NCBI RefSeq assembly: GCF_004681965.1
Contig: NZ_SMLL01000004.1
Location: forward strand, 434,001 to 498,000
Origin: Ramlibacter rhizophilus
GTDB lineage: Bacteria > Pseudomonadota > Gammaproteobacteria > Burkholderiales > Burkholderiaceae_C
Length of the DNA stretch: 64,000 nucleotides
Direction: 5' to 3'
In this document: in pieces, positions 1-64,000 of the stretch
How the letters are laid out: each line of letters starts with the position of its first letter
Numbering within the stretch: position 1 is the stretch's first letter
Translations under genes and position numbers: made by a program
Notes under the pieces: model-generated
Seen by the model: only the letters and a program-made list of their open reading frames with translations
Told to the model about the DNA's origin: nothing
Database searches by the model: none

Positions 1-326
1 GCAAGCTCAAGGCCCTGGCGTCCACCGGGCCGAAGCGTTCCGACTTCGCGCCCGAGCTGCCGACGGTGGAGGAACTCGGCCTCAAGGGCTTCGAGACCTC
101 GGTGTGGTTCGGCCTCAATGCGCCCCTGGGCACGCCGCCGCAGGTGGTCGAGCGCCTGCGCACGCTGGTCCACGCGGCGCAGGACGATGCGCAGGTGCAG
201 TCGCAGCTCAAGGCCCAGGGCATCGAGCTGGTCAAGGCCGGACCCAAGGAGTACGGCGAGCGCATCCAGCAGGAGACCGACAAGTGGGCGCGCGTCATCA
301 AGCTTGCGAACGTGAAGCCGGAGTGA
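1..326 (+). CDS. Bug/TctC-family periplasmic receptor, C-terminal part (cut by window start)
   Basis: Only the last ~107 codons are inside the window; the frame is open from base 3 and ends in TGA at 324-326. The visible part has the Bug-family C-terminal pattern: a short TVEELGLKGFE stretch, then W-x-G-L-x-A-P-x-GTP followed by VVERL, and a final amphipathic helix with KWARVI. Bug proteins are soluble periplasmic receptors for small carboxylates, formally part of tripartite tricarboxylate transporters. The next gene begins 7 bases downstream, so the two are probably co-transcribed. The ligand cannot be read from this fragment. Confidence 0.9.
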   Translation, partial: KLKALASTGPKRSDFAPELPTVEELGLKGFETSVWFGLNAPLGTPPQVVERLRTLVHAAQDDAQVQSQLKAQGIELVKAGPKEYGERIQQETDKWARVIKLANVKPE

Positions 327-333
327 GGAACGC

Positions 334-855
334 ATGCCACGCCTGACGCTCGCCGAATGCCGCCGCTTCATGGACGCGGCCTTTCACAAGGCCCGCGACA
401 TGGGCGTTCCCGTGTCGGTGGCCATCGTCGGCCCCGAGGGCCACCTCATCGCGCTGGAGCGCATGGACGACGCCGGCTTCATCACGCCCGACACCGCCCG
501 CGCCAAGGCCTACACCATGGCCGCCTTCCGCTCCATGAGCCCGCGCTTTTCGGACGGGCTGGTGATCCAGCAGTGGTTCAAGGAACGCAACCCGCAGATG
601 CTGGCCAATGCGTCGGTGTTCACCAACGGCCAGATCGTGGCCTCGGGCGGCTGCGCGCCCGTCTTCGTGGGCGACGAGATGGTCGGCTGCTACGGCATCA
701 GCGGCGCCACCTCGGGGCAGGACGAGGAGATCGGCGAGTACGCCCGCGCCCAGGTGGGCTGGGCGCATGCGGCGGCCACCGACGTGCTGCCGCAGGACGC
801 CAAGGACCACATCAACGCGATCTACGCGCAGGTGGGGCTGGACCGGAGGGTTTGA
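334..855 (+). CDS. GlcG/HbpS family protein (DUF336)
   Basis: 173 aa, close to the usual ~140-170 aa of the GlcG/HbpS (DUF336) family. The family pattern is visible: an N-terminal helix with A-x-x-x-A-x-x-x-GVPVSVAIVG, then GHLIALERMDDA, then a Tyr/Ala helix (ARAKAYTMAAF), and a C-terminal GG-x-APVFVGDEMVGCYGISG beta hairpin. Family members include a haem-binding protein (HbpS) and GlcG of glycolate operons; the enzymatic role is unclear. No signal peptide is seen, so it is probably cytosolic. It follows a Bug receptor gene by 7 bp, which points to a role in metabolism of the imported acid. Start ATG follows GAGGAACGC. Confidence 0.85.
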   Translation: MPRLTLAECRRFMDAAFHKARDMGVPVSVAIVGPEGHLIALERMDDAGFITPDTARAKAYTMAAFRSMSPRFSDGLVIQQWFKERNPQMLANASVFTNGQIVASGGCAPVFVGDEMVGCYGISGATSGQDEEIGEYARAQVGWAHAAATDVLPQDAKDHINAIYAQVGLDRRV

Positions 856-880
856 CGCGTTTGCGGTGGCCTCGCGCCGC

Positions 881-1678
881 TCAGGCACCGAAGCCGTACA
901 GCTCCGCGCCCGTTTCCACGCAGCGGGCGGGCCCCTCGGCCCAGGCCAGCAGGCAGCAGCCCCACTCGCTGGAGAGCGTCACTTCGCGGTCGGGCTCGAT
1001 CAGAACGAAGGCCGGGCCGCTGACGGCCTCGCCGTCCACCCGCAGGTCGCCGGCCATGACGAACAGGTCCGTGATGTCGCTGTGGTGCACCCGCAGGCCC
1101 GGCGCGCGCGGCCAGAGCGTGAGCGACACCATCCGGCGGTCGTCACCCGTGCCGGCGTAATCGAAGAGGTTGCGGCGCGAGACGCCGCCGAAGCGCGTGG
1201 GGATGGGCAGCGCGGCGGCCAGGTCCACCATGATGTCCGGCGGCATCTCCGGCGAGGCTGCCTGCAGCGGCGCGGCCGAGGCGTGCGGGTGAATCGCCAG
1301 CCCGCCGTCGGGAATGACCACCGGCCCCTCCAGGCGCGACACCAGCAGGCAGCCCGGGTAGCTCACCGCGTCGTGCGTGGCGCCGGCCAGGTTGATACCC
1401 ACCTGCCCTTCGCGGGCCGTCAGCTGGTGGTCGGTGAGCGAGCCGGACAGGATGTAGCTGGTGGCCGTTCCCAGGTGCTGGTGCACGCCCGAGCGCGACA
1501 GCGGATCGAAGGCGATCAAGCCCAGGTAACGGCCGGCCTCGTCGTCGCGCCGCACGCACTTCTCGCGCGCGGTGCCGCGCGGCATGTCCCGCCAGGGCAG
1601 GGCTTCGAGCGAATAGGTGGACACGCCGGGAGCGGGTCGCTTTGCGACGGACGCGGTCAGGACACTGGCTGAGTTCAT
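881..1678 (-). CDS. Cupin (ChrR-like) protein, two cupin-like repeats
   Basis: 265 aa from the ATG at 1678, chosen because AGAGGT lies just upstream and the longer in-frame extension is low-complexity. Two cupin-like halves are visible. The first has GVHQHLGTATSYILSG and a second metal-ligand stretch near GATHDAVSYPG; the second has the degenerate VHHSDITDLFVMAGDLRVDG. The layout resembles ChrR-type double cupins, often anti-sigma or small-molecule enzyme domains, but no zinc-finger sigma-binding part is visible. It is divergent from the TRAP operon across a 200-bp region with two palindromes. Function unknown; a metal-dependent enzyme acting on the TRAP substrate is a guess. Confidence 0.7.
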   Translation of the reverse strand: MNSASVLTASVAKRPAPGVSTYSLEALPWRDMPRGTAREKCVRRDDEAGRYLGLIAFDPLSRSGVHQHLGTATSYILSGSLTDHQLTAREGQVGINLAGATHDAVSYPGCLLVSRLEGPVVIPDGGLAIHPHASAAPLQAASPEMPPDIMVDLAAALPIPTRFGGVSRRNLFDYAGTGDDRRMVSLTLWPRAPGLRVHHSDITDLFVMAGDLRVDGEAVSGPAFVLIEPDREVTLSSEWGCCLLAWAEGPARCVETGAELYGFGA

Positions 1679-1745
1679 GCGAGACCTCTGGCTGGGGTTG
1701 AACAGTCGGCGGGCCGGGTCCGGGTTTTCCCCGCGCTCCCTGGCG

Positions 1746-1759
1746 GTAACCGTCGTTAC
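1746..1759. promoter_or_regulatory. Inverted repeat, candidate operator of the TRAP/cupin divergent region
   Basis: GTAAC-CGTC-GTTAC, arms of 5 bp around 4 bp, between the divergent cupin gene and the TRAP operon. The size suits a MarR or GntR dimer; a MarR gene closes the TRAP operon. Inferred only. Confidence 0.35.
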
Positions 1760-1772
1760 TATACCGTCGATC

Positions 1773-1786
1773 GTCACGATCGTGAC
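1773..1786. promoter_or_regulatory. Perfect 14-bp palindrome in the TRAP/cupin divergent region
   Basis: GTCACGATCGTGAC is its own reverse complement. It lies 13 bp downstream of the neighbouring inverted repeat and about 94 bp before the TRAP small-permease start. The pair of palindromes in one divergent intergenic region suggests an operator region. The binding protein is unknown. Confidence 0.35.
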
Positions 1787-1879
1787 CAACGGGATGAAAG
1801 CCATGCGCCGCTCGGTTCACAGTGCTCCAACCCCCGCCGGCGTGGCCGACCGGCTCGTACAGGCTGCGCAGGTGCGGGC

Positions 1880-2353
1880 ATGAAGGCGCCCGGCACGGCC
1901 TGGGAGGAGAAGCTCGCCGTCGCGAGCCTGGCCGCGCTGGTGGCCATCACCCTGCTCAACGTGGTGACCCGCTACCTGACCGACGAATCCTTCGCCTGGA
2001 CCGAGGAGATTTCCGTTTTCCTCATGGTCGTTCTCGCGCTCGCCGGCGGCAGTGTCGTGGCGCGGGGCGACCGGCACATCCGCATCGAGCTGATGCTGCG
2101 CCGGCGCGAGCGCCTGCGCCTGTTCGGCGCGCTGGCCACCAGCCTGACCTTCGCCGTGCTCGCCGGCCTGTTCGCCCGCTGGGTGGCGGACCAGGTGCGG
2201 TACTCGGAAACCTCCATGGGCCTCGGCGTGCCGCTGTGGTGGTACGGAGTCTTCGTGCCGCCGCTGTCGCTGTTGCTGTCGGCGCGCGCGTTCATGGTGT
2301 TCTGGCGTGGCTGGACGCGCCGCTCACCGGCCGCGCCGGAGCAGGACGGATGA
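1880..2353 (+). CDS. TRAP transporter small permease (DctQ family)
   Basis: 157 aa, typical for DctQ. Four hydrophobic segments are visible: VASLAALVAITLLNVVTRY, FLMVVLALAGGSVVARGD, a segment around TSLTFAVLAGLFARWV, and WYGVFVPPLSLLLSARAFMVF. The family pattern N-V-x-x-R-Y followed by F-x-W-T-E-E is present. It is the small inner-membrane subunit that pairs with the DctM large subunit downstream. The ATG of dctM overlaps this gene's TGA by 4 bases (ATGA), so the two are translationally coupled. Substrate unknown; TRAP systems use ion gradients to take up organic acids. Confidence 0.93.
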   Translation: MKAPGTAWEEKLAVASLAALVAITLLNVVTRYLTDESFAWTEEISVFLMVVLALAGGSVVARGDRHIRIELMLRRRERLRLFGALATSLTFAVLAGLFARWVADQVRYSETSMGLGVPLWWYGVFVPPLSLLLSARAFMVFWRGWTRRSPAAPEQDG

Positions 2354-3645
2354 TCGCGGCCCTGCTGCTGCTCGGCTTCGCGGGGCTGCTGCTGGCGGGC
2401 GTTCCCATCGTCGCGAGCCTTGCGCTCAGCGCCATGGTCGCCATCGCCGCCGCCAATACCGAAGCGCAGCTCTTCGGGCTCATGGCCGCGCCGCAGAACT
2501 TCTACTCGGCCATCGCCAAGTACCCGCTGCTCGCGCTGCCGATGTTCGTGCTGGTCGGCTCCATCTTCGACCGCTCCGGCGTGGCCCAGCGGATGGTGAC
2601 TTTCGCCATGGCCTGCCTGGGCCGTGGCCCGGGCATGCTGCCCACGGTCGCGATCGTGGTGGCCATGGTGCTGGGGGGCATCAGCGGCTCCGGCCCCGCC
2701 AACGCGGCGGCCGTGGGCGGCGTCATGATCGCGGCCATGGCCCGGGCCGGCTACCCGGCACCGTTCTCGGCGACGGTGGTGGGGGCGGCGGCCGCCACGG
2801 ACATCCTCATTCCACCCAGCATCGCCCTGGTGGTGTACAGCGTCATGGTGCCCGGCGCCTCCGTGCCGGCGCTGTTTGCGGCCGGCATGCTGCCCGGGCT
2901 GCTGGCCGGCCTGGCGCTGGTGGTGCCGGCCATCCTCCTGTCGCGGCGGCACCGCTTCGGTACGGCCGAGTCGCACGCCCGGCCTCCGTTCTGGCCATCG
3001 CTGCGGGACGCGTCCTGGGGCCTGGCGGCGCCGGTGCTGATCCTGGGCGGCATGCGGCTGGGATGGTTCACGCCCACCGAGGCCGCGGCGGTCGCCGTGG
3101 CCTACGGCCTCTTCGTCGGCATGGTGGTCCACCGCAGCATCACCGTGCGGGACCTGTGGCCGGTGTTCCGCGACGCCGCGGAGATATCGGCGGTGATCAT
3201 GGTCATCCTCGGCGCAGCGGGGCTCTTCAGCTACGCCATCAACACGCTCGGCATCGCCGATCCGTTCGCCCGCTGGGTGCAGGGGGCGGGGCTGGGCAGC
3301 CTGGGCACGCTGGCGGCCATCATGGTGGTCCTGCTGCTGGTGGGAACGGTCATCGATGGGGTCGCGATCTTCATGATCTTCGTGCCGCTGCTCTACCCCC
3401 TGGCGCTGGCCTTCCAGTGGGACCTGGTCTGGCTCGGGGTGCTGCTCACGCTGGTGGTGGCGCAGGGCCAGTTCTCGCCGCCGTTCGCGGTCAACCTCAT
3501 GGTCAGTTGCCGCATGGCCGGGGTCAGCATCGAGAGCACGGTGCCCTGGGTGCTGTGGTTCCTGGTGAGTTTCCTGCTGGTGATCGTGATCGTGTTCTTC
3601 CAGCCGCAGGTCGCGCTTTGGCTGCCGCGCGTCCTCGGCTTTTGA
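2350..3645 (+). CDS. TRAP transporter large permease (DctM family)
   Basis: 431 aa starting at the ATG that overlaps the dctQ stop. The start is placed here because sequence upstream in this frame is only the shadow of dctQ. About twelve hydrophobic segments are visible. DctM landmarks include AKYPLLALPMFVLVG near the N-terminus, GGISGSGPANAAAVGG, ATDILIPPSIALVVYS, and FTPTEAAAVAVAYGL. This is the inner-membrane channel subunit. The last gene part (QGQFSPPFAVNLMVSCRMAGVSIE) matches the C-terminal loop of the family. It is followed after 28 bp by the matching receptor gene. Confidence 0.94.
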   Translation: MIAALLLLGFAGLLLAGVPIVASLALSAMVAIAAANTEAQLFGLMAAPQNFYSAIAKYPLLALPMFVLVGSIFDRSGVAQRMVTFAMACLGRGPGMLPTVAIVVAMVLGGISGSGPANAAAVGGVMIAAMARAGYPAPFSATVVGAAAATDILIPPSIALVVYSVMVPGASVPALFAAGMLPGLLAGLALVVPAILLSRRHRFGTAESHARPPFWPSLRDASWGLAAPVLILGGMRLGWFTPTEAAAVAVAYGLFVGMVVHRSITVRDLWPVFRDAAEISAVIMVILGAAGLFSYAINTLGIADPFARWVQGAGLGSLGTLAAIMVVLLLVGTVIDGVAIFMIFVPLLYPLALAFQWDLVWLGVLLTLVVAQGQFSPPFAVNLMVSCRMAGVSIESTVPWVLWFLVSFLLVIVIVFFQPQVALWLPRVLGF

Positions 3646-3673
3646 CGTCCCGGAGCAGCCGAAGGAGTTCCCC

Positions 3674-4705
3674 ATGATCAAGCGTCGTTCCCTCATCCGC
3701 CTTGCGGGCCCGCTTGCCGCGGCGGTCGCGCTGCCGCGCTACGCCTTCGCGCAGGGGGCCTACAAGTCCGAATACAAGATGAGCACCGTGGTGCCACCGG
3801 CGTTCGCGTGGGGCAAGGGTGGAGAGATCTTCGCGAACCTGGTGCGCGAGCGCACCGGCGGGCGGATCAACATCAAGCAGTACCCGGGCGCCTCGCTCGT
3901 GCAGGGGGACCAGACGCGTGAGCTGACCGCGGCGCGGCAGGGCGTGATCGACGTGCTGTGCGGCGCGCCCATCAACTGGAGCGGCACCGCGCGCGAGCTG
4001 GCCGTGTTCACGCTGCCCTTCCTCATGCCGGACCACAAGGCCTGGGACGCGGTGATGAACAACAGCGCCCTGATGAACGAGTACTTCGACATGGTGCGCA
4101 AGGCCGGGGCCGAACCACTGGCGGTGGGCGAGACCGGCTACCGGCAGATCAGCAACAGCAAGCGGCCGATCACAAGGCCCGAAGACATGAAGGGCCTGAA
4201 GGTGCGGGTGGTCGGCAGCCCCATGTACGGCGACATCATGAGCGCCATGGGCGCCAACCCCACCTTCATGAGCTGGGCCGACGCGCAGCCGGCGCTCGCC
4301 TCCGGTGCCGTGGACGCCCAGGAGAATCCCCTGGAGGTGTTCCTGGCCGCCAAGATTCACACCCTGGGGCAGAAGTACGTCACCAAGTGGAACTACAGCA
4401 ACGACATCCTGCTGTTCGCCGTGCCGAACCAGATCTGGACCAGCTGGACCCCGGCGGACCAGAAGATCGTGCGCGAGGCCGCGCAGGACGCGGCCCGCCA
4501 GCAGGTGCAGCTGGTGCGCAAGCTGTTCGACGAGGATGCGCAGCGCGTCGCCGCCCTCGGCGTGGAGGTGCATGTGCCCACGCCAGGGGAAATGAAGACC
4601 TGGCAGACCGAAACGCGCCGTCCTTATGCGCGATGGAAGGCGCAGTTCCAGCCCACCTTCGTGAGCAAGATCGAAGAGGTGGTGGCGTCCACCCGCAAGG
4701 CCTGA
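3674..4705 (+). CDS. TRAP transporter substrate-binding protein (DctP family)
   Basis: 343 aa with an N-terminal signal peptide (KRRSLIRLAGPLAAAVALPRYAFAQG; the Arg pair suggests possible Tat export). DctP landmarks follow: a GGRINIKQYPGASL segment, a DVLCGAPINWSG segment, PEDMKGLKVRVVGSP (the conserved Arg that contacts carboxylates in DctP proteins), and WADAQPALASGAVDAQENP. It is the periplasmic receptor of the TRAP system encoded just upstream. The preceding GGAG at 3663-3666 fits a ribosome binding site. The ligand is probably an organic acid but cannot be named. Confidence 0.93.
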   Translation: MIKRRSLIRLAGPLAAAVALPRYAFAQGAYKSEYKMSTVVPPAFAWGKGGEIFANLVRERTGGRINIKQYPGASLVQGDQTRELTAARQGVIDVLCGAPINWSGTARELAVFTLPFLMPDHKAWDAVMNNSALMNEYFDMVRKAGAEPLAVGETGYRQISNSKRPITRPEDMKGLKVRVVGSPMYGDIMSAMGANPTFMSWADAQPALASGAVDAQENPLEVFLAAKIHTLGQKYVTKWNYSNDILLFAVPNQIWTSWTPADQKIVREAAQDAARQQVQLVRKLFDEDAQRVAALGVEVHVPTPGEMKTWQTETRRPYARWKAQFQPTFVSKIEEVVASTRKA

Positions 4706-4721
4706 ACGACACTCCCGCACC

Positions 4722-5174
4722 ATGGAAGACCAGCTACCCGTCGACTCGTCCCTTTTCTTCAAGCTCGTGCGGGTGGTGAACCTCACGGCCCGCCCCTTCC
4801 ACGAGAGCGTCGGCAAGCAGCACGACCTGAGCCTGAACGAGTGGCGCACCATGGTGGTCCTGGCCTCCCACCCCGGCGTCACCGCGACGGACGTGGCCGA
4901 GTGCACCGGGCTGGACAAGATGTCGGTGAGCCGCGCCGTCGCCGCGCTGGAAAAGCACGGCCGCCTCCAGCGCGAGACCGACCCGCGGGACCAGCGGCGC
5001 AACCTGCTCAAGCTCAATGCGCAGGGCATGCGCCTGTTCCGGCGCATCGGCGCCACGGCCAAGCAGCGCGAGGCGCAGTTGTTCGCGGGCGTGTCCGCGC
5101 GGGAGCTGGACATGCTCGGCGCCACGCTGGACAAGCTGCTGGCCGGGCTGGGATCGGCCGCGCCGAAGGCCTGA
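4722..5174 (+). CDS. MarR family transcriptional regulator
   Basis: 150 aa with a winged helix: LSLNEWRTMVVLASHPGV, ATDVAECTGLDKMSVSRAVAALEKHGRL as the recognition helix, then the DPRDQRRNLLKLNAQG wing with the D-x-R-x-x-x-x-x-LT-type pattern. It starts 16 bp after the TRAP receptor gene and is likely in the same operon. The candidate operators are the palindromes at 1746-1759 and 1773-1786 at the operon head. MarR proteins usually repress and release on binding an aromatic or organic acid ligand. No clear Shine-Dalgarno precedes the ATG. Confidence 0.9.
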   Translation: MEDQLPVDSSLFFKLVRVVNLTARPFHESVGKQHDLSLNEWRTMVVLASHPGVTATDVAECTGLDKMSVSRAVAALEKHGRLQRETDPRDQRRNLLKLNAQGMRLFRRIGATAKQREAQLFAGVSARELDMLGATLDKLLAGLGSAAPKA

Positions 5175-5196
5175 AGGACGTCCGCGCCTGCGTTCC

Positions 5197-5961
5197 TCAG
5201 GCCGCAGGCGCCACGCTCGCTTCCACCTGCCCGCTGCGCGCGAGGCTCTCGGCCACGAAGCCGCTGCGCTTGGCCGCCTCGACCCAGCGCGTGAGCCAGG
5301 CCAGGGCCTGCGGTGCGCGCGCCAGGGCGTCGCGCGGCACGCACACCGCCTGCTCGATGCCCATGAAGTCCTCGGCCATGACGCGCAGGTGCCGGCGCTC
5401 GGCGGCGTACTGCTGGACCACGCGGCGCACGCCGGCGGCCGCGTCCACGCGGCCGGACTCCAGCAGGGCGAAGGCCTCGGGGGCGGTGTCGCAGCGCACG
5501 AGCTGCGCGTGGCGCAGGGTGCGCGTGAGGTGCAGGTCGTAGGCGGCGTTGCGGCCGACGCCGACGCGGTGGCCCGGCGCATCGACCTCGGCGGGGGTCT
5601 GCAGTGGTGAATCGGTGCGCACCATGTAGCAGGCCGAGATCAGCACGTAGGGCGACGTGAAGGCCAGGCGTTCGGCGCGCACGGGGTCGATGGCCAGGAA
5701 GGCCACGTCCCACTGGCCCATGCCTTCGGACACCTTGCCCGCGGCCTCGTAGCCCACGTACTCGCAGGGCACGCCCAGCTCGCGGGCCAGGGCCCCGGCC
5801 AGGTCCACGGACACGCCGCTCACCTCGCCGGCGGCGCCGCGCTGGGCCAGCGCGGCGTTGCCGAAGTTGATGGCGGCGCGCAGGCGCCCCTGCGGCGCGA
5901 GGACGGAGAGGGCCTGCTCGCGGCCGGCCTGGTCGTCCAGGCTGAATGAGCTTGCTGCCAT
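5197..5961 (-). CDS. SBP_bac_3-type substrate-binding protein without signal peptide
   Basis: 254 aa from ATG 5961. The fold is that of polar-amino-acid ABC receptors: LRAAINFGNAAL, VSVDLAGALARELGVPCEYVGYEAAGKV, WDVAFLAIDPVRAERLAFTSPYV, then the hinge and the second lobe. The N-terminus (MAASSFSLDDQAGREQ) has no hydrophobic core, so the protein is likely cytosolic or the real signal was lost. It begins 5 bp after the Bug gene stop and is the last gene of the leftward operon. No ABC permease or ATPase is nearby. It may serve as an intracellular ligand sensor, or be a misassigned enzyme of the same fold. Confidence 0.8.
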   Translation of the reverse strand: MAASSFSLDDQAGREQALSVLAPQGRLRAAINFGNAALAQRGAAGEVSGVSVDLAGALARELGVPCEYVGYEAAGKVSEGMGQWDVAFLAIDPVRAERLAFTSPYVLISACYMVRTDSPLQTPAEVDAPGHRVGVGRNAAYDLHLTRTLRHAQLVRCDTAPEAFALLESGRVDAAAGVRRVVQQYAAERRHLRVMAEDFMGIEQAVCVPRDALARAPQALAWLTRWVEAAKRSGFVAESLARSGQVEASVAPAA

Positions 5962-5966
5962 GGCCC

Positions 5967-6956
5967 TCAATCCAGCTTGACCTTGGCCGCGCGCACCACG
6001 TCCTGCCACTTGGCGCTTTCCTGCCGCATGAACTTCGCCAGGTCGTCCGGCGTGCCACCGGCCAGCTCCGCACCGGAGGCGGCGAACTTCTCGCGCACCT
6101 CGGGACGCTTGAGCGTGGCGTTGACGGCGGCGTTGAGCGTGCGCACCACGTCCGGCGGCGTGTTGGCCGGTGCCACCAGGGCGAACCAGGCGGTGGACTC
6201 GAAGCCCTTGATGGTCTCCGAGATGGCCGGGATGTCCTTCATGGCCGGCACGCGCTCGGCGCTGGCCACGCCCAGGGCGCGCATCTTGTCGCCCTTGACG
6301 AAGGGCAGGGTGGAGGGCGAGTTGTCGAACATGACCTGCACCTGGCCGCCCATGAGGTCGGTAGCGGCGGGAGCGCTGCCCCGGTAGGGCACGTGGACCA
6401 TGTCGATGCCGGCCTGCGACTTCAGCAGCTCCATGGTGAGGTGGCTGGTGGTGCCGTTGCCCTGCGAGCCGTAGGAGAGCTTGCCGGGATTGGCCTTGGC
6501 GAAGGTGATGAGGTCGGCGACCGACTTGAAGGGCTGCTGCGGACCGGTCACCAGCATGATGGGCACCATGCCCAGGAGCGCGACCGGGGAGAAGTCGCGC
6601 ATCGGGTCGTAGTTCTGCTTGGTGTAGAGGTGGTGGTTGATGGCCAGGGGACCGGCCGTCGAGACGAAGAGGGTGTAGCCGTCCGGCTTGGCCCGCACGA
6701 CGCTCTCCGCACCCACGTTGCCACCGGCGCCGGCGCGGTTCTCCACCACCACGCTCTGCTTGAGTTCGCGCGCCATGCCCTCGGCCACGCCCCGGGCGAT
6801 GATGTCCGTGGTGCCGCCGGGCGGGAAGGGCACGACCAGGGTCACCGGCTTGTCGGGAAAGGCCTGGGCCGAGGCGCCGAGGCTGGCGAGCCCGAGGGCG
6901 ACGCCGGCAGCGGCGGCGACGACGTGGCGGCGCAGCAGGAAAGTTCGGGCGGTCAT
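5967..6956 (-). CDS. Bug/TctC-family periplasmic receptor
   Basis: 329 aa with a signal peptide (MTARTFLLRRHVVAAAAGVALGL then LASLGASAQA). Bug hallmarks follow: [60 protein letters not shown] and the D-x-x-GGQVQVMFDN segment. Bug receptors bind carboxylates such as tricarboxylates, nicotinate or aromatic acids. No TctA/TctB membrane genes are in the window. It lies between a LigI-like amidohydrolase (25 bp upstream) and the cytosolic-looking SBP, so its ligand is probably the substrate of this operon. Confidence 0.93.
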   Translation of the reverse strand: MTARTFLLRRHVVAAAAGVALGLASLGASAQAFPDKPVTLVVPFPPGGTTDIIARGVAEGMARELKQSVVVENRAGAGGNVGAESVVRAKPDGYTLFVSTAGPLAINHHLYTKQNYDPMRDFSPVALLGMVPIMLVTGPQQPFKSVADLITFAKANPGKLSYGSQGNGTTSHLTMELLKSQAGIDMVHVPYRGSAPAATDLMGGQVQVMFDNSPSTLPFVKGDKMRALGVASAERVPAMKDIPAISETIKGFESTAWFALVAPANTPPDVVRTLNAAVNATLKRPEVREKFAASGAELAGGTPDDLAKFMRQESAKWQDVVRAAKVKLD

Positions 6957-6981
6957 GGTTGCCTCCAGTGGTTGAAGTGGG

Positions 6982-7881
6982 TCAGGTGTCGAAGCCGTAC
7001 AGGCGCGCCGGGTTGTCCACCAGCACGCGGTGGCGCGTCGCCTCGTCGGGGATCCACAGCGGCAGCAGGTCCACCAGGTCCGCGTCGTTGGGCATGGGGC
7101 CGCGGTAGATGGGGTGGGGCCAGTTGGTGCCCCAGATGATGCGGTCGGGCCGCGCGGCGACCACCGCGTGGATCATGGGCAGCATGTCCTCGTGCGGGTA
7201 GGGCTGCGAGGAGGAGCGGTACAGGCTCGCGAGCTTGACCCAGGTGCGGCCGGTCTCCAGCAGCGACATCAGCGCCGCGAAGCCAGGCGCGCCCGTGCCT
7301 TCCTCGCCGCGCACGTAGCCCAGGTGGTCGAGCACGATGTCGTTGGGCAGCGCGCGCAGGCGCGGCGCGAGCTGGACCAGTTCCGCCGAGCGGTGCAGGT
7401 GCATGAGCATGTGCCAGCCCAGGCGCCGGGTCTCCTGGGAGAGTGCCTCCAGGTGCTCGAAGCTGGCGCCGCCGCGCACCACGCTGGAGATGCGCAGGCC
7501 GCGCATGCCGCCTTCGTGCAGTGCGTCGAGCGCGGCGTCGCCCAGGCCCGGGCGGATCACCGCCACGCCGCGTGCGCGCGGGCCGAGTTCGCGCAGGGCC
7601 GCGAGCGTCACGGCGTTGTCGGTGCCGTGCGCGCCGCCATGCACGATCACGCAGCGCTCGATGCCCAGCGTGTCCAGCAGCGCGCGGTAGTCGTCCACCG
7701 TGCAGTCCTCGGGCGTGTAGCTGCGCTCGGGCGAGAAAGGAAAGCGCTCGCGCGGGCCGAAGACATGCGCGTGGCAATCCACGGTGCCGGCGGGCAGTTT
7801 CAGGCGCGGTGCGCGCAGTGCCCGGTCGGGGCCGGCGCAGGCCGGGGCGGCGGGCGTGGGCGCGGTGAGGCTGTCGTCCAT
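6982..7881 (-). CDS. LigI-like amidohydrolase (2-pyrone-4,6-dicarboxylate lactonase family)
   Basis: 299 aa, the size of 2-pyrone-4,6-dicarboxylate (PDC) hydrolases of the amidohydrolase_2 family. Metal-site and active-site motifs are VDCHAHVFGP (H-x-H on strand 1), HLHRSAELVQ (His on strand 5), VLDHLGY (His-containing strand) and WGTNWPHP (the strand-8 acid is replaced by Asn here; in LigI this position is Asp in WG-x-DWPH). LPAGTVDCHAH is strongly PDC-hydrolase like. The enzyme probably hydrolyses a lactone or cyclic ester of a dicarboxylate. The Asn in place of the Asp is unusual and makes the exact reaction uncertain. Confidence 0.85.
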   Translation of the reverse strand: MDDSLTAPTPAAPACAGPDRALRAPRLKLPAGTVDCHAHVFGPRERFPFSPERSYTPEDCTVDDYRALLDTLGIERCVIVHGGAHGTDNAVTLAALRELGPRARGVAVIRPGLGDAALDALHEGGMRGLRISSVVRGGASFEHLEALSQETRRLGWHMLMHLHRSAELVQLAPRLRALPNDIVLDHLGYVRGEEGTGAPGFAALMSLLETGRTWVKLASLYRSSSQPYPHEDMLPMIHAVVAARPDRIIWGTNWPHPIYRGPMPNDADLVDLLPLWIPDEATRHRVLVDNPARLYGFDT

Positions 7882-8007
7882 CAGTGTTCTTGTCCGGTCG
7901 CTTTGGCGGGCGAACCGACAAGCATCGCGGGCCGCAGCCCTGGCGTCAAACGGCTGAGCGGGCGAGTGCGGATACCGAACCGCGCCCGTGCCGGCGCCCG
8001 CTGTGCT

Positions 8008-9231
8008 TCAGGCCTGCACGGTCGCGAACACCTCGCGAGCCTGGGTGAGCACGGCGTCGATGAACTCCGGGTCGTTGATGTGCGCCGCCACGGGGACGAG
8101 CCGGTGCGTATCGCTGGGCAGGAAGTGCGCCTCGATGGATTCGAACAGAGCCGCGTCCGCAGAAGGGTCATGGAAGGGCTGGCCGGGCGCGTCGAGGGCC
8201 GAGAGGCCGTGCAGCGGCAGCAGCAGGCGCACCGGCCCGGCCGAGCGGTTGAGGCGCTGGGCGATCTCGCGCCCGGCCGCGCGCAGTTCGGCGGCGGTGG
8301 TCCGCATGAGCGTGATGTTGGCGTTGTGGGCGTGGAAGAGGCGGCCGCGGAAACGCTCCGGAATGGTCGGTGGCGCGAACCAGTTCACCATGTCCAGGGC
8401 GCCCACGGAGCCGACCCAGGGCAGGCCCTGTTCCGCCGCGGCCATGAGCCGGCCAGGGCCGGCGTCGCAGATGCCGCCCACGAGGTGCTGGCCCACTTCG
8501 GTGGTGGTGATGTCGAGGATGCCGTCGAGCATGCCCGAGGCCGCGAGCGCTTCCATGGCGCGCCCGCCGGAGCCGTTGGCATGGAACACCTGCACGTCGA
8601 AGCCGGCCGAGAGCCCCGCGCGGACGCCCTGCACGCAGGCGGTGGTGACGCCGAACATGGTGCAGCCCAGCGCGGGCCGGGCGTCGTCCCCGCCGCCGGC
8701 CGGTGGCGGCGCGAGCACCATCCCGGCCATGGCATGGGCGGCGTTGCCCAGGACCCGGCGCGACAGGCGGTTCAGGCCGGCGATGTCGGTGACGGGAAAC
8801 ATGAGCGTCATGTCGGACACGCCGACGAAGGCGCTCACGTCGCCGGCGGCCATGGTGGACACCAGCAGCTTGGGCACGCCGATGGGCAGCAGGCGCATCG
8901 CCGGCGCCACCAGCGCGGTGCCGCCCGAGCCGCCGGCCGCGATCATGCCGGCGATGTCGCCCTTGGCCAGCGCCGCGCGCACGAGGTGGCACAGCGCCTC
9001 GCTCATGGCGCTCACCGCCACGCCGCGGTCCGTGGCGCCGGAGACGGCGGCGGGCCCGTGCGGGTGATGGCCGGCGACCGCTTCGGCGCGCAGGTCCACC
9101 TCCGCGAAACGACTGCGCGTGCCCACGTCCACCGTCGTGACCGCCACGCCGCGCGCCCGCAGCAGACCGGCCAGGTAGGCCAACTCCTCGGCCTTGGTGT
9201 CCCAGGTGCCGACGACCCAGACCGGCGACAC
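8008..9231 (-). CDS. UPF0261 / Tm-1-like N-domain protein
   Basis: 407 aa from the GTG at 9231, which overlaps the last base of the upstream TAG. The open frame continues further upstream, but that part is a shadow of the SRPBCC gene. Typical UPF0261 features are an N-terminal VWVVGTWDTKAEELAYL strand-turn-helix (nucleotide-binding-like), IAAGGSGGTALVAPAM, PKLLVSTMAAGDVSAFVG, ALGCTMFGVTTACV, and FHANGSGGRAMEAL. In plants this domain forms the N-terminal half of Tm-1, fused to a TIM barrel like the one encoded at 9700-10530. It binds ATP in Tm-1; the bacterial enzymatic role is not established. Part of the leftward operon. Confidence 0.88.
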   Translation of the reverse strand: MSPVWVVGTWDTKAEELAYLAGLLRARGVAVTTVDVGTRSRFAEVDLRAEAVAGHHPHGPAAVSGATDRGVAVSAMSEALCHLVRAALAKGDIAGMIAAGGSGGTALVAPAMRLLPIGVPKLLVSTMAAGDVSAFVGVSDMTLMFPVTDIAGLNRLSRRVLGNAAHAMAGMVLAPPPAGGGDDARPALGCTMFGVTTACVQGVRAGLSAGFDVQVFHANGSGGRAMEALAASGMLDGILDITTTEVGQHLVGGICDAGPGRLMAAAEQGLPWVGSVGALDMVNWFAPPTIPERFRGRLFHAHNANITLMRTTAAELRAAGREIAQRLNRSAGPVRLLLPLHGLSALDAPGQPFHDPSADAALFESIEAHFLPSDTHRLVPVAAHINDPEFIDAVLTQAREVFATVQA

Positions 9232-9674
9232 TAGCGCCCCGCGGCCTGCGCCTCGTCGACGCAGGCGAAGAAGGTGCGGAAGGTGGCCGCCACGCGCTCC
9301 ACGGCGGCGGCTTCCTCCTCGGGCGGCACCTCGAAGGTGGCCCACCACTCCCCGAAGCAGCGGTTGCCCTCGGTCACCGGCAGCAGGTGCATCTCGGCCA
9401 CGTAGTTCCGCCAGGGCGCATCGATGTGCAGGATGCGGTAGCGGCAGCGGTGCTCGTCATCCGACAGCGCCAGCAACTGTTCGCGCAGGTAGCCTCCGTC
9501 CTCGCGCACCTCGAAGCGGCGCACGCAGCCGACCTGGTCGGCCGGCTTGCCGTCCTCGATGAAGGAGTTGCAAAAGAACGGGTGGTAGTTGCCCAGCGCC
9601 CCGAAGTCCCGCAGGAAGGCCCAGGCCTCCTGCAGGCTCGCGTTCATCACGGCGCTCACGTACACGCGTGCCAT
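9231..9674 (-). CDS. SRPBCC (Bet v1-like) family protein
   Basis: 147 aa with the polyketide cyclase/dehydrase-like fold: MARVYVSAVMNASLQEAWAFLRDFGALGNYHPF at the N-terminus, a VGCVRRFEVREDGGYLREQLLALSDDEHRCRYRI sheet, and a long C-terminal helix (EEEAAAVERVAATFRTFFACV). The helix-grip pocket of this family binds hydrophobic ligands; some members are cyclases or aromatases. It sits between the TIM-barrel and UPF0261 genes and overlaps the latter by one base, so it is tightly coupled to that pair. Specific function unknown. Confidence 0.85.
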   Translation of the reverse strand: MARVYVSAVMNASLQEAWAFLRDFGALGNYHPFFCNSFIEDGKPADQVGCVRRFEVREDGGYLREQLLALSDDEHRCRYRILHIDAPWRNYVAEMHLLPVTEGNRCFGEWWATFEVPPEEEAAAVERVAATFRTFFACVDEAQAAGR

Positions 9675-9699
9675 CGTCTTCTCCTTGTCCTTCGCTGCT

Positions 9700-10530
9700 T
9701 CAATGTTTCAGGCTCTTGTAGCGCTTCACGTGCGCCGTGAGCGCCACCTCCGTGGGCAGCCGCTCCATGCTGCTGGCGCCGTAGAAGCCGTTGCAGTGCT
9801 CGCTGTGCGCCAGCACGTAGGCCACGTCCTCGGGCGTGGCGATGCTGCCGCCGTGCGCGATCACGATCACGTCCTTGCGCACCCGGCGCGCGGCCTCGGC
9901 CCATTCGTCGATCAGGCGCACGGACTCGGCCAGGTCCGGCGCGCTGGTGGCGCCGATGGTGCCGCCGACGGTCACGCCCATGTGCGGCACGATGAAGTCG
10001 GCACCGGCCTCGGTCATGGCCACGGCCTCGTCGGCCGAGAACACGTAGGGGGTGGTGAGCAGGTCCAGTTCATGCGCCTGGCGGATCATGTCCACCTCGG
10101 TGGCAAAGCAGATGCCGGTCTCCTCCAGGCTTTGCCGGAAGCGGCCGTCGATGATCCCGACGGTCGGGAAGTTCTGCACTCCGGAAAACCCCAGTTCCTT
10201 GAGCCGGCGCAGGAAGACCGGCATGACGATGAACGGGTCGGTGCCGTTCACACCCGCGATCACGGGCGTGTTCCGGGCCACCGGCAGGATCTCCCCGGCC
10301 ATCTCCAGCACGATCTCGTTGGCATTGCCGTAGGCCAGCAGGCCGGCGGAGGACGCCCGGCCGGCCATGCGGTAGCGCCCCGAGTTGTAGACCACGATGA
10401 GGTCGATTCCGGCCGCCTCCTCGCACTTGGCGGAGATGCCCGTGCCGGCACCACCGCCGATGATGGGCACGCGGCGCCGGACCATGTCCTGGAATTTCTC
10501 CATCAGGGGCCGACGTTCAAAAAATGGCAT
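9700..10530 (-). CDS. Phosphoenolpyruvate hydrolase-like TIM barrel (Tm-1 C-domain type)
   Basis: 276 aa from ATG 10530 with AAGGAG about 9 bp upstream; the longer in-frame extension overlaps the AraC gene and is not protein-like. The barrel pattern is clear: [91 protein letters not shown], and [20 protein letters not shown]. This is the PEP_hydrolase / IGPS-like family that is fused to UPF0261 in plant Tm-1. It is the first gene of the leftward operon and lies 19 bp from the divergent AraC gene. Confidence 0.88.
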
Positions 10531-10549
10531 GGCTTCATTGCTCCTTATG

Positions 10550-11431
10550 ATGTCCGGCGCCATGGCAACAGCGCCTCTGGATCTTTCCGTCGAAACCCAC
10601 GTGGTGAGTCCCTCGACCCGCAGCACGGTCGTGCGCGCGGAGCACTGCGAGGCACTCGCCGCGCGCCACATCGCGCACGTGGCCGTGGTGGATGCGGCCG
10701 CGCCCTACGCGGTGGTGCGCACGCACCTGTCGGGCGCGTTCTTCCAGGTCTGCCTGGCCGGCGAGGGCAAGACCCTGCTGGACGGCGCCTGGTACCCGCA
10801 CACGCCGGGCATGGCCAGCTTCTCGCCCGCGCACGTGTTGCATGCCTTCCACTGCGCGCCGCGCAAGCGCTGGCGCGTGGCCTGGGTGCGCTTCATGCCG
10901 AGCTCCCCGCGCTCCGTGCACGGCGCCATGGCGCCCAGCATGATGGCCTTCGACGGCGAGGTGCTCGCGCACGCCATCCTGGGCCTGGCCGCCGAGACGG
11001 CCGGCGCCGACGACCCGGGCAACTGCGCGGTGTGGGTGGACGTGATCGAGCGCTACACCACGCTGCTGCTCGAGCCGCTGCAGCGCCAGCCGCGCCTGGT
11101 GGCGCTGTGGAACCTGGTGGAGGCCGACCTGGCGCGCGCCTGGAGCCTGGCGGAGATGGCACGCCTGGCCAACACCAGCGAGGAGCACCTGCGGCGGCTC
11201 TGCCAGCAGAGCCTGGGCCGCAGCCCGGGGCGCCAGCTGGCCACCATGCGCATGGCCCGCGCGGCCCACCTGCTGGCGACGACCACGCTGAAGATCGAGG
11301 CCGTCGCGCAGGCGGTGGGCTACGTGAACCCCTTCGCCTTCTCCAACACGTTCAAGCGCCTGACGGGGTTCCGTCCGTCCGACTACCGCAGCCGGCCCGC
11401 CAGCGCGAAGGTGCAGTCCGAGCTTCACTGA
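10550..11431 (+). CDS. AraC family transcriptional regulator
   Basis: 293 aa from the ATG at 10550; ATGs at 10547 and 10562 are equally possible and none has a strong Shine-Dalgarno. The N-terminal half is a cupin-like arm ([34 protein letters not shown], then [26 protein letters not shown]). The C-terminus holds two helix-turn-helix units: [27 protein letters not shown] and [34 protein letters not shown]. It is divergent from the Tm-1-like operon and probably activates it. The start codons are so close that each promoter must lie inside the other gene's 5' end unless the AraC start is later. Confidence 0.9.
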
Positions 11432-11453
11432 AAGTCGTTCTCCGGCTCGGCGC

Positions 11454-12695
11454 TCAGCTGCTCTTCTTGACCAGCGGGCAGGTGCTCTGTTCCAGCGGCA
11501 TGAAGGCCTGCGCCGCGGGGATGGTCTTCACGAGCTTGAGGTAGTCCCAGGGGTGCTTGGACTCCGACGGCTTCTTGACCTCCCACAGGTACATGTCGTG
11601 GACCATGCGGCCGTCGGCGCGGATGGTGCCGTTCTGGGTGAACATGTCCTTGATGGGCATGCTGCGCATCTTGGCCGATACCGCGTCCGCGTCGTCGCTG
11701 CCGGCGGCCTGCACGGCCTTGAGGTAGTGCAGCGTGGAGGAGTAGTCGCCCGCGTGCGCCATGTTGGGCATGTAGCCCACGCGCTCCTGGAAGCGGCGCG
11801 CGAACTTGCGCGACTCCTCGTTCATGTCCCAGTACCAGGCGTTGGTCAGCTGCAGGCCCTGCGCCACCGGCAGGCCCAGGGAGTGCACGTCGTTGATCCA
11901 CAGCAGCAACGCCGCCAGCTTCTGGTTCTTCGTGAGCCCGAACTCGTGCGCCGCCTTGATGGCGTTGATGGTGTCCTGCCCGGTGGAGGCGAGGCCGACG
12001 ATCTTGGCCTTGGACGACTGCGCCTGCAGCATGTAGGAGGCGAAGTCGCTGGTGCCCAGTGGGTGGCGGGCGGCGCCCAGCACCTTGCCGTTGGCCTTCT
12101 TCACCACCTCGGAGACCTGCTGCTCCAGGCCATGGCCGAAGGCGAAATCGACCGTGAGGAAGAACCAGCTGTCGCCGCCGTTCTCCACCACGGCACGGCC
12201 GGTGCCGTTGGCCAGCGAATAGGCGTCGTAGGCGTAGTGGACCGTATAGGGCGAGCACTGCGCATTCGTGATTCCCACGTTGGAGGCGTTGTTGACGATG
12301 GCGTGGCGCTTCTTCTCCTTGGCGATGCCGGCCACGGCCAGCGCCACGCCGGAGTTGGCCAGGTCGTTGATCATGTCCACGCCGCCCACGTCGTACCATT
12401 CGCGGGCCTTGGCCGCGCCGATGTCGGCCTTGTTCTGGTGGTCGGCGGAAACCACGTCGATGGGCTTGCCGAACATGGTGCCCCCGAAGTCCTCCACGGC
12501 CATCTTCACCGCCTCGATGGCGCCCTTGCCCGAGATGTCGGCATAGACGCCCGAGATGTCGGTCAGCACGCCGATGCGCAGCACGTCGTTGGACAGCCGG
12601 CCCGTGGCCTGAGGGGTGTTCTGCGCGACGGCCGAACCCATGCCGAGTGCGACGGCGAAGGACGCCGCGCCAATGCGTTGCAGGTAGTTGCTCAT
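11454..12695 (-). CDS. ABC transporter substrate-binding protein (Peripla_BP_6, branched-chain type)
   Basis: 413 aa with a signal peptide (NYLQRIGAASFAVALGMG then SAVAQN). The type I periplasmic-binding fold is shown by LRIGVLTDISGVYADISGKGAIEAVKMAVEDFGG, KPIDVVSADHQNKADIGAAKAREWYD, and GQDTINAIKAAHEFGL. This class carries branched-chain amino acids, amides or aromatic acids to Liv-type ABC permeases, which are absent here. It converges with the AraC gene and lies 136 bp from the FAD monooxygenase stop, so it may be co-transcribed with that gene. The ligand may be the aromatic acid used by the monooxygenase. Confidence 0.9.
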   Translation of the reverse strand: MSNYLQRIGAASFAVALGMGSAVAQNTPQATGRLSNDVLRIGVLTDISGVYADISGKGAIEAVKMAVEDFGGTMFGKPIDVVSADHQNKADIGAAKAREWYDVGGVDMINDLANSGVALAVAGIAKEKKRHAIVNNASNVGITNAQCSPYTVHYAYDAYSLANGTGRAVVENGGDSWFFLTVDFAFGHGLEQQVSEVVKKANGKVLGAARHPLGTSDFASYMLQAQSSKAKIVGLASTGQDTINAIKAAHEFGLTKNQKLAALLLWINDVHSLGLPVAQGLQLTNAWYWDMNEESRKFARRFQERVGYMPNMAHAGDYSSTLHYLKAVQAAGSDDADAVSAKMRSMPIKDMFTQNGTIRADGRMVHDMYLWEVKKPSESKHPWDYLKLVKTIPAAQAFMPLEQSTCPLVKKSS

Positions 12696-12831
12696 AGTCT
12701 CCTCGTTGGTGGCGCCCCGGCGGTGGTGCCCAAGGCTGCGGCCATGCTAGGACGCGAGACCAGGCGCGCCCATGACGGGAAACCACGACGATCTACTCGA
12801 AATCCACATGGCGCCCCTGTCGCGTCGCACC

Positions 12832-14481
12832 TCAGCCGGCGCCGCGGATGCGATCGACCAGCGCGAGCGGGTCCTGGGGCAGGGCATCGCCGCGCCAGGC
12901 CACGTGCTGGTCGGGCCGCGACAGCACCAGGGCGCGGTCGTACAGCGCCGCCGCCTCGGGGCCATCGACGTCGAGCACCGCCATCGGCACGCCACGCCGG
13001 GCGGCGGCCTCGAGCAGGGGCGCCACGTCCAGCCCGGGGTCGCGGCGCAGCAGCGTGAACTCCGGGCCCATGGCGTCGTAGAGCGAGCGGCCGTCGGCCA
13101 GCCACAGGTGCGGCGTGCGGCAGCCCGGGACGGTAGAGGGCGTGAAGTGGTCCATGCTGTAGGCGGGCGCGGCTTCGCCGTCGTAGGCGATGAGGGGCGA
13201 GCCCTCGTAGAAGTAGCCGAAGTTCAGGCCCGCGCAGCAGTACTGCTTCACGTTCAGGTCATAGAGCGCCTTTCCGGCGCGCGCCCGCGCAGCCTCGCCT
13301 TCGGGGCCCGGCTCCTCGATGCCGGGCGGCACGCCCTCGCGCTCCTTCTGCAGGGCCAGGGCGTGGTTCATCGCGAAGCGCGAGACCTGCTCGGTGATGG
13401 GCAGGCGCTCCTGTTCGTAGGCCGCCAGCGCGGCTTTCGTGGCCCAGCCGTTCAGGTGCCCGGCCAGCAACCAGGACAGGTCCATGGCGTCGGCGATGCC
13501 CGCGTTCATGCCGTAGCCGGCCATGGGGATCCACAGGTGCGCGGCGTCGCCGCAGATGAAGACGCGCCGGTCGCGGAAGCGGTCGGCCACGAGCCGGCGG
13601 CCGACCCAGTCCTCCTTGCTGATGATCTCGTAGCGGAAGTCCGGGCCCACGCCGAGGATGGTGCGGATGGCCCAGTCGCGGTCGATGGATTCGAAGTCGG
13701 TCTCGCCCGCGCGCAGGTAGTTGTGCAGCAGGAAGGTCTCGCGTCCGTCGATCGCATACACATTGCCGCTGCGGCGCGGGTTGAGCGAGAAGGTGGCCCA
13801 GGCCGGCGCAACCCGCAGGCGCGAGAGCAGGTCCGGCGCCCGGAAGTAGGTGGACTGCACGCGCCCCACCACCTCGTCGCCGTGCAGCTTCGCACCGATG
13901 GCCTTGCGGACGCCGGAGCGGCCGCCGTCGCAGCCGATGAGAAACGCGCAGCGCAGCGCCAGGGGGGCGCCGGTCTCCAGGTCGGTCCCGGTGGCGCTCA
14001 CGCCGGCCTCGTCCTGTTCGAACGCGTCGATGCGCGTGCGGCTCAGGATGCGCACGCGGGGCTGGGCTTCGGCATGCGCGAAGAGGACGGGTTCCAGGTA
14101 GATCTGGTTGATGCGGTGCGGCGGCTCCGGCGTGGGCCACCAGCCGTCCGGGCCGCTCTTGTCGGTGTAGCGGTCGCGGCGCGCGGGAATGTGGATGCGG
14201 GAAAGCTCCTCGCCGGTGAAGGTGGTGCGGTAGGCGACATCGTTCGCGTGGTCGGCGGGCAGGCCCGCATCGCGCAGCGCGCCCGCCACGCCCAGGCGGC
14301 GGAAGATCTCCATGGTGCGCGCGGAGACGTGGTTGCACTTGACGCTCGGCGGCTCGCCGCGCTCGCGCGTTTCGGCCACGACCACGTCGATGCCGCGCCA
14401 GGCCAGGTCCATGGCCAGGGTGAGGCCGACCGGTCCGGCGCCGACGATGAGGACCTGTGTGTGAAGGGGGGAGGAGGGCAT
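12832..14481 (-). CDS. FAD-dependent aromatic monooxygenase (MhpA/PheA-like)
   Basis: 549 aa from ATG 14481, an in-frame GTG at 14514 being less likely. Class A flavoprotein monooxygenase motifs are present: VLIVGAGPVGLTLAMDLAWRG with a following Glu (ADP-binding fold), IGCDGGRSGVRKAIG (the DG motif), and GDAAHLWIPMAGYGMNAGIADAMDLSWLL (the GD motif that binds the FAD ribityl chain). The long C-terminal thioredoxin-like domain (DGRSLYDAMGPEFTLLRRDPG and beyond) matches phenol hydroxylase / MhpA relatives. Expected to hydroxylate an aromatic or polyketide substrate with NAD(P)H. Divergent from a LysR gene with 75 bp between starts. Confidence 0.9.
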   Translation of the reverse strand: MPSSPLHTQVLIVGAGPVGLTLAMDLAWRGIDVVVAETRERGEPPSVKCNHVSARTMEIFRRLGVAGALRDAGLPADHANDVAYRTTFTGEELSRIHIPARRDRYTDKSGPDGWWPTPEPPHRINQIYLEPVLFAHAEAQPRVRILSRTRIDAFEQDEAGVSATGTDLETGAPLALRCAFLIGCDGGRSGVRKAIGAKLHGDEVVGRVQSTYFRAPDLLSRLRVAPAWATFSLNPRRSGNVYAIDGRETFLLHNYLRAGETDFESIDRDWAIRTILGVGPDFRYEIISKEDWVGRRLVADRFRDRRVFICGDAAHLWIPMAGYGMNAGIADAMDLSWLLAGHLNGWATKAALAAYEQERLPITEQVSRFAMNHALALQKEREGVPPGIEEPGPEGEAARARAGKALYDLNVKQYCCAGLNFGYFYEGSPLIAYDGEAAPAYSMDHFTPSTVPGCRTPHLWLADGRSLYDAMGPEFTLLRRDPGLDVAPLLEAAARRGVPMAVLDVDGPEAAALYDRALVLSRPDQHVAWRGDALPQDPLALVDRIRGAG

Positions 14482-14545
14482 GTTGTCTCGGGGTCCAGGA
14501 AGTTCGCGCACCACGCATTAGAGGCCGTCAGGCGCCGATGGGACA

Positions 14546-14568
14546 ATGAATTCTCCATGGCAATTCAT
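14546..14568. promoter_or_regulatory. 23-bp inverted repeat over the LysR start codon
   Basis: ATGAATT and AATTCAT are perfect 7-bp arms around a 9-bp spacer that contains the ATG of the LysR gene. The repeat includes the T-N11-A pattern typical of LysR operators. It may be an autorepression site; coincidence cannot be excluded. Confidence 0.4.
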
Positions 14569-15468
14569 AAGAAACCTTTATCTGCCCTGCCTTCGGTGCG
14601 ACAGCTGCGGGCCTTCACCGCCGTGTACGAGACGGGCAGCGTCTCCGCCGCGGCCGAGCAACTGGCCCTGACGCAGCCGGCGGTGACGGTGCTGCTGCGT
14701 GAGCTGGAAGACCGGCTGGGGCTGAAGCTGTTCGACCGCAGCACGCGGGCGCTGCGCCGCACCGACGCCGCTGCCGAGGCCGTGGTCCATGCGCAGCGTG
14801 CCCTCGGGGAGCTCGAATCCATGGCCACCCGCATGGGCGAACTCGCGCAGGGCGGACGCGGCCGGGTGCGCGTCGCGGCCACGGCCACCGTGGCGCAGAC
14901 AGTTCTGCCTGCCGCACTGCGCGCGTTCCTGCAGCGGCATCCGCAGGTGAAGGTGCAGGTGGAGGAGGTTGCGCCCGACGCCTTCGTGGAGGCCCTGCTG
15001 GCCGAGCGCGTGGACTTCGGCGTGGGCACGCTGGAGGCGGCCGCGCCCGGGCTGGAGGAAGCCGTGTTCCTGCGCGACCCGCTGGTGGCCGCGGCGCAGC
15101 CCGCCATCGGCCTTCCCGTGGGCGGCTCGCTCGGCTGGCGGCGCCTCGCGCGCTTTCCGCTCATCGCCGTGAAGCCGGGCTATGGCGTGCGCCGCCGCAT
15201 CGACGAGGCCGCCGCCGCGGCCGGCGTGAGCCTGCCCATCGAGCACGAGGTGTCGCTGCTCACCACGGCTCTCGCGATGGCGCAGGCCGGGCTGGGCGCG
15301 GCCCTGGTGCCGGCCTCGCTCGCGCGGCACCAGGCAGGCGCGGGGCTGGTCACGTGCCGGCTGGTGCGCCCCGCAGTGGAGCGGCCCATGGCCATCGTCA
15401 CGCGGCGCGGGCGCTCCCTGTCGCCGGCGGCGCAGGCGCTGGCGGATACGGTGGCAGCGGGAGCCTAG
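14557..15468 (+). CDS. LysR family transcriptional regulator
   Basis: 303 aa from ATG 14557; the frame is open for 1.8 kb upstream but that is the shadow of the monooxygenase. The N-terminal winged helix is LPSVRQLRAFTAVYETGSVSAAAEQLALTQPAVTVLLRELEDRLGLKLFDRSTRALRRT. The effector domain starts near GRVRVAATATVAQTVLPAAL and includes VPASLARHQAGAGLVTC. It is divergent from the FAD monooxygenase gene and is its probable regulator. A 23-bp palindrome covers its own start codon, so it may be autoregulated. Confidence 0.92.
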   Translation: MAIHKKPLSALPSVRQLRAFTAVYETGSVSAAAEQLALTQPAVTVLLRELEDRLGLKLFDRSTRALRRTDAAAEAVVHAQRALGELESMATRMGELAQGGRGRVRVAATATVAQTVLPAALRAFLQRHPQVKVQVEEVAPDAFVEALLAERVDFGVGTLEAAAPGLEEAVFLRDPLVAAAQPAIGLPVGGSLGWRRLARFPLIAVKPGYGVRRRIDEAAAAAGVSLPIEHEVSLLTTALAMAQAGLGAALVPASLARHQAGAGLVTCRLVRPAVERPMAIVTRRGRSLSPAAQALADTVAAGA

Positions 15469-15487
15469 GAAGTAGCGGGACAGGACA

Positions 15488-16210
15488 CTAGCTGCGCTTG
15501 ATCCCCGCCCGCCGCAGCATCGCCTCGAAGATCACGCGGTGCACCTCGCCCTTGCCGGCCACGCGCGAGGCCGGCACGCGCTCCAGGATCTCGCGGGCGA
15601 TCGGACGGTTGGGACCCTGGCCGGCGTCGGACGCGAGCTGGATCTCGCAGGCACGCTGCATCACCCACAGGCGGTTGAAGGCGGTGGGGATGTCGGGCCC
15701 GACGGCCAGCAGGCCGTGGTTGCGCAGGACCAGGTGGTTCTTCGTGCCGAGCGAGGCCACCAGCCGCGGTTGCTCGTCCTCGCTGGTGGTGACGCCCTCG
15801 TAGTCGTGATAGGCCACGTCGCCATACAGCATGGCGCTGTAGAAGTTGTCGTGGCGCAGGCCCTCTTCCTTGCACGCGACCGCGCATCCCGCCGTGGAGT
15901 GGATGTGCATGATGCAGTGCGCGTCCTCGCGCGCGCCGTGGATGGCGCTGTGGATCACGAAGCCGGCGCGGTTGACGGGCGCCGCCGAGCCGTCGGTGAC
16001 CTCGCCGTCGATGGCGATGCGCACCAGGTTGTCGGGCGTGGTTTCGGCGTAGTGCAGGCCGAAGCGGTTGATCAGGTACTCGGGGCGGGCGGTGTCGGCG
16101 GGCGGCACGCGCACGGTGATGTGGTTGAAGATCAGCTCGGTCCAGCCGAGCCAGTCGAAGAGGCGATAGCAGGCCGCCAGGTCGGCCCGCAGCTGCGATT
16201 CGCTCTGCAT
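15488..16210 (-). CDS. Class II aldolase/adducin family protein, probable dihydroxy-carboxylate decarboxylase or aldolase
   Basis: 240 aa from ATG 16210, one base after the stop of the 59-aa ORF. Zinc ligands of class II aldolases are visible: HCIMHIHSTAG (H-x-H) and LVLRNHGLLAVG (third His); the helix QRACEIQLA follows. Besides sugar aldolases this family includes decarboxylases of aromatic pathways, such as 3,4-dihydroxyphthalate decarboxylase (PhtC type). As the last gene of a Rieske dioxygenase operon with a dihydrodiol dehydrogenase, decarboxylation of a catechol carboxylate is the most economical role. That is inference from context. Confidence 0.88.
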   Translation of the reverse strand: MQSESQLRADLAACYRLFDWLGWTELIFNHITVRVPPADTARPEYLINRFGLHYAETTPDNLVRIAIDGEVTDGSAAPVNRAGFVIHSAIHGAREDAHCIMHIHSTAGCAVACKEEGLRHDNFYSAMLYGDVAYHDYEGVTTSEDEQPRLVASLGTKNHLVLRNHGLLAVGPDIPTAFNRLWVMQRACEIQLASDAGQGPNRPIAREILERVPASRVAGKGEVHRVIFEAMLRRAGIKRS

Positions 16211-16211
16211 G

Positions 16212-16391
16212 TCAGGACGGCTCGGTTTCGGCCAGGCCGGCGATGTCCTCGCAGAAGACCAAATCCTCGCTGCCGTCGGCAAAGCGGGCGTTCAGCCAGA
16301 TGCCGTCGCCGATGTTCTGGATCACCTCGGCCGTGGTGCCGTTCTTCAGCCGGACGACCTGTCCGGGCTCGATCGCAAGCAGGTTGAGCAT
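16212..16391 (-). CDS. 59-aa conserved-looking small protein in the dioxygenase operon
   Basis: A short ORF between the dioxygenase beta subunit and the aldolase gene. The start ATG at 16391 has AAGGAG 6 bases upstream, and the stop lies one base before the aldolase ATG, so the spacing is that of a real operon gene. It begins MLNLLAIEPGQVVRLKNGTT, continues with AEVIQNIGDGIWLNARFADG and ends in ETEPS. Alternating beta strands with VVRLKNG and WLNARF suggest a small SH3-like barrel. It has two acidic clusters and one Cys. No family is recognised. It may be an accessory or assembly factor of the oxygenase. Confidence 0.75.
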   Translation of the reverse strand: MLNLLAIEPGQVVRLKNGTTAEVIQNIGDGIWLNARFADGSEDLVFCEDIAGLAETEPS

Positions 16392-16403
16392 CGCCTTCTC
16401 CTT

Positions 16404-16985
16404 CTAGAAAAAGATCGTGAGGTTCTTGGCCAGCAGCACGTTCTGGTGGATGCGGATCTCGCGCTGCGCGAGCTTCCAGCCTCCGGCCGTGCGGCGGATG
16501 CGGTCGAATCGGTCGCCGACGAAGAAGTACTCCTCGTACTCGCAGCGGTTCTGGTAGATCAGGAACCGGCTGGTCACATCGACTTCCAGCTCGCCTGCGG
16601 CGTTGGTCTCCATGGCCTTGAGCTGCACGTTGCTCACCATGCGGCACACGCGCGACAGCGGCTCCTCGGCCCAGTGCACGCCGGTGAGGATCTGCTCGAC
16701 GCGCTTGCCCAGGGACCACTTGCCTTCGTTGAACCAGCTCATGTGCTGGTCGCGGCGCGTGAGCTCGCGGGCGGCGTGCTCGCCGTACTTCACGTTGTAT
16801 TCCATGGGCATGAAGTAGCGCAGGTCCTCGGCGAGGGTCTGCAGCCACTCCTGGAAGCGGCGCTCGTCCAGCAGGTTGGCTTCGTCGTAGAGGAATTCCT
16901 CGATCTCGCACTTGACCTCGTAGTAGTGCGCGTCGCGCGCCAGGCGCGGCGCGGCGGCCTGGGGGGTCTCGATGGTGTCTTGCAT
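16404..16985 (-). CDS. Aromatic-ring-hydroxylating dioxygenase, beta subunit
   Basis: 193 aa, the usual size. The cone-shaped beta-subunit fold (ring_hydroxyl_B) is shown by VKCEIEEFLYDEANLLDERRFQEWLQTLAEDLRYFMPMEYN, the SNVQLKAMETNAAGELEVDVTSRFLIYQNRCEYEEYFFVGDR stretch, and the C-terminal WKLAQREIRIHQNVLLAKNLTIFF. It is the structural partner of the alpha subunit encoded at 17806-19173. Unusually, a dehydrogenase gene separates the alpha and beta genes. The 59-aa ORF follows after 12 bases. Confidence 0.95.
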   Translation of the reverse strand: MQDTIETPQAAAPRLARDAHYYEVKCEIEEFLYDEANLLDERRFQEWLQTLAEDLRYFMPMEYNVKYGEHAARELTRRDQHMSWFNEGKWSLGKRVEQILTGVHWAEEPLSRVCRMVSNVQLKAMETNAAGELEVDVTSRFLIYQNRCEYEEYFFVGDRFDRIRRTAGGWKLAQREIRIHQNVLLAKNLTIFF

Positions 16986-17012
16986 CTCGTGTTCTCCTGG
17001 GGACTCGGCTTC

Positions 17013-17801
17013 TCAGGGCTTGGGCGGCACGGGGCCGCCCTGGTGCGCGAAGCAGCCCACGTCGATCACGGTGCCCGAGATCGTGGCCGCCTCGTCGGAC
17101 AGCAGGAAGGCGACCGCGTGGGCGAGGTCGCGCCCGGTGGCGGGGCGGCCGGCGGCGGTGCCCGGCGCGGGCTTGCGCGTGAAGGCGCCCACGTCGCCGC
17201 CGAAGCGGCCCACGCTCATGCCCGAGACGATGCCCCCGCCGCCCGGGATGGCCACGTTGACGCGCACGCGGTCGTGGAAGTGGTCGTAGGCCATGGCCAT
17301 GCTCAGGGCCACGATGGCGCCCTTGCTGGCCGCGTAGGCCGCCATGTTGGGCTTGCCGTAGCCGGCGCCCGAGCCGATGTTGACGATGGCGCCGCCGCCG
17401 GCGCGGATCATGTGCGGCAGCACGGCGCGGCTCATGAGGTACGTGCCCTTGACGTTCACGTCCAGGATCTTCTCGAACACCGGCTCCTCGGTCGTGAGCA
17501 CGGTGCCCAGGGGACCGATGGCGGCGTTGTTCACCAGGCCATGGACGGCGCCGTAGCGGGCGGTGGCGTGGTCCACCACGCGCTGCACGTCGGCGGCGCT
17601 GGAGACGTCGGCCTCCAGGATGTCGGCGCGCAGGCCGGCCTGCTCCAGTTCCTCGCGGACGCCCTCCAGGCCCTCGGCCGTGCTGGAGACCTGCGGCTGC
17701 GCGAGGCCGAAGGCCACCACCTGGTGGCCGCGCCGCGCGAGTTCGACGGTGATGGACTGGCCGAGCCCGAAGGTTCCGCCGGTGACGATGACGACGGCCA
17801 T
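17013..17801 (-). CDS. SDR family oxidoreductase, probable cis-dihydrodiol dehydrogenase
   Basis: 262 aa, classical short-chain dehydrogenase. The cofactor motif is VTGGTFGLGQ near residue 6, NNAAIGP marks strand 4, and the catalytic set is NIGSGAGYG (Ser) with YAASK (Tyr, Lys). The Phe-Gly after strand 2 (VVAFGLAQPQV) does not settle NAD versus NADP. It starts 5 bases after the dioxygenase alpha stop. By analogy with BenD, it most likely rearomatises the cis-dihydrodiol produced by the dioxygenase, giving a catechol-type product. Confidence 0.88.
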   Translation of the reverse strand: MAVVIVTGGTFGLGQSITVELARRGHQVVAFGLAQPQVSSTAEGLEGVREELEQAGLRADILEADVSSAADVQRVVDHATARYGAVHGLVNNAAIGPLGTVLTTEEPVFEKILDVNVKGTYLMSRAVLPHMIRAGGGAIVNIGSGAGYGKPNMAAYAASKGAIVALSMAMAYDHFHDRVRVNVAIPGGGGIVSGMSVGRFGGDVGAFTRKPAPGTAAGRPATGRDLAHAVAFLLSDEAATISGTVIDVGCFAHQGGPVPPKP

Positions 17802-17805
17802 GCGC

Positions 17806-19173
17806 TTACTCGGCGAAGCTCGCCGGCTCCTTGTCCTTGCGGCCCAGGAGCGTGTCCCAGTCGGCGCCGTTCATGTAGTCGCGCCAGCGGCGATAGAACT
17901 GGCGCGGGTTTTCCTCGCTCACCTGCAGGCTCACGTGGCCGGGTACCGGCGCGTCGGTGGCCACCTTGCCCAGCGACTGCTGGTAGTTGAAGGGGTAGCG
18001 CCGCGCGATCACCCCGCGGCTGCCGGCGGTGGCGTAGTTCCAGTTCTCCATGTCGTCCTGCTCGGTCATGCCGGCCGGACCGGAGTAGCGCATGTAGTAG
18101 ATGCGCAGGAAGTCCTTGACCTCCTGCGGTGCGTCCGCGTCCACGAGGAAGAAGCGCCAGGCCTCCGTGGACTCGGGCCCGTGCGGGTGCCACACGCACA
18201 GGTTGCGCGGCTGGTTGCCGTGGAAGGACACGTTGGGGAAGATGGTGCCCACGAAGGGAATGAGCCGGTGGCGCTCGGCGCCCAGGCGCTCCTTGCGCTT
18301 GGCGTGGGCCTCGCGGAAGTACTCGGCCACCACCGGGTTGCCCTGGTAGGTGTTCAGGAACTCCCAGTCGGGCGGCATGATGGCGCTGTGCACGCCGTGG
18401 CCCGCCGGGAAGTTGGCCCAGACGTGCTGCGCCTTGTCCATCTCGTTGTCGCGGCGCCCCTTGACGCCCGCCTCGGCGCTGGGGCCGATGCCGATCAGGT
18501 CCACCGAGCGATGGCTCACGTTGTGATAGGTGTCGCCCAGGAAGTTCTCGGCGGCGAACTTCCAGTTGCACGGGATGATCCACTTGTGCACGCCGACCAG
18601 CACCTCGGAGCCGCCCTCGCGCCCGTCGCGGCAGTCCAGGGCCAGGTCCAGGTGGAGCCTGGCGTCGCCCAGGTAGGTGAGCAGGTCCGGCGCGTCCTTG
18701 TCCCAGCTGGCCCACACCGTGCCCTTGTACACCTCCACCTTGGGGGGCTCGATCAGCGACCACTCCTCCTTGTCCATGCAGCCTTCATAGAGCTGCTTGA
18801 ACTGCGGCACGCCGAAGAGCTTGCCGTCGGTGGTGTAGCTCCAGCTGTGGTACGGGCAGGTGAACAGCTGGGTGTTGCCATGGTCGTACTGGCAGACCTT
18901 CATGCCGCGGTGGCGGCAGGAATTCAGGAACACGTGCACCTTGCGCTTCTTGTCGCGCGCGAGGATCACCGACTCGGCGCCCATGCGCGAGGTGAAGAAG
19001 TCGCCCGGGTTGGGCACCTGGCTCTCGTGGCCGACGAAGAGCCAGGCCCGGGTGAAGACCTGCTCCAGCTCCTCCTGGAAGATGTCCTTGTCGGAAAAGA
19101 TCTCGCGGCTGATCTTGCCTTCGCGCAGCTTGACCAGGGCGTTGTAGCGTGATTCGTGGGTGATCGGGATCAT
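17806..19173 (-). CDS. Rieske aromatic-ring-hydroxylating dioxygenase, alpha subunit
   Basis: 455 aa from ATG 19173 (GAGACACGC upstream); a much longer open frame upstream is only the shadow of the reductase gene. The Rieske [2Fe-2S] ligands are C86-x-H88 and C106-x2-H109 (CRHRG ... CPYHSW, 17 residues between). The mononuclear iron site is ENFLGDTYHNVSH: bridging D214, H217 and H221, so the two His are three residues apart rather than the four seen in naphthalene or benzoate dioxygenase. It forms the oxygenase with the beta subunit and takes electrons from the adjacent reductase. The substrate is probably an aromatic acid. The shorter His spacing deserves a check against homologues. Confidence 0.95.
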   Translation of the reverse strand: MIPITHESRYNALVKLREGKISREIFSDKDIFQEELEQVFTRAWLFVGHESQVPNPGDFFTSRMGAESVILARDKKRKVHVFLNSCRHRGMKVCQYDHGNTQLFTCPYHSWSYTTDGKLFGVPQFKQLYEGCMDKEEWSLIEPPKVEVYKGTVWASWDKDAPDLLTYLGDARLHLDLALDCRDGREGGSEVLVGVHKWIIPCNWKFAAENFLGDTYHNVSHRSVDLIGIGPSAEAGVKGRRDNEMDKAQHVWANFPAGHGVHSAIMPPDWEFLNTYQGNPVVAEYFREAHAKRKERLGAERHRLIPFVGTIFPNVSFHGNQPRNLCVWHPHGPESTEAWRFFLVDADAPQEVKDFLRIYYMRYSGPAGMTEQDDMENWNYATAGSRGVIARRYPFNYQQSLGKVATDAPVPGHVSLQVSEENPRQFYRRWRDYMNGADWDTLLGRKDKEPASFAE

Positions 19174-19199
19174 GCGTGTCTCGCTGGGGTTGGTGGGGT

Positions 19200-20198
19200 T
19201 CAGGCGAAGCGTTCGCACAGGACGTCCGCGCGGCGGATGCCGGCGGCCTCGGCGGCATGGCGTCCGGCCTCGACCATGGGCGGCGGGCCGCACAGGTACA
19301 CGCGGGTGCTGGGGTCCAGGCCGAGGGTGGGGATCAGGTCGGTCGGGTAGCCGCTGTGGCAACCCGCCTGCGCATCGTGCTCGACCGCGATGCGCAGGTC
19401 CACGCCCTGGAGCTGCCCGCGCAGCTGCTCGATCTCGTCGAGTGCGAAGAGGTGGCCGGGCGTGCGCGCGCCGAACACCAGCGTGGTCGGCTGCGGGGGA
19501 GGGTGGCCGACCATGGAGCGCAGCATGGACAGGAAGGGCGCCACGCCCGTGCCACCGGCCACGAAGAGGCGGGGGCGGTCCTCGTCGCGCAGGAAGAAGG
19601 TGCCGTGCGGTGCGCTGAGCGTGAGCCGGTCGCCGGGCTTCGCGCCGGCCAGCCACTCGGAGAACGCACCCCCCGGCACCTGGCGGATGAAGAACTGCAG
19701 GCGCTCGGTGCCCGGCACGTTGGCCATGGAATAGGAGCGGTGAAAGTCGGCCCCGGCCGGCGTGATGCGCACGTACTGGCCGGGCTCGAACACCACCGGC
19801 TGCGCGACCTGCACCTCCAGGCGCCAGGTTTCGCTGGCAATGGCATCGATGGCCGTGACCTCGGCCGGGATCGGTTCCGGCTCCTCGTCCAGCGCCTCGC
19901 TGGAGTCGTAGGGCAGCTCGATGGCGCAGGCACTGCTCACGCGGCACACGCAGGGCAGCACGGTGCCGTCGGCGCGGTCTTCGTCCGGCAGCACGGCGGG
20001 GTCGTAGTCGTCCAGGTCCACGCTGCCCGAGACGAGCTGCGCCGTGCAGGTGCCGCACTGGCCGTTGGAACAATCGGTCAGCAGGTTGAGGCCGCTCTCG
20101 ATGGCGGCTTCGATCAGCTTGCCGCCCTGGGGCACGGCGATGCGCCGGGATACGCCGTCGGCGAACAGCAGGGTGACGGGGATCACGGGATGACTCAC
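19200..20198 (-). CDS. Ferredoxin-reductase component of the dioxygenase (BenC-like)
   Basis: 332 aa from the GTG at 20198, preceded by GGAGG at a good distance. Three domains in order: plant-type [2Fe-2S] ferredoxin (C43, C48, C51, C83 in DCSNGQCGTC ... LPCVC), FAD domain (RSYSMAN) and NAD domain (GGTGVAPFLSML, CGPPPM). A single-chain ferredoxin-reductase defines a two-component class IB system like benzoate dioxygenase, so no separate ferredoxin is needed. It is the first gene of the operon, 26 bp before alpha. Promoter candidate at 20241-20270. Confidence 0.93.
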   Translation of the reverse strand: MSHPVIPVTLLFADGVSRRIAVPQGGKLIEAAIESGLNLLTDCSNGQCGTCTAQLVSGSVDLDDYDPAVLPDEDRADGTVLPCVCRVSSACAIELPYDSSEALDEEPEPIPAEVTAIDAIASETWRLEVQVAQPVVFEPGQYVRITPAGADFHRSYSMANVPGTERLQFFIRQVPGGAFSEWLAGAKPGDRLTLSAPHGTFFLRDEDRPRLFVAGGTGVAPFLSMLRSMVGHPPPQPTTLVFGARTPGHLFALDEIEQLRGQLQGVDLRIAVEHDAQAGCHSGYPTDLIPTLGLDPSTRVYLCGPPPMVEAGRHAAEAAGIRRADVLCERFA

Positions 20199-20214
20199 TC
20201 TGAACCTCCGATGG

Positions 20215-20231
20215 AGTCCGTACATCGGACA
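20215..20231. promoter_or_regulatory. Candidate IclR operator 1 (downstream of the dioxygenase promoter)
   Basis: AGTCCGTACATCGGACA, arms GTCCG/CGGAC. It has the same 17-bp layout as operators 2-4 and lies 9 bases past the predicted -10 of the dioxygenase operon, near +1. Confidence 0.55.
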
Positions 20232-20240
20232 ATGGGTCTC

Positions 20241-20270
20241 ATTCTATGGACATCCAGGAATTCGAGTCAA
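20241..20270 (-). promoter_or_regulatory. Predicted sigma70-type promoter of the dioxygenase operon
   Basis: On the minus strand, TTGACT at 20270-20265 and TAGAAT at 20246-20241 are separated by 18 bp. The promoter lies between two 17-bp palindromes (20215-20231 and 20273-20289). Transcription would start near 20234, giving a short leader before the reductase GTG. Confidence 0.5.
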
Positions 20271-20272
20271 CG

Positions 20273-20289
20273 TGTCCGCAGGGCGGACA
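20273..20289. promoter_or_regulatory. Candidate IclR operator 2 (perfect palindrome)
   Basis: TGTCCGCAGGGCGGACA: perfect 7-bp arms around AGG, 2 bp upstream of the predicted -35 of the dioxygenase promoter and 31 bp before the IclR GTG start. It could serve both divergent genes. Confidence 0.65.
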
Positions 20290-20320
20290 TAATCGCCCGC
20301 ATCCGAGGAAGGGGATTGTC

Positions 20321-21088
20321 GTGAACACCGTCGAAAAGAGCGAGAACGTCCGCGCCGTGGGCCGGGCGCTGGAGATCCTGACCGCCTTCACCGAGGACGA
20401 CCCGGAGCTGTCCGCCGGCGAGCTTCTCAAGCGCGTGGACCTGTCCCGGCCCACGCTGTACCGCCTGCTGTACACCCTGCAGGAGCACGGCTTCCTGGTC
20501 TCGGTGGGGGAGCCGCAGCGCTTCCGGCTCGGGCCGTCGGTGGCGCGCCTGGCGCATGTCTGGAAGTCCACGCTGGACCTCAGCACCCTGGCCGAGCCGG
20601 TGCTGCGCCGCATCTGGGAGGAGACGCGCGAGACCGTGGCCCTGGTGGTGCCGCAGGGGCACATGCGCCTGTGCGTGGCCGAGCTGCCCAGCCCGCAGCC
20701 GCTGAACTTCAAGCGGGGCGTGGGCTACACCGAGCGCCTGGTGCTGGGCGCGACGGGCCGCGCGATCCTGGCCTGGCTGGAGCCGGACGCCGCGCAGCTG
20801 CGCGAGTACCTGCAGGGCACGCAGGTGGACCTGAAGGAATTGGAGGCCGAACTGGCCATGACCCGCAAGCGTGGCTGGGCGGTGAGCCGCAACGAGCTGA
20901 TCGCCGGTGCCGTCGCCGTCGCGGCGCCGTTCTTCGACCGGCACTCGCAGGTGGCGGGCTCGATCGGGGTCTTCGGGCCGGAAGTGCGGATGGACGCGGC
21001 GCGCCAGAAGGAGGTCGCCCATCTCCTCGTGCAGGAGGCCGCCCGCCTGTCCGAAGCCATGGGCTTCGGCACGGACCGGCTGAAGTAG
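20321..21088 (+). CDS. IclR family transcriptional regulator of the dioxygenase/decarboxylase locus
   Basis: 255 aa from the GTG at 20321, with GGAAGGGG upstream; an upstream in-frame ATG would place a palindromic operator inside the gene and lacks a ribosome site. The N-terminal winged helix is VRAVGRALEILTAFTEDDPELSAGELLKRVDLSRPTLYRLLYTLQEHGFL; the effector domain has the IclR GYTERLVLGATGRAILAWL pattern and the C-terminal AVAVAAPFFDRHSQVAGSIGVFGP. It sits between the dioxygenase operon and the Bug-decarboxylase pair, each of whose promoters is bracketed by 17-bp palindromes, so it probably controls both and itself. Confidence 0.93.
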   Translation: MNTVEKSENVRAVGRALEILTAFTEDDPELSAGELLKRVDLSRPTLYRLLYTLQEHGFLVSVGEPQRFRLGPSVARLAHVWKSTLDLSTLAEPVLRRIWEETRETVALVVPQGHMRLCVAELPSPQPLNFKRGVGYTERLVLGATGRAILAWLEPDAAQLREYLQGTQVDLKELEAELAMTRKRGWAVSRNELIAGAVAVAAPFFDRHSQVAGSIGVFGPEVRMDAARQKEVAHLLVQEAARLSEAMGFGTDRLK

Positions 21089-21096
21089 CCCTACGG

Positions 21097-21113
21097 TGTC
21101 CGCAGAGCGGACG
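21097..21113. promoter_or_regulatory. Candidate IclR operator 3
   Basis: TGTCCGCAGAGCGGACG matches operator 2 at 15 of 17 positions. It lies just after the IclR stop and 14 bp upstream of the TTGACA of the next promoter. Confidence 0.6.
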
Positions 21114-21127
21114 CGGGTTTCCGTGCG

Positions 21128-21156
21128 TTGACAGGAACACGGCGGGGGTAAAAAAT
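21128..21156 (+). promoter_or_regulatory. Predicted promoter of the Bug-decarboxylase pair
   Basis: A consensus TTGACA at 21128-21133 is followed by an A-rich -10 region; AAAAAT at 21151-21156 gives 17-bp spacing, TAAAAA at 21149 gives 15. It is bracketed by operators 3 and 4. Confidence 0.45.
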
Positions 21157-21164
21157 GGACTCGT

Positions 21165-21181
21165 TATCCGCTGTATGGACA
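21165..21181. promoter_or_regulatory. Candidate IclR operator 4 (degenerate)
   Basis: TATCCGCTGTATGGACA agrees with operator 2 at 12 of 17 positions, keeping the outer half-sites. It sits 8 bases past the predicted -10, as operator 1 does for the other promoter. It also forms part of a CCGCTGT/ACAGCGG inverted repeat ending at 21187. Confidence 0.4.
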
Positions 21182-21224
21182 CAGCGGGTGCGCCCCTTCG
21201 AACACGTCATCCCAGGAGACCTCC

Positions 21225-22232
21225 ATGACCCGTCAACCCCGTTTCGCGCGTCGCGTGCTGCTGCGCTCGCTGCCGGCCGTGGCTGCCCTCGCGCTCGGCG
21301 CGGTGGCGCTGCACGCGCCCCAGGCCGCCGCGCAGGCCTACCCCGAGAAGCCGGTGAAGATCGTCGTGGGCTTCCCGCCCGGCGGTACCAACGACATCCT
21401 GGCCCGGCTGATGGCCGAGCAGCTGCAGGCCAAGCTGGGGCAGGCCTTCGTGGTGGAGAACAAGCCCGGGGCGGCCTCCGCCATCGGCAATGACCTGGTC
21501 GCCAAGGCACAGCCGGACGGCTACACCCTGCTGGTGTCCTCCAGCGGCGGCCTGACCACCAACCCGGTGCTGATGAAGAACCTGCCCTACAACCCGGAGA
21601 AGGACTTCGAGCCCATCGCCCTGCTGGCCACCTTCCCGCTGGTGGTGACGGTGCCGGCCTCGCTGCCCGTCAAGAATTTCAAGGAGCTGGTGCAGTTCTC
21701 CAAGACCCACAAGGACGGCCGCCTGGACCACGGCACGCCCACCACCTCCTTCGTGCTGGTGGCCGAGACCCTCACCGAAGCGGCCGGCGTGCGCTTCAAC
21801 CACGTGCAGTACAAGGGCTCCGGTCCCACGGTGATGGGCCTGCTGGGCGGGGAGACGCAGGTGGCCGTGCTGGACAGCCCCGCCGTCATCCCGCAGATCC
21901 AGGCCGGCAAGCTCAAGGCGCTGGCGGTGACCACCGCCAAGCGTTCGTCCGCGCTGCCCGATGTGCCGACCGTGGCCGAGGCCGGCTATGCGGGCTACGA
22001 CATCCCGATCTGGACGGCGCTCATGGCGCCCAAGGGCACGCCCGAGCCGGTGCTGACCAAGCTGCGCACCGCCGTGCGCGACATCCTGGACGACAAGGAC
22101 ACGGTCGCGAAGATGCACAAGCTGGGCCTGGAGCCGGGCGACACCGACTCGGCCGCACTGGCCAAGCGCATCTCCGACGACATCGCCCGCTGGAAGCGCG
22201 TGGCCAAGCAGGCCAACATCCAGCCGCAGTGA
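21225..22232 (+). CDS. Bug/TctC-family periplasmic receptor
   Basis: 335 aa, ATG preceded by AGGAGACCTCC. Signal peptide with an Arg pair (RRVLLRSLPAVAALALGAVAL, cleavage after AAAQA). Bug hallmarks are YPEKPVKIVVGFPPGGTNDILAR, ENKPGAASAIGNDLV, and LTEAAGVRFNHVQYKGSG. It is the first gene of a two-gene unit with the benzoylformate decarboxylase-like gene, which starts at or just after its stop codon. The ligand is therefore probably an aromatic oxo-acid or the dioxygenase substrate. No membrane partner genes are nearby. Confidence 0.93.
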   Translation: MTRQPRFARRVLLRSLPAVAALALGAVALHAPQAAAQAYPEKPVKIVVGFPPGGTNDILARLMAEQLQAKLGQAFVVENKPGAASAIGNDLVAKAQPDGYTLLVSSSGGLTTNPVLMKNLPYNPEKDFEPIALLATFPLVVTVPASLPVKNFKELVQFSKTHKDGRLDHGTPTTSFVLVAETLTEAAGVRFNHVQYKGSGPTVMGLLGGETQVAVLDSPAVIPQIQAGKLKALAVTTAKRSSALPDVPTVAEAGYAGYDIPIWTALMAPKGTPEPVLTKLRTAVRDILDDKDTVAKMHKLGLEPGDTDSAALAKRISDDIARWKRVAKQANIQPQ

Positions 22233-22249
22233 CGCCGGGACCCACGGCG

Positions 22250-23842
22250 ATGCGCGCCCCCTCGCGCTGCGCGACGGTGCGCGAGGCCTTCTACGCGCTC
22301 ATGCGTGAGCGCGGCAGCCGCGTGATCTTCGGCAACCCCGGCTCCACCGAGCTGCCGATGTTCCGCGGCTTCCCCGCGGACATGGACTACGTGCTGGGCC
22401 TGCAGGAGGCCTGCGTGGTCGGCATGGCCGACGGCTACGCGCAGGCCACGGGCCGCGCCGCCTTCGTGAACCTGCATTCGGCCGCCGGCGTGGGCAACGC
22501 CATGGGCGCGATCTACACCGCGTTCAAGAACCAGACGCCGATGGTCATTGTGGCGGGGCAGCAGTACCGCGCGCTGCAGCCCTTCGACCCCTATCTGTTC
22601 TCGCGCCAGGTCACGGACCTGCCGCGGCCCTACGTCAAGTCCTGCATCGAACCCGCGCGGGCCGAGGACGTGCCGCTGGCCATCGCCCGGGCCTGGCAGA
22701 CCGCCATGCAGCATCCCCGCGGCCCGGCCATGGTGTCGGTGCCCGCCGACGACTGGGAGCGGCCCTGCGCACCGCTGCCACCGCAGGCCGCGTTCCAGGC
22801 CCTGCGGCCCGATCCGGCCGGCATCGAGGCGCTGCGGCGCGCCATCGGCCAGAGCGAACGGATCGCGCTGGTCGTGGGCGCGGCCGTCGATCGCGACGGC
22901 GCCTGGGACCAGGTCGTGCAACTCGCGCAGGCCTGCCAGGCGCGCGTCTTCGCGGCGCCGCTGTCGGCGCGCGCCGGTTTCCCCGAGGACCATCCGCTGT
23001 TCCAGGGCTTCCTGCCCGGCGCGGGCGCGCAGATCCACGAGCGCCTCGCCGGCAGCGACCTGGTGCTGGTGGTCGGGGCGCCGGCTTTCACCTACCACGT
23101 GCCGCGGGGCGAGGCGGCCTCGCACCTGCCGCAGGGCGCCCGGCTCGCGGTGCTCACCGACGACCCGGAGGTCGCGGCCATGGTGCCGGAGGGCTTGAGC
23201 GTGCTGGGCGGCATCCGGCTCGGCCTCGACGAACTGCTGAAGGACCTGCCCGCGCGGCATCGCACGCCGCCACCGCCTCGGGGCCGGCCTGCACCCGCGT
23301 CGCCCGGCACGCCGCTGTCAACGGCCTACGTGCTGCAGACCCTGGCCGCCTTGCGCGGCCCCACGGACATCGTGGTGGAGGAAGCGCCGAGCGCCCGGCC
23401 CTGGATGCAGCAGGTCCTGCCCATGACGCAGCCGGCGAGCTTCTACACCATGGCCAGCGGCGGCCTGGGCTTCGGCATGCCGGCGGCCGTGGGCATCGCC
23501 TATGCGCACCGCGACCGCCGCGTGATCGCGGTGATCGGCGACGGCTCCAGCATGTACAGCATCCAGAGCCTGTGGACCGCCGCGCAGCACGGGCTGCCCA
23601 TCACCTTCATCGTCCTCAACAACGGGGGCTATGCGGCGATGAAGCGGCACGCGGGGCTGCTCGGGTTCGAAGCGGGCGAGAAGATCGTGGGCATCGACGT
23701 GCCAGGCATCCGCTTCGACCAGCTCGCGACCGCGCAGGGCTGCGCCGCGTTCCGGGTCACCGAAGCCGAGGCGCTTGCCGCCAGGCTGGAGGCGGCACTG
23801 CGCAGCACCGGGCCGAGCCTGGTGGAAGTCGAGGTCGGCTAG
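22250..23842 (+). CDS. mdlC: Benzoylformate decarboxylase-like TPP enzyme
   Basis: 530 aa from ATG 22250; a GTG at 22229 overlapping the Bug stop (GTGA) is the alternative start. It follows the Pseudomonas putida benzoylformate decarboxylase pattern closely: S32 in GNPGSTELP, E53 in LQEACVVGMADGYAQA, H76 in NLHSAAGVGNAMG and H283 in FTYH, equivalent to S26, E47, H70 and H281 there. The TPP/Mg motif is GDGSSMYS at 430. These active-site His residues separate it from acetolactate synthases. Expected reaction: benzoylformate or a substituted aryl glyoxylate to the aldehyde plus CO2. No mandelate dehydrogenase or benzaldehyde dehydrogenase is nearby. Confidence 0.85.
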   Translation: MRAPSRCATVREAFYALMRERGSRVIFGNPGSTELPMFRGFPADMDYVLGLQEACVVGMADGYAQATGRAAFVNLHSAAGVGNAMGAIYTAFKNQTPMVIVAGQQYRALQPFDPYLFSRQVTDLPRPYVKSCIEPARAEDVPLAIARAWQTAMQHPRGPAMVSVPADDWERPCAPLPPQAAFQALRPDPAGIEALRRAIGQSERIALVVGAAVDRDGAWDQVVQLAQACQARVFAAPLSARAGFPEDHPLFQGFLPGAGAQIHERLAGSDLVLVVGAPAFTYHVPRGEAASHLPQGARLAVLTDDPEVAAMVPEGLSVLGGIRLGLDELLKDLPARHRTPPPPRGRPAPASPGTPLSTAYVLQTLAALRGPTDIVVEEAPSARPWMQQVLPMTQPASFYTMASGGLGFGMPAAVGIAYAHRDRRVIAVIGDGSSMYSIQSLWTAAQHGLPITFIVLNNGGYAAMKRHAGLLGFEAGEKIVGIDVPGIRFDQLATAQGCAAFRVTEAEALAARLEAALRSTGPSLVEVEVG

Positions 23843-23849
23843 CCGGGCA

Positions 23850-24320
23850 TCACGGCGGCGACGACCGCAGCGGGTACGCCCGGTCGCCGATGAAGAGCAC
23901 CTCGGCGCGCAGCGTGGGCGTGCCCGTGACCGGCGGACCGGGGTAGCCCAGCACGCCCAGGCGCGTGTCGATGCGCGGACGCTTCACGTCCCACGCCACG
24001 AGCCGGTTCAGCTCCGGCAGCTCCACGCGCCAGTGCCCTTCCGGCGTGAGCGGCACGGTCGCGGCCCGGAGCATTCCTTCGAGGTCCGCCGCCTCGCGCT
24101 GCGCAGGCATGCGGCGGTGGGCCAGGTCGGCAGGCAGTGCGTAGCCAGGTCGATGCAACAACTCCAGGTGCGGATGCGGATCCGCCCACAGGATCGTGGT
24201 CACGGGGCCTTCGATGTAGAGGGGCCGGGCCGTGTCGTAAATGGACCAGCCGTGGTTGGCGAACGCGCGGGGCGCGGCGCAGGCGGCCCCGGCCAGGGCA
24301 AGAAGGGATCGGCGATGCAT
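23850..24320 (-). CDS. Exported DUF6152-like small protein
   Basis: 156 aa from ATG 24320. The N-terminus HRRSLLALAGAACAAPRAFA is a signal peptide with a twin-Arg, so Tat or Sec export is possible. The mature protein begins NHGWSIYDTARPLYIEGPVTTILWADPHPHLELLH, which resembles DUF6152 proteins (HHGW start, then G-x-V-x-x-x-x-W-x-NPH). The His-rich motif suggests metal binding, often copper-related in this family, but no function is established. It follows the exported hemerythrin gene by 43 bp, on the same strand. Confidence 0.75.
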   Translation of the reverse strand: MHRRSLLALAGAACAAPRAFANHGWSIYDTARPLYIEGPVTTILWADPHPHLELLHRPGYALPADLAHRRMPAQREAADLEGMLRAATVPLTPEGHWRVELPELNRLVAWDVKRPRIDTRLGVLGYPGPPVTGTPTLRAEVLFIGDRAYPLRSSPP

Positions 24321-24363
24321 GCGAATGGTGCTCCCGGTGCTGTGTGTGTGTGTTCGCTCGTCC

Positions 24364-24930
24364 TCAGCGCCGCCGGGTCGGCACCACCGAACTGAACTCG
24401 AGCGGGTAAAGCTGCGAGAGCAGCTGGTTCTGCGCCGGCGAAAGCTGCTGGCGCAGCTTCGGATAGACCTGCTGCTCCTCTTCCTCCAGCGCGTGCTGCA
24501 GCACGAGCTTCTGCAGGCGCTGCGCGCTTTCCGTCCAGCCGGCGTTGCGGTCACGCACGAGCACGATCAGGCGCAGCTGCGCCGAGATCACCTTGGCTTC
24601 CGCCTCCTGCTGGTACAGGCGCTCGGCCGCGGTCTGCAGTCCGGCGCGCACCGCTGCCGGATAGATCACGTGCTCCTCGCCGATCTGGTGCGCCTTGAGG
24701 ACGTGGTGCAGGTTCAGCAACTGCAGGTCCAACTGGTCCCAGGGCGCATCGGTCCGGGACAGCAGCTCCTCGAAGCTGCGCTGGATGAGGCGGTGGTGCT
24801 GCTCGATCATGGCCAGCCAGTCGCCACCTGCGGCAGCGGTCTGCGCAGCGACATGGCTGAGGTTCAGCATGGCGCCGGAGGCGGCGGAGGCGATCAGCCA
24901 CTGCCTGCGGGTGGGGAGTCGTTCGATCAT
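24364..24930 (-). CDS. Tat-exported hemerythrin (HHE) domain protein
   Basis: 188 aa. The N-terminus (TRRQWLIASAASGAMLNLSHVAAQ) carries a Tat-like twin-Arg signal. A four-helix bundle follows with diiron ligand candidates: EQHHRLIQRSFEELL, LNLHHVLKAHQIGEEHVIYPA (the H-x3-E type cluster), and LQHALEEEEQQVYPKL. Hemerythrins bind O2, NO or protect iron enzymes. Export of a folded, metal-loaded protein would need Tat, which fits the signal. It lies 18 bp after the ChaB-like gene on the same strand. Confidence 0.85.
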   Translation of the reverse strand: MIERLPTRRQWLIASAASGAMLNLSHVAAQTAAAGGDWLAMIEQHHRLIQRSFEELLSRTDAPWDQLDLQLLNLHHVLKAHQIGEEHVIYPAAVRAGLQTAAERLYQQEAEAKVISAQLRLIVLVRDRNAGWTESAQRLQKLVLQHALEEEEQQVYPKLRQQLSPAQNQLLSQLYPLEFSSVVPTRRR

Positions 24931-24948
24931 GCGTGGTCCTTCCTGGCT

Positions 24949-25341
24949 TCAACCCTGCTTCTTCGAAATGGCCCGGGCGAGGTCCTGCTTGTCCATCTTC
25001 GAGCGGCCCTCGATGTCCAGCTTCTTCGCCCGCTCGTAGAGCTCCTTGTGCGTGTGGCCCTTGACGTCCACGCCGCCGTAGGTCTCGCCCTTGCCTTCGC
25101 GCTTTTCCTTGGTCGATTTCGTCGAGCGCGAGTCGGAGGGACCCGGGTGATCCTTGGCCTCCCAGTGGTCGCCCACCTTCTCGAAGCCGTGCTTGAGGGA
25201 CGCGTAGGCGGTGCGGCTGGCCCGCTCGCCCTTGCCGTATTCCGACTCGGCGCTCCTGAGGGTCTTGGCGTAGGTGCGCTGCGCCTTGGCGGGCGAGCGC
25301 TCCAGGGTGCCGGGCATGTCCACCCCCTGCTTCTTGCTCAT
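24949..25341 (-). CDS. ChaB family protein
   Basis: 130 aa from ATG 25341. ChaB landmarks are LERSPAKAQRTYAKTLRSAESEYGKGERASRTAYASLKHGFEKVGDHW, matching the L-P-x-x-A-x-x-x-Y-x-x-A-F-x-x-A pattern and the C-terminal W helix of the family. The C-terminal half (THKELYERAKKLDIEGRSKMDKQDLARAISKKQ) is a Rho_N-like SAP helix pair found in many larger ChaB proteins. Highly charged and cytosolic. Often seen among general stress proteins in Proteobacteria; molecular function is not known. Confidence 0.88.
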   Translation of the reverse strand: MSKKQGVDMPGTLERSPAKAQRTYAKTLRSAESEYGKGERASRTAYASLKHGFEKVGDHWEAKDHPGPSDSRSTKSTKEKREGKGETYGGVDVKGHTHKELYERAKKLDIEGRSKMDKQDLARAISKKQG

Positions 25342-25499
25342 GGGCTGCTCCTTTCCTCGTCCAGGGCGGGCGTGCGCCCACCCGTTCAAGCTCTCACTGT
25401 GGCGCGGCCGCTGGCGCGGGCGTGTCAGCCCCGGGCGGGGATCGCGTCGGACAGCGGCGACGATTGCAGGCCACCTGGCGGGCTCGCAAGCCCGCGCAC

Positions 25500-26069
25500 T
25501 CAGCCAGGCCAGGGGCTGTGGTGGAAGACGTAGCGGCCGATCTCGCGGCTGCCGCCTTCCTCGCGGGCGAGCAGCGTCAGCTGGACCGTGTGCGCGGGCT
25601 GCGGGCGCAGAAGGCTGGCCTGGACGAGGTACACCAGCTCGCCGGCCCGCGGGTCGAAGGGCAGGTCCTGTGCCAGCAGCCGCTCGCCGGGGGCGAGCGA
25701 ACTTTCCTCGACCAGGTCCAGGCCCTCGACACCCGCAAGTGGCGCCTGCAGCCGGCTCACCAGCACCTCGTCCTGCGGCGCCAGCGTGCAGTTGACGCTG
25801 CCGCCAGCCGGCACGTGGTACTCGCGAACGCGCAGGCCCTGCTCGACGAGGCGGTCCACCAGGCGCGCGCTGGCCGCCATGTGCAGGCGCCCATCGCGCA
25901 GCGCCGTGCGCACACCCTGCTGCAGCACCAGCATGTCGTCGAACAGCGCGCCGCAGTCGTCGCAGGCCATGAGGTGCGCGTCGATCGCTTCGCGGGTGGC
26001 GGAGTCGGTCTCGCCCAGCCAGTCCTGGAGCAGCAGCGAAAGCGACAGGTGCTCCGTGGCGGCGCTCAT
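25500..26069 (-). CDS. Zinc-finger anti-sigma factor
   Basis: 189 aa from ATG 26069, overlapping the sigma factor stop by 4 bases (ATGA). The N-terminal zinc anti-sigma motif is H32-x3-C36-x2-C39 in AHLMACDDCG, just as in ChrR/RsrA-type proteins. A helical linker leads to a C-terminal beta-rich domain (VREYHVPAGGSVNCTLAPQDEVLVSRLQAP and later VQLTLLARE) without an obvious membrane segment, so it is a soluble cytosolic anti-sigma. The C-terminal domain might sense a ligand. It is cotranscribed with and should inhibit the adjacent ECF sigma. Confidence 0.82.
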   Translation of the reverse strand: MSAATEHLSLSLLLQDWLGETDSATREAIDAHLMACDDCGALFDDMLVLQQGVRTALRDGRLHMAASARLVDRLVEQGLRVREYHVPAGGSVNCTLAPQDEVLVSRLQAPLAGVEGLDLVEESSLAPGERLLAQDLPFDPRAGELVYLVQASLLRPQPAHTVQLTLLAREEGGSREIGRYVFHHSPWPG

Positions 26070-26647
26070 CGCAGCCCCCGGTGCGCATGCACGCAGCGGC
26101 GCAGCTTGTCGATGCTGCGGTGGCGCACCACGCGCACGTTCGCGGCCGACAGTCCCAGCTGCGCGCCGACCGCGTCCGAGGGCTGCTCGTCGTAGAAGCT
26201 GAGCACGACGACCGAGCGCTCCCGCTCGGACAGTCGCTCCAGGCAGTCGGCCACGCGCTCGTGGTCCAGGCGCGGCGCGAGGTGGGCCTCGGCGTCCACC
26301 AGCGAGTCGGCATGGCGCTGGAGCAGCTCGTCCCGGCGCGCCTGGGTGCGCCGCTGGTCCATCACCGTCATGCGGCAGGTGCCCAGCACGAAGGACAGCA
26401 CGCGCTCGGGCTCGCGCAGCTTGCGGCCGCGCAGCTGCTCCAGGGTGAAGGTCATCACCTGCTGCATGAGGTCCGAGGCCGCATGCCCATCGCGCAGGTG
26501 GCGAAGGCCGTAGCGCCGCACGCGGGGTGCGAGCAGGCGGTAGAGCTGCGCCTCGGCCTCGCCGGCTTCGCCGGGCGCCGACTGCGCGATGAGGCAGGCC
26601 AGTCGCGCTTCGGGGGTGTCGACAGGGGAGGTGAGGGAGGCGTCCAC
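26066..26647 (-). CDS. ECF-type RNA polymerase sigma factor
   Basis: 193 aa from the GTG at 26647; the open frame reaches 26725 but the extra residues are not sigma-like, and the start is uncertain. Region 2 is visible as ASDLMQQVMTFTLEQLRGRKLREPERVLSFVLGTCRMTVMDQRRTQARR, and region 4 as CLERLSERERSVVVLSFYDEQPSDAVGAQLGLSAANVRVVRHRSIDKLRRCV. It is coupled to a zinc anti-sigma. Upstream there is a TGTAACG at 26687-26693 that resembles an ECF -35 on the plus strand, in front of the ODP-type gene. Confidence 0.87.
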   Translation of the reverse strand: MDASLTSPVDTPEARLACLIAQSAPGEAGEAEAQLYRLLAPRVRRYGLRHLRDGHAASDLMQQVMTFTLEQLRGRKLREPERVLSFVLGTCRMTVMDQRRTQARRDELLQRHADSLVDAEAHLAPRLDHERVADCLERLSERERSVVVLSFYDEQPSDAVGAQLGLSAANVRVVRHRSIDKLRRCVHAHRGLR

Positions 26648-26750
26648 GGCGAAAGAGCATACGCAGATCGCCACCGAAAAAAAACCTGTAACGCAGGCGC
26701 GCCTCGCACCACAACCTGTTCCCACCCACCTTCATCGACGAGGAGCAGCC

Positions 26751-27527
26751 ATGATCACGAACCTGCACAGCGGCACCAACGTGCACGAGATCGCCGAGGG
26801 CATCTACCGCATCAACACGCCCATCGACTTCCCCGACGGCAATGGCTTCAGCTTCAACCAGTACCTGCTCGTGGACGACCAGCCGCTGCTGTTCCACACC
26901 GGCCCGCGCCAGCTCTTCGAGCGCGTGCGCGAAGCCGTCGCCGCGGTGATGCCGGTCCAGTCCCTGCGGTACATCGGCCTGTCGCACTTCGAGGCCGACG
27001 AGTGCGGCTCCATGAACTCGTGGCTGGCCCTGGCGCCGGCGGCGGTGCCCCTGTGCAGCCAGGTGGCGGCCATGGTGTCGGTGGCCGACACGGCCGACCG
27101 CGCACCACGCGCGATGGCCGACGGCGAGCGCCTGTCGGTGGGCCGGCACACGCTGCAGTGGCTGGACACGCCCCAGGTGCCGCACGGCTGGGACTGCGGG
27201 CTGCTGATGGACCACACCACCGGCACCTTCTTCTGCGGCGACCTGTTCACCCAGCCGGGGCACGGGGACGAGCCCCTGACCGACGGCGACATCCTGGGCC
27301 CGAGCGAAGCCTTCCGCCAGCCCATGGACTCCTTCGCCCATGCCCCCCAGACCCGGGCCACGCTGGAGCGCCTGGCCCGCCTGGCGCCGCGGACGCTGGC
27401 CTGCATGCACGGCAGCGCCTGGCGGGGCGATGGCGGGCGCTTGCTGAGGGAGCTGGCTGCGGCGCTGGACGGTGCGGGCGCGGTCCAGGCCGCTGCCATG
27501 CAGCGGGTGCCCGAACTGGCGGCGTAG
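26751..27527 (+). CDS. ODP-type metallo-beta-lactamase-fold protein (diiron, FprA-like domain)
   Basis: 258 aa from ATG 26751 with GAGGAGCAGCC just before it. It contains the oxygen-binding diiron (ODP) pattern of flavodiiron proteins: YLLVDDQPLLFHTGPR, then LSHFEADECGSMN (H-x-E-x-D variant of the MBL H-x-H-x-D-H), and later FFCGDLFTQPG and CMHGSAWRGDGG. There is no flavodoxin domain. Proteins of this type may react with O2 or NO or act as sensors. It is divergent from the ECF sigma gene and probably belongs to its regulon, beside the hemerythrin. Confidence 0.85.
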   Translation: MITNLHSGTNVHEIAEGIYRINTPIDFPDGNGFSFNQYLLVDDQPLLFHTGPRQLFERVREAVAAVMPVQSLRYIGLSHFEADECGSMNSWLALAPAAVPLCSQVAAMVSVADTADRAPRAMADGERLSVGRHTLQWLDTPQVPHGWDCGLLMDHTTGTFFCGDLFTQPGHGDEPLTDGDILGPSEAFRQPMDSFAHAPQTRATLERLARLAPRTLACMHGSAWRGDGGRLLRELAAALDGAGAVQAAAMQRVPELAA

Positions 27528-27551
27528 CGGTCTTGGCGTCGCGGGGCTGCG

Positions 27552-27573
27552 CGGACAAGGTATAACTTGTCCG
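27552..27573. promoter_or_regulatory. 22-bp near-perfect palindrome at the GntR start
   Basis: CGGACAAG and CTTGTCCG (8-bp perfect arms) flank GTATAA; 10 of 11 base pairs of the palindrome match. The centre contains TATAAC, a good -10, and the GT-N3-AC core of FadR-type GntR operators. It ends on the base before the ATG at 27574. Probable autoregulatory operator. Confidence 0.65.
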
Positions 27574-28314
27574 ATGACTGCTGTTTCCCCGCCCATGACC
27601 GAACTCACCCGCCGCCGCCCCCGCAGCCTCGCCCTGGGGGTGGTCGATGCCTTGAGCGGTCGCATCCGGGAGGGCGCGCTCGCGGCCGGCGAGAAGCTGC
27701 CGACCGAGGCCGAGATCATGGAGGAGTTCGGCGTGAGCCGGACGGTGGTGCGCGAAGCCATCTCGCGGCTGCAGACCACCGGCCTGGTGGAGACGCGCCA
27801 CGGCGTGGGCACCTTCGTCATCGGCCTGGGCGACGGGACGGCCTTTCGCATCTCGCCCGAGCAGCTCGGAACGCTGCAGGACGTGATCGCGGTGCTGGAG
27901 CTGCGCATCGCGGTGGAAACCGAGAGCGCGGTGCTCGCCGCCCAGCGCCGCACGGAGGCCAACCTCAAGGCGCTGCGCCAGGCCATGCAGGCCTTCACCG
28001 AGGCGGTGGAGCAGGGCCGCGACGCGGTCGGGCCGGACTTCCAGCTGCACCTGGAGATCGCACGCGCCACGCAGAACCAGCATTTCGTGGACCTCATGGG
28101 TACGCTGGGCGGAATGATGATTCCGCGGGCGCGGCTGGAGCCCGCCAGCCCGCTCACGCCCGAGCGCGCGGCCTACCTGCGCCGGGTGCACGGGGAGCAC
28201 GAGACCATCGTCGAGGCCATCGCCCGCCAGGATGCGGAGGCCGCCCGCGCGGCCATGCGCACCCACCTGATCAACAGCCGCGAGCGGCGGCGCCAGCTCG
28301 CGGCCAAGCGGTAG
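27574..28314 (+). CDS. GntR family (FadR/FCD) regulator of the glucarate/galactarate operon
   Basis: 246 aa from ATG 27574; ATG 27595 is the alternative and neither has a Shine-Dalgarno. The winged helix is VVDALSGRIREGALAAGEKLPTEAEIMEEFGVSRTVVREAISRLQTTGLVETRHGVGTFV. The FCD domain follows with LELRIAVETESAVLAAQRR and the metal-type His residues in FQLHLEIARATQNQHF and VHGEHETIVEAI. It sits upstream of kdgD in the same direction, so it is the likely repressor of this operon. The 22-bp palindrome that abuts its start codon suggests autoregulation. Confidence 0.92.
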   Translation: MTAVSPPMTELTRRRPRSLALGVVDALSGRIREGALAAGEKLPTEAEIMEEFGVSRTVVREAISRLQTTGLVETRHGVGTFVIGLGDGTAFRISPEQLGTLQDVIAVLELRIAVETESAVLAAQRRTEANLKALRQAMQAFTEAVEQGRDAVGPDFQLHLEIARATQNQHFVDLMGTLGGMMIPRARLEPASPLTPERAAYLRRVHGEHETIVEAIARQDAEAARAAMRTHLINSRERRRQLAAKR

Positions 28315-28341
28315 TCGCCCGGTGTTCGTCCTGGGCACCCG

Positions 28342-28516
28342 ATCAAACACATCCGTTCGCCCTGAGCCCTTCGTCAGGTTCAGGACAGGCTCTCAACAAG
28401 CGTCGAACCGACGGACCTCGTCGGGCCAACCGCTCGGGCTGAGCCTGGCGAAGCCCATCGCGCGAGACTCACCCCGCGAGCCCTTCGACAGGCTCAGGCG
28501 AACGGATGTGTTTGAT
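28342..28516. repeat. Interspersed CTTCGACAGGCTCAG-type repeat pair forming a large inverted repeat
   Basis: The 333-bp gap between the GntR and kdgD genes holds no gene. Its left part (28342-28361) and right part (28497-28516) are perfect 20-bp inverted arms (ATCAAACACATCC..., GGATGTGTTTGAT). Three degenerate copies of CCCTTCGACAGGCTCAGG lie inside or at the arms, at about 28361, 28440 and 28481. A further copy is at 62780-62809. This is the short palindromic repeat type common in Comamonadaceae intergenic regions, and it may fold on mRNA after the GntR gene. No transposase is present. Confidence 0.75.
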
Positions 28517-28611
28517 TGGCAATGCCGTTCAACGCGGCCCCGGCGCAGTGAATAAACGCTGAGCCCGAACAGGGCTTGGGCGGCGGAGCAGAAAGTTTTT
28601 TGCACTCGAGG

Positions 28612-28640
28612 TTGTACGATGTCTAACAACAACCTAGAAT
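28612..28640 (+). promoter_or_regulatory. Predicted kdgD promoter with overlapping inverted repeat
   Basis: TTGTAC at 28612-28617 and TAGAAT at 28635-28640, 17 bp apart. GTTGT...ACAAC (28611-28630) is an inverted repeat covering the -35 and spacer, a candidate GntR site. The start point would be at about 28647, right at the kdgD ATG (28648), so the transcript would be leaderless. Confidence 0.5.
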
Positions 28641-28647
28641 CCGCCGC

Positions 28648-29559
28648 ATGACGCCCGCCGACCTCAAACAGGCCCTTTCGCACGGCCTGCTCTCCTTCCC
28701 CCTCACCGACTTCGACAGCGAGCTTCGCTTCGATCCCAAGGGGTACGCCAACCGCCTGGAGTGGCTCATGCCCTATGGCGCCACGGTGCTGTTCGCCGCC
28801 GGCGGCACCGGCGAGTTCTTCTCGCTGGAGCCGCAGGAGTACGCCGCCGTCATCAAGACCGCGGCCGAGGTGTGCCACGGCCAGGTGCCCATCGTCGGCG
28901 GCGCCGGCGGCGGCACCACGCTGGCCATCAAGTACGCGCAGGAAGCCGAGCGCAACGGCGCCCAGGGTGTGCTGCTGCTGCCGCACTACCTGACCGAGGC
29001 CACGCAGGAAGGCCTGGTGCAGCACGTGGAGGCGGTGTGCCGCAGCGTAAAGATCGGCGTGATCGTCTACAACCGCGGCGCCACGAAGCTCACCGCGCAG
29101 TCGCTCAAGGTCCTGGCCGAGCGCTGCCCCAACCTCATCGGCTTCAAGGACGGCCTGGGCGATGTGGAGCGGATCGTCTCCATCCGCCGGCAGCTGGGCG
29201 AGCGCTTCGTCTACATCGGCGGCATGCCCACGCACGAGGTCTATGCCAACGCGTACAAGGCGCTGGGCGTGCCCACCTACTCGTCGGCGGTGTTCAACTT
29301 CATCCCGCGCACGGCCATCGAGTTCTACAACGCCTACGCCAGCGGCGACCAGGCGACGGTGAACCGCCTGATCGACGACTTCTTCCTGCCCTACCTCGCC
29401 ATCCGCAACAAGGGCGAGGGCTATGCCGTGTCCATCGTCAAGGCCGGAGCCACCGTCGTCGGCAAGACGGCCGGACCGGTGCGTCCGCCGCTGTCGGACC
29501 TCAAGCCTTCGGAAGTCGAAGAACTGGCCGCGCTGATCCGCAAGCTCGGTCCCCAATAA
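28648..29559 (+). CDS. kdgD: 5-dehydro-4-deoxyglucarate dehydratase
   Basis: 303 aa, a DHDPS/NAL-family class I lyase. Visible landmarks are [21 protein letters not shown] (the substrate-carboxylate loop), [12 protein letters not shown] (active-site Tyr), and [14 protein letters not shown], whose Lys forms the Schiff base. KdgD converts 5-dehydro-4-deoxy-D-glucarate to 2,5-dioxopentanoate, water and CO2. It is the first gene of kdgD-Bug-garD-gudD-aldehyde dehydrogenase. The start ATG has no Shine-Dalgarno (CCGCCGC before it), in line with a leaderless message from the predicted promoter. Confidence 0.95.
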
Positions 29560-29587
29560 CCCGGTTTCACCACAAGGAGACGCTCCC

Positions 29588-30547
29588 ATGAAGAAGACCC
29601 TGCTGGGCCTCACGCTGGCCCTGGCCGCCACCGTCAGCGCGCACGCCTACCCCGACAACAAGCCCGTCACGCTGGTCGTGCCCTTCCCGCCGGGCGGCTC
29701 GACCGACGCCATCGCACGCGTGCTGGCGCAGAAGCTGCCCGAGAAGCTGGGCGGCACCTGGGTCATCGACAACAAGCCGGGCGCCACGGGCACCATCGGC
29801 GCGGCGCACGTCAAGCGCGCCAACCCGGACGGCTACACGCTGTTCGTGTCCTCGCTCGGCCCCTTCGTCATCGCGCCGCACCTGATCAAGGCCGTGCAGT
29901 ACGACGCGCTGAAGGACTTCGACCCCATCACCGTGCTGGTGCAGGCGCCCAACGTGCTGGTCGTGCCGACTGCTTCGCCCTACAAGAACGTGAACGAGCT
30001 GCTGGCCGGCCTCAAGAAGACGCCGAACAAGGTCAGCTTCGCGTCCTCGGGTAACGGCTCCTCCGACCACCTCTCGGCCGAACTGTTCTGGCAGCAGACC
30101 GGCACGCAGGGCGTGCACGTGCCTTACAAGGGCGGCGGCCCCGCCATCAACGACCTGCTGGGCAACCAGGTGGACGCGGCCTTCGTGAACATCAACAGCA
30201 TCATCCAGCACATCAAGGCCGGCAAGGTGCGCCCGCTGGGCATCTCCTCGGAAAAGCGCAACCCGCTGCTGCCCGAAGTGCCGACCCTGGCGGAGCAGGG
30301 CATCAAGGGTGCGGAAGTGCAGTCCTGGCAGGCCGTCGCCGCGCCCAAGGGCACGCCCGCGGAGGTCAAGTCCAAGCTGCACGCCGCCATCGTGTCCGCC
30401 ATGAACGAGCCGGCGGTGAAGGAGAAGCTGCAGGCCCAGGGCTTCGAGATGGTGCTCAACACGCCCGAGCAGTTCGGCGCCTTCCAGCAGGCCGAGTTCG
30501 GCAAGTGGAAGCAGCTGATCGAAACGCGCAAGATCAGCGCCGACTGA
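29588..30547 (+). CDS. Bug/TctC-family receptor, probable glucarate/galactarate binding
   Basis: 319 aa; ATG preceded by AAGGAGACGCTCCC. Signal peptide [19 protein letters not shown], then [41 protein letters not shown] and [22 protein letters not shown]. It lies inside the operon that degrades D-glucarate and D-galactarate, so an aldarate is the likely ligand. In many Burkholderiales a Bug gene sits at this place. No TctA/TctB genes are linked, so the membrane partner must be encoded elsewhere. Confidence 0.93.
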
Positions 30548-30569
30548 CCCTTCCTGGAAGACCGCGCGC

Positions 30570-32126
30570 ATGAACGCCACGCCCCGCACCATCCGCATGC
30601 ACGAGGCCGACAACGTGGCCATCGTGGCCAATGACGGCGGACTGGAGGCGGGCACCGTCTTCGCGGACGGCCTCACGCTGCGCGAGCGGGTGCCCCAGGG
30701 CCACAAGGTGGCCCTGGTGGACCTGCCGGCCGGCGCCGAGGTGCGGCGCTACGACGTGGTGATCGGGCGCGCGCTCAAGGACATTCCCCGGGGCAGCTGG
30801 GTGCACGAGCGATTGCTCGCCATGCCCGCTGCCGCCGATCTTTCCGAGCTGCCGGCACCGCGCGCGCCGGCCGCCGTGGAACCGCTCGAGAACTTCACCT
30901 TCGAGGGCTACCGCAATGCCGACGGCTCGGTCGGCACGCGCAACCTGCTGGCGATCACGCAGACCGTGCAGTGCGTGGCCGGCGTCTCGCGCATCGCGGC
31001 CGACCGCATCCGCGCCGAGCTGCTGCCGCGCTTTCCCAACGTGGACGGTGTCGTGGCCCTGGAGCACGCCTACGGCTGCGGCGTCGCCATCGACGCGCCC
31101 GATGCGGTGATTCCCATCCGCACGCTGCGCAACATCAGCCTCAACCCCAACTTCGGCGGCGAGGTGCTGCTGGTCAGCCTGGGCTGCGAGAAGCTGCAAC
31201 CCGAGCGGCTGATGCCGCCCGGCATCATTCCCATCGTGGCCGACGAGCCGCCCTCCGACCTGGACATCGTGCGGCTGCAGGACGAGCGCCACGTCGGCTT
31301 CCAATCCATGGTGGAGTCGGTGGTGCGCCAGGCCATCCCGCACCTGGAGCGCCTGAACGCCCGCCAGCGCGTCACGGTCCCCGCCAGCGAGCTGGTGGTG
31401 GGCGTGCAGTGCGGCGGCAGTGACGCCTTCTCCGGCGTCACGGCGAACCCCGCCGTGGGCTTCTGCACCGACCTGCTGGTGCGCGCCGGCGCCACGGTCA
31501 TGTTCTCCGAGACCACCGAAGTGCGCGACGCGGTGGACCAGCTCACCGCCCGCGCGGCCACGCCCGAGGTGGCCGAGGCGATCAAGCGCGAGATGGCCTG
31601 GTACGACGCCTACCTGCAGCGCGGCAGCGCCGACCGCAGCGCCAACACCACGCCCGGCAACAAGCTGGGGGGTCTGTCCAACATCGTCGAGAAGGCGATG
31701 GGCTCCATCATCAAGTCGGGCAGCGTGCCGATTTCGGGCGTGCTCTCGCCCGGCGAGAAGCTGCCGGCCGGCCAGCGCGGCCTGTTCTATGCCGCCACGC
31801 CCGCGAGCGACTTCATCTGCGGCACGCTGCAGCTCGCGGCGGGCATGAACCTGCATGTGTTCACCACCGGCCGCGGCACGCCGTATGGCCTGGCCGAAGT
31901 GCCGGTCATCAAGGTGGGCACGCGCACCGAGCTGGCCGCGCGCTGGCACGACCTCATCGACCTCAATGCCGGCCGCGTCGCCGACGGCGAGGCCAGCGTC
32001 CAGGACCTCGGCTGGGAGCTGTTCCGCCTGATGCTCGACGTGGCCAGCGGACGCCGGCGCACGCACGCCGAGCACTGGAAGCTGCACAACGCCCTGGTGC
32101 TGTTCAACCCGGCGCCGGTCACCTGA
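30570..32126 (+). CDS. garD: Galactarate dehydratase
   Basis: 518 aa, the usual length for GarD. The small N-terminal SAF-like domain ([23 protein letters not shown] ... [21 protein letters not shown]) is followed by the UxaA/GarD catalytic domain with [51 protein letters not shown] and [24 protein letters not shown]. The Cys residues fit iron-dependent dehydratases. It converts galactarate to 5-dehydro-4-deoxyglucarate, the KdgD substrate. It lies between the Bug receptor and gudD. Confidence 0.95.
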
Positions 32127-32149
32127 CCTCCCTGCCTTCACCTCTGTCC

Positions 32150-33475
32150 ATGACCTCTCCCATCGTCCGGCGCATGCGCGTCGTCCCCGTCGCGGGCCGC
32201 GACGGCATGCTGCTCAATCTCTCGGGGGCGCACGCGCCCTTCTTCACGCGCAACATCGTCATCGTCACCGACGATGCCGGCCACACCGGCCTGGGCGAGG
32301 TGCCCGGCGGCGAGAAGATCCGCCAGACCCTGGAGGACGCGCGCCCGCTGGTGGAGGGCCAGGCCATCGGCAATCTCCAGGCGATCCTGAACGCCATGCG
32401 CACGACCTTCGCCGACCGCGACGCCGGCGGCCGTGGGCTGCAGACCTTCGACCTGCGCACCACCATCCATGCGGTCACCGCCGTGGAATCGGCCCTGCTG
32501 GACCTCATGGGCCAGCACCTGGGCGTGCCGGTGGCGGCGCTGCTGGGCGAGGGGCAGCAGCGCGATGCGGTGCAGATGCTCGGCTACCTGTTCTTCGTCG
32601 GCGACCGCCGCAAGACGAACCTGCCCTATGCCTCGGAGCCCGAGGCGCAGGACGAGTGGCTCCGCCTGCGCCACGAGGAAGCGCTCACGCCCGAGGCCGT
32701 GGTGCGCCTGGCCGAGGCTGCGCACCAGCGCTATGGTTTCCAGGACTTCAAGCTCAAGGGCGGCGTGCTGCGCGGCGACGAGGAAGTCGATGCCGTCACG
32801 GCGCTGCACGAGCGCTTCCCCGAAGCCCGCGTGACGCTGGACCCCAACGGCGGCTGGCTGCTCAAGGACGCCATCCGCCTGGGCCGCCGGATGCAGGGCG
32901 TCGTCGCCTATGCCGAAGACCCTTGCGGTGCCGAGGAGGGCTTCTCCGGCCGCGAGGTGATGGCGGAGTTCCGCCGCGCCACCGGCCTGCCCACGGCCAC
33001 CAACATGGTGGCCACCGACTGGCGGCAGATGGCGCACTCGCTCGCGCTGCAATCGGTGGACATCCCGCTGGCCGACCCGCACTTCTGGACCATGGCGGGG
33101 TCCGTGCGCGTGGCGCAGACCTGCCGCGACTGGGGCCTGACCTGGGGCTCGCACTCCAACAACCATTTCGACATCTCGCTGGCCATGTTCACCCACGTGG
33201 GCGCGGCCGCACCGGGCAAGGTCACGGCCATCGACACGCACTGGATCTGGCAGGACGGCCAGCGCCTCACGCGCGAGCCGCTGAAGATCGAAGGCGGCTA
33301 CGTGCAGGTGCCGAAGAAGCCGGGCCTGGGCATCGTGATCGACGAGGCGGAACTGGAGAAGGCCCACCGCCTGTACCTGGAGCACGGCCTGGGCGCCCGC
33401 GACGATGCCATCGCCATGCAGTTCCTGGTCCCGGGCTGGACCTTCGACCCCAAGAAGCCGGCGCTGGTCCGGTAG
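32150..33475 (+). CDS. gudD: Glucarate dehydratase
   Basis: 441 aa, an enolase-superfamily enzyme. The N-terminal capping domain ([36 protein letters not shown]) leads to a barrel with [16 protein letters not shown] (K-x-K), [11 protein letters not shown] (metal Asp and the GudD-type Asn), [16 protein letters not shown] (metal Glu), [11 protein letters not shown] (metal Asn) and [13 protein letters not shown] with the catalytic His. The N-rather-than-E metal ligand is typical for GudD. Product is 5-dehydro-4-deoxyglucarate. It joins garD at the KdgD step. Confidence 0.95.
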
Positions 33476-33486
33476 GCGAGGTGTCC

Positions 33487-34926
33487 ATGTTCAAGAACCT
33501 CATCGGCGGCGAGTGGGTCGATGGCCCTCGCAGCACGCGCAACATCAATCCCTCCGACACCCGCGATGTCATCGGCGAGTACGCGCAGGCCGATGCCGCG
33601 CAGGCGCGCGACGCCGTCGCGGCGGCTGCGCAGGCGCAGCGGGCCTGGGGCCAGTCCACGCCGCAGCAGCGCTTCGACGTGCTGGACGCCGCCGGCGCCG
33701 AGATCCTGGCGCGGCGCGCCGAGCTGGGCGACCTGCTCGCGCGGGAGGAGGGCAAGACCCTGCCCGAGGCCGTGGGCGAGGTGGTCCGCGCCGGCAACAT
33801 CTTCAAGTTCTTCGCCGGCGAGGCGCTGCGTGGCGACGGCGAGCTGGTGCCCTCGGTGCGCCCCGGCGTGGGCGTCGAGGTCACGCGCGAGCCGGTGGGC
33901 GTGGTGGGCCTGATCACGCCCTGGAACTTCCCCATCGCCATCCCCGCGTGGAAGATCGCGCCGGCCCTGGCCTTCGGCAATGCGGTGGTCCTCAAGCCCG
34001 CGGAGCTGGTGCCGGGCAGCGCCTGGGCGCTGGCGGACATCCTGCAGCGCGCGGGCCTGCCGGGCGGCGTGTTCAACCTGGTCATGGGGCGCGGGTCCGA
34101 GGTGGGCCAGGTCCTCCTGGACGATGCGCGCGTGGACGCCATCAGCTTCACCGGCTCGGTGCCCACCGGCCAGCGCATCGCTGCGGCCTGCGTGGCGCGC
34201 ATGGCGAAGTTCCAGCTGGAGATGGGCGGCAAGAACCCCATGGTGGTGCTGGACGACGCCGACCTGGAGGTGGCCGTGTCGGCCGCCGTCAACAGCGGCT
34301 TCTTCTCCACGGGGCAGCGCTGCACGGCCTCGTCGCGGCTGATCGTCACCGAGGGCATCCACGACCGCTTCGTCGAGGCCATGGCCCGCCGCATGGCCAC
34401 GCTGAAGGTCGATGACGCGCGCAAGCCCGGCACCGACATCGGGCCCGTGGTGGACGAGCGCCAGCTCGCCCAGGACCTGGAATACATCGCGCTCGGACAG
34501 TCCGAGGGCGCGCGCCTGGTGGCCGGCGGCGAGGCCCTGGAGCGCAACGCCGACGGCGCCCCCGGCCACTACCTGCGCCCGGCGCTGTTCGCCGACACCA
34601 CGGCGTCCATGCGCATCAACCGCGAGGAGATCTTCGGCCCGGTGGTGAGCGTGCTGCGCGCGAAGGACTACGAGGAAGCACTCGCCCTGGCCAACGACAC
34701 GCCCTTCGGCCTGGCCGCCGGCATCGCCACCACGTCGCTCAAGCACGCCACGCATTTCAAGCGCCATGCGCAGGCCGGCATGGTCATGGTGAACCTGCCC
34801 ACGGCCGGCGTGGACTACCACGTGCCCTTCGGCGGTCGCAAGGCGTCCAGCTACGGCCCGCGCGAGCAGGGGCGGCACGCGGCGCAGTTCTACACCACGG
34901 TGAAGACGGCCTACACCCAGGCCTGA
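33487..34926 (+). CDS. Aldehyde dehydrogenase, probable 2,5-dioxovalerate (2-oxoglutarate semialdehyde) dehydrogenase
   Basis: 479 aa from ATG 33487, with GAGGTG upstream; the frame runs open further upstream only as a shadow of gudD. Motifs: ITPWNFPIAIPAWKIAPALAFGNAVVLKPAE (cofactor-site Asn and Lys), ISFTGSVPTGQRI, LEMGGKNPMVVLDDADL (general-base Glu) and FFSTGQRCTASSR (catalytic Cys). The short, gapless form with R-E-EIFGPVVSVL matches the KGSADH group. As the last gene of the aldarate operon it should turn 2,5-dioxopentanoate into 2-oxoglutarate, completing the pathway. Confidence 0.92.
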   Translation: MFKNLIGGEWVDGPRSTRNINPSDTRDVIGEYAQADAAQARDAVAAAAQAQRAWGQSTPQQRFDVLDAAGAEILARRAELGDLLAREEGKTLPEAVGEVVRAGNIFKFFAGEALRGDGELVPSVRPGVGVEVTREPVGVVGLITPWNFPIAIPAWKIAPALAFGNAVVLKPAELVPGSAWALADILQRAGLPGGVFNLVMGRGSEVGQVLLDDARVDAISFTGSVPTGQRIAAACVARMAKFQLEMGGKNPMVVLDDADLEVAVSAAVNSGFFSTGQRCTASSRLIVTEGIHDRFVEAMARRMATLKVDDARKPGTDIGPVVDERQLAQDLEYIALGQSEGARLVAGGEALERNADGAPGHYLRPALFADTTASMRINREEIFGPVVSVLRAKDYEEALALANDTPFGLAAGIATTSLKHATHFKRHAQAGMVMVNLPTAGVDYHVPFGGRKASSYGPREQGRHAAQFYTTVKTAYTQA

Positions 34927-35020
34927 GGGCGCCGGCGCGTTCGGCGAGCCCAGGTCATCGGCGCAGGGTAATCCCTGATTTTTTAAGAACTAACGGTTTC
35001 GTACATTCCTGTCCACGGGC

Positions 35021-35034
35021 CGGGTGACCACCCG
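35021..35034. promoter_or_regulatory. Short inverted repeat upstream of the TRAP receptor gene
   Basis: CGGGTG-AC-CACCCG, 22 bp before the duplicated dctP gene, in the 129-bp gap after the aldehyde dehydrogenase. An A/T-rich stretch (34979-34987) followed by TACATT at 35002-35007 could be a weak promoter. Role unknown. Confidence 0.25.
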
Positions 35035-35043
35035 CCGGCAACC

Positions 35044-36052
35044 AGGAGACATGCGATGAGACATCAACTCGACCGGCGCGCGGTGCTGCGCGCGATGGCG
35101 GCGCTGGCGGCGGCTTCGGGCGCCGGGGCGTGGGCGCAGGGGGCGCCGCAGACGCTGCGCTTTGCGGCGGTGTTCTCGGACAAGGACATCCGCGCCGAGA
35201 TGATCCGGCGGCTGGCCAAGGACATCGAGGGCGACTTCAAGATCGAGCCGCACCTGAACTCGACGCTGTTCCGCCAGGGCACCGAGCTGGTGGCGCTGCA
35301 GCGGGACAACCTGGAGATGGGCAACATCTCGCCGCAGGACATCTCCAAGCAGGTGCCGGCCTGGACGCTGTTGACCTCGGCCTACCTGTTCCGTGATGCG
35401 GGGCACCTGAACCAGTTCTTCGCCAGCGACCTGGGCGCGCAGATGAAGAAGATGGCCGAGGACCAGCTGAAGGTGAAGATCCTCGCGCCGGTGTTCTTCG
35501 GCACGCGCCACGTGGGCCTGAAGCCCAAGAAGAAGATCAGCGTGCCGGCGGACCTGGCGGGCATCAAGCTGCGCATGCCCCCGGGCGATGCCTGGCAGCT
35601 GCTGGGGCGTTCGCTGGGGGCCAACCCCACGCCCATGGCCTATGCGGAGACCTACACGGGCCTGCAGACCGGGGCGATCGACGGGCAGGACAACCCGCTG
35701 CCGAACGTGCAGAACATGAAGTTCAACGAGGTGATGTCGCAGATCGTGCTGACCTCGCACCTGGTGGGCTTCGACGTGCTGACGCTGAACCAGAAGGTGT
35801 GGCAGAAGATGGACGCGGGCCGCCAGCGCGCCTTCCAGCAGGCCGTGGACAAGGCGGTGGCCTGGAGCACCGCGGAGCACCAGAAGCGCGAGGCCGAGCT
35901 GGCCGAGCAGTTCAAGGCCGGCGGCCTGGAGGTGTACACGCCCAACATCGACGCCTTCCGCGCCCACGCGCAGAAGGTCTACCTCGCCTCCGACGACGCC
36001 AAGGCCTGGCCCGCCGGCATGCTGGAGAAGATCAACGCGATGAAGTCCTGAG
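35044..36052. repeat. 1,009-bp direct repeat, copy A (complete dctP gene with its ribosome binding site)
   Basis: Identical, as far as can be compared by reading, to 42744-43752. It starts at AGGAGACATGCG and ends two bases into the sequence after the TGA. The offset between copies is exactly 7,700 bp. No inverted ends, target-site duplication or transposase are seen. Confidence 0.93.
35056..36051 (+). CDS. TRAP transporter substrate-binding protein (DctP family), copy A
   Basis: 331 aa, ATG preceded by AGGAG. Signal peptide with Arg pair (DRRAVLRAMAALAAASGAGAWAQG). DctP landmarks are ADLAGIKLRMPPGDAW (the conserved Arg), ETYTGLQTGAIDGQDNPLPN and the long C-terminal helix with AEHQKREAELAEQFKAGG. 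It is followed by dctQ (13 bp) and dctM, so this is the functional receptor of a complete TRAP operon. The downstream quinate/shikimate genes suggest quinate, shikimate or a related hydroxyaromatic precursor as ligand. A second identical gene lies at 42756-43751. Confidence 0.94.
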   Translation: MRHQLDRRAVLRAMAALAAASGAGAWAQGAPQTLRFAAVFSDKDIRAEMIRRLAKDIEGDFKIEPHLNSTLFRQGTELVALQRDNLEMGNISPQDISKQVPAWTLLTSAYLFRDAGHLNQFFASDLGAQMKKMAEDQLKVKILAPVFFGTRHVGLKPKKKISVPADLAGIKLRMPPGDAWQLLGRSLGANPTPMAYAETYTGLQTGAIDGQDNPLPNVQNMKFNEVMSQIVLTSHLVGFDVLTLNQKVWQKMDAGRQRAFQQAVDKAVAWSTAEHQKREAELAEQFKAGGLEVYTPNIDAFRAHAQKVYLASDDAKAWPAGMLEKINAMKS

Positions 36053-36064
36053 AAGCTTCTGAGC

Positions 36065-36562
36065 ATGCTCGCCCGGCTGCACCGAATCGCCGAGTGGCTG
36101 GCAGCCCTGCTGCTGGCCGTGATCTTCGTGGCCTTCATCGCGCAGATCGTGATGCGCTACGTCTTCAACTGGCCGGTCGGCTGGACCACCGAGCTGTCGC
36201 TCATCGCCTGGCTGTGGCTGGTGCTCTGGGGCGCCGCCTTCGTGCTGCGCGACGATGAGGAGATCCGCCTCGACATGCTCACGCGCGCGGTGGGCCGCGG
36301 CCCGCGGCGCGCCATCGGCATCGTCGCGGCCCTGAGCGTGATCGTGCTGTTCGCGATGTCGCTGCCGGCGAGCTGGTCCTACGTCACCTTCATGAAGGTG
36401 GAGAAGAGCTCGTACATGAACATCCGCATGGACGTCCTGTATTCGATCTACCTGCTCTTCGTGGTCGCCGTCATCGCCCGCAACCTGCGCACGCTCGCGC
36501 ACCTCCTGCGCGGCGACGCGCCCGCCAAGCCCGAGGCGTCGATCGCCCCACCTGCCCCGTGA
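36065..36562 (+). CDS. TRAP transporter small permease (DctQ family)
   Basis: 165 aa with four hydrophobic segments: AEWLAALLLAVIFVAFIAQIVMRYVF, TELSLIAWLWLVLWGAAFVL, GIVAALSVIVLFAMSL and YSIYLLFVVAVIARNL. The WPVGWTTELSLIAW stretch is the family's conserved loop. It lies between its receptor and the dctM gene, whose GTG overlaps this stop (GTGA). It is the small inner-membrane subunit of the probable quinate/shikimate TRAP transporter. Confidence 0.93.
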   Translation: MLARLHRIAEWLAALLLAVIFVAFIAQIVMRYVFNWPVGWTTELSLIAWLWLVLWGAAFVLRDDEEIRLDMLTRAVGRGPRRAIGIVAALSVIVLFAMSLPASWSYVTFMKVEKSSYMNIRMDVLYSIYLLFVVAVIARNLRTLAHLLRGDAPAKPEASIAPPAP

Positions 36563-37857
36563 ACTTCACCAGCCCCTTCTCACTGGCCCTCGGGGCCATC
36601 CTCGCGCTCAGCCTGCTGGGCGTGCCCATCGGCCACGCCATGATCGGCGGCTCGGTCCTGTACCTGTACCTCAAGGGCATGGACATGGGCGCGGCGGCCG
36701 AGCAGCTCCTGAACGGCACCTACAGCAGCTTCCTGCTGCTGGCCATTCCCCTGTTCATCCTGGCCGCCTCGATCATGAGCTCGGGCAGCATCCTGGACCG
36801 GCTCACGCGCTTCTGCAATGCGATCGTGGGGCGCTTTCCCGGCGGCCTGGCGCAGGTCAACGTGCTGCAAAGCATCGTCTTCGCGAGCATGTCGGGATCG
36901 GCCCTGGCCGACGCGGCGGGCTCGGGCAAGATGATGCAGGCCATGATGACGCGCGATGGCAAGTACACGCGCGGCTTCGCGGCGGCGCTGTCGGCGGTCT
37001 CGTCGGTGATCGGGCCGGTGCTGCCGCCGTCCATTCCACTGGTGCTGTACGCGCTGGTCTCGGGCACCTCCATCGGCTATCTCTTCGTGGCGGGCGTCAT
37101 TCCCGGACTGCTCCTCGGGGCCGTGCAGATGGCCCTCATCTACGTGCTGGCGCGGCGGCGCAACTTCCCGGTCGAGGCGCCGGTGCCCCTGCGCGAGATG
37201 CCGCGCATCACGCGCGAGGCCTTTCCCGCGCTGATGCTTCCCGTCGTCCTGCTCGGGTGCCTGTACAGCGGCATCACCACCCCGACCGAGGCCGCGGGCC
37301 TCGCGGCCGCCTACGCGCTGCTGATCTCCGCGGCGCTGTACGGCATGCGCTGGGGCGAGGTGTACGAGGCGCTGATCTCCAGCGCGCGCACCAGCATCTC
37401 CATCGGCATGCTGATCGCCGGGGCGCTGGTCTTCAACTACGTCATCACCTCCGAGAACATCCCGGCCACCCTCAGCGCCATGCTGCAGGGCACCCAGCTG
37501 TCGCCGCTGGCCTTCCTGCTGCTGGTGAACCTGATCCTGCTGGTGCTGGGAGCCTTCCTGGAAGGCTCCACCATCATCCTCATCATCCTGCCGGTGCTGC
37601 TGCCCACGGCCGTGTCGCTGGGGATCGACCCCGTGCACTTCGGCGTGGTGGCGGTGCTGAACATCATGATCGGCCTGGTGACGCCGCCCTACGGGCTGCT
37701 GCTGTTCATGATGACCAGGATCGCCGACATCTCGATGGCCGAACTCCTGCGCGATGTCTTTCCCTTCCTCGGCGTCATGCTCGCGGCGCTGGCGCTGGTG
37801 ACCCTGTGGCCGGACCTCGTGCTGTTCCTGCCGCGCCTCATCGGGTACACGGGATGA
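36559..37857 (+). CDS. TRAP transporter large permease (DctM family)
   Basis: 432 aa from the GTG that overlaps the dctQ TGA. About twelve membrane segments. Landmarks: SSFLLLAIPLFILAASIMSSGSILDRL, SIVFASMSGSALADAAGSGKMM, SSVIGPVLPPSIPLVLYALVSGTSIGYLF, ITTPTEAAGLAAAYALL and LEGSTIILIILPVLLPTAVSLGIDPVHFGVV. The stop overlaps the ATG of the following shikimate dehydrogenase gene by 4 bases, so transport and catabolism are translationally coupled, which supports a shikimate/quinate substrate. Confidence 0.94.
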   Translation: MNFTSPFSLALGAILALSLLGVPIGHAMIGGSVLYLYLKGMDMGAAAEQLLNGTYSSFLLLAIPLFILAASIMSSGSILDRLTRFCNAIVGRFPGGLAQVNVLQSIVFASMSGSALADAAGSGKMMQAMMTRDGKYTRGFAAALSAVSSVIGPVLPPSIPLVLYALVSGTSIGYLFVAGVIPGLLLGAVQMALIYVLARRRNFPVEAPVPLREMPRITREAFPALMLPVVLLGCLYSGITTPTEAAGLAAAYALLISAALYGMRWGEVYEALISSARTSISIGMLIAGALVFNYVITSENIPATLSAMLQGTQLSPLAFLLLVNLILLVLGAFLEGSTIILIILPVLLPTAVSLGIDPVHFGVVAVLNIMIGLVTPPYGLLLFMMTRIADISMAELLRDVFPFLGVMLAALALVTLWPDLVLFLPRLIGYTG

Positions 37858-38735
37858 GCGACGTGCAGCCCAAGCTGCTGGTCGGCCTGATCGGCGCCGG
37901 CATCCAGCGCTCGCTCACGCCAGCCATGCAGGAGGAGGAGGCGCGCCACCACGGCCTGCGCCTGCACTACCAGCTGATCGACCTGGACCGCGCCGCCTCC
38001 GTGCCCGAGCCGCTGCCCGTGCTGATCGCGGCGGCACGGATCATGGGCTTCGCCGGGCTGAACATCACCTATCCCTGCAAGCAGACCGTCATTCCCCTGC
38101 TGGACGAACTGAGCGAAGAGGCTTCCGCCATGGGCGCCGTGAACACGGTGGTCAACCGCGGTGGCCGGCTCGTCGGCCACAACACCGACGGTTCGGGCTG
38201 GGCCTGGGGCCTGCGGCGGGCGCTGCCGGACGCGGACCTGGGCTGCGTGGTGCTGCTCGGGGCCGGTGGGGCGGGTTCGGCCATCGCGCATGCGCTGCTG
38301 CGGTGGGGCACCGAGCAGCTGCGCATCGTGGACAGCGAGGGCGCGCGTGCCGCGGCCCTGGCGGACGCCCTGAACGCCCGCTACGCACGGGCCGGGGCGG
38401 CGCGCGTGCAGGCCAGCGCCGATGCCGCGTCGGCGCTTGACGGTGCCACGGGCCTGGTCCACGCGACGCCGACGGGCATGGCCAAGCTTCCCGGCATGCC
38501 CTTGGATGCCGGCCTGCTGCGGTCTTCCCTGTGGGTCTCGGAGATCGTCTACTTTCCGCTGGAGACGCCGCTGCTGCGCGCGGCCCGCGACCTGGGCTGC
38601 CGCACGGTGGACGGCGGCGCCATGGCCGTGGGCCAGGCCGTCGGCGCCTTCGAACATTTCACCGGCCGGGTGCCGGATCCCGAGCGCATGGAGCGCCACT
38701 TCCGGCGCCTGGTCGGCGCCGGCCTCGGCGAGTAG
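37854..38735 (+). CDS. Quinate/shikimate dehydrogenase (NAD-type AroE family)
   Basis: 293 aa from ATG 37854. Substrate-side motifs are IQRSLTPAMQ, GLNITYPCKQTVI (catalytic Lys) and GAVNTVVNRGGRLVGHNTDGSGW (catalytic Asp). NITYPCK rather than NVTxPHK is typical of catabolic quinate/shikimate dehydrogenases. The Rossmann motif is GAGGAGSA, and strand 2 ends in VDSE: the acidic residue favours NAD+ over NADP+, unlike biosynthetic AroE. Expected role: quinate to 3-dehydroquinate and shikimate to 3-dehydroshikimate. It feeds the AroQ and dehydratase genes nearby. Confidence 0.9.
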   Translation: MSDVQPKLLVGLIGAGIQRSLTPAMQEEEARHHGLRLHYQLIDLDRAASVPEPLPVLIAAARIMGFAGLNITYPCKQTVIPLLDELSEEASAMGAVNTVVNRGGRLVGHNTDGSGWAWGLRRALPDADLGCVVLLGAGGAGSAIAHALLRWGTEQLRIVDSEGARAAALADALNARYARAGAARVQASADAASALDGATGLVHATPTGMAKLPGMPLDAGLLRSSLWVSEIVYFPLETPLLRAARDLGCRTVDGGAMAVGQAVGAFEHFTGRVPDPERMERHFRRLVGAGLGE

Positions 38736-38747
38736 AGAGGTGCTGCG

Positions 38748-39617
38748 ATGACGAGCAACCGCGAAGCCGTCCCCGAGCTGCCCAACCCCCTGGGCCTGGA
38801 GGGCATCGAGTTCATCGAATACGCCACCCTGCGCCCGCAAGCGCTCGGCCAGGTGCTGGAGATGATGGGCTTTCGACCCGTCGCCCGGCACCGATCGCGC
38901 GAGGTGACGCTCTACCGCCAGGGCGGCCTGAACCTGGTGGTCAACGCGCATCCCGACGACGCGCGGGCCAGTGCCACGGAGGGCGGCCATCCGGTCCTTT
39001 CGGCCGTGGCCTTTCGCGTGCGCGACGCGCGGCTGGCGCATGCGCGCTGCCTGGACCTGGGGGCCTGGGACACGCCCGGGCACGCGCAGGCCATGGAGCT
39101 GAACATCCCCGGCATCCAGGGGCCGGGGGCCTCGCACTTCTTCTTCGTGGACCGCTGGCGCGACTTCTCCATCTACGACATCGACTTCACGCCCATTCCC
39201 ACGGTGGACCCGCACCCGCCGGCCATCGCGGGCGAGCGCTGGTTCGGCGTGGTCCAGTACATCGCCAGCGGCCGCAGCGCCGAGTGGATGGCGTTCTACG
39301 AGCAGCTGTTCGGCTTCGGCGACATCCCCGACGACCAGCGCTTCGGCGTCATGCCCGCCGGCAAGCTGATGCGAAGCCCCTGCGGCAGCTTCATGTGGCA
39401 GCTGATCGAGCCGGCCAGTCCCGACGCGGACGACGGACGCGAGAGCCTGCAGCGCGTGGGCATCGGCGCGGCCGACGTGCCCGCCGCCGTGGCACAGCTG
39501 CGCGGGCGCGGCGTGCAGTTCGTGGACTCCACCCAGCTGCATCCGGACGACCGCGGGGCGCTCACCGTCACGCAGCTCGGCTCGGTGGCCTTCGAGCTGG
39601 TGCACATCACGACCTAG
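38748..39617 (+). CDS. VOC-family, HPPD-like protein (QuiC1 C-domain type)
   Basis: 289 aa with two vicinal-oxygen-chelate halves. It resembles 4-hydroxyphenylpyruvate dioxygenase: EGIEFIEYATLRPQALGQVLEMMGFRPVARHRSREVTLYRQGGLNLVVNA, then a second half with WFGVVQYIASGRSAEWMAFYEQLFGF and a C-terminal VAFELVHIT (metal Glu). In many bacteria this module is the C-terminal part of the fused 3-dehydroshikimate dehydratase QuiC1; here it is a separate gene 7 bp upstream of the dehydratase gene. Whether it has dioxygenase activity is unknown. Confidence 0.85.
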   Translation: MTSNREAVPELPNPLGLEGIEFIEYATLRPQALGQVLEMMGFRPVARHRSREVTLYRQGGLNLVVNAHPDDARASATEGGHPVLSAVAFRVRDARLAHARCLDLGAWDTPGHAQAMELNIPGIQGPGASHFFFVDRWRDFSIYDIDFTPIPTVDPHPPAIAGERWFGVVQYIASGRSAEWMAFYEQLFGFGDIPDDQRFGVMPAGKLMRSPCGSFMWQLIEPASPDADDGRESLQRVGIGAADVPAAVAQLRGRGVQFVDSTQLHPDDRGALTVTQLGSVAFELVHITT

Positions 39618-39624
39618 GCCCGCC

Positions 39625-40512
39625 ATGGACCGCCGCATCGCCGGTTTCGGCATGGACACCATCACCCTGGCCGGGCCGCTGGAGGCCAAGCTCGCCGCCA
39701 TGCGCGAGGCCGGGTTCGAGCAGGTCATGCTCAGCGCGCGCGACGTCGTGGGGCATCCCGGGGGTGTCAAGGCGGCCGTCGAGGCCGTGCGCGCGAGTGG
39801 CCTGCGCGCGACCGGCTTCCAGGTGCTGCGCGACTTCGAGGGCCTGTCGGGGCACCTGCACGGCTACAAGGTCGATATCGCCAAGGGCATGCTGCGCATG
39901 TGCGCCGAGCTGGGCTCGCGCGTGCTGCTGGCGTGCTCGTCCACCTCGCGCCATGCCTCGCAGGACCCGCAGGACATCGCGCGCGACCTGCGCAAGCTCG
40001 CCACGCTGGCGGTGCCCCTGGGCGTGCGCGTCGCCTACGAGGGGCTCTCCTGGGGCCGCACCATCAACGAATACACCACCGCCTGGGACGTGGTGAGCGC
40101 GGCCGACCATCCCAGCCTCGGGCTGGCGCTGGACTCCTTCCACATCTTCGCGGCCGGAACGCCCCTGGACGGCATCGAGCTGCTGGACCCTGCGCGCGTG
40201 TTCCTCGTGCAGCTCTCGGACTTCATGTGGAACGAGACGCCCACCTTCGAGGAACGCATCACCACCGCCCGCACCTTCCGCGTGTTCCCGGGCGAAGGCG
40301 TGCACAGCGAGGCGCTCGCCGACCTCGTGCTGCGCCTGGATGCGCTGGGCTACGCCGGCGACTACAGCTTCGAGGTCTTCAACGACGACTACCAGCAGCT
40401 GCCGCTGGACATGGTCGCCGGGCGAGCCCACCGCAGTGCGCTCTGGCTGGCCGAGACGGTGCTGCGGGTGCCGCGGCCGCTGCCTGGGTGGGTGCGGGCC
40501 GCGAGGCCCTGA
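39625..40512 (+). CDS. 3-dehydroshikimate dehydratase (sugar phosphate isomerase-like TIM barrel)
   Basis: 295 aa. The xylose-isomerase-like barrel begins GFGMDTITLAGPLEAKLAAMREAGFEQVMLSARD. Metal and active-site positions are VAYEGLSWG (Glu), LALDSFHIF (Asp, His), LVQLSDFMW (Gln, Asp) and YSFEVFNDDY (Glu), as in AsbF/QuiC-type dehydratases. It converts 3-dehydroshikimate to protocatechuate. It is the stand-alone version of the QuiC1 N-terminal domain, with the HPPD-like domain encoded just upstream. No protocatechuate ring-cleavage genes lie in the window. Confidence 0.9.
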   Translation: MDRRIAGFGMDTITLAGPLEAKLAAMREAGFEQVMLSARDVVGHPGGVKAAVEAVRASGLRATGFQVLRDFEGLSGHLHGYKVDIAKGMLRMCAELGSRVLLACSSTSRHASQDPQDIARDLRKLATLAVPLGVRVAYEGLSWGRTINEYTTAWDVVSAADHPSLGLALDSFHIFAAGTPLDGIELLDPARVFLVQLSDFMWNETPTFEERITTARTFRVFPGEGVHSEALADLVLRLDALGYAGDYSFEVFNDDYQQLPLDMVAGRAHRSALWLAETVLRVPRPLPGWVRAARP

Positions 40513-40632
40513 GCCCCCCTCCCCCTCTGGGGGAGGGTTGGGGTGGGGGCCACGAGCGCCGACGGCATTGCGCCCACGCGAGCCCCCATCCCTGCCTTCC
40601 CCCAGAGGGGGAAGGAGTCGGCTCCCTCCCCG
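40513..40632. repeat. GC-rich interspersed inverted-repeat unit (BIME-like), copy 1
   Basis: Between the dehydratase gene and the convergent TetR gene. CCCTCCCCCTCTGGGGG-type and CTTCCCCCAGAGGGGG-type halves face each other around a spacer of about 50 bp containing GGGGGCCACG and CGCGAGCCCCC. The same arrangement occurs at 61720-61860. Probably an intergenic REP-like element and possibly a bidirectional terminator or mRNA stabiliser. Confidence 0.75.
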
Positions 40633-40633
40633 C

Positions 40634-41299
40634 CTACACGCTCGCGAAGCGCACCACCATCTCCACGATGCTCTCGCGGCGGCGCGCGACCGCCTCGGGC
40701 GAGTCCATGTCGCGCTTGAAGATCAGCGCGAAGGTGTGGCGGTTGGCCACGTTGAAGACGCTCAGCGCGCTGATGGACATGTGCAGGTCGATGGCGTCGA
40801 TGCCCTGGCGGAACACGCCCTCGCGCTGGCCGCGTTCGAGCACCTCGCGCAGCCCCACGATGGCCGGCACGTTCAACTGCTGGATGCTGGGGCTTTGCGC
40901 CAGGTACTCGCCCCGGTGGATGTTCTCGGTCATCACCAGCCGGATGAACTCGGGGTGCGCGAGCTGGTAGTCCACGGTGAAGCCCACCAGCTTGCGCAGG
41001 GCCTCCACCGGGGGCAGGTCCTCCAGGTGAAGCTGCGCCTCGATGGCGCGCATGCGGCGGTAGGCCTCCTCCAGCACCGCGATGTACAGGCCTTCCTTGC
41101 TGCCGAAGTAGTAGTAGATCATGCGCTTGCTGGTGCGCATGGACTCGGCGATGAGGTCGATGCGCGCGCCCGCGAGTCCCTTCTCGGAGAACTCGCGCAT
41201 GGCCACTTCGATGATGTCCGCCTTGGTCCGCTCCGGGTCGTTGCTGCGGCTCGGCGCGCCGGCCGCAAGCGGCGCGTCGGACGGTACGGATTGGTTCAT
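40634..41299 (-). CDS. TetR family transcriptional regulator
   Basis: 221 aa. The N-terminal helix-turn-helix is RTKADIIEVAMREFSEKGLAGARIDLIAESMRTSKRMIYYYFGSKEGLYIAVLEEAYRRMRAIE, with a C-terminal ligand domain that includes RLVMTENIHRGEYLA. It converges with the quinate/shikimate operon and lies next to an IclR gene on the same strand. It may control the operon, but TetR and IclR are both candidates. Ends at 40634 against the GC-rich repeat. Confidence 0.92.
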   Translation of the reverse strand: MNQSVPSDAPLAAGAPSRSNDPERTKADIIEVAMREFSEKGLAGARIDLIAESMRTSKRMIYYYFGSKEGLYIAVLEEAYRRMRAIEAQLHLEDLPPVEALRKLVGFTVDYQLAHPEFIRLVMTENIHRGEYLAQSPSIQQLNVPAIVGLREVLERGQREGVFRQGIDAIDLHMSISALSVFNVANRHTFALIFKRDMDSPEAVARRRESIVEMVVRFASV

Positions 41300-41343
41300 G
41301 GGGTGAGTTTAGGAGAAGGCCCGCCGGTGCCACCGCCGCCGCA

Positions 41344-42138
41344 TCAGCCCTTTCCGAGCGGCGGCCGGCCGAACAGGCTGGAGGTGCTGCTCATGGGGCC
41401 GAGTTCGGCCGCGGCGGCCAGCAGTGCCGGCGCGAGCGCATGCAGGCGCTCGGGCGTCAGGCGCACGCGCGGCCCGGCCACGCTGATGACGCCCAGGGTC
41501 TTGCCGCGCCGCGTCACCGGTGCGGCGATCGCGCTCATGCCGGGCGCGAAGACTTCGTCGATCAGCGCGTAGCCGCGCACCCGTGCGGCATGCAGGTGCC
41601 CCAGCAGCGCCTTGATCGTGGTCGGTGCCTTCGGGCCGTAGTCCGCCGGCCGGCCGAAGCCCTGGCGCGAGACCAGCGCCAGCGCGCGTTCATCGCTCAG
41701 GGTCATGAGCCAGGCGTGGCCCGAGGCGGTGCAGGACAGGCGCGCGTCCATGCCCATGTCCGGGTCGTAGCGCAGGCCCGCCTGCCGCATGCCCTGGGAC
41801 TTGGCGACCCAGGTGAGGCGGTCCTCGTCCACGATGGACAGGCGGACCAGTTCGCTGGTCTGCTCGGCCAGCCGGTCCAGCACCGGCGCTGCGATATCCA
41901 CGATACCGGCGCTGCTGAGGAAACCCAGGCCGAGCGACACCACCTTGGTGGTCAGCACGTAGTCGCCTTGCCGGCGCGCCTGGCGCACGTAGTCGCGCCG
42001 CTGCAGCTCGGCCAGCAGGCGGTGGCAGGCCCCGAGCGGGATGGACAGCTCCGACGCGATCAGCGAGATCGGCAGCCCCTCCGGGTACCGGGCCAGGTGC
42101 TCGATGATGGACAGGCCCCGGTCGAGTGCGACGCTCAT
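41344..42138 (-). CDS. IclR family transcriptional regulator
   Basis: 264 aa from ATG 42138. The winged helix is VALDRGLSIIEHLARYPEGLPISLIASELSIPLGACHRLLAELQRRDYVRQ, followed by an effector domain with CTASGHAWLMTL and AIAAPVTRRGKTLGVISVAGP. It is divergent from aroQ, 136 bp away. Two inverted repeats lie just upstream of its start and near a TAAAAT -10, as expected for autoregulation. IclR proteins of the PobR/QuiR kind often respond to aromatic acids such as protocatechuate or quinate. That is the likely role here. Confidence 0.92.
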   Translation of the reverse strand: MSVALDRGLSIIEHLARYPEGLPISLIASELSIPLGACHRLLAELQRRDYVRQARRQGDYVLTTKVVSLGLGFLSSAGIVDIAAPVLDRLAEQTSELVRLSIVDEDRLTWVAKSQGMRQAGLRYDPDMGMDARLSCTASGHAWLMTLSDERALALVSRQGFGRPADYGPKAPTTIKALLGHLHAARVRGYALIDEVFAPGMSAIAAPVTRRGKTLGVISVAGPRVRLTPERLHALAPALLAAAAELGPMSSTSSLFGRPPLGKG

Positions 42139-42140
42139 GG

Positions 42141-42157
42141 TTTTCGTAAAGCGAAAA
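42141..42157. promoter_or_regulatory. Inverted repeat at the IclR start
   Basis: TTTTCG-TAAAG-CGAAAA, 17 bp with 6-bp arms, 3 bp upstream of the IclR ATG. No Shine-Dalgarno is present here. Candidate autoregulatory IclR site. Confidence 0.4.
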
Positions 42158-42160
42158 GAG

Positions 42161-42175
42161 TTTCCATTTTAGAAA
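42161..42175. promoter_or_regulatory. Second inverted repeat overlapping the IclR -10
   Basis: TTTC-CATTTTA-GAAA, 15 bp. The reverse strand holds TAAAAT (42171-42166), a likely -10 for the IclR gene. Its position over the promoter suits repression. Confidence 0.35.
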
Positions 42176-42273
42176 GTGATTCACGCGCCGGCCAGAACAT
42201 GGCGCTCGCAAGCCGCGGAGCGCGTCACGCGCCCTGCGGGCCGCACGACGACCCAACCGCAGTGAGCCTTCGC

Positions 42274-42714
42274 ATGAGCGACACCTTCTACGTCCTGAAC
42301 GGACCCAACCTCAACCTCCTCGGGGTGCGGGAGCCGCATCTGTACGGCAGCACCACGCTGCGCGAGATCGAGGCGCAGTGCCTGGAGGTCGCGCAGTCCC
42401 TGGGCTTTGCCTGCGAGTTCCGGCAGACCAACCACGAGGGCGTGATGGTGGACTGGGTGCAGGAGGCGCGCGAGAAGGCCGCCGCCCTGGTGATCAACCC
42501 GGCCGGCCTGTCCTTCCGCTCCATTCCGCTGCTGGACGCGCTCAAGACGCTGGACCAGCCCATCGCCGAGGTCCACCTGACCAACATCCACCGCCGCGAT
42601 GCGCTCTACCAGACCTCGCTGGTGTCCCTGGCGGCCACCGGCGTCATCTGCGGCTTCGGTCCCTTCGGCTACGAGATGGCGCTGCGCGCCGTGGCCCGGC
42701 GCCTGGCGAAGTGA
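42274..42714 (+). CDS. aroQ: 3-dehydroquinate dehydratase, type II
   Basis: 146 aa from ATG 42274. Type II landmarks are YVLNGPNLNLLGVREPHLYGSTTL (the Arg and Tyr of the active-site lid), FRQTNHEGVMVDWVQEA, INPAGLSFRSIPLLDAL and EVHLTNIHRRD (catalytic His). The NPAGLSFRS loop replaces the usual NPGAYTHTS-type stretch and is seen in catabolic relatives. It interconverts 3-dehydroquinate and 3-dehydroshikimate and so links quinate to the dehydratase at 39625. It precedes the second dctP copy by 41 bp. Confidence 0.92.
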   Translation: MSDTFYVLNGPNLNLLGVREPHLYGSTTLREIEAQCLEVAQSLGFACEFRQTNHEGVMVDWVQEAREKAAALVINPAGLSFRSIPLLDALKTLDQPIAEVHLTNIHRRDALYQTSLVSLAATGVICGFGPFGYEMALRAVARRLAK

Positions 42715-42743
42715 CCCGCGCTTTCCGTTTTTCCAACCCACTG

Positions 42744-43752
42744 AGGAGACATGCGATGAGACATCAACTCGACCGGCGCGCGGTGCTGCGCGCGATGGCG
42801 GCGCTGGCGGCGGCTTCGGGCGCCGGGGCGTGGGCGCAGGGGGCGCCGCAGACGCTGCGCTTTGCGGCGGTGTTCTCGGACAAGGACATCCGCGCCGAGA
42901 TGATCCGGCGGCTGGCCAAGGACATCGAGGGCGACTTCAAGATCGAGCCGCACCTGAACTCGACGCTGTTCCGCCAGGGCACCGAGCTGGTGGCGCTGCA
43001 GCGGGACAACCTGGAGATGGGCAACATCTCGCCGCAGGACATCTCCAAGCAGGTGCCGGCCTGGACGCTGTTGACCTCGGCCTACCTGTTCCGTGATGCG
43101 GGGCACCTGAACCAGTTCTTCGCCAGCGACCTGGGCGCGCAGATGAAGAAGATGGCCGAGGACCAGCTGAAGGTGAAGATCCTCGCGCCGGTGTTCTTCG
43201 GCACGCGCCACGTGGGCCTGAAGCCCAAGAAGAAGATCAGCGTGCCGGCGGACCTGGCGGGCATCAAGCTGCGCATGCCCCCGGGCGATGCCTGGCAGCT
43301 GCTGGGGCGTTCGCTGGGGGCCAACCCCACGCCCATGGCCTATGCGGAGACCTACACGGGCCTGCAGACCGGGGCGATCGACGGGCAGGACAACCCGCTG
43401 CCGAACGTGCAGAACATGAAGTTCAACGAGGTGATGTCGCAGATCGTGCTGACCTCGCACCTGGTGGGCTTCGACGTGCTGACGCTGAACCAGAAGGTGT
43501 GGCAGAAGATGGACGCGGGCCGCCAGCGCGCCTTCCAGCAGGCCGTGGACAAGGCGGTGGCCTGGAGCACCGCGGAGCACCAGAAGCGCGAGGCCGAGCT
43601 GGCCGAGCAGTTCAAGGCCGGCGGCCTGGAGGTGTACACGCCCAACATCGACGCCTTCCGCGCCCACGCGCAGAAGGTCTACCTCGCCTCCGACGACGCC
43701 AAGGCCTGGCCCGCCGGCATGCTGGAGAAGATCAACGCGATGAAGTCCTGAG
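42744..43752. repeat. 1,009-bp direct repeat, copy B
   Basis: Copy of 35044-36052 with no difference detected; it includes the ribosome binding site but no upstream promoter sequence. Transcription must come from aroQ. The flanks on both sides differ from copy A at once. Confidence 0.93.
42756..43751 (+). CDS. TRAP transporter substrate-binding protein (DctP family), copy B (orphan)
   Basis: 331 aa, identical protein to that at 35056-36051, including signal peptide. Unlike copy A it has no dctQ/dctM after it; it is followed by convergent FAH genes. Its position right behind aroQ suggests that expression is tied to aroQ induction, raising receptor dosage for the single permease. Its DNA identity with copy A indicates a recent duplication or gene conversion, or an assembly error. 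Confidence 0.93.
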   Translation: MRHQLDRRAVLRAMAALAAASGAGAWAQGAPQTLRFAAVFSDKDIRAEMIRRLAKDIEGDFKIEPHLNSTLFRQGTELVALQRDNLEMGNISPQDISKQVPAWTLLTSAYLFRDAGHLNQFFASDLGAQMKKMAEDQLKVKILAPVFFGTRHVGLKPKKKISVPADLAGIKLRMPPGDAWQLLGRSLGANPTPMAYAETYTGLQTGAIDGQDNPLPNVQNMKFNEVMSQIVLTSHLVGFDVLTLNQKVWQKMDAGRQRAFQQAVDKAVAWSTAEHQKREAELAEQFKAGGLEVYTPNIDAFRAHAQKVYLASDDAKAWPAGMLEKINAMKS

Positions 43753-43782
43753 GGAGTCCGCCCCGCGGACCGGCGCGCGGCT

Positions 43783-44601
43783 TCAGCCGCGCAGGTCCGC
43801 GGGCTCCCAGTCCTCCACCAGCGTGTTGACCAGCCGGCCGACCGATTCCACTTCGCAGACCACCTCCTGGCCGGGCCTCACGTCCACGGAGCCCTTCGGG
43901 GTGCCGGTGAGGATCACGTCACCGGGCGAGAGGGTCATGATGTCGCTGAGGTAGGCGATCAGCGACGGGATGTCGTGGATCATGTCGGCGGTCGTTCCCT
44001 CCTGCACCAGCTGTCCGTCCACGTGCGTCGTCAGGCGCAGCGCCATGGGGTCTGGCACCAGCGCCTTCGGCACCAGCCAGGGACCCAGCGCGGTGGCCGC
44101 GTCGCGGTTCTTCACCCGCAGGTTGGGCCGGTAGTACGGTTCGAGGAAGTTGCGGATGGCGTAGTCGTTGGCCACCGTGTAGCCCAGGACGTGGTCCAGG
44201 GCCTGCTCGCGAGGGATACGGCGTCCTTCGCGGCCGATCACCACCGCCAGTTCGCACTCGTAGTGCATGAAGTCCGCGTCCTGCGGCCTGCGCGTGAAGC
44301 CCCGGTGGCCGACGATGGCGTTGGCGGCCTTCAGGAACACGATGGGCTCGGCCTTCTGGGCGGTGAGGAAACTCGCCTGGTCCGCCGAGGACTTGGCCGC
44401 CAGCTCGCTGGCATGGTCGGCGTAGTTCAGCGCCAGCGTGAAGATCGTGCGCGGCTCGAAGGGGGCGAGCCACTGAACCTCGTGCGCGCCGAGCACGCGG
44501 CCATCGGCCAGCCGCACGCGCTCCTCGGACGCGCCGTCCTGCGCCGGCCACGGCGTGCAGCCGTGCACCGCGCCTCCATGCACCACGCGTCCCTGTCTCA
44601 T
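43783..44601 (-). CDS. Fumarylacetoacetate hydrolase (FAH) family protein, HpaG2-like
   Basis: 272 aa. The FAH fold is shown by EPRTIFTLALNYADHASELA, EPIVFLKAANAIVGHRG, YECELAVVIGREGRRIP (the metal Glu cluster), GYTVANDYAIRN, and LTGTPKGSVDVRPGQEVVCEVESVG. This family includes oxaloacetate decarboxylases, acylpyruvases and the two halves of HpaG isomerase/decarboxylase. It overlaps the second FAH gene by 4 bases, as in an hpaG1-hpaG2 arrangement. Substrate uncertain; a 2-oxo-hex-4-enedioate-type acid is plausible. Confidence 0.88.
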   Translation of the reverse strand: MRQGRVVHGGAVHGCTPWPAQDGASEERVRLADGRVLGAHEVQWLAPFEPRTIFTLALNYADHASELAAKSSADQASFLTAQKAEPIVFLKAANAIVGHRGFTRRPQDADFMHYECELAVVIGREGRRIPREQALDHVLGYTVANDYAIRNFLEPYYRPNLRVKNRDAATALGPWLVPKALVPDPMALRLTTHVDGQLVQEGTTADMIHDIPSLIAYLSDIMTLSPGDVILTGTPKGSVDVRPGQEVVCEVESVGRLVNTLVEDWEPADLRG

Positions 44602-45239
44602 GGCGTGCCTCCTTCACTGCGAATCGTGTTCTCGACGCGGCCCACGCCGTCGATCTCCACCGCCACGCGGTCGCCGGCCCGCGCGCGGGGCAGCCCGGCG
44701 GGCACGCCGACCAGGAGCACGTCGCCGGCTTCCAGCGTCATGAAGTCGGTGACCTCGGCCAGCAGCCGGGCCACCGGCCGGATCAGGTTGCCCGTGTCCT
44801 CGCTCAGCCTCAGCTCGCCGTTCAAGTAGGCACGCAGCGCGAGCCGGTCCGGCGATCCCACCTGCGAAGTCGGCACCACCGGTCCCATGGGGCAGAAGGA
44901 GTCGCGGCATTTCTGCTTGATGGGCGGGCGCAGGATCGTGGCGTGCGGCACGGTCACGTCGTTGACGGTCCGAAAGCCGGCGATGAACGCCAGGGCGTCG
45001 GCCTCGCGCACGCGGGCGCAGGAGCGGCCCAGCACCACGCCGAGCGTGGCGCCGACCTCCACCTCGTCCACGCCTGCGGGCAGCACGATGTCCTCGCCGC
45101 TGGAACGCCAGGTGTTGGCCGGCTTGAGGTACAGCACCGGATTCCTCGGCGGCTTGAAGTGAGGCGCGAGGTGCATGGCGGGCTCCGCGGCCTCCCAGGC
45201 GCTGCGGAAGTTCAGGAGGCAACCGACGACGGTTTTCAT
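44598..45239 (-). CDS. FAH family protein, HpaG1-like
   Basis: 213 aa, shorter than its partner because it lacks the extra N-terminal domain. FAH motifs include PPRNPVLYLKPANTWR, VEVGATLGVVLGRSCARV (the metal Glu position reads Ala-Thr-Leu instead of the usual E-x-E-LA), VNDVTVPHATI and LLVGVPAGLPRARAGDRVAVEIDGVG. The loss of the E-x-E motif may mean that this subunit is structural, as in some paired FAH enzymes. It overlaps both neighbours by 4 bases, so all three genes are coupled. Confidence 0.85.
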   Translation of the reverse strand: MKTVVGCLLNFRSAWEAAEPAMHLAPHFKPPRNPVLYLKPANTWRSSGEDIVLPAGVDEVEVGATLGVVLGRSCARVREADALAFIAGFRTVNDVTVPHATILRPPIKQKCRDSFCPMGPVVPTSQVGSPDRLALRAYLNGELRLSEDTGNLIRPVARLLAEVTDFMTLEAGDVLLVGVPAGLPRARAGDRVAVEIDGVGRVENTIRSEGGTP

Positions 45240-46120
45240 GCGAGCGCCTCGTAGCCGAACAGCTCGGCAGGGTTGTCCACCAGGATGCGCCGGAGTTCGT
45301 CCTCGCTGCGCACATAGCGGTACAGCAGCTCCAGCAGGTCGGCGTCATTGGGCGGCGGCTTCTTCGAGACCGGATGTGGCCAGTCGGAGCCCCAGACGCA
45401 GCGCGCGGGTGCGGCATCGATGAGCACCCGCGCGAGCGGAACCACGTCGTCATACGGCGCGCCCGTGCGCGAGATCTTCTCGCCCAGCGAGAGCATGACC
45501 CAGAAGTTGCCCCGAGCCAGCAGCTGGCGCAGCTTGGCGATGTTCGGGTCGCGATCGGGGCCCAGCGTGGCGTCCGGGCGCCCCATGTGGTCGATGAGGA
45601 CGGGAAGGTCCAGGTCCTCGAACCAGGACACGCTTTCGACGATGCCGGTCTGCTCCGGCTGCACCTTCATGTACCAGCCCAGCTCGCGCAGCTTGCCCAC
45701 CGCGCGATCGAAGGCGGGGCGGGTGAGCACGGCGCCCAGGGCCTGGCGGAAGGAGAAGCGCGCACCGCGCACGCCGGCATCGTGCAGGCGCTGCAGCTCG
45801 GCGTCGCTCGCGGACTCGAAGACCAGCGCATTGGCGCAGGCCTTGTAGCCGGGGCCGAGTGCGGCCAGCGCATCCAGCACGACGCGATGGTCTTCGCCGT
45901 AGGTGGTGGTCTGCACGATGATGCCGCGCCGGATGCCCAGGGCCTGGTGCACGCGCTGGAGTGCCTCCGGCGTGGCCGTGGGCATTTCGTAGGCGGCGCC
46001 CGGCCGCACCGGGTACTTCTCGCGCGGGCCCAAGATGTGGAACTGGCTGTCGATGGCGCCCGCAAGCGCGGGCCGGCTGGGTGCGCGCGGCTCGGGGTGG
46101 AAGGGGAAGTAGTCGGACAT
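45236..46120 (-). CDS. LigI-like amidohydrolase (amidohydrolase_2)
   Basis: 294 aa with PDC-hydrolase-like pattern: GAIDSQFHILGPREKYPVRPGAAYEMP (Q-x-H instead of H-x-H), VLIDHMGRPD, and WGSDWPHPVSKKPPPNDADLLELL (the strand-8 Asp is kept). It complements the relative at 6982-7881, which keeps H-x-H but has Asn at the strand-8 position. The N-terminal QFH resembles other metal-independent members of the family. Probably a lactonase for a dicarboxylate lactone acting before the FAH proteins. Confidence 0.85.
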   Translation of the reverse strand: MSDYFPFHPEPRAPSRPALAGAIDSQFHILGPREKYPVRPGAAYEMPTATPEALQRVHQALGIRRGIIVQTTTYGEDHRVVLDALAALGPGYKACANALVFESASDAELQRLHDAGVRGARFSFRQALGAVLTRPAFDRAVGKLRELGWYMKVQPEQTGIVESVSWFEDLDLPVLIDHMGRPDATLGPDRDPNIAKLRQLLARGNFWVMLSLGEKISRTGAPYDDVVPLARVLIDAAPARCVWGSDWPHPVSKKPPPNDADLLELLYRYVRSEDELRRILVDNPAELFGYEALA

Positions 46121-46135
46121 GCGTGGCGTTCGAGT

Positions 46136-46525
46136 TCAGTCGATGTAGGCGGTCAGCTCGCACTGCACCAGGATGCCGCCGCTCAGGTCGGTGGCCTGCA
46201 GCGACAGCCGGGCGGGGCGGTCCTGCGGGTCCGGAAACATGGCCAGCCACTCTTCGTTCAGCGGTCCGCGCTGGCTGCGGTCCTTCAGCCAGACGGTGAG
46301 CCTCACCAGGTGCTGCGGACCGCCGCCCGCGGCGGCCAGGACATTGCGCACGTGCTGGAACATGTGGGCGCACTGCGCCTCCAGCGTGCCGGCGAGCTGG
46401 CCGGTCGCGGGATCGGTGCCGTTGATCAGGCCGCTCATGAGAAGCGGCCCGACCTTCGCCGCGGCCGGTATGGGGTTGGCGTGGCTGAAGCCCTCCACGT
46501 GGAGGGTCTGGCGTCGGCTCTCCAT
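46136..46525 (-). CDS. RidA/YjgF family protein
   Basis: 129 aa from ATG 46525; an in-frame extension upstream overlaps the Bug gene and is ignored. The chorismate-mutase-like fold is visible: LHVEGFSHANPIPAAAKVGPLLMSGLINGTDPATGQL, QCAHMFQHVRNVLAAAGGGPQHLVRLTVWLKD and PARLSLQATDLSGGILVQCELTAYI. The Arg in PARLSLQA matches the substrate-carboxylate Arg. RidA-like proteins hydrolyse enamines/imines, but members in catabolic operons can be deaminases or lack that function. Second gene in the leftward operon. Confidence 0.88.
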   Translation of the reverse strand: MESRRQTLHVEGFSHANPIPAAAKVGPLLMSGLINGTDPATGQLAGTLEAQCAHMFQHVRNVLAAAGGGPQHLVRLTVWLKDRSQRGPLNEEWLAMFPDPQDRPARLSLQATDLSGGILVQCELTAYID

Positions 46526-46535
46526 GGGCCCCCGC

Positions 46536-47513
46536 TCAGTTGGCCTTGATGTTGGCCGCACGGATGATCGGAAGCCACGTGGACTCCTCCTTCGCCAGGT
46601 AGGCGCTGAACTCCTTCGGCGTCATGAACTGGGTGTCGGCACCGGCCTGGTAGAAGCGCGCCTTCACGTCCGGGTTGGCCAGCACGGTGCGCAGCGCGGT
46701 GCTGAGCTTGTCGATGACGGCCGGGGGCGTGCCGGCCGGGGCGAGCACGCCGGTGAAGGTCTGGCCCTCCACGCCCGTGATGCCTTGTTCCTGCAGGGTG
46801 GGCACGTCCGGCAGCCAGGGCACGCGCTTGGGCGCGATGACCGCCAGCGGGCGGGTGCGCCCGTCCTTGATGAAAGGCTGCGCCACCGACACCTGGTCGA
46901 TGTTGAACTGCACCTGTCCACCCAGCAGGTCGTTGGTGGCCGGCGCGTTGCCCTTGTAGTGCGCCGTGACCCACTTCGCGCCGGTCTGCTTCTGCAGCAT
47001 CTCGCTCAGGAGGTGGTTGGTGGTGCCGGCACCGGGCGAGGCCATGGTCACGCTGTCGGGCTTGGCCTTGGCGAGCGCGACCAGCTCGGGCACCGTCTTC
47101 GCCGGCACCGAGGGATGCACCTGCACCAGCAGCGGCGTGAGCGAGACGGTCGAGATGGGCGCGAAGTCCTTCTGCCAGTGGTAGAGCGGACGGCCGTAGA
47201 TGGTGGGCGAGTACAGCAGGGGCCCGTTGGCCGCCATGAAGAGCGTGTAGCCGTCCGGGTCGGCACGGGCGACGTGCTCCCCGGCCAGCATGCCGCCGGC
47301 GCCGGCCTTGTTCTCGACCACGATGGGCTGGCCCAGCAGCTTCTGCAGCTCGCCGGAGATGATGCGGGCCGCCCCGTCGACGTTGCCTCCCGGGGGATAG
47401 GGGACGACCAGGCGGACCGGCTTGCTGGGCCATTCCTGTGCCTGGACGGAGGGAGCGGCGGCCACCGCAAAGGCCGCGAGGGCGGCCGACAAAGGGGCGA
47501 TCAACTTGCGCAT
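46536..47513 (-). CDS. Bug/TctC-family periplasmic receptor
   Basis: 325 aa with a signal peptide (LIAPLSAALAAFAVAAAPSVQA). Motifs: WPSKPVRLVVPYPPGGNVDGAAR, ENKAGAGGMLAGEHVAR, LLSEMLQKQTGAKWVTAHYKGN. It heads the leftward operon Bug-RidA-amidohydrolase-FAH-FAH and should deliver the operon's substrate, probably an aromatic or dicarboxylic acid. No TctA/TctB genes are linked. Divergent from the flavin reductase gene over 194 bp that hold two 17-bp inverted repeats. Confidence 0.93.
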   Translation of the reverse strand: MRKLIAPLSAALAAFAVAAAPSVQAQEWPSKPVRLVVPYPPGGNVDGAARIISGELQKLLGQPIVVENKAGAGGMLAGEHVARADPDGYTLFMAANGPLLYSPTIYGRPLYHWQKDFAPISTVSLTPLLVQVHPSVPAKTVPELVALAKAKPDSVTMASPGAGTTNHLLSEMLQKQTGAKWVTAHYKGNAPATNDLLGGQVQFNIDQVSVAQPFIKDGRTRPLAVIAPKRVPWLPDVPTLQEQGITGVEGQTFTGVLAPAGTPPAVIDKLSTALRTVLANPDVKARFYQAGADTQFMTPKEFSAYLAKEESTWLPIIRAANIKAN

Positions 47514-47594
47514 GGGGTGTCTCCTGTCGTGGTTCGTGTCGCCGCACCACTCTAGGCAGGCCCGCCACGGCCATCAACGCCGATTCGGCGATTG

Positions 47595-47611
47595 CTTCCA
47601 CGGGATGGAAG
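47595..47611. promoter_or_regulatory. 17-bp inverted repeat, candidate IclR operator
   Basis: CTTCCA-CGGGA-TGGAAG, in the divergent region between the Bug operon and the flavin reductase-IclR unit. It has the same length as the other IclR operators in this window but different half-sites. Another palindrome, CGCCGA-T-TCGGCG, lies at 47578-47590. Confidence 0.45.
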
Positions 47612-47684
47612 TTGCGGGGAAATGGTCTCGGCACCGGCGGTGGCGGCGATTACGATCGTCTGCCTGGTGGGTCGAGCACCCGAA

Positions 47685-47701
47685 CTTCCATTGCTTGGAC
47701 A
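47685..47701. promoter_or_regulatory. Degenerate second copy of the CTTCCA repeat
   Basis: CTTCCATTGCTTGGACA keeps the left half-site and TGGA of the repeat at 47595-47611; centres are 90 bp apart. It ends 6 bases before the flavin reductase ATG. Confidence 0.3.
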
Positions 47702-47707
47702 GACGCC

Positions 47708-48331
47708 ATGCGCATCAATGCCGCCGACCTGGATCCGCAGCAGACCTACAAGCTGCTGACCGGCATCATCGTCCCGCGCCCCATCGCCTGGGTCGCGACC
47801 CAGTCGCCCGAGGGCGTGCTCAACGTGGCGCCCTTCAGTGCGTTCACCTTCGTGTCCAACAAGCCGCCGATGGTGGGCGTGAACGTGGGGCGCAAGGCCG
47901 GCGTGATGAAGGACACCGGCAACAACATCCGCGAGCGCGGCGAGTACGTGGTGCACATCGCCGACGAGTCGCTGCTGAACGCGGTGCACGAGAGCGCCGA
48001 GGAGCATCCGCCGGAGGTGAGCGAGGTGGAGGTGCTCGGGCTGCAGTGCACCGCCAGCGATTTCATCTCGGTGCCGCGGCTGGTCGCGCCGCCCGTGGCC
48101 ATGGAGTGCCGCCTGCACCAGTCGATCGCCTTCGGCGTGACTGGCTCGGAATTCATCGTGGGCGAGGTGCTGGCCTTCCACATCCGCGACGGCCTGGCCA
48201 GCAACTACAAGATCGACACGCTGGCGCTCAACCCGATCTGCCGCCTGGGCGGCCCGAACTACGCCACGCTGGGCCGCATCGTGACCCTGCGCGCGGTCGG
48301 GCAGACGGTGAAGACCGTTATCGACGGTTGA
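47708..48331 (+). CDS. Flavin reductase family protein
   Basis: 207 aa from ATG 47708; the frame is open upstream but without protein-like sequence. Motifs of the FMN-binding flavin reductase-like (split barrel) family are YKLLTGIIVPRPIAWVATQSPEGVLNVAPFSAFTFVSNKPPMVGVNVG, KDTGNNIRERGEYVVHI, and LHQSIAFG with GEVLAFHI. It could supply reduced FMN to a monooxygenase, or act on its own as a small flavoprotein. It pairs with an IclR gene 15 bp downstream. Confidence 0.9.
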   Translation: MRINAADLDPQQTYKLLTGIIVPRPIAWVATQSPEGVLNVAPFSAFTFVSNKPPMVGVNVGRKAGVMKDTGNNIRERGEYVVHIADESLLNAVHESAEEHPPEVSEVEVLGLQCTASDFISVPRLVAPPVAMECRLHQSIAFGVTGSEFIVGEVLAFHIRDGLASNYKIDTLALNPICRLGGPNYATLGRIVTLRAVGQTVKTVIDG

Positions 48332-48346
48332 TCCGACGTGCCCGGC

Positions 48347-49219
48347 ATGGCCCGCCCTGGATTACCGCCGGACAGCGCCGACGGCGCGCAAAGCGTGCGC
48401 CGCGCCCTGGCGGTCCTGCGCCTGGTGGCCACCGGCCAGGACCGGGGCGTGCGGCTCACCGACGTGGCGCGGATGTGCGGGCTGCCCTTGCCGACGGTGC
48501 ACCGCCTCCTGAAGGTGCTCATGGAGGAGACCGCCGTCGAGCAGGATGCGTCCACGCGCCGCTATCGCATCGGCCACGAGATCACGCTGCTCGGGCTGGC
48601 CAGGCCGGCCGGCCTGGCGCTTCGCACGGTGGCCGAGCCCGCGCTCACGGCGCTCGCGGCCGAGGTCGGCGACACGGTGTTCCTGAGTGTGCGGCACGGG
48701 TCCGACTCGGTCTGCATCGGGCGCTTCCTCGGCTCGCACACCATCCAGGTGCTGTCCATCGACGTCGGCGCGCGCAGGCCGCTCGGCGCCAGCGTGTCCG
48801 GCGTGGCGCTGCTGACCGGCGTCGAGGCGGCCGAGGCTGCGGCCGTGACGCAGGGCAATGCCGTGCGCCTGCAGGTGCTCGGCCGCAGCGTGCGGCAGGT
48901 CCTGTCGGCGGTGGCCGCCGCGCAGCGCCTGGGCCATGCCTACGCGCCGGTCGGCGTGATGCCGGGCACCAGCGCGGTGGCGGTTCCCATCCGGGACGCG
49001 GGGGGCAGGGTGGTGGGCGCGATCAGCATCGCGACCCTGGCCGAGCGGCTCGGGCGCGATCGGCTCCGCACGGTGGTGGCGGCCATGCAGTCGCATGTGG
49101 ACCGCATCACGGCACGCCTGATGGATATCGACCGATCGCGGGCCGGGGCGCACCCGGCGAAAAAAGGCAGGATCGGCGAAGAGGCCCTGAAAAAAGCAGG
49201 CCCGCCGAAGCGGGCCTGA
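48347..49219 (+). CDS. IclR family transcriptional regulator
   Basis: 290 aa from ATG 48347; GTG 48338 would add three residues. The winged helix is GAQSVRRALAVLRLVATGQDRGVRLTDVARMCGLPLPTVHRLLKVLMEETAVEQ; the effector domain has SVRHGSDSVCIGRFLGSHTIQVLSIDVGARRPLGASVSGVALL. The last 20 residues are Lys/Ala/Gly-rich and are encoded by a terminator hairpin for the opposite strand, so the C-terminus may have been extended by that element. Probable regulator of the divergent Bug operon. Confidence 0.9.
   Translation: MARPGLPPDSADGAQSVRRALAVLRLVATGQDRGVRLTDVARMCGLPLPTVHRLLKVLMEETAVEQDASTRRYRIGHEITLLGLARPAGLALRTVAEPALTALAAEVGDTVFLSVRHGSDSVCIGRFLGSHTIQVLSIDVGARRPLGASVSGVALLTGVEAAEAAAVTQGNAVRLQVLGRSVRQVLSAVAAAQRLGHAYAPVGVMPGTSAVAVPIRDAGGRVVGAISIATLAERLGRDRLRTVVAAMQSHVDRITARLMDIDRSRAGAHPAKKGRIGEEALKKAGPPKRA
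49189..49217 (-). terminator. Rho-independent terminator of the leftward Bug gene
   Basis: On the minus strand a GC-rich 8-bp stem (AGGCCCGC/GCGGGCCT with a TTCG loop, 49198-49217) is followed by GCTTTTTTC. On the plus strand the hairpin is followed by A residues, not T, so it acts only leftward. It lies inside the 3' end of the IclR gene. Confidence 0.75.
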
Positions 49220-49387
49220 AAAAATAGAGCGGCAACAGGACCTTGGTCACCTGCCGTGCGTGCAGCTCTGTGGGCGAGTATGGGTGGCGCCAGGCCCCCA
49301 CGTCATCACCAACCTGTCATGTCTACGCAGCCGAAGGACCTCAATTCAAGGCGTGGCGCTCACGCACATCGGGAAAGCGTGAATTAG

Positions 49388-50425
49388 TCAACGCGGCTTC
49401 TGCGCGAGGCCGGCGTTGTGAATCACCTCGCTCAGGCGCTTGACGTCCTGCTCCAGCCAGGCCCGGGTGTCGCGGCTGTTCATGTCGAGGACCTCGATGT
49501 CCAGGTCCTCGATCTTCTTGCGCACCGCCGGATCGCGCATGGCCTTGAGCACCGCGGCTTCGAGCTTGGCCAGCACCGGCTGGGGCGTGCCTTTGGGCGC
49601 GGCGATGTTGACGAAGGCGTCGTTCGCATCCATCTGCGGGTAGCCCTGCTCGCCGGTCGTGCCCACGTCCGGGATCGAGGGCAGGCGCTTGGGCCGCTGC
49701 ACGGCCAGGATGCGCAGCTCCTTGCCGTGCAGGTTCTTCACCAGGGAAGCGTAGGGCAGGGTGCAGACCTCCACGTTGTTGCCGCGCAGACCGACCAGCG
49801 CCGGGGCCAGTCCGTTGTAGGGCACGTGCGTGACGTTGAAGTCCGAACCCGTCTTGGCCTTCACGAAGCCCTTGAGCATCTCCAGCTGCAGGTGGTTGAG
49901 GCCGCCCACGCCGGTGGTGCAGAAGCTGACCGCGCCGGGCTTGCTGCGGGCGTACTCCACCAGCTCGGTCAGCGACTTCGGCGCGAAGTTGCCGCTGGCG
50001 GCAATCACGGACGAATTGACGGCCACGGCGGCGATGGGCTCGAAGTCGGCGAGCTTGAACTCGAAATTGGGCACCAGCAGGTGCAGGTAGCCGTAGGCCG
50101 ATCCCGAGGTGATGAGCAGGGTGTGCCCATCGGGCGGCGCGCTGGCGACCGAGCGGGCGCCCACGGCCGTGCCGGCGCCCGGCCGGTTGGCGATGACCAC
50201 CGGCTGGCCCAGCGTTTCCTTCAGGTGCTCGGCAATGATCCGCGCCGTCACGTCCAGGCTGCCCCCGGCCGGGAAGGGCACCACGAGGGTGATGGGCTTG
50301 CTCGGGAAGGCCGCCGCGTCGGTGGCCCATGCGGGTGCCGCGCCCAGCAGCATGGCCGCGCTCGCGAGCAGGCCTGCGATGAGCCCGCGGCCGAGCCGAC
50401 GGCGCAGGGGATGGATGGGGGGCAT
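49388..50425 (-). CDS. Bug/TctC-family periplasmic receptor
   Basis: 345 aa from ATG 50425 (CAGGAGACTCC upstream). Long signal region: PLRRRLGRGLIAGLLASAAMLLGAAPAWA. Bug hallmarks: FPSKPITLVVPFPAGGSLDVTARI, ANRPGAGTAVGARSVA, LQLEMLKGFVKAKTGSDFNVTHVPYNGL. Monocistronic: a terminator lies about 170 bp downstream and no enzyme gene is close by. The region between its stop and the terminator (49220-49387) shows nothing else. Ligand unknown. Confidence 0.92.
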   Translation of the reverse strand: MPPIHPLRRRLGRGLIAGLLASAAMLLGAAPAWATDAAAFPSKPITLVVPFPAGGSLDVTARIIAEHLKETLGQPVVIANRPGAGTAVGARSVASAPPDGHTLLITSGSAYGYLHLLVPNFEFKLADFEPIAAVAVNSSVIAASGNFAPKSLTELVEYARSKPGAVSFCTTGVGGLNHLQLEMLKGFVKAKTGSDFNVTHVPYNGLAPALVGLRGNNVEVCTLPYASLVKNLHGKELRILAVQRPKRLPSIPDVGTTGEQGYPQMDANDAFVNIAAPKGTPQPVLAKLEAAVLKAMRDPAVRKKIEDLDIEVLDMNSRDTRAWLEQDVKRLSEVIHNAGLAQKPR

Positions 50426-50557
50426 GGAGTCTCCTGAAACGTGGGCCGGATGCGCCGTGCGGCCGGCAGCGGCGATTGTGGGCAGGACCCTGCGGGCCGC
50501 CATCCAGGTTTTCACCGAGCGCTGCAGCGCGCTGCGGACAACCCGTGCGCCGGCCGG

Positions 50558-50881
50558 TCAGCGGCGCAGGATCTCGGACGGGCGACGCGGAAGGGCCGCA
50601 GGTGTGGGCTGGTGGCGCGCTTTCTCGCTGCGCCACCAGGCCACCTGGGCATCCAGGCTGCCGCCGAACTCGCGTTCGCGCAGCACATCGGCGGCCTCCG
50701 AGCAGTACGCCAGCACCTCGATCGGCAGGCGCTCGACCTCGCTCTGCCGCGCACATTCCAGGTAGATGACTCGAAGTTGCGCGACAGGAGTGGCTTCGAG
50801 CGTGGGCCGCACGGACTGGGCCGACGCACCCAGCGCCAGCGCGGCAGCCGCGAGGAGGGGCGGGCAGTGAGCGGCAGGCAT
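50558..50881 (-). CDS. Small secreted protein of unknown function
   Basis: 107 aa from ATG 50881 with AGGAGCC upstream. Signal peptide PAAHCPPLLAAAALALGASAQS. The mature part has two Cys residues (VIYLECARQSEVERLPIEVLAYCSEAADVLREREFGG) that could form a disulphide, then a Pro/Arg-rich tail ending RPSEILRR. The C-terminal W-W pair (AQVAWWRSEKARH) is notable. No family recognised; the helical Cys-containing pattern is common to small periplasmic proteins in Comamonadaceae. Confidence 0.7.
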   Translation of the reverse strand: MPAAHCPPLLAAAALALGASAQSVRPTLEATPVAQLRVIYLECARQSEVERLPIEVLAYCSEAADVLREREFGGSLDAQVAWWRSEKARHQPTPAALPRRPSEILRR

Positions 50882-51105
50882 GGAAGGCTCCTGCGGAGGG
50901 CGATCTTGCAAGCCGACCCATTGGGCGCCGCTGCCGCGGATCTGCACAGGGGAGGAACGTCCTCCAGGGCTGGGCGCATCGTCCTGCGGCCCCACGGCAC
51001 GCAGGCCGCGCCGCAGCCACCCCCCGAAAGAGCTATAGCCGAGCTTGAGATTTTTTGGAATCGTTACTCACATTCACGACTGCTGACCGTGAGCCGACGT
51101 TCCGT

Positions 51106-52143
51106 ATGAATCATTTCGCACCTCTGGCCCTTCCGAAGAGCGGCCACGCCACCCGCTCCGATACGTTCCCAGCAGTACCGGACGCCAAGGTGCGGTTCTC
51201 CGTGGTGATTGCGCTCTACAACAAAGCCCCGTATGTGCGCGCGGCCGTCGAGTCGGTGCTGGCCCAGCGGCTGGGAGACCTGGAGGTGGTGGTCGTGGAC
51301 GACGGCTCCACCGATGGCGGTGTGGAGCGGCTGGCCGACATCGGGGACCCGCGGCTGGTCGTGGTGCGGCAGGCCAACGCAGGCGTCTCCGTCGCACGCA
51401 ATCGCGGCATTGCGCTCGCGCGTGGCGAGTGGATCGTCTTCCTGGATGCCGACGACTGGCAGCACCCGGAGTTCCTCGCCCGGCTGGCGGCCGCCCAGGC
51501 CCGCCTGCCGGGCGCCTCGGTGGTGGCAACGCGCTACGCCGACTTCACGGCGGCGCGGCCCACGCTGGAGCCGAGCGAGTCCGCGCCCCTGGAAGTCATC
51601 GCCGACCTGCCCAGGCGATGGCGGCAAGGCCCGGCGTTCTTCACCGGCTCGATCGCGATCCGTGCCGGCCTGCTCAAGGACATGCAGCCCTGCTTCGCGC
51701 CGGGCGAGTCCTGCGGCGAGGACCTGGACCTGTGGCTCCGGCTGGCCGAGCGCGAGCCGGTGGCGCTCCTGCATGCGCCGCTGGTGGGGCATCGGATGGA
51801 CGTCGAGGGCAGCCTCACGCGCCTTCACCTGGGCTTCGAGCCGCCTTTTGTCGTCCGCCTGCGCGAGCGGGCCGAATCGGGCGTGCTCACCCCTGCGCAG
51901 CGCCGGTCGGCGCTCGCGTTCGCCGCGCACATCGACGTCGACCTGGCCCGGATGGCCCTCGCGCAAGGACAGCGTGCCCTGGCGTGGCGATGGCTGGCCC
52001 GGGCGCGGCATGGCGCCACGGGGCTGCGCTGGTGGCGAACGCTGTCCATGCTGATTGCTCCCCGTCCGCCCAGGCTGGCCTGGTTGCGTCGGGCGATGCG
52101 AGTGGATGCCGCGGGTGGCGTGGCCTCCGGCGCCGCGCAGTGA
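51106..52143 (+). CDS. Family 2 glycosyltransferase
   Basis: 345 aa from ATG 51106. The GT-A fold begins RFSVVIALYNKAPYVRAAVESVLAQRLGDLEVVVVDDGSTDGG, followed by NAGVSVARNRGIALARGEWIVFLDADDWQHPEFL, which holds the D-x-D metal motif (DAD). GEDLDLWLRLAEREPVALLH provides the ED catalytic region. It transfers a sugar from a nucleotide sugar, probably onto a cell-surface polysaccharide or lipid. The 224-bp upstream gap is AT-rich at its end (ATTTTTTGG at 51050-51058) and may hold the promoter. No other polysaccharide genes are near. Confidence 0.9.
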   Translation: MNHFAPLALPKSGHATRSDTFPAVPDAKVRFSVVIALYNKAPYVRAAVESVLAQRLGDLEVVVVDDGSTDGGVERLADIGDPRLVVVRQANAGVSVARNRGIALARGEWIVFLDADDWQHPEFLARLAAAQARLPGASVVATRYADFTAARPTLEPSESAPLEVIADLPRRWRQGPAFFTGSIAIRAGLLKDMQPCFAPGESCGEDLDLWLRLAEREPVALLHAPLVGHRMDVEGSLTRLHLGFEPPFVVRLRERAESGVLTPAQRRSALAFAAHIDVDLARMALAQGQRALAWRWLARARHGATGLRWWRTLSMLIAPRPPRLAWLRRAMRVDAAGGVASGAAQ

Positions 52144-52260
52144 ATCGGCGGCGAGTTCCATCTGCAATCAGGATCTGATTTGTAGAACGGTTATTAATTG
52201 GCGTCGGCTGCAATCCGCAATTGGATACACTCGCGTTTCCAATTCACCGGAGTCCATGAA

Positions 52261-52611
52261 ATGCCCCGCAAGACCTACGCTGAAATTCAAGATGAAATCG
52301 TCCGCCTGCAACGCGAAGCCGAAGAAGCGCGCGAGGCCGAACTGGCCGAAGTCATCGAGAAGATCAACAAGGCCATCGAGGTGTACGGGTTGCGCGCGAG
52401 CGACCTGAACTTTCCTGCCTCCAATGGTGTCGCCCCGCGTGGGCGGCGCGCTGCCGCCGCCCCGCGTGCCGGCAAGCGCGGCGGCCGCAAGGGCGCGGCG
52501 GCCAAATACCGGGACGCGCAGGGCAATGTATGGGGCGGACGCGGACCGCGGCCCCAATGGCTTCGCGATGCGCTCGCCTCGGGAAAGACGCTGGAGGATT
52601 TCCTGGCCTGA
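52261..52611 (+). CDS. H-NS histone family protein
   Basis: 116 aa from ATG 52261 (CGGAG upstream). The coiled-coil dimerisation part is TYAEIQDEIVRLQREAEEAREAELAEVIEKINKAIEVYGLRASDL. A Gly/Arg/Ala-rich linker follows, then the DNA-binding domain KYRDAQGNVWGGRGPRPQWLRDALASGKTLEDFL with the GRG-type AT hook (GGRGPRP). This is the short betaproteobacterial Bph3/H-NS form. It silences AT-rich DNA. The gene itself is preceded by AT-rich DNA (52170-52260), unlike most of the window. Confidence 0.93.
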   Translation: MPRKTYAEIQDEIVRLQREAEEAREAELAEVIEKINKAIEVYGLRASDLNFPASNGVAPRGRRAAAAPRAGKRGGRKGAAAKYRDAQGNVWGGRGPRPQWLRDALASGKTLEDFLA

Positions 52612-52979
52612 TTCGCATCGGCGACCATGCCGATTCAAGGCCGGGGAATGCTTCATTCACCGGCTTCCGGTTCTCTCCATCGAAGGCGGCCGGCGGACAG
52701 GTTCCGGGTCTTTGTCGATGTGCCTGAAAAGGCGATCGAATCACCGGGATTGCGCCGTCCGCCCGTCGGCGAATTCCTTCTCAGGTGGTCCGTCCCGAGG
52801 CGGGACACCCCGCAATGCGGCGCGCTGCGGGCGAGCCCCCTGACCGACGCCGGCTGAGACTCGCGCGCCCCGCAAGCAGCGGTACCCGGCACAGGGCAGC
52901 GCAGCACCCGCAAACCGCACGCGCGGATGCTGCTCCGTCCTACAGCGGGCATCAACCCGAATCTCGACCATGGGTGCCC
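52612..52979. other. 368-bp intergenic region
   Basis: No convincing gene. Short open frames here lack ribosome sites and protein-like composition. The only structure noted is a small inverted repeat GTCCCG-AGG-CGGGAC at 52791-52805. The promoter of the kinase-like gene downstream is probably inside. Confidence 0.5.
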
Positions 52980-54362
52980 ATGCACAAGCAAGCGGCCCCT
53001 GGCGAGCGCAGCCCCGGCGATCTCCTTCACGGGCAGAGCCATCCCAACCTCGCGGCGGTGCTCCCGGGTCGCGGCGATGGCGAGCGCGTGCGCCTCGTTC
53101 CCGAGCCGGCCGACGGCGAAACCCTGGCGCAGTACCTCGCACGCGTCCCCCGGCTGCCTGTGCGCCAGGCACTGGCGCTGGTCCTGCAGCTTCTGTCCGG
53201 CCTCGCGGCGCTGCATGCGCAGGGCCACGCGCATGGAGAACTCGGGCCTGACTGCCTGCGACTCGGGCGCACCGGGCAGCTCAAGGTGGGTGGCCTGGAG
53301 GACGGGACGCCGGTCACGGCAAGGGGTCCGTACCGCGCGCCGGAGCAGCAGCGCGGCCAGCCGGGCGACGCCCGCTCCGATGTCTACTCGGCAGCCGTTC
53401 TGGCGCACCTGCTGCTGGCTGGCGCGATGCCGCCGGCCGGTGGCGTGGGCGCCGGCGGCCTGCACGCGCTGCGCAGCGAGCTGCCGGCCAGCCTGGACGC
53501 CGTCTTCGCCCGCGCTCTGGCCAAGGAGCCGCACGCGCGCTTCCAGGACGCCGGTGCGTTCTCGACAGCACTGCAGGCCGTCCTGGCCCCGTCCCTGGGA
53601 CTGGGCCCCGGGCCGACGCCGCCGCCGCCCGTGGCGCCGCGGCCCGAACCGCTTCGGCCACCCGCGGGGCTGGCGAACGCCCGCATCGACGCCCTGGGTG
53701 CGCGCGTGCAGCGCGTGGAGTTTTGCCTGGCCGCTGCCTGCCTGATCACGCTCGGCTGGATAGCGAGCGCCTTCACCGGCGTGGCGCCGATCGAGCCGGC
53801 GCGTCAGCTGGTCGAGCGCGGGTCGGTCCGCGTGGACAGCTCGCCCGGGCGGCGCTGGGAGGGCGTGCTGGAGGCGCCGGTCCTGCGGCTGCCCGCGGCA
53901 TCGCAGCCGACCCCGGCCTTCGCAGCCGAACCGCCGATTGCATCCCCGCCGCCAGCGCAGAATCCCGTGTCGCAACCGCCACCGGAACCGCAACTGCAAC
54001 TGCAACTGCAACCGCAACCACAGGCGCAGCCCCTGCCGGCCGCCCGCCCGCTCGACGCGGAGCCGCCCAAGCCGCGTCCGGTGAAGGCGCGCGAGCCGGA
54101 GACGGTGCGGGTCGAGCATGTGGCCAGGCGCGCTTCGGCCAGCCGGTCACGCCCGGAGCCGACATCGCAGCGCGGCAAGCGCCCGGTGCCCGGTCCGTCA
54201 CCGCAGGCCGCCTGCGGGCCGGACACCGGGTTCGGCCACGAGCTCTGCACGGTCTTTCTCTGCGCGACGCGCGAGTACCGTCACCACCGCGTCTGCGTGA
54301 CCATGCATACCCAGCAGCAGCGCGCGCGCGACCGCGCGGCCATCACCGTGGGAGGCCCCTGA
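52980..54362 (+). CDS. Membrane-anchored pseudokinase-like protein (degenerate Ser/Thr kinase C-lobe)
   Basis: 460 aa from ATG 52980. Residues 20-200 match the C-lobe of Hanks-type kinases: HPNLAAVLPG ... VRLVPEPADGETLAQYL (hinge), HAHGELGPDC at 83-92 where HRDLKPEN is expected, LKVGGLEDG where DFG is expected, and an intact RAPEQ with a following SDVYSAAVLAHLLLAG. The Gly loop, the beta-3 Lys, the catalytic Asp, the metal Asn and the DFG Asp are all missing. One membrane helix follows at about 249-267, then a Pro/Gln-rich periplasmic segment (QLQLQ... repeats) and a Cys-containing C-terminus (CGPDTG ... CTVFLC ... VCV). No kinase activity is expected; a scaffold or signal receptor is possible. 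Confidence 0.7.
   Translation: MHKQAAPGERSPGDLLHGQSHPNLAAVLPGRGDGERVRLVPEPADGETLAQYLARVPRLPVRQALALVLQLLSGLAALHAQGHAHGELGPDCLRLGRTGQLKVGGLEDGTPVTARGPYRAPEQQRGQPGDARSDVYSAAVLAHLLLAGAMPPAGGVGAGGLHALRSELPASLDAVFARALAKEPHARFQDAGAFSTALQAVLAPSLGLGPGPTPPPPVAPRPEPLRPPAGLANARIDALGARVQRVEFCLAAACLITLGWIASAFTGVAPIEPARQLVERGSVRVDSSPGRRWEGVLEAPVLRLPAASQPTPAFAAEPPIASPPPAQNPVSQPPPEPQLQLQLQPQPQAQPLPAARPLDAEPPKPRPVKAREPETVRVEHVARRASASRSRPEPTSQRGKRPVPGPSPQAACGPDTGFGHELCTVFLCATREYRHHRVCVTMHTQQQRARDRAAITVGGP
53991..54020. repeat. CAACTG hexanucleotide tandem repeat in the pseudokinase gene
   Basis: Three perfect CAACTG units, then CAACCG and CAACCA. They encode the alternating Gln-Leu/Gln-Pro stretch. Being a multiple of three, unit changes would alter length without a frameshift. 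Confidence 0.6.
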
Positions 54363-54410
54363 GCCGGGTGCAAGGACAGGGCCCTGCGGGGCCCCGTCGC
54401 CTGCCGCCGT

Positions 54411-54878
54411 TCAGGCGTGCTGGTCCGGCTTCGGCGCCACCGGCTGCACGGACCACTCCGCCGGATCGTCGTCCTGGTCGGACTCGTCTTCCGCCTGCGT
54501 CTTGTGCACCTTGCCCGGCTTGTGGTGCGCCGGCGCGTAGATGGCGTACAGCTGCATGGGTTCTTCGCCGATGTTGGTCACGTTGTGCCAGGTGCCGGCC
54601 GGCACCATGATGCACCAGCCGTCCTCGACCTCCTTCTCGAAGGTGAGCTTGTCCTTGGCCGGACCCATCTGCACCCGTCCGCGGCCGCCGTCCAGGCGCA
54701 GGAACTGGTCGGTCTCCGCGTGCATCTCCAGGCCCACGTCCTCGCCGGGCGGAATGGACATGAGGGTCAGCTGCAGGTAACGCCCGCTCCAGGCGACGCT
54801 GCGGTAATTGGTGTTGGCCAGCGTCTCGTTTTCCAGATCGAACGATTGCGGCTTCGGGCCGATGTCTTCAATGGGCAT
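54411..54878 (-). CDS. Cupin domain protein
   Basis: 155 aa from ATG 54878; the frame is open upstream but there it is the shadow of the next gene. The double-stranded beta-helix has the two cupin motifs: PGEDVGLEMHAETDQFLRLDGGRGRVQMG (metal ligands His, Glu/Gln) and IMVPAGTWHNVTNIGEEPMQLYAIYAP (His). An acidic tail follows (QAEDESDQDDDPAEW). This family is widespread and usually of unknown substrate; it resembles mannose-6-phosphate isomerase-like cupins. Divergent from the pseudouridine synthase-like gene. Cytosolic. Confidence 0.88.
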   Translation of the reverse strand: MPIEDIGPKPQSFDLENETLANTNYRSVAWSGRYLQLTLMSIPPGEDVGLEMHAETDQFLRLDGGRGRVQMGPAKDKLTFEKEVEDGWCIMVPAGTWHNVTNIGEEPMQLYAIYAPAHHKPGKVHKTQAEDESDQDDDPAEWSVQPVAPKPDQHA

Positions 54879-54974
54879 GCGGGGGACTCCTTTGCTTGCA
54901 TTGGATGGCGTATGAACGCGGCAGCATACGGGCTCGGCCGGCGGCAAAGCGTCGGACGCGACGACAATCCGCGC

Positions 54975-55706
54975 ATGAATCACGAGCCCACGGCTGCAAC
55001 CGACCCGCAGCGCCTGTCCAAGGTCGTCGCGGCGCAGCTGCCCTGCTCGCGGCGTGAAGCCGAGCAGTACATCGCGCAAGGCTGGGTCCGCGTGGATGGC
55101 GTGGTGGTCGAGGAGCCGCAGTTCCGCGTGCTGGGTCAGCGCGTGGAGGTCGATCCGAAGGCGCGGCTGCAGGACGACGTGGCGGTCACCTTCCTGCTGC
55201 ACAAGCCCGCGGGCGCGAGCGAGGCGGACGCGCTGGCGATGCTCGCGCCCGGCGGTCGCTGGAGCGGCGATGCCTCGGACGTGCGTCCGGTGCGGGCCCA
55301 TCTGGCCAGGCTCGCCCCCCTGCTGCCGCTGCCGCGAGAGGCCAGCGGGCTGGCGGTGTTCAGCCAGCATGCGGGCATCGTGCGCAAGCTCACCCAGGAC
55401 GCCGAACTGCTCGAACAGGAGCTTGTCGCTCAGGTGGCGGGCCACACCGACGAGGGCGGCCTCGCGCGCCTGGGCCAGGGCCTGGTGGCGGCGGGGCGAT
55501 CATTGCCGCCGGCCCGCGTGAGCTGGCAGAGCGAAACCCGGCTGCGGATCGCCGGCAAAGGGATGGTGCTCGATCGCATCGACGCGGTGTGCACGCTGGT
55601 GGGCCTGCGGCTCGAGGCGCTCAAGCGCATCCGCATCGGCCGCGTGCCGATGGCGTCCCTGCCACCGGGGCAGTGGCGCCACCTGCTCGCGGGCGAGCGC
55701 TTCTAG
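54975..55706 (+). CDS. RsuA/RluF-type pseudouridine synthase-like protein lacking the catalytic Asp
   Basis: 243 aa from ATG 54975. The S4 RNA-binding domain is clear at 12-60 (RLSKVVAAQLPCSRREAEQYIAQGWVRVDGVVVEEPQFRV). The HKPAG motif follows. Where the family has G-R-L-D-x-x-T-x-G-L this protein has PLPREASGLAVFS, so the catalytic Asp is Pro120 and the preceding Arg is also Pro. The K-x-Y segment is EQELVAQVAG, so the active-site Tyr is also gone. The C-terminal RIRIGRVPMASLPPGQWRHL is retained. It probably binds RNA without making pseudouridine. Confidence 0.85.
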   Translation: MNHEPTAATDPQRLSKVVAAQLPCSRREAEQYIAQGWVRVDGVVVEEPQFRVLGQRVEVDPKARLQDDVAVTFLLHKPAGASEADALAMLAPGGRWSGDASDVRPVRAHLARLAPLLPLPREASGLAVFSQHAGIVRKLTQDAELLEQELVAQVAGHTDEGGLARLGQGLVAAGRSLPPARVSWQSETRLRIAGKGMVLDRIDAVCTLVGLRLEALKRIRIGRVPMASLPPGQWRHLLAGERF

Positions 55707-55717
55707 CTTCCAGCGTG

Positions 55718-56353
55718 TCAGTTGCGGTCCGGCCGCATGCGCTGGCCGCCCGCGGCGGCTGCGGACGCGTTGGCGCCCTGCGCCCCCATGGCGCGTGAAG
55801 CCGAGCCTGGATCGTAGGCCGCGACCATGGCCTGCTGGGTGTCCCACAAGGCCTGCCGCGCCTGTTCCATCGCGCGATTGCGCCGCTCGCCCGCCGGTTG
55901 CTGGGCCATCTGCTGCACCGACTGGCGCAGGCTGTCCGCGGCCCGCATGAGCTGGGTCACGGAACGCTGGTAGTCCGCATCGGACACGCTGGCGGTGCCG
56001 CGCCGCTGCGAAGGCGGGCTGGCCTCGATGTCGGGCATGCGGCCCGAGCCACGCATGTCGGGCGGCAGCGCGACCATCGCGCGCTGCGTTTCCAGCAGGG
56101 CGTCGTGGGCCTGGTCGATGGCGCGGTCGCGGTCCGGGCCGGGTTGCTTCTGGGCCATGGCCTGCACCGACTCGCGCAGGTGCTGGGCCGCCGCGCGCAG
56201 CTTCTCCATGGCCTGTCCGCTGGTGTCGCCCGCCGTGGCGGCCGGGCTGGCGGCCGAGGCGGCCGGCGTGCTGGACGAGCCCTGGGCCAGGGCAGCGGCC
56301 GAGGTGGCCATGAGCGCCGCCGTGCAGGCGGACGTGATCAGGTGTTTGCGCAT
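55718..56353 (-). CDS. Secreted helical-repeat protein of unknown function
   Basis: 211 aa from ATG 56353. Signal peptide RKHLITSACTAALMATSAAALA. Two copies of a ~60-residue helical module are visible: AMEKLRAAAQHLRESVQAMAQKQPGPDRDRAIDQAHDALLETQRAMVALPPDM and LMRAADSLRQSVQQMAQQPAGERRNRAMEQARQALWDTQQAMVAAYDPG. The repeat arose by internal duplication (LRESVQ.MAQ..PGPDRDRAIDQA vs LRQSVQQMAQQPAGERRNRAMEQA). Low in aromatic residues, high in Gln and Ala. No family function known. Confidence 0.75.
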   Translation of the reverse strand: MRKHLITSACTAALMATSAAALAQGSSSTPAASAASPAATAGDTSGQAMEKLRAAAQHLRESVQAMAQKQPGPDRDRAIDQAHDALLETQRAMVALPPDMRGSGRMPDIEASPPSQRRGTASVSDADYQRSVTQLMRAADSLRQSVQQMAQQPAGERRNRAMEQARQALWDTQQAMVAAYDPGSASRAMGAQGANASAAAAGGQRMRPDRN

Positions 56354-56494
56354 GAGTGCTCCTTGCAAAGTTGTGGAGGCCGGCGTGCGCGAAGCGGCGC
56401 CGGTGTCATGCACGTTGGTTCAGATCGCGCTGGCGCGGTTCTGCGTGGTCACAGGCGGACACGTCCGTCACGTGCGCGACGGCACCGCGGCCGC

Positions 56495-56734
56495 TCACCA
56501 CAGTGCGGAGTCGCGCAGGCTTTCGATCTGCTCGCGCTGGCGCCGCAGCATCCGGCGGCGCCAGGCGGCGGCCAGCAGCCAGGCGACGGCCGTGGCCAGG
56601 AGCAACTCCCAGCCCTGCAGCTCGCGCGAGAGCCAGGCCGGCGCGGCGAGCCACAGCAGCGCGGCCACGGAGAGCGGGACGAGGACGACAAGAAATTTGA
56701 GCAAGGGACGGCTGTGCTGTTGAGCAGAAGCCAT
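56495..56734 (-). CDS. Small two-helix membrane protein
   Basis: 79 aa from ATG 56734 with GGAGG 10 bases upstream. Two hydrophobic segments: LLKFLVVLVPLSVAALLWLAAP and LQGWELLLATAVAWLLAAAW, followed by a strongly basic stretch (RRRMLRRQREQIESLR) that should stay in the cytoplasm. No family recognised. It is flanked by the secreted repeat protein and the NMT1-type receptor gene but is probably transcribed alone. Confidence 0.65.
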   Translation of the reverse strand: MASAQQHSRPLLKFLVVLVPLSVAALLWLAAPAWLSRELQGWELLLATAVAWLLAAAWRRRMLRRQREQIESLRDSALW

Positions 56735-56933
56735 TCTGCCCTGCCTCCATCGCGCTCCATGGGACAGTGGCGTCGCCACGACGAAGGGCTTGACTCAGCC
56801 GCCACCGCCTGCATGGCCCAGGCGTTGACACCGTGCCCGCTCCTGCCTACATTGACCATCTTTATCGATGGGGCGAAACAAAATCGATTACCGCCTCGCC
56901 GACCCTGTCCACATCAACCCAGGAGAGCCAGCC

Positions 56934-57911
56934 ATGTTGAAGACCACCCTTCGCCGCCGTGCCCTCGGACTCGCCGTCGCCGCCGCGGTCTTCGTGGCCG
57001 CCGGCCCGGCCCTGGCGCAGGCCACCAAGCTGCGCGTGAGCACCATCCCCATCATCGACACGGCGCCGCTGCAGGTCGCGATGGCCAAGGGCTTCTTCAA
57101 GGACGAGGGGCTGGAGATCGACACCACGCCCATGGCCGGCGGCGCCGCGGGCCTGCCTGCGCTGGCCGCGGGCCAGGTGCAGATCGCCTTCAGCAACATC
57201 ATCTCCACGCTGCTGGGCGCCAAGCAGGGGCTGGGGTTCGAGATCGTCGCGGCCGGCAGCGGCACGGCCGACAAGGCGCCCGACTTCGGCGGCCTCATTG
57301 CCACCAAGGCCGGCGGCATCAAGACCGGCAAGGACCTGGAAGGCAAGCGCCTGGCCGTCAACACGCGCAACAACATCGGCTGGATGTACGCGCGCGAATG
57401 GGTGCGCAGCACCGGCGGCGACCCCGACAAGGTGACCTACGTGGAGGTGCCGTTCCCGCAGATGCCCGATGCGGTGCGCGGCAACCGTGCAGACGCCGCC
57501 TTCGTCATGGACCCCTTCATGTCCGCCGCCGTGGAGCAGGGCGACGTGCAGGTGATCGGCTGGCCCTGGAGCGACGTGCAAAAGCGCGTGCCCATCGCCC
57601 AGTACGTGGCCACGCGCAGCTACATCCAGCAGAACCCGCAGGTGATCGAGAAGTTCGTGCGCGCCTACAACAAGGGCGTGGACTGGACCAACGCCAACAA
57701 GGGCAGCGACGAGTGGCTGCGCATCATCTCCGGCTACACCAAGCTGCCGCCCGAGCGCATCAAGGGCCTCGTGCTGCCGCCTTTCGAGAAGACCGTGGAT
57801 CCGGCGGCACTGGACCGCGTGGTGGAGCTGATGCGCAAGAACGGCATGATCGAAGGCGCCTTCGACGCCAAGCCCCTGCTGTACAAGACGGCCACGCAGG
57901 CGCCGCGCTGA
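56934..57911 (+). CDS. NMT1/SsuA-type ABC substrate-binding protein
   Basis: 325 aa from ATG 56934 (CCAGGAGAGCC upstream). Signal peptide LKTTLRRRALGLAVAAAVFVAAGPALAQA. The NMT1 fold is visible in LRVSTIPIIDTAPLQVAMAKGFFKDEGLEIDTTPMAGGAAGLPALAAGQVQIAFSN, LEGKRLAVNTRNNIGWMYAREWVRSTGG and QMPDAVRGNRADAAFVMDPF. This class binds nitrate, sulfonates, taurine or aromatic acids for ABC importers. No permease or ATPase gene follows; the next gene is convergent. Orphan receptor with unknown ligand. Confidence 0.9.
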   Translation: MLKTTLRRRALGLAVAAAVFVAAGPALAQATKLRVSTIPIIDTAPLQVAMAKGFFKDEGLEIDTTPMAGGAAGLPALAAGQVQIAFSNIISTLLGAKQGLGFEIVAAGSGTADKAPDFGGLIATKAGGIKTGKDLEGKRLAVNTRNNIGWMYAREWVRSTGGDPDKVTYVEVPFPQMPDAVRGNRADAAFVMDPFMSAAVEQGDVQVIGWPWSDVQKRVPIAQYVATRSYIQQNPQVIEKFVRAYNKGVDWTNANKGSDEWLRIISGYTKLPPERIKGLVLPPFEKTVDPAALDRVVELMRKNGMIEGAFDAKPLLYKTATQAPR

Positions 57912-57966
57912 AGGCGGTCATGAGCGCTTGTTCACCGTGGCGATGGCCCCGGTGAAGTCCCTGCTC

Positions 57967-59100
57967 CTAGAGCGCCTCGAGGAACAGCCGCTCGAAGTCC
58001 GCCGCCGTGCAGGGCCTGGGGTTCGTCTGGTGGCAGATGTCCGCCACCGCCACCTCCACCAGCCTGGGCAGCTGATCGCGGCGCACGCCGTGCGAGGACA
58101 AGCTGCCGTCCAGCCCGATGCGGCGCTTGAGGCCGCGCAGCCAGGGGACCAGCGCAGCGCCGTCGTCCCCCAGCCCGCAGGCGTGGGCGAGCTCGTCGAA
58201 CTTCGCGGGCGCCGCCTCGTGGTTCCAGGCGAGCACCGTGTCGATCATGAGCGCGTTGGCCAGCCCATGGTGCAGCCCGCCCACGGCCCCCAGCGCATGG
58301 GCGCAGGCATGCACCGCGCCCAGGTCCTTCTGGAAGGCGATGGCGCCCATCATGGAGGCCATCATCATCTCGCCGCGGGCGCCCAGGTCCGCGCCCTGGT
58401 GCACCGCGCGTTCGATGCTGCGCGCCGCCAGGCGCGTGCCTTCCAGCGCGATGCCGTCGCACAGCGGATGCCAGCTGGGCGACAGATAGCTCTCGATGTT
58501 GTGCGTGAGCGCGTCCATGCCGGTGGCGGCCGTCACGGCGGGCGGCAGGCCCAGGGTGAGTTCGGGGTCGGCGAAGACCTGACGCGCGAGCAGGCGGGGG
58601 CTGAAGACGATGCGCTTGAGGTGCGTGTCGTCCTCGCTCACCACGGCCGAGCGGCCGACTTCGGAGCCCGTGCCCGCCGTCGTGGGCAGCGCCACGATCC
58701 AGGGCAGCGGGCGGTCGATGGCGCGCACGCGCGGATGGTCCCAGGCGTATTCCAGAATGTGGCCTTCGTGCGTGGCCATGAGCCCCACCACCTTGGCGAC
58801 ATCCAGCGCCGCACCGCCCCCGAAGCCGATCACGCAGTCGGCCCCGTGCGTGCGGAAGGCCTCGGCGCCCGCCATGACCTGCGAAGCGCTGGGGTTGCCG
58901 GCCACGCCGTCGTACACCGCCACGTCCAGGGCCTGCAGGTGGCTGCGGAATTCGGCCAGCACCGGCAGCGCCGCGAGCGCGCGGTCGGTCACGAGGAGCG
59001 GGCGCGACAGGCCTTGCGCCGCCAGGTGGCTCGCCACCTCCTTGCGCGCGCCGGGGCCGAAGCGGATGGCAGTGGGGAAGGCGAAGCTGTGCAGGCTCAT
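57967..59100 (-). CDS. Iron-containing alcohol dehydrogenase
   Basis: 377 aa, type III ADH. Motifs are VIGFGGGAALDVAKVVGLM (the GGGS-type NAD loop), LPTTAGTGSEVGRSAVV, GMDALTHNIESYLS (metal Asp and His), GAVHACAHALG and HHGLANALMI with further metal His. The N-terminal IRFGPGARKEVASHLA and 377 aa length suit the family. It follows the glutamine synthetase-like gene by 13 bp on the same strand. Together they suggest metabolism of an amino alcohol or amine-derived aldehyde. Confidence 0.92.
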   Translation of the reverse strand: MSLHSFAFPTAIRFGPGARKEVASHLAAQGLSRPLLVTDRALAALPVLAEFRSHLQALDVAVYDGVAGNPSASQVMAGAEAFRTHGADCVIGFGGGAALDVAKVVGLMATHEGHILEYAWDHPRVRAIDRPLPWIVALPTTAGTGSEVGRSAVVSEDDTHLKRIVFSPRLLARQVFADPELTLGLPPAVTAATGMDALTHNIESYLSPSWHPLCDGIALEGTRLAARSIERAVHQGADLGARGEMMMASMMGAIAFQKDLGAVHACAHALGAVGGLHHGLANALMIDTVLAWNHEAAPAKFDELAHACGLGDDGAALVPWLRGLKRRIGLDGSLSSHGVRRDQLPRLVEVAVADICHQTNPRPCTAADFERLFLEAL

Positions 59101-59113
59101 CTCTCGCAGGCGT

Positions 59114-60475
59114 TCAGATGATTTCGAAGTAGCGCTGGCGTTCCCAGTCCGTCACCGCGTCGAGCCACTGGCGCCACTCCCAGTCGCGCGTGGCCGCGAA
59201 GTGCTCGACGAAGGTGTCGCCCAGCCAGTCGCGCGCAATGGCGCTGCGCTCGAAGACGCGGGTGGTCTCGATCAGGGTGCGCGGTGCGCGCGCGATGCCC
59301 TCGGCGCCCTGGTTGGTGCCGGTGATGGGCGGGGCCGTGAGCTTCAGGCCCTGCTCCACGCCGTGCAGGCCGGCGGCGATCACGGCCGCCATGGCGAGGT
59401 AGGGGTTCACGTCCGCGCCCGGGCAGCGCGTCTCCAGCCGGGTGGCCTTGGGCGAGCCGGCCAGCACGCGGAAGCTGGCCGTGCGGTTGTCCATGCCCCA
59501 GGTCGGCTTGACCGGCGCCCAGAAGCCGTCCACCAGGCGCTTGTAGCTGTTGACGGTGGGCCAGAAGAGCGGCGCGAACTCCATGAGGCACTGCACCTGG
59601 CCGGCCAGGTAGCTCTCGAAGAGCGGGCTCATGCGGCGCGGGTGGTCGGCCGCGAAGAAGACGTTGTCCTGGCCGTCGGACAGGCTCTGGTGGATGTGGC
59701 CGCTGCAGCCGGGGTACTTCGCGCTCCACTTGGCCATGAAGCTGGGCATGATGCCGAAGCGCTTGCCGATCTCGCGCGCGCCGGTCTTGAACAGGATGGC
59801 GCGGTCGGCCTGCTCCAGCGCGGGCGAGAACAGCAGCGCGGCCTCCAGCACCCCGGGTCCGGTCTCCGTGTGCAGGCCCTCGATGGGCACGCCGAAAGCC
59901 GCCATCTCGTCCATCAGCGCGCGGAAGAAATCGGGGTGGTCCGCCATGCGCAGCAGCGAATAGCCGAACATGCCCGGCGTGATCGGCTCGGGATCCACGC
60001 CGCGCTTGGCCGCCCAGCTGTGCGGCGTTTCGCGGAAGTTGAACCACTCGAACTCGAAGCCCGTCATGACGGCAAAGCCCAGCTTCTCGGCGCGGGCCAG
60101 GACACGCCGCAGCGTCTGGCGCGGACACAGCGGGAAGGGGCTGCCGTCGGGTGATATGAACTCGGCCAGGAAGAAGGGCACGTCGCCGTCCCAGGGCACT
60201 CGGCGTGCGGTGTCGGGGTCGATGCGGGCGAGGGTGTCCGGAAAGCCGTGCTGCCAACCGGTCACCTGCGTGTTGTCGTAGGTCACGTCCTGGCTGTCCC
60301 AGCCGAACACCACGTCGCAGAAGCCGAAGCCGCCGGTGGATGCCGACTCGAACTTGTCGATGTGCAGCAATTTGCCGCGCAGCACGCCGTCGATGTCGCT
60401 GGCCGCGACCTTGACGCGGGTCTCGCCGGCCTCGCGCAGTGCCGCGATCCGGGGGTGAAGCTGCGCAGGGGGCAC
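59114..60475 (-). CDS. Glutamine synthetase family protein (PuuA/GlnA-like)
   Basis: 453 aa from the GTG at 60475, which has AGGAGG at ideal spacing; the open frame goes further but without a ribosome site. GS landmarks: DIDGVLRGKLLHIDKF (R-x-K-x motif of the GlnA-like group), TGFEFEWFNF and GLHTETGPGVLEAALLF (metal Glu), GHIHQSLSD (metal His), NSYKRLVDGFWAP, and RTASFRV. The divergent N-terminus and R-x-K motif point to a gamma-glutamyl-amine ligase rather than a true glutamine synthetase. Pairs with the iron alcohol dehydrogenase. Confidence 0.9.
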   Translation of the reverse strand: MPPAQLHPRIAALREAGETRVKVAASDIDGVLRGKLLHIDKFESASTGGFGFCDVVFGWDSQDVTYDNTQVTGWQHGFPDTLARIDPDTARRVPWDGDVPFFLAEFISPDGSPFPLCPRQTLRRVLARAEKLGFAVMTGFEFEWFNFRETPHSWAAKRGVDPEPITPGMFGYSLLRMADHPDFFRALMDEMAAFGVPIEGLHTETGPGVLEAALLFSPALEQADRAILFKTGAREIGKRFGIMPSFMAKWSAKYPGCSGHIHQSLSDGQDNVFFAADHPRRMSPLFESYLAGQVQCLMEFAPLFWPTVNSYKRLVDGFWAPVKPTWGMDNRTASFRVLAGSPKATRLETRCPGADVNPYLAMAAVIAAGLHGVEQGLKLTAPPITGTNQGAEGIARAPRTLIETTRVFERSAIARDWLGDTFVEHFAATRDWEWRQWLDAVTDWERQRYFEII

Positions 60476-60570
60476 GCCGGTTCCTCCTTCCGCCGGGGAC
60501 AAGGCCGGCTGGGTTCGGGCAGCGTAGCCGGCCCGCGCGGCCGGCGTGGGCCGCGCGGACGCAGACACGG

Positions 60571-60590
60571 CGCCGTCCTACAGGACGGCG
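60571..60590. terminator. Hairpin without T-tract after the lipoprotein gene
   Basis: CGCCGTCC-TACA-GGACGGCG, perfect 8-bp stem, 6 bp downstream of the leftward lipoprotein stop. It lacks a T-run, so it may stabilise the mRNA end or act with Rho. Confidence 0.4.
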
Positions 60591-60596
60591 GCGGGC

Positions 60597-61643
60597 CTAC
60601 CTCAGCTCGGTCTGCGTGCCGGCCAGGGTGCGCTCGTACGCGCCGTCGCCGTTCGCGTCCACGAGCAGGGTGGCGCTGTCCGGGGCCACCAGCCGCAGCA
60701 GCAGGGCGGAGCCGCCGCCCGTCACCTTCAGCTCGCCGCTCAGGCCGCTGCCGACCTGAACCAGCGCCACCGGCGTGGTGAGGGTGTAGCTCACCGGGGC
60801 GGAGCCCAGGCGCCCGTCGGTCGCCTCGATGGCGGCCGCGAGGGCCAGGGTGGTCTGCGCGCCATCGACCGCAACGGACTGCCGCCAGTCGCGCCAGGTG
60901 ATCGAACGCGTCTGCCCGCTCATGGTCAGGCTGCTGGTGAAGCGGGTGCCGGAGAACACGAAGCTCTCGCGCGTGGCCGCACTGGCGGACCAGGTCGCCA
61001 GCAGGTCGCCGTCGGCCTCCACGACGTACTGGGGGGTGCTGGTCCGCAGGCTGGTGGCGACCAGGGCCAGCTCGGCCTGCGCGGGATAGGAGCTGGCAAA
61101 GCTGCCGCTGCGCACGGTGAGGGACAGGCCGCCGTCCAAGGTTTGGAGCTCGCCGTCCACCAGCATGCGGCAGCCGGTGGCGATGAGGTTCACCTGGTCG
61201 CCGGCCACGAGCGTCTCGCCGTCGGCAACGTTGCCGCTCACGCGCAGGGTGCCGCCTTGCGGACAGGCGACCGACTCGTCCACGGCCGCCTTGGTGGTGG
61301 ACAGGCCCGCCCGCTTCGCCGCCAGGCCGGCCAGCGTGCTGGCGCTGCGAACCACCTGCAGGGTGGGGGAGGCGGCGCCGCCGATGCCGAGTCCCTTCAG
61401 GCCCGAGACCAGGTCCGCGGTGCTGCCGGTGCCCTCGCTGGCGACGTTCTCCAGCGCGCTGGCCGCCACCGGCTTGGCATTGGCCTCGGTGATCTTCAGG
61501 GGCGCGGCCGACGAACCGCCGATCCCGCCACTGCCGGCGCCGCCGCTGCCGCCGCCCCCGCCGCAGGCTGCCAGCAGCAGGGCGCAGGCTGCCACGCTCA
61601 GGACCGTGGCTCGGCGATCGCCGGCCTTCCAGGATTCACTCAT
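60597..61643 (-). CDS. Putative lipoprotein of unknown function
   Basis: 348 aa. The N-terminus VLSVAACALLLAAC-GGGG has a lipobox (LAAC) with the lipid-bearing Cys about residue 27, followed by a Gly/Ser spacer. The mature part is rich in Ser, Thr, Gly and Val, suggesting a beta-rich fold: SASTLAGLAAKRAGLSTTKAAVDESVACPQGGTLRVSGN, then YPAQAELALVATSLRTSTPQYVVEADGDLLATWSASAATRESFVFSGTRF. It ends in a Ca-like DANGDGAYERTLAG stretch. No enzymatic motif seen. Flanked by an inverted-repeat cluster. Confidence 0.8.
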   Translation of the reverse strand: MSESWKAGDRRATVLSVAACALLLAACGGGGGSGGAGSGGIGGSSAAPLKITEANAKPVAASALENVASEGTGSTADLVSGLKGLGIGGAASPTLQVVRSASTLAGLAAKRAGLSTTKAAVDESVACPQGGTLRVSGNVADGETLVAGDQVNLIATGCRMLVDGELQTLDGGLSLTVRSGSFASSYPAQAELALVATSLRTSTPQYVVEADGDLLATWSASAATRESFVFSGTRFTSSLTMSGQTRSITWRDWRQSVAVDGAQTTLALAAAIEATDGRLGSAPVSYTLTTPVALVQVGSGLSGELKVTGGGSALLLRLVAPDSATLLVDANGDGAYERTLAGTQTELR

Positions 61644-61719
61644 TGCTTCTCCTCGTGATTGGACTGGAAATCATATCGATGAGGTGGGGCTTTTCAAAGC
61701 GTTGCGTGGCGCGAGCCCT

Positions 61720-61860
61720 GCACCCCAACGCTCCCCCCAAAGGGAGAGGGGGTGCTGCACCTTCCCCTTCTGGGGGAAGGCCGGGATGGGGGCCGCGCGG
61801 GAAGCGGCGTTGTCGGCGCGCGAGCCCCCACCCCAGCCCTCCCCCAGAGGGGGGGGGAGT
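61720..61860. repeat. GC-rich interspersed inverted-repeat unit (BIME-like), copy 2
   Basis: In the gap between the LysR stop and the lipoprotein start. It has the same layout as 40513-40632: CCTTCTGGGGGAAGG-type and CCCTCCCCCAGAGGGG-type halves facing each other around GGGGGCCGCG and CGCGAGCCCCC. Confidence 0.75.
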
Positions 61861-61862
61861 CT

Positions 61863-62768
61863 TCACGCCCGCGTGAACAGCTCGTGCAGCAAGGCGCGCA
61901 GCCACTGCTGCCCGCCTTCCCGGGCCGTGCTCGCGTGCCAGACCAGGCGCACGTCGTAATGCGGGGCGAAGCCGAGCGTCCACACGCGCAGGCCCGAGAG
62001 CTGCGCGGCGTACATGGCCGGCACGATCGCCAGCAGGTCGGTGCGGGCCACCAGTTCCGGCAGGGCGCTGAAGTGGCGGGCGCGCAGCACGATGCGCTCG
62101 GCCAGCTTCAACTCCAGCAGCATGGCCTCCACGCTGCTGTGGAAGGTGGCGGTGGGCGCGGCCAGCGCCAGCCAGGCCTGCGCCAGCTGCTCGCGCGTGA
62201 GCGAGCGGCCGGCGCGGCCCGAGCCCGGCCGCCACTCGGGCGCGGTGATGGCGACGTACTGCTCGCGGAACAGCAGGTCGGCGTGCACGCCCCGGTGCTG
62301 GGGCGAGAGGATGCCGACGGCGCAGTCGATCTCGCGTGTTTCCAGCGCGCTCGCCACTTCGGGCGCCGCCACGGCGATGTTGGCCACGCGGGTGTGGGGC
62401 GCGCGCGCCCGCAGGGCGGCGGTGAGCGGCGGCAGGAACAGGCGCTCGCCGAGGTCCGACAGCGACAGGCGCCAGGTGGTGTCGCTGCGCGCCGGGTCGA
62501 ACTCCTCGAAGCCGGTGACCACCGCTTCCAGCGAGACGAGGTGCGCGAGCACGGCCGGCGCCACCTGCTCGCACAGGCGCGTGCGCTGCAGGCCGGCCGG
62601 GGAACGCACGAAGAGCTCGTCGCCGAAGAACTGGCGCAGCCGTGCCAGGGCGTTGCTGGTGGCCGACTGCGACAGGTTCAGGGCGCGGCCCGCGGCGGTG
62701 ACCGAGCCGGTGCGATGGATGGCGGCCAGCACGCGCAGGAGGTTGAGGTCGAGATGGCGGAAGTTCAT
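61863..62768 (-). CDS. LysR family transcriptional regulator
   Basis: 301 aa. The winged helix is FRHLDLNLLRVLAAIHRTGSVTAAGRALNLSQSATSNALARLRQFFGDELFVRSPAGLQRT, the NodD/NahR-like variant. The effector domain includes LSLSDLGERLFLPPLTAALRA. It is divergent from the indolepyruvate ferredoxin oxidoreductase-like gene over 131 bp and is its likely regulator. The intergenic region holds an ATGA...TCAT inverted repeat (62817-62834) and a CTTCGACAGG repeat. Confidence 0.92.
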   Translation of the reverse strand: MNFRHLDLNLLRVLAAIHRTGSVTAAGRALNLSQSATSNALARLRQFFGDELFVRSPAGLQRTRLCEQVAPAVLAHLVSLEAVVTGFEEFDPARSDTTWRLSLSDLGERLFLPPLTAALRARAPHTRVANIAVAAPEVASALETREIDCAVGILSPQHRGVHADLLFREQYVAITAPEWRPGSGRAGRSLTREQLAQAWLALAAPTATFHSSVEAMLLELKLAERIVLRARHFSALPELVARTDLLAIVPAMYAAQLSGLRVWTLGFAPHYDVRLVWHASTAREGGQQWLRALLHELFTRA

Positions 62769-62779
62769 GGCAGGCGAGG

Positions 62780-62809
62780 GGCTTCGACAGGCTCAGCCCG
62801 AACGGATGG
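62780..62809. repeat. Interspersed CTTCGACAGGCTCAG repeat, second locus
   Basis: GCTTCGACAGGCTCAGCCCG followed by AACGGATGG. It matches the right half of the repeat at 28481-28510 almost exactly and lies just upstream of the LysR start. Confidence 0.75.
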
Positions 62810-62899
62810 TATTCACATGATCAATGTACGTCATCCATAAAACCCATTCGCCAAATGACCCCCGCGCGGGTAGATTCGCGGCCGGAGACACCACAACCC

Positions 62900-64000
62900 A
62901 TGGCAGAACGATCCTTTGCCGCCGAGGTGCAGAAGCTGCGCCTGGGCGCCGGCGACGAATTCCACGGCGAGGGCATCCTCGCGGTGACCAAGGCCTTGCT
63001 GCAGTCCGGCGTGTCGTACGTGGCCGGCTACCAGGGCGCGCCCATCTCGCACCTGATGGACGTGCTCACCGACGCCAACGACATCCTGCGCGAGCTGGGC
63101 GTGCGCTTCGAGCACAGCGCCTCGGAGGCCACGGCCGCGGCCACGCTGGCGGCCTCGGTGAACTACCCGCTGCGCGGCGCCGTCACCTTCAAGAGCACGG
63201 TGGGCACCAACGTGGCCTCCGACGCCATCGCCAACCTCGCCTCGGGCGGGGTCACGGGCGGGGCGCTGATCATCGTGGGCGAGGACTACGGCGAGGGCTC
63301 CAGCATCATGCAGGAGCGCTCGCACGCCTTCGCCATGAAGTCGCAGGTGTGGCTGCTCGACCCCCGGCCCAACCTGCCCAGCATCGTGGACGCCGTGGAA
63401 AAGGGCTTCGAGCTGTCCGAGGCCAGCCGCACGCCGGTGATGCTGGAGCTGCGCATCCGCGCCTGCCACGTGCACGGCAGCTTCATCGCCAAGGACAACC
63501 GCCGCGCCGACTTCACGCTCAAGGACGCCATCGAGCAGCCGCGCCGAGACACCGAGCGCATCGCGCTGCCGCCGGCCACCTACCTGCATGAGCAGGAGAA
63601 GGTCACGCAGCGCTGGCCGCAGGCGCTGCGCTTCATCCAGGAGCGCGGGCTCAACGAGTTCTTCGCCGAGGACGCGCAGGACTTCGGCATCGTGCTGCAG
63701 GGCGGCCTCTACAACGGCGTGCTGCGCGCGCTCGAACTGCTGGGCCTGGCCGATGCCTTCGGCAACTCGCGCGTGCCGCTCTACGTGCTGAACGTGACCT
63801 ACCCGCTGGTGGACGCGGAGTTCACGCGCTTCTGCGCGGGCAAGCGCGCCATCCTCATCGTGGAGGAGGGCCAGCCCGACTTCATCGAGCAGGCGGTCAA
63901 CGCCCTGCTGCGCAAGGCCGACGTGCAGACCCGCGTGCAGGGCAAGGACGTGCTGCCCATGGCGGGCGAGTACACGGGCGGGGTGCTGCTCAAGGGCATC
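62900..64000 (+). CDS. Indolepyruvate ferredoxin oxidoreductase-like protein, N-terminal part (cut by window end)
   Basis: At least 367 codons open from ATG 62900 to the window end, no stop reached; GGAGAC lies upstream. Motifs: GILAVTKALLQSGVSYVAGYQGAPISHLMDVL, FEHSASEATAAATLAASVNYPLRGAVTFKSTVGTNVASDAIANLA, and GALIIVGEDYGEGSSIMQERSHAFAMKS, the pyrimidine-like domain of 2-oxoacid oxidoreductases (IorA type); then VLQGGLYNGVLRALELLGLADAFGNSRVPLYVLNVTYPLVD. The family oxidises aryl pyruvates to acyl-CoA. In single-chain betaproteobacterial relatives the gamma domain follows, which cannot be seen here. LysR is divergent. Confidence 0.88.
   Translation, partial: MAERSFAAEVQKLRLGAGDEFHGEGILAVTKALLQSGVSYVAGYQGAPISHLMDVLTDANDILRELGVRFEHSASEATAAATLAASVNYPLRGAVTFKSTVGTNVASDAIANLASGGVTGGALIIVGEDYGEGSSIMQERSHAFAMKSQVWLLDPRPNLPSIVDAVEKGFELSEASRTPVMLELRIRACHVHGSFIAKDNRRADFTLKDAIEQPRRDTERIALPPATYLHEQEKVTQRWPQALRFIQERGLNEFFAEDAQDFGIVLQGGLYNGVLRALELLGLADAFGNSRVPLYVLNVTYPLVDAEFTRFCAGKRAILIVEEGQPDFIEQAVNALLRKADVQTRVQGKDVLPMAGEYTGGVLLKGI

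Follow-up and report, generated by a model that had tools for sequence, protein, structure and literature searches.

Mirrored triplets of candidate IclR operators at two promoters flanking an iclR gene in Ramlibacter rhizophilus

The operators of IclR-family regulators include a class with the layout TGT-11-ACA and the consensus TGTYCRY-W3-RYGRACA, and in those parts of the survey by Suvorova and Gelfand (2021, PMC8222616) that are available to us, tandem sites lie 18-22 bp apart. The same parts describe proteins of the family as repressing, activating, or doing both. TphR, which like the protein studied here is an IclR regulator encoded beside a Rieske dioxygenase, in the terephthalate (tph) operon, is called an activator in the accessible portion of PMC12577307, and PcaR of Pseudomonas putida is said, in the title of Guo and Houghton (1999), to activate and repress through -35 and -10 elements. 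PheR of Sphingobium sp. SHPJ-2 is likewise an IclR-family regulator of a dioxygenase operon, as far as the available text of PMC13273656 goes. Both the motif class and the 18-22-bp tandems are already published, in the part of PMC8222616 that we cite.

In this study we analysed a stretch of 64,000 nucleotides of Ramlibacter rhizophilus DNA (the window), in which an iclR gene stands between the promoter of a ring-hydroxylating dioxygenase operon and that of a gene for a TctC-family solute-binding protein (SBP). The locus can be regarded as a natural experiment on what decides between repression and activation in the IclR family, with one regulator, two promoters, three operators at each, and the upstream operator moved by about one helical turn. 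Predicted control of the regulator's own gene and of adjacent operons is a trait that the locus has in common with the systems described in the available part of PMC8222616.

Sites, promoters and genes of the locus

A consensus scan of 20150-21260 found exactly two promoter-like sites, both of sigma-70 type, against a shuffle mean of 0.0. One is TTGACT-18-TAGAAT on the minus strand (20270-20241), at the dioxygenase genes, and the other TTGACA-17-AAAAAT on the plus strand (21128-21156), at the SBP gene. The initial annotation of this DNA had reported four IclR-type 17-mers, beginning at 20215, 20273, 21097 and 21165, as two pairs that bracket the promoters. All four are present as written and all fit the TGT-11-ACA class as it is given in the available text of PMC8222616. 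The centre distances of 58 and 68 bp take the same value when measured from start to start, and each promoter does have one site upstream of its -35 and another past its -10, at 9 and 8 bases where 8-9 had been given. The positions of the pairs are right; the conserved unit, however, is a triplet, in which a degenerate site (O2) that had been overlooked lies over each -10, between the upstream site (O1) and the downstream site (O3) (Table 1). The SBP-side copy of O2 is better kept in relatives than in the window.

Predicted transcription starts at 20234 and 21163 put the centre of O2 at -10 and the centres of O3 at +12 and +11. In the window the dioxygenase-side O1 lies 2 bp upstream of the -35 box and 31 bp before the iclR start, and the W3 core of both O1 sites is GC-rich (AGG and AGA). 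Rfam gave no match at gathering scores within 19900-21500.

Table 1. Sites, promoter elements and genes around the iclR gene (window positions)
Feature	Position	Strand	Sequence or form	Remark
O3, dioxygenase promoter	20215..20231		AGTCCGTACATCGGACA	9/10 core bases; predicted +4 to +20
O2, dioxygenase promoter	20236..20252		TGTCCATAGAATGAGAC on minus strand	degenerate, 6/10 core bases; centre on -10
-10, dioxygenase promoter	20241..20246	minus	TAGAAT	consensus scan
-35, dioxygenase promoter	20265..20270	minus	TTGACT	18-bp spacer; consensus scan
O1, dioxygenase promoter	20273..20289		TGTCCGCAGGGCGGACA	perfect palindrome; predicted centre -47
O1, SBP promoter	21097..21113		TGTCCGCAGAGCGGACG	predicted centre -58
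-35, SBP promoter	21128..21133	plus	TTGACA	consensus scan
O2, SBP promoter	21145..21161		right half GGACT alone remains	worn, 5/10 core bases
-10, SBP promoter	21151..21156	plus	AAAAAT	most relatives TAAAAT
O3, SBP promoter	21165..21181		TATCCGCTGTATGGACA	predicted +3 to +19
Dioxygenase beta subunit	16404..16985	minus		passes PRK10069 subfamily cut-off, fails HcaF equivalog
Short-chain dehydrogenase	17013..17801	minus		
Rieske ring-hydroxylating dioxygenase alpha subunit	17806..19173	minus		
BenC-like ferredoxin reductase	19200..20198	minus		GTG start picked from position after GGAGG
IclR-family regulator	20321..21088	plus		255 aa, GTG start; PF09339 54.2 bits, PF01614 94.1 bits
TctC-family solute-binding protein (SBP)	21225..22232	plus		PF03401 245 bits
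Benzoylformate decarboxylase	22229..23842	plus		overlaps SBP stop; NF005485 724 bits, cut-off 493

An IclR gene had been placed between both targets, and the matches of its product to PF09339 and PF01614 are both above the Pfam cut-offs (22 bits for HTH_IclR and 24 bits for IclR_C). The protein reaches no NCBIfam equivalog cut-off, and with the PcaR/PcaU/PobR subfamily (TIGR02431) it scores 110.9 bits, the cut-off being 284.75. The dioxygenase alpha subunit is nearest to the biphenyl, benzene and HcaE enzymes, with 341.6 bits to biphenyl dioxygenase versus 75.8 to the terephthalate enzyme (TphA2). As regards its substrate, the alpha subunit falls below every NCBIfam equivalog cut-off among its six matches, its best plasmid copy (82.7%) bears a generic name, only generic names occur among the 120 listed of 2810 homologues, and a targeted literature search returned no match.

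Several neighbouring genes were also noted. Among L040-L056 a benzoylformate decarboxylase gene lies 3' of the SBP gene in L040 alone, so the regulon may have gained the window's copy locally. On the far side of the dioxygenase genes, around window 12832-15887, there is a flavin monooxygenase gene on the minus strand (PF01494), together with a LysR gene at 14557-15468 (plus) and a class II aldolase-family gene at 15488-16282 (minus), relatives of the aldolase being present in several related clusters. Further away, a second gene for a TctC-family SBP (5967-6956) has close to it two adjoining minus-strand genes (8008-10671), the products of which are a UPF0261 protein (PF06792/PF23189) and a protein resembling PEP hydrolase (PF09370).

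Conservation and placement of the sites

IclR relatives were drawn from a set of genomes and, as the best 80 among the matches listed, from named contigs, with L029=L041, L030=L047, L010=L042, L011=L044 and L012=L058 as duplicates. In a tree of 82 proteins the window protein, L009 and L040-L057 form one clade (support 98/97). Nineteen loci, namely the window, L009 and L040-L056, were tabulated; L057 and L069 stand outside this table, and L054, which is inside it but fails there, was scored by scan and by eye. The reductase, alpha subunit, iclR and SBP genes have the same order in 17 of 17 loci (L040-L056), and the dehydrogenase and beta subunit genes are found in 16 of these, L042 ending at a contig edge.

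The palindromes that the initial annotation had seen at both promoters are conserved in the relatives. The dioxygenase-side cassette occurs in 18 of the 19 tabulated loci, or in all 19 when the split L054 is added, with O1 and O2 separated by 37 bp in 17 loci and by 38 bp in L056, and O2 and O3 by 20 bp in 16 loci and 21 bp in two. In 17 of the 19, 2 bp separate O1 from the -35 box and the promoter spacer measures 18 bp (5 and 16 bp in L056), the promoter boxes in the table being those chosen as best matches in range. Here O1 keeps 9-10 and O3 8-10 of the 10 core bases, and O2 keeps 5-8 in all 18 loci that have it. While the O1-O2 distance stays rigid, that from O1 to the iclR start varies from 45 to 63 bp among the tabulated loci. 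At the SBP promoter O2 and O3 are 20 bp apart in the same 18 loci, O1 is present in 16 of 19 counting L054, and O1 and O2 are 48-50 bp apart in 15 of 19; in the 17 relatives O2 retains 7-9 of its 10 core bases there, and in the window it retains 5, figures to be read with the fact that the SBP-side O2 match was counted in the score, which, like the choice of the boxes, favours the model. SBP-side O3 has 6-9 of 10 core bases (6-7 in L048, L050, L052, L053 and L055). Given these degenerate bases, binding at O2 and O3 may be weak. Of the sites in L040-L056 that keep at least 9 of 10 bases, 56 are close to iclR, either in the 200 bp before it or in the 300 bp after it, and 14 are elsewhere in about 230 kb, four of these being the L054 sites. 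L057, inside the clade with 67% identity, has no recognisable cassette in 330 bp, and L069 (73% identity, its gene carrying a stop) has one site. The L069 sequence comes from a Rhodoferax MAG, with no dioxygenase genes in the stretch covered.

Three SBP promoters are without O1, those of L045, L051 and L056, and their -10 boxes are TATAAT, TATAAT and TATACT; SBP promoters with O1 have TAAAAT (TAAGAT in L042, AAAAAT in the window). It is as if O1 compensated for a weaker core promoter on the SBP side. The three loci form one clade, however (support 99/91), so the -10 trend counts as one event, and the loss of O1 together with a stronger -10 was accordingly downgraded as support for activation. 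There is also a counter-example, the dioxygenase promoters of L044, L046 and L047 having both O1 and TATAAT.

A separate observation concerns a second inverted repeat, TTGAC-N4-RTCA, the left half of which is the -35 box, in 13 of 18 SBP promoters (L009, L040-L053, L055, L056 and the window). It is lost in the window (21128-21141). We take this repeat to resemble FNR-type boxes. An FNR-type global regulon was considered, and none was apparent: in four genomes the strict form TTTGAC-N3-RATCAA occurred 0-2 times each, and this SBP promoter accounts for two of the five matches.

Variovorax gossypii (L054) provides a natural REARRANGEMENT, its cluster having come apart so that some 3 kb, with a LysR gene, separate the dioxygenase genes from iclR. 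By scan and printed sequence, the relocated dioxygenase promoter has the layout O3-20-O2-37-O1 (O2 7/10 by eye) and the relocated SBP promoter O1-48-O2-20-O3 (O3 7/10 by eye), and iclR retains an O1 identical to the dioxygenase O1 over a 19-bp exact match. From this split layout it follows that each cassette travels with its promoter, and that iclR and the dioxygenase promoter have each retained an O1. The 2.9-kb stretch with the LysR gene (L054:4020-6960) is flanked by a 19-bp exact direct repeat, which is O1 itself.

The number of matches to the motif is by contrast at chance level. With up to two mismatches TGTCCG-N5-CGGACA has 5 matches in the 64 kb versus 5.16 expected, and it is their placement that is unusual, four of the five sitting in two intergenic gaps of together about 258 bp. 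Shuffling gave a probability of about 0.0004 for a match of at least 8 of 10 bases at any one set position. The genome-wide search that had been proposed gave 11 places with up to one mismatch in 4.59 Mb, three of them at the locus, and hence not hundreds of unrelated places; the pattern read backwards gave 28, and the motif is without genome-wide enrichment. As the count is at chance, it was dropped as evidence for both window and genome, and the case for the sites rests on their conservation in relatives and not on their number. Among the other eight genome matches, C6:263997 lies about 107 bp from the match end of an IclR paralogue with 60% identity to the window protein (G000:C6:263159-263890); a plus-strand ORF, when taken in its longest form, overlaps this site as well. 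C1:347175 has a further IclR gene on one side and a MaoC-like gene on the other. Of the remainder, four overlap predicted ORFs and two are intergenic, one beside an MdoG gene and one between a sulfatase-modifying-type gene and a DctQ gene.

Outside the tabulated set, 44 of the 63 other named loci (L057-L119) have an upstream site scoring at least 15, or 34 after dereplication, none of which was used in building the matrix. When partner positions in these 34 are measured from the best upstream site, a step of 20 bp in the direction away from iclR stands out most (z 6.9 compared with the other offsets), although just three loci reach a per-locus score of 4 and the 20-bp partner is thus mostly degenerate. 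The best site contains a -10 (at least 5 of 6 bases) with TTGAC 16-18 bp upstream in 7 of the 34. O1-like spacings (46-50 or 67 bp) occur in eight other loci, five of them near-identical (L083, L085, L086, L088, L090, L100, L109 and L119), and most of the 34 have no O1. The C6 paralogue, too, has a site like those of the window on either side, at C6:263997 and at C6:263110 (L127, G000:C6:261795-264013). The second of these lies over TTGACC-18-TAGAAT in a promoter that precedes a LigXa-like Rieske gene, and it has a degenerate partner at a distance of 20 bp. The offset in the 34 loci and the sites of the paralogue together indicate that the O2-O3 core is shared beyond the clade.

Helical phase and the reading of the sites

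It had been proposed at the outset that the two layouts lie one helical turn apart, as expected for looping by one regulator. The first half of this proposal agrees with our results, O1 and O2 being 37 bp apart at one promoter and 48-50 bp at the other, a difference of about one turn, but the looping does not. At 10.5 bp per turn O1 is about 3.5 turns (37 bp) and 4.6 turns (48 bp) from O2, and, at 57-58 and 68-70 bp, about 5.5 and 6.5 turns from O3. Such half-integral turns put O1 facing away from O2 and O3, loops of less than 70 bp would be stiff, and neither promoter has the near-integral, same-face spacing of a looping pair; looping as the cause of the spacing was therefore set aside. The orientation of O1 speaks against simple bridging and suggests that the site is positioned relative to the polymerase. 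What both promoters do have is a fixed site just upstream of the -35 box, as an upstream activator would need, with predicted positions of -47 and -58. MhpR has its site at -58.

We infer, with a probability of roughly 0.6, that the sites are two copies of one cassette conserved in relatives, and that the IclR protein controls the dioxygenase and the predicted uptake operons together, activating at O1 and repressing at O2 and O3. In the absence of an effector it is the O2-O3 tandem that the protein would occupy, thereby blocking polymerase at both promoters. With the effector, which is probably an aromatic acid, it would aid polymerase from O1, lying against sigma at -47 in the dioxygenase promoter and standing at -58 in the uptake promoter, positions about one helical turn apart that would present the same face to the polymerase. 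Bound at the O1 next to the iclR start, the protein would in addition be able to hold down its own production.

The protein could instead be a pure repressor, an explanation that we regard as unlikely though worth serious attention, in which all three sites are held in a shut complex, O1 is an auxiliary site bridged to O2 and O3 by DNA bending, and the effector releases the whole. PheR-type IclR repressors cover the -10 and the start (available text of PMC13273656), the O1 spacing is rigid as a bridge requires, and, in the available parts of PMC8222616, binding as tetramers is described for the family, together with a slight excess of spacings near three and four turns. Those survey spacings are integral, however, unlike the ones here, where O1 is on the opposite face from O2 at both promoters, and loops below 70 bp would be costly. 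If O1 served iclR self-control only, with O2 and O3 alone running the dioxygenase and SBP promoters, then the identical O1 that stands alone before iclR in L054 would be accounted for, as would the want of O1 in most of the 34 other relatives and the three SBP promoters that manage without it. This is very improbable when it is considered that the L054 dioxygenase promoter, 3 kb away, has an O1 of its own, that the SBP promoter, with no divergent gene, still has O1 in 16 of 19 loci, and that O1 is held at a rigid distance from O2 while its distance from iclR drifts.

The operators could also be real and yet have another IclR protein of the cell, such as the C6 paralogue, as their main or joint reader. 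In this paralogue the segment LSRPTLYRLL of the helix-turn-helix region is identical to that of the window protein, and same-type sites lie around its own gene, one of them over a promoter with a degenerate partner. The cassettes, however, accompany the gene cluster of the regulator studied here in relatives, and the usual range of an IclR protein is its own gene plus one or two operons next to it (PMC8222616, in the part available), which makes this improbable. That the palindromes are chance products of GC-rich DNA, without function, would agree with a window count equal to expectation and with a genome that has fewer matches than the backwards control; the way in which they are placed at two promoters, with fixed distances and in 18 relatives, leaves this idea hardly credible.

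Taking the activating and repressing role of the IclR protein as a starting point, a wider proposal can be made, tentatively and at somewhat less than even odds. The cassette may be portable, with a -10 at the heart of O2, a second dimer at O3 one tandem step downstream and an activating O1 dimer at -47 or -58, one helical turn apart, such that one IclR protein would be both off- and on-switch for two promoters flanking its own gene. Paralogues with the same recognition segment may use the same core in the same genome, in which case operators would be contested between their regulons. The natural experiment is extended by relatives in which one O1 is missing or whole cassettes have moved; the exact bases to change can be named, and the predictions are clear. 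The locus also supplies, for an aromatic pathway, a candidate sensor together with the promoter that matches it.

Comparison with described systems

Of the described operators, that of PobR from Acinetobacter baylyi, also an IclR-family protein, is TTGTCCGATSATCGGACAR and has the same TGTCCG/CGGACA half-sites over 17 bp as the window sites, according to the available part of PMC8222616. The regulon differs by name, being that of 4-hydroxybenzoate. In the same source IphR of Comamonas sp. E6 (isophthalate) has the site GTCTCATCAGAC with a downstream half-site ATGGAC. The plus strand of the window's O2, GTCTCATTCTATGGACA, resembles these IphR sequences, a resemblance only. The TphR operator, TTTTTGCGCATAGCGCAAAAA in the accessible text of PMC8222616, differs from the window palindrome, and the combination of such an operator with a terephthalate-type dioxygenase was not found at the locus. 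The window protein is also unlike PcaR, lying far below the PcaR/PcaU/PobR cut-off. The PheR footprint, from -21 to +23, is close to the predicted extent of the O2-O3 block (-18 to +19/+20), whereas PheR has the minimal motif GCAACG and, in the part of PMC13273656 available, is described as a repressor only, with no upstream O1 in the description.

The 20-21 bp between O2 and O3, at each promoter in 18 of 19 loci, fits the IclR tandem range of 18-22 bp in the available part of PMC8222616, one member of each pair being degenerate in the window. No such layout as the one reported here is described in the accessible portions of PMC6449761 or PMC11237407. The mirrored triplet, the -10 inside the palindrome and the one-turn shift of O1 were not found in the literature searched, the scope of which took in few subscription papers; the variant itself is well supported. 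What the locus adds to the systems described in the available part of PMC8222616 is therefore a third site at half-integral phase, a -10 box inside the palindrome, and two mirrored cassettes around the gene of the regulator.
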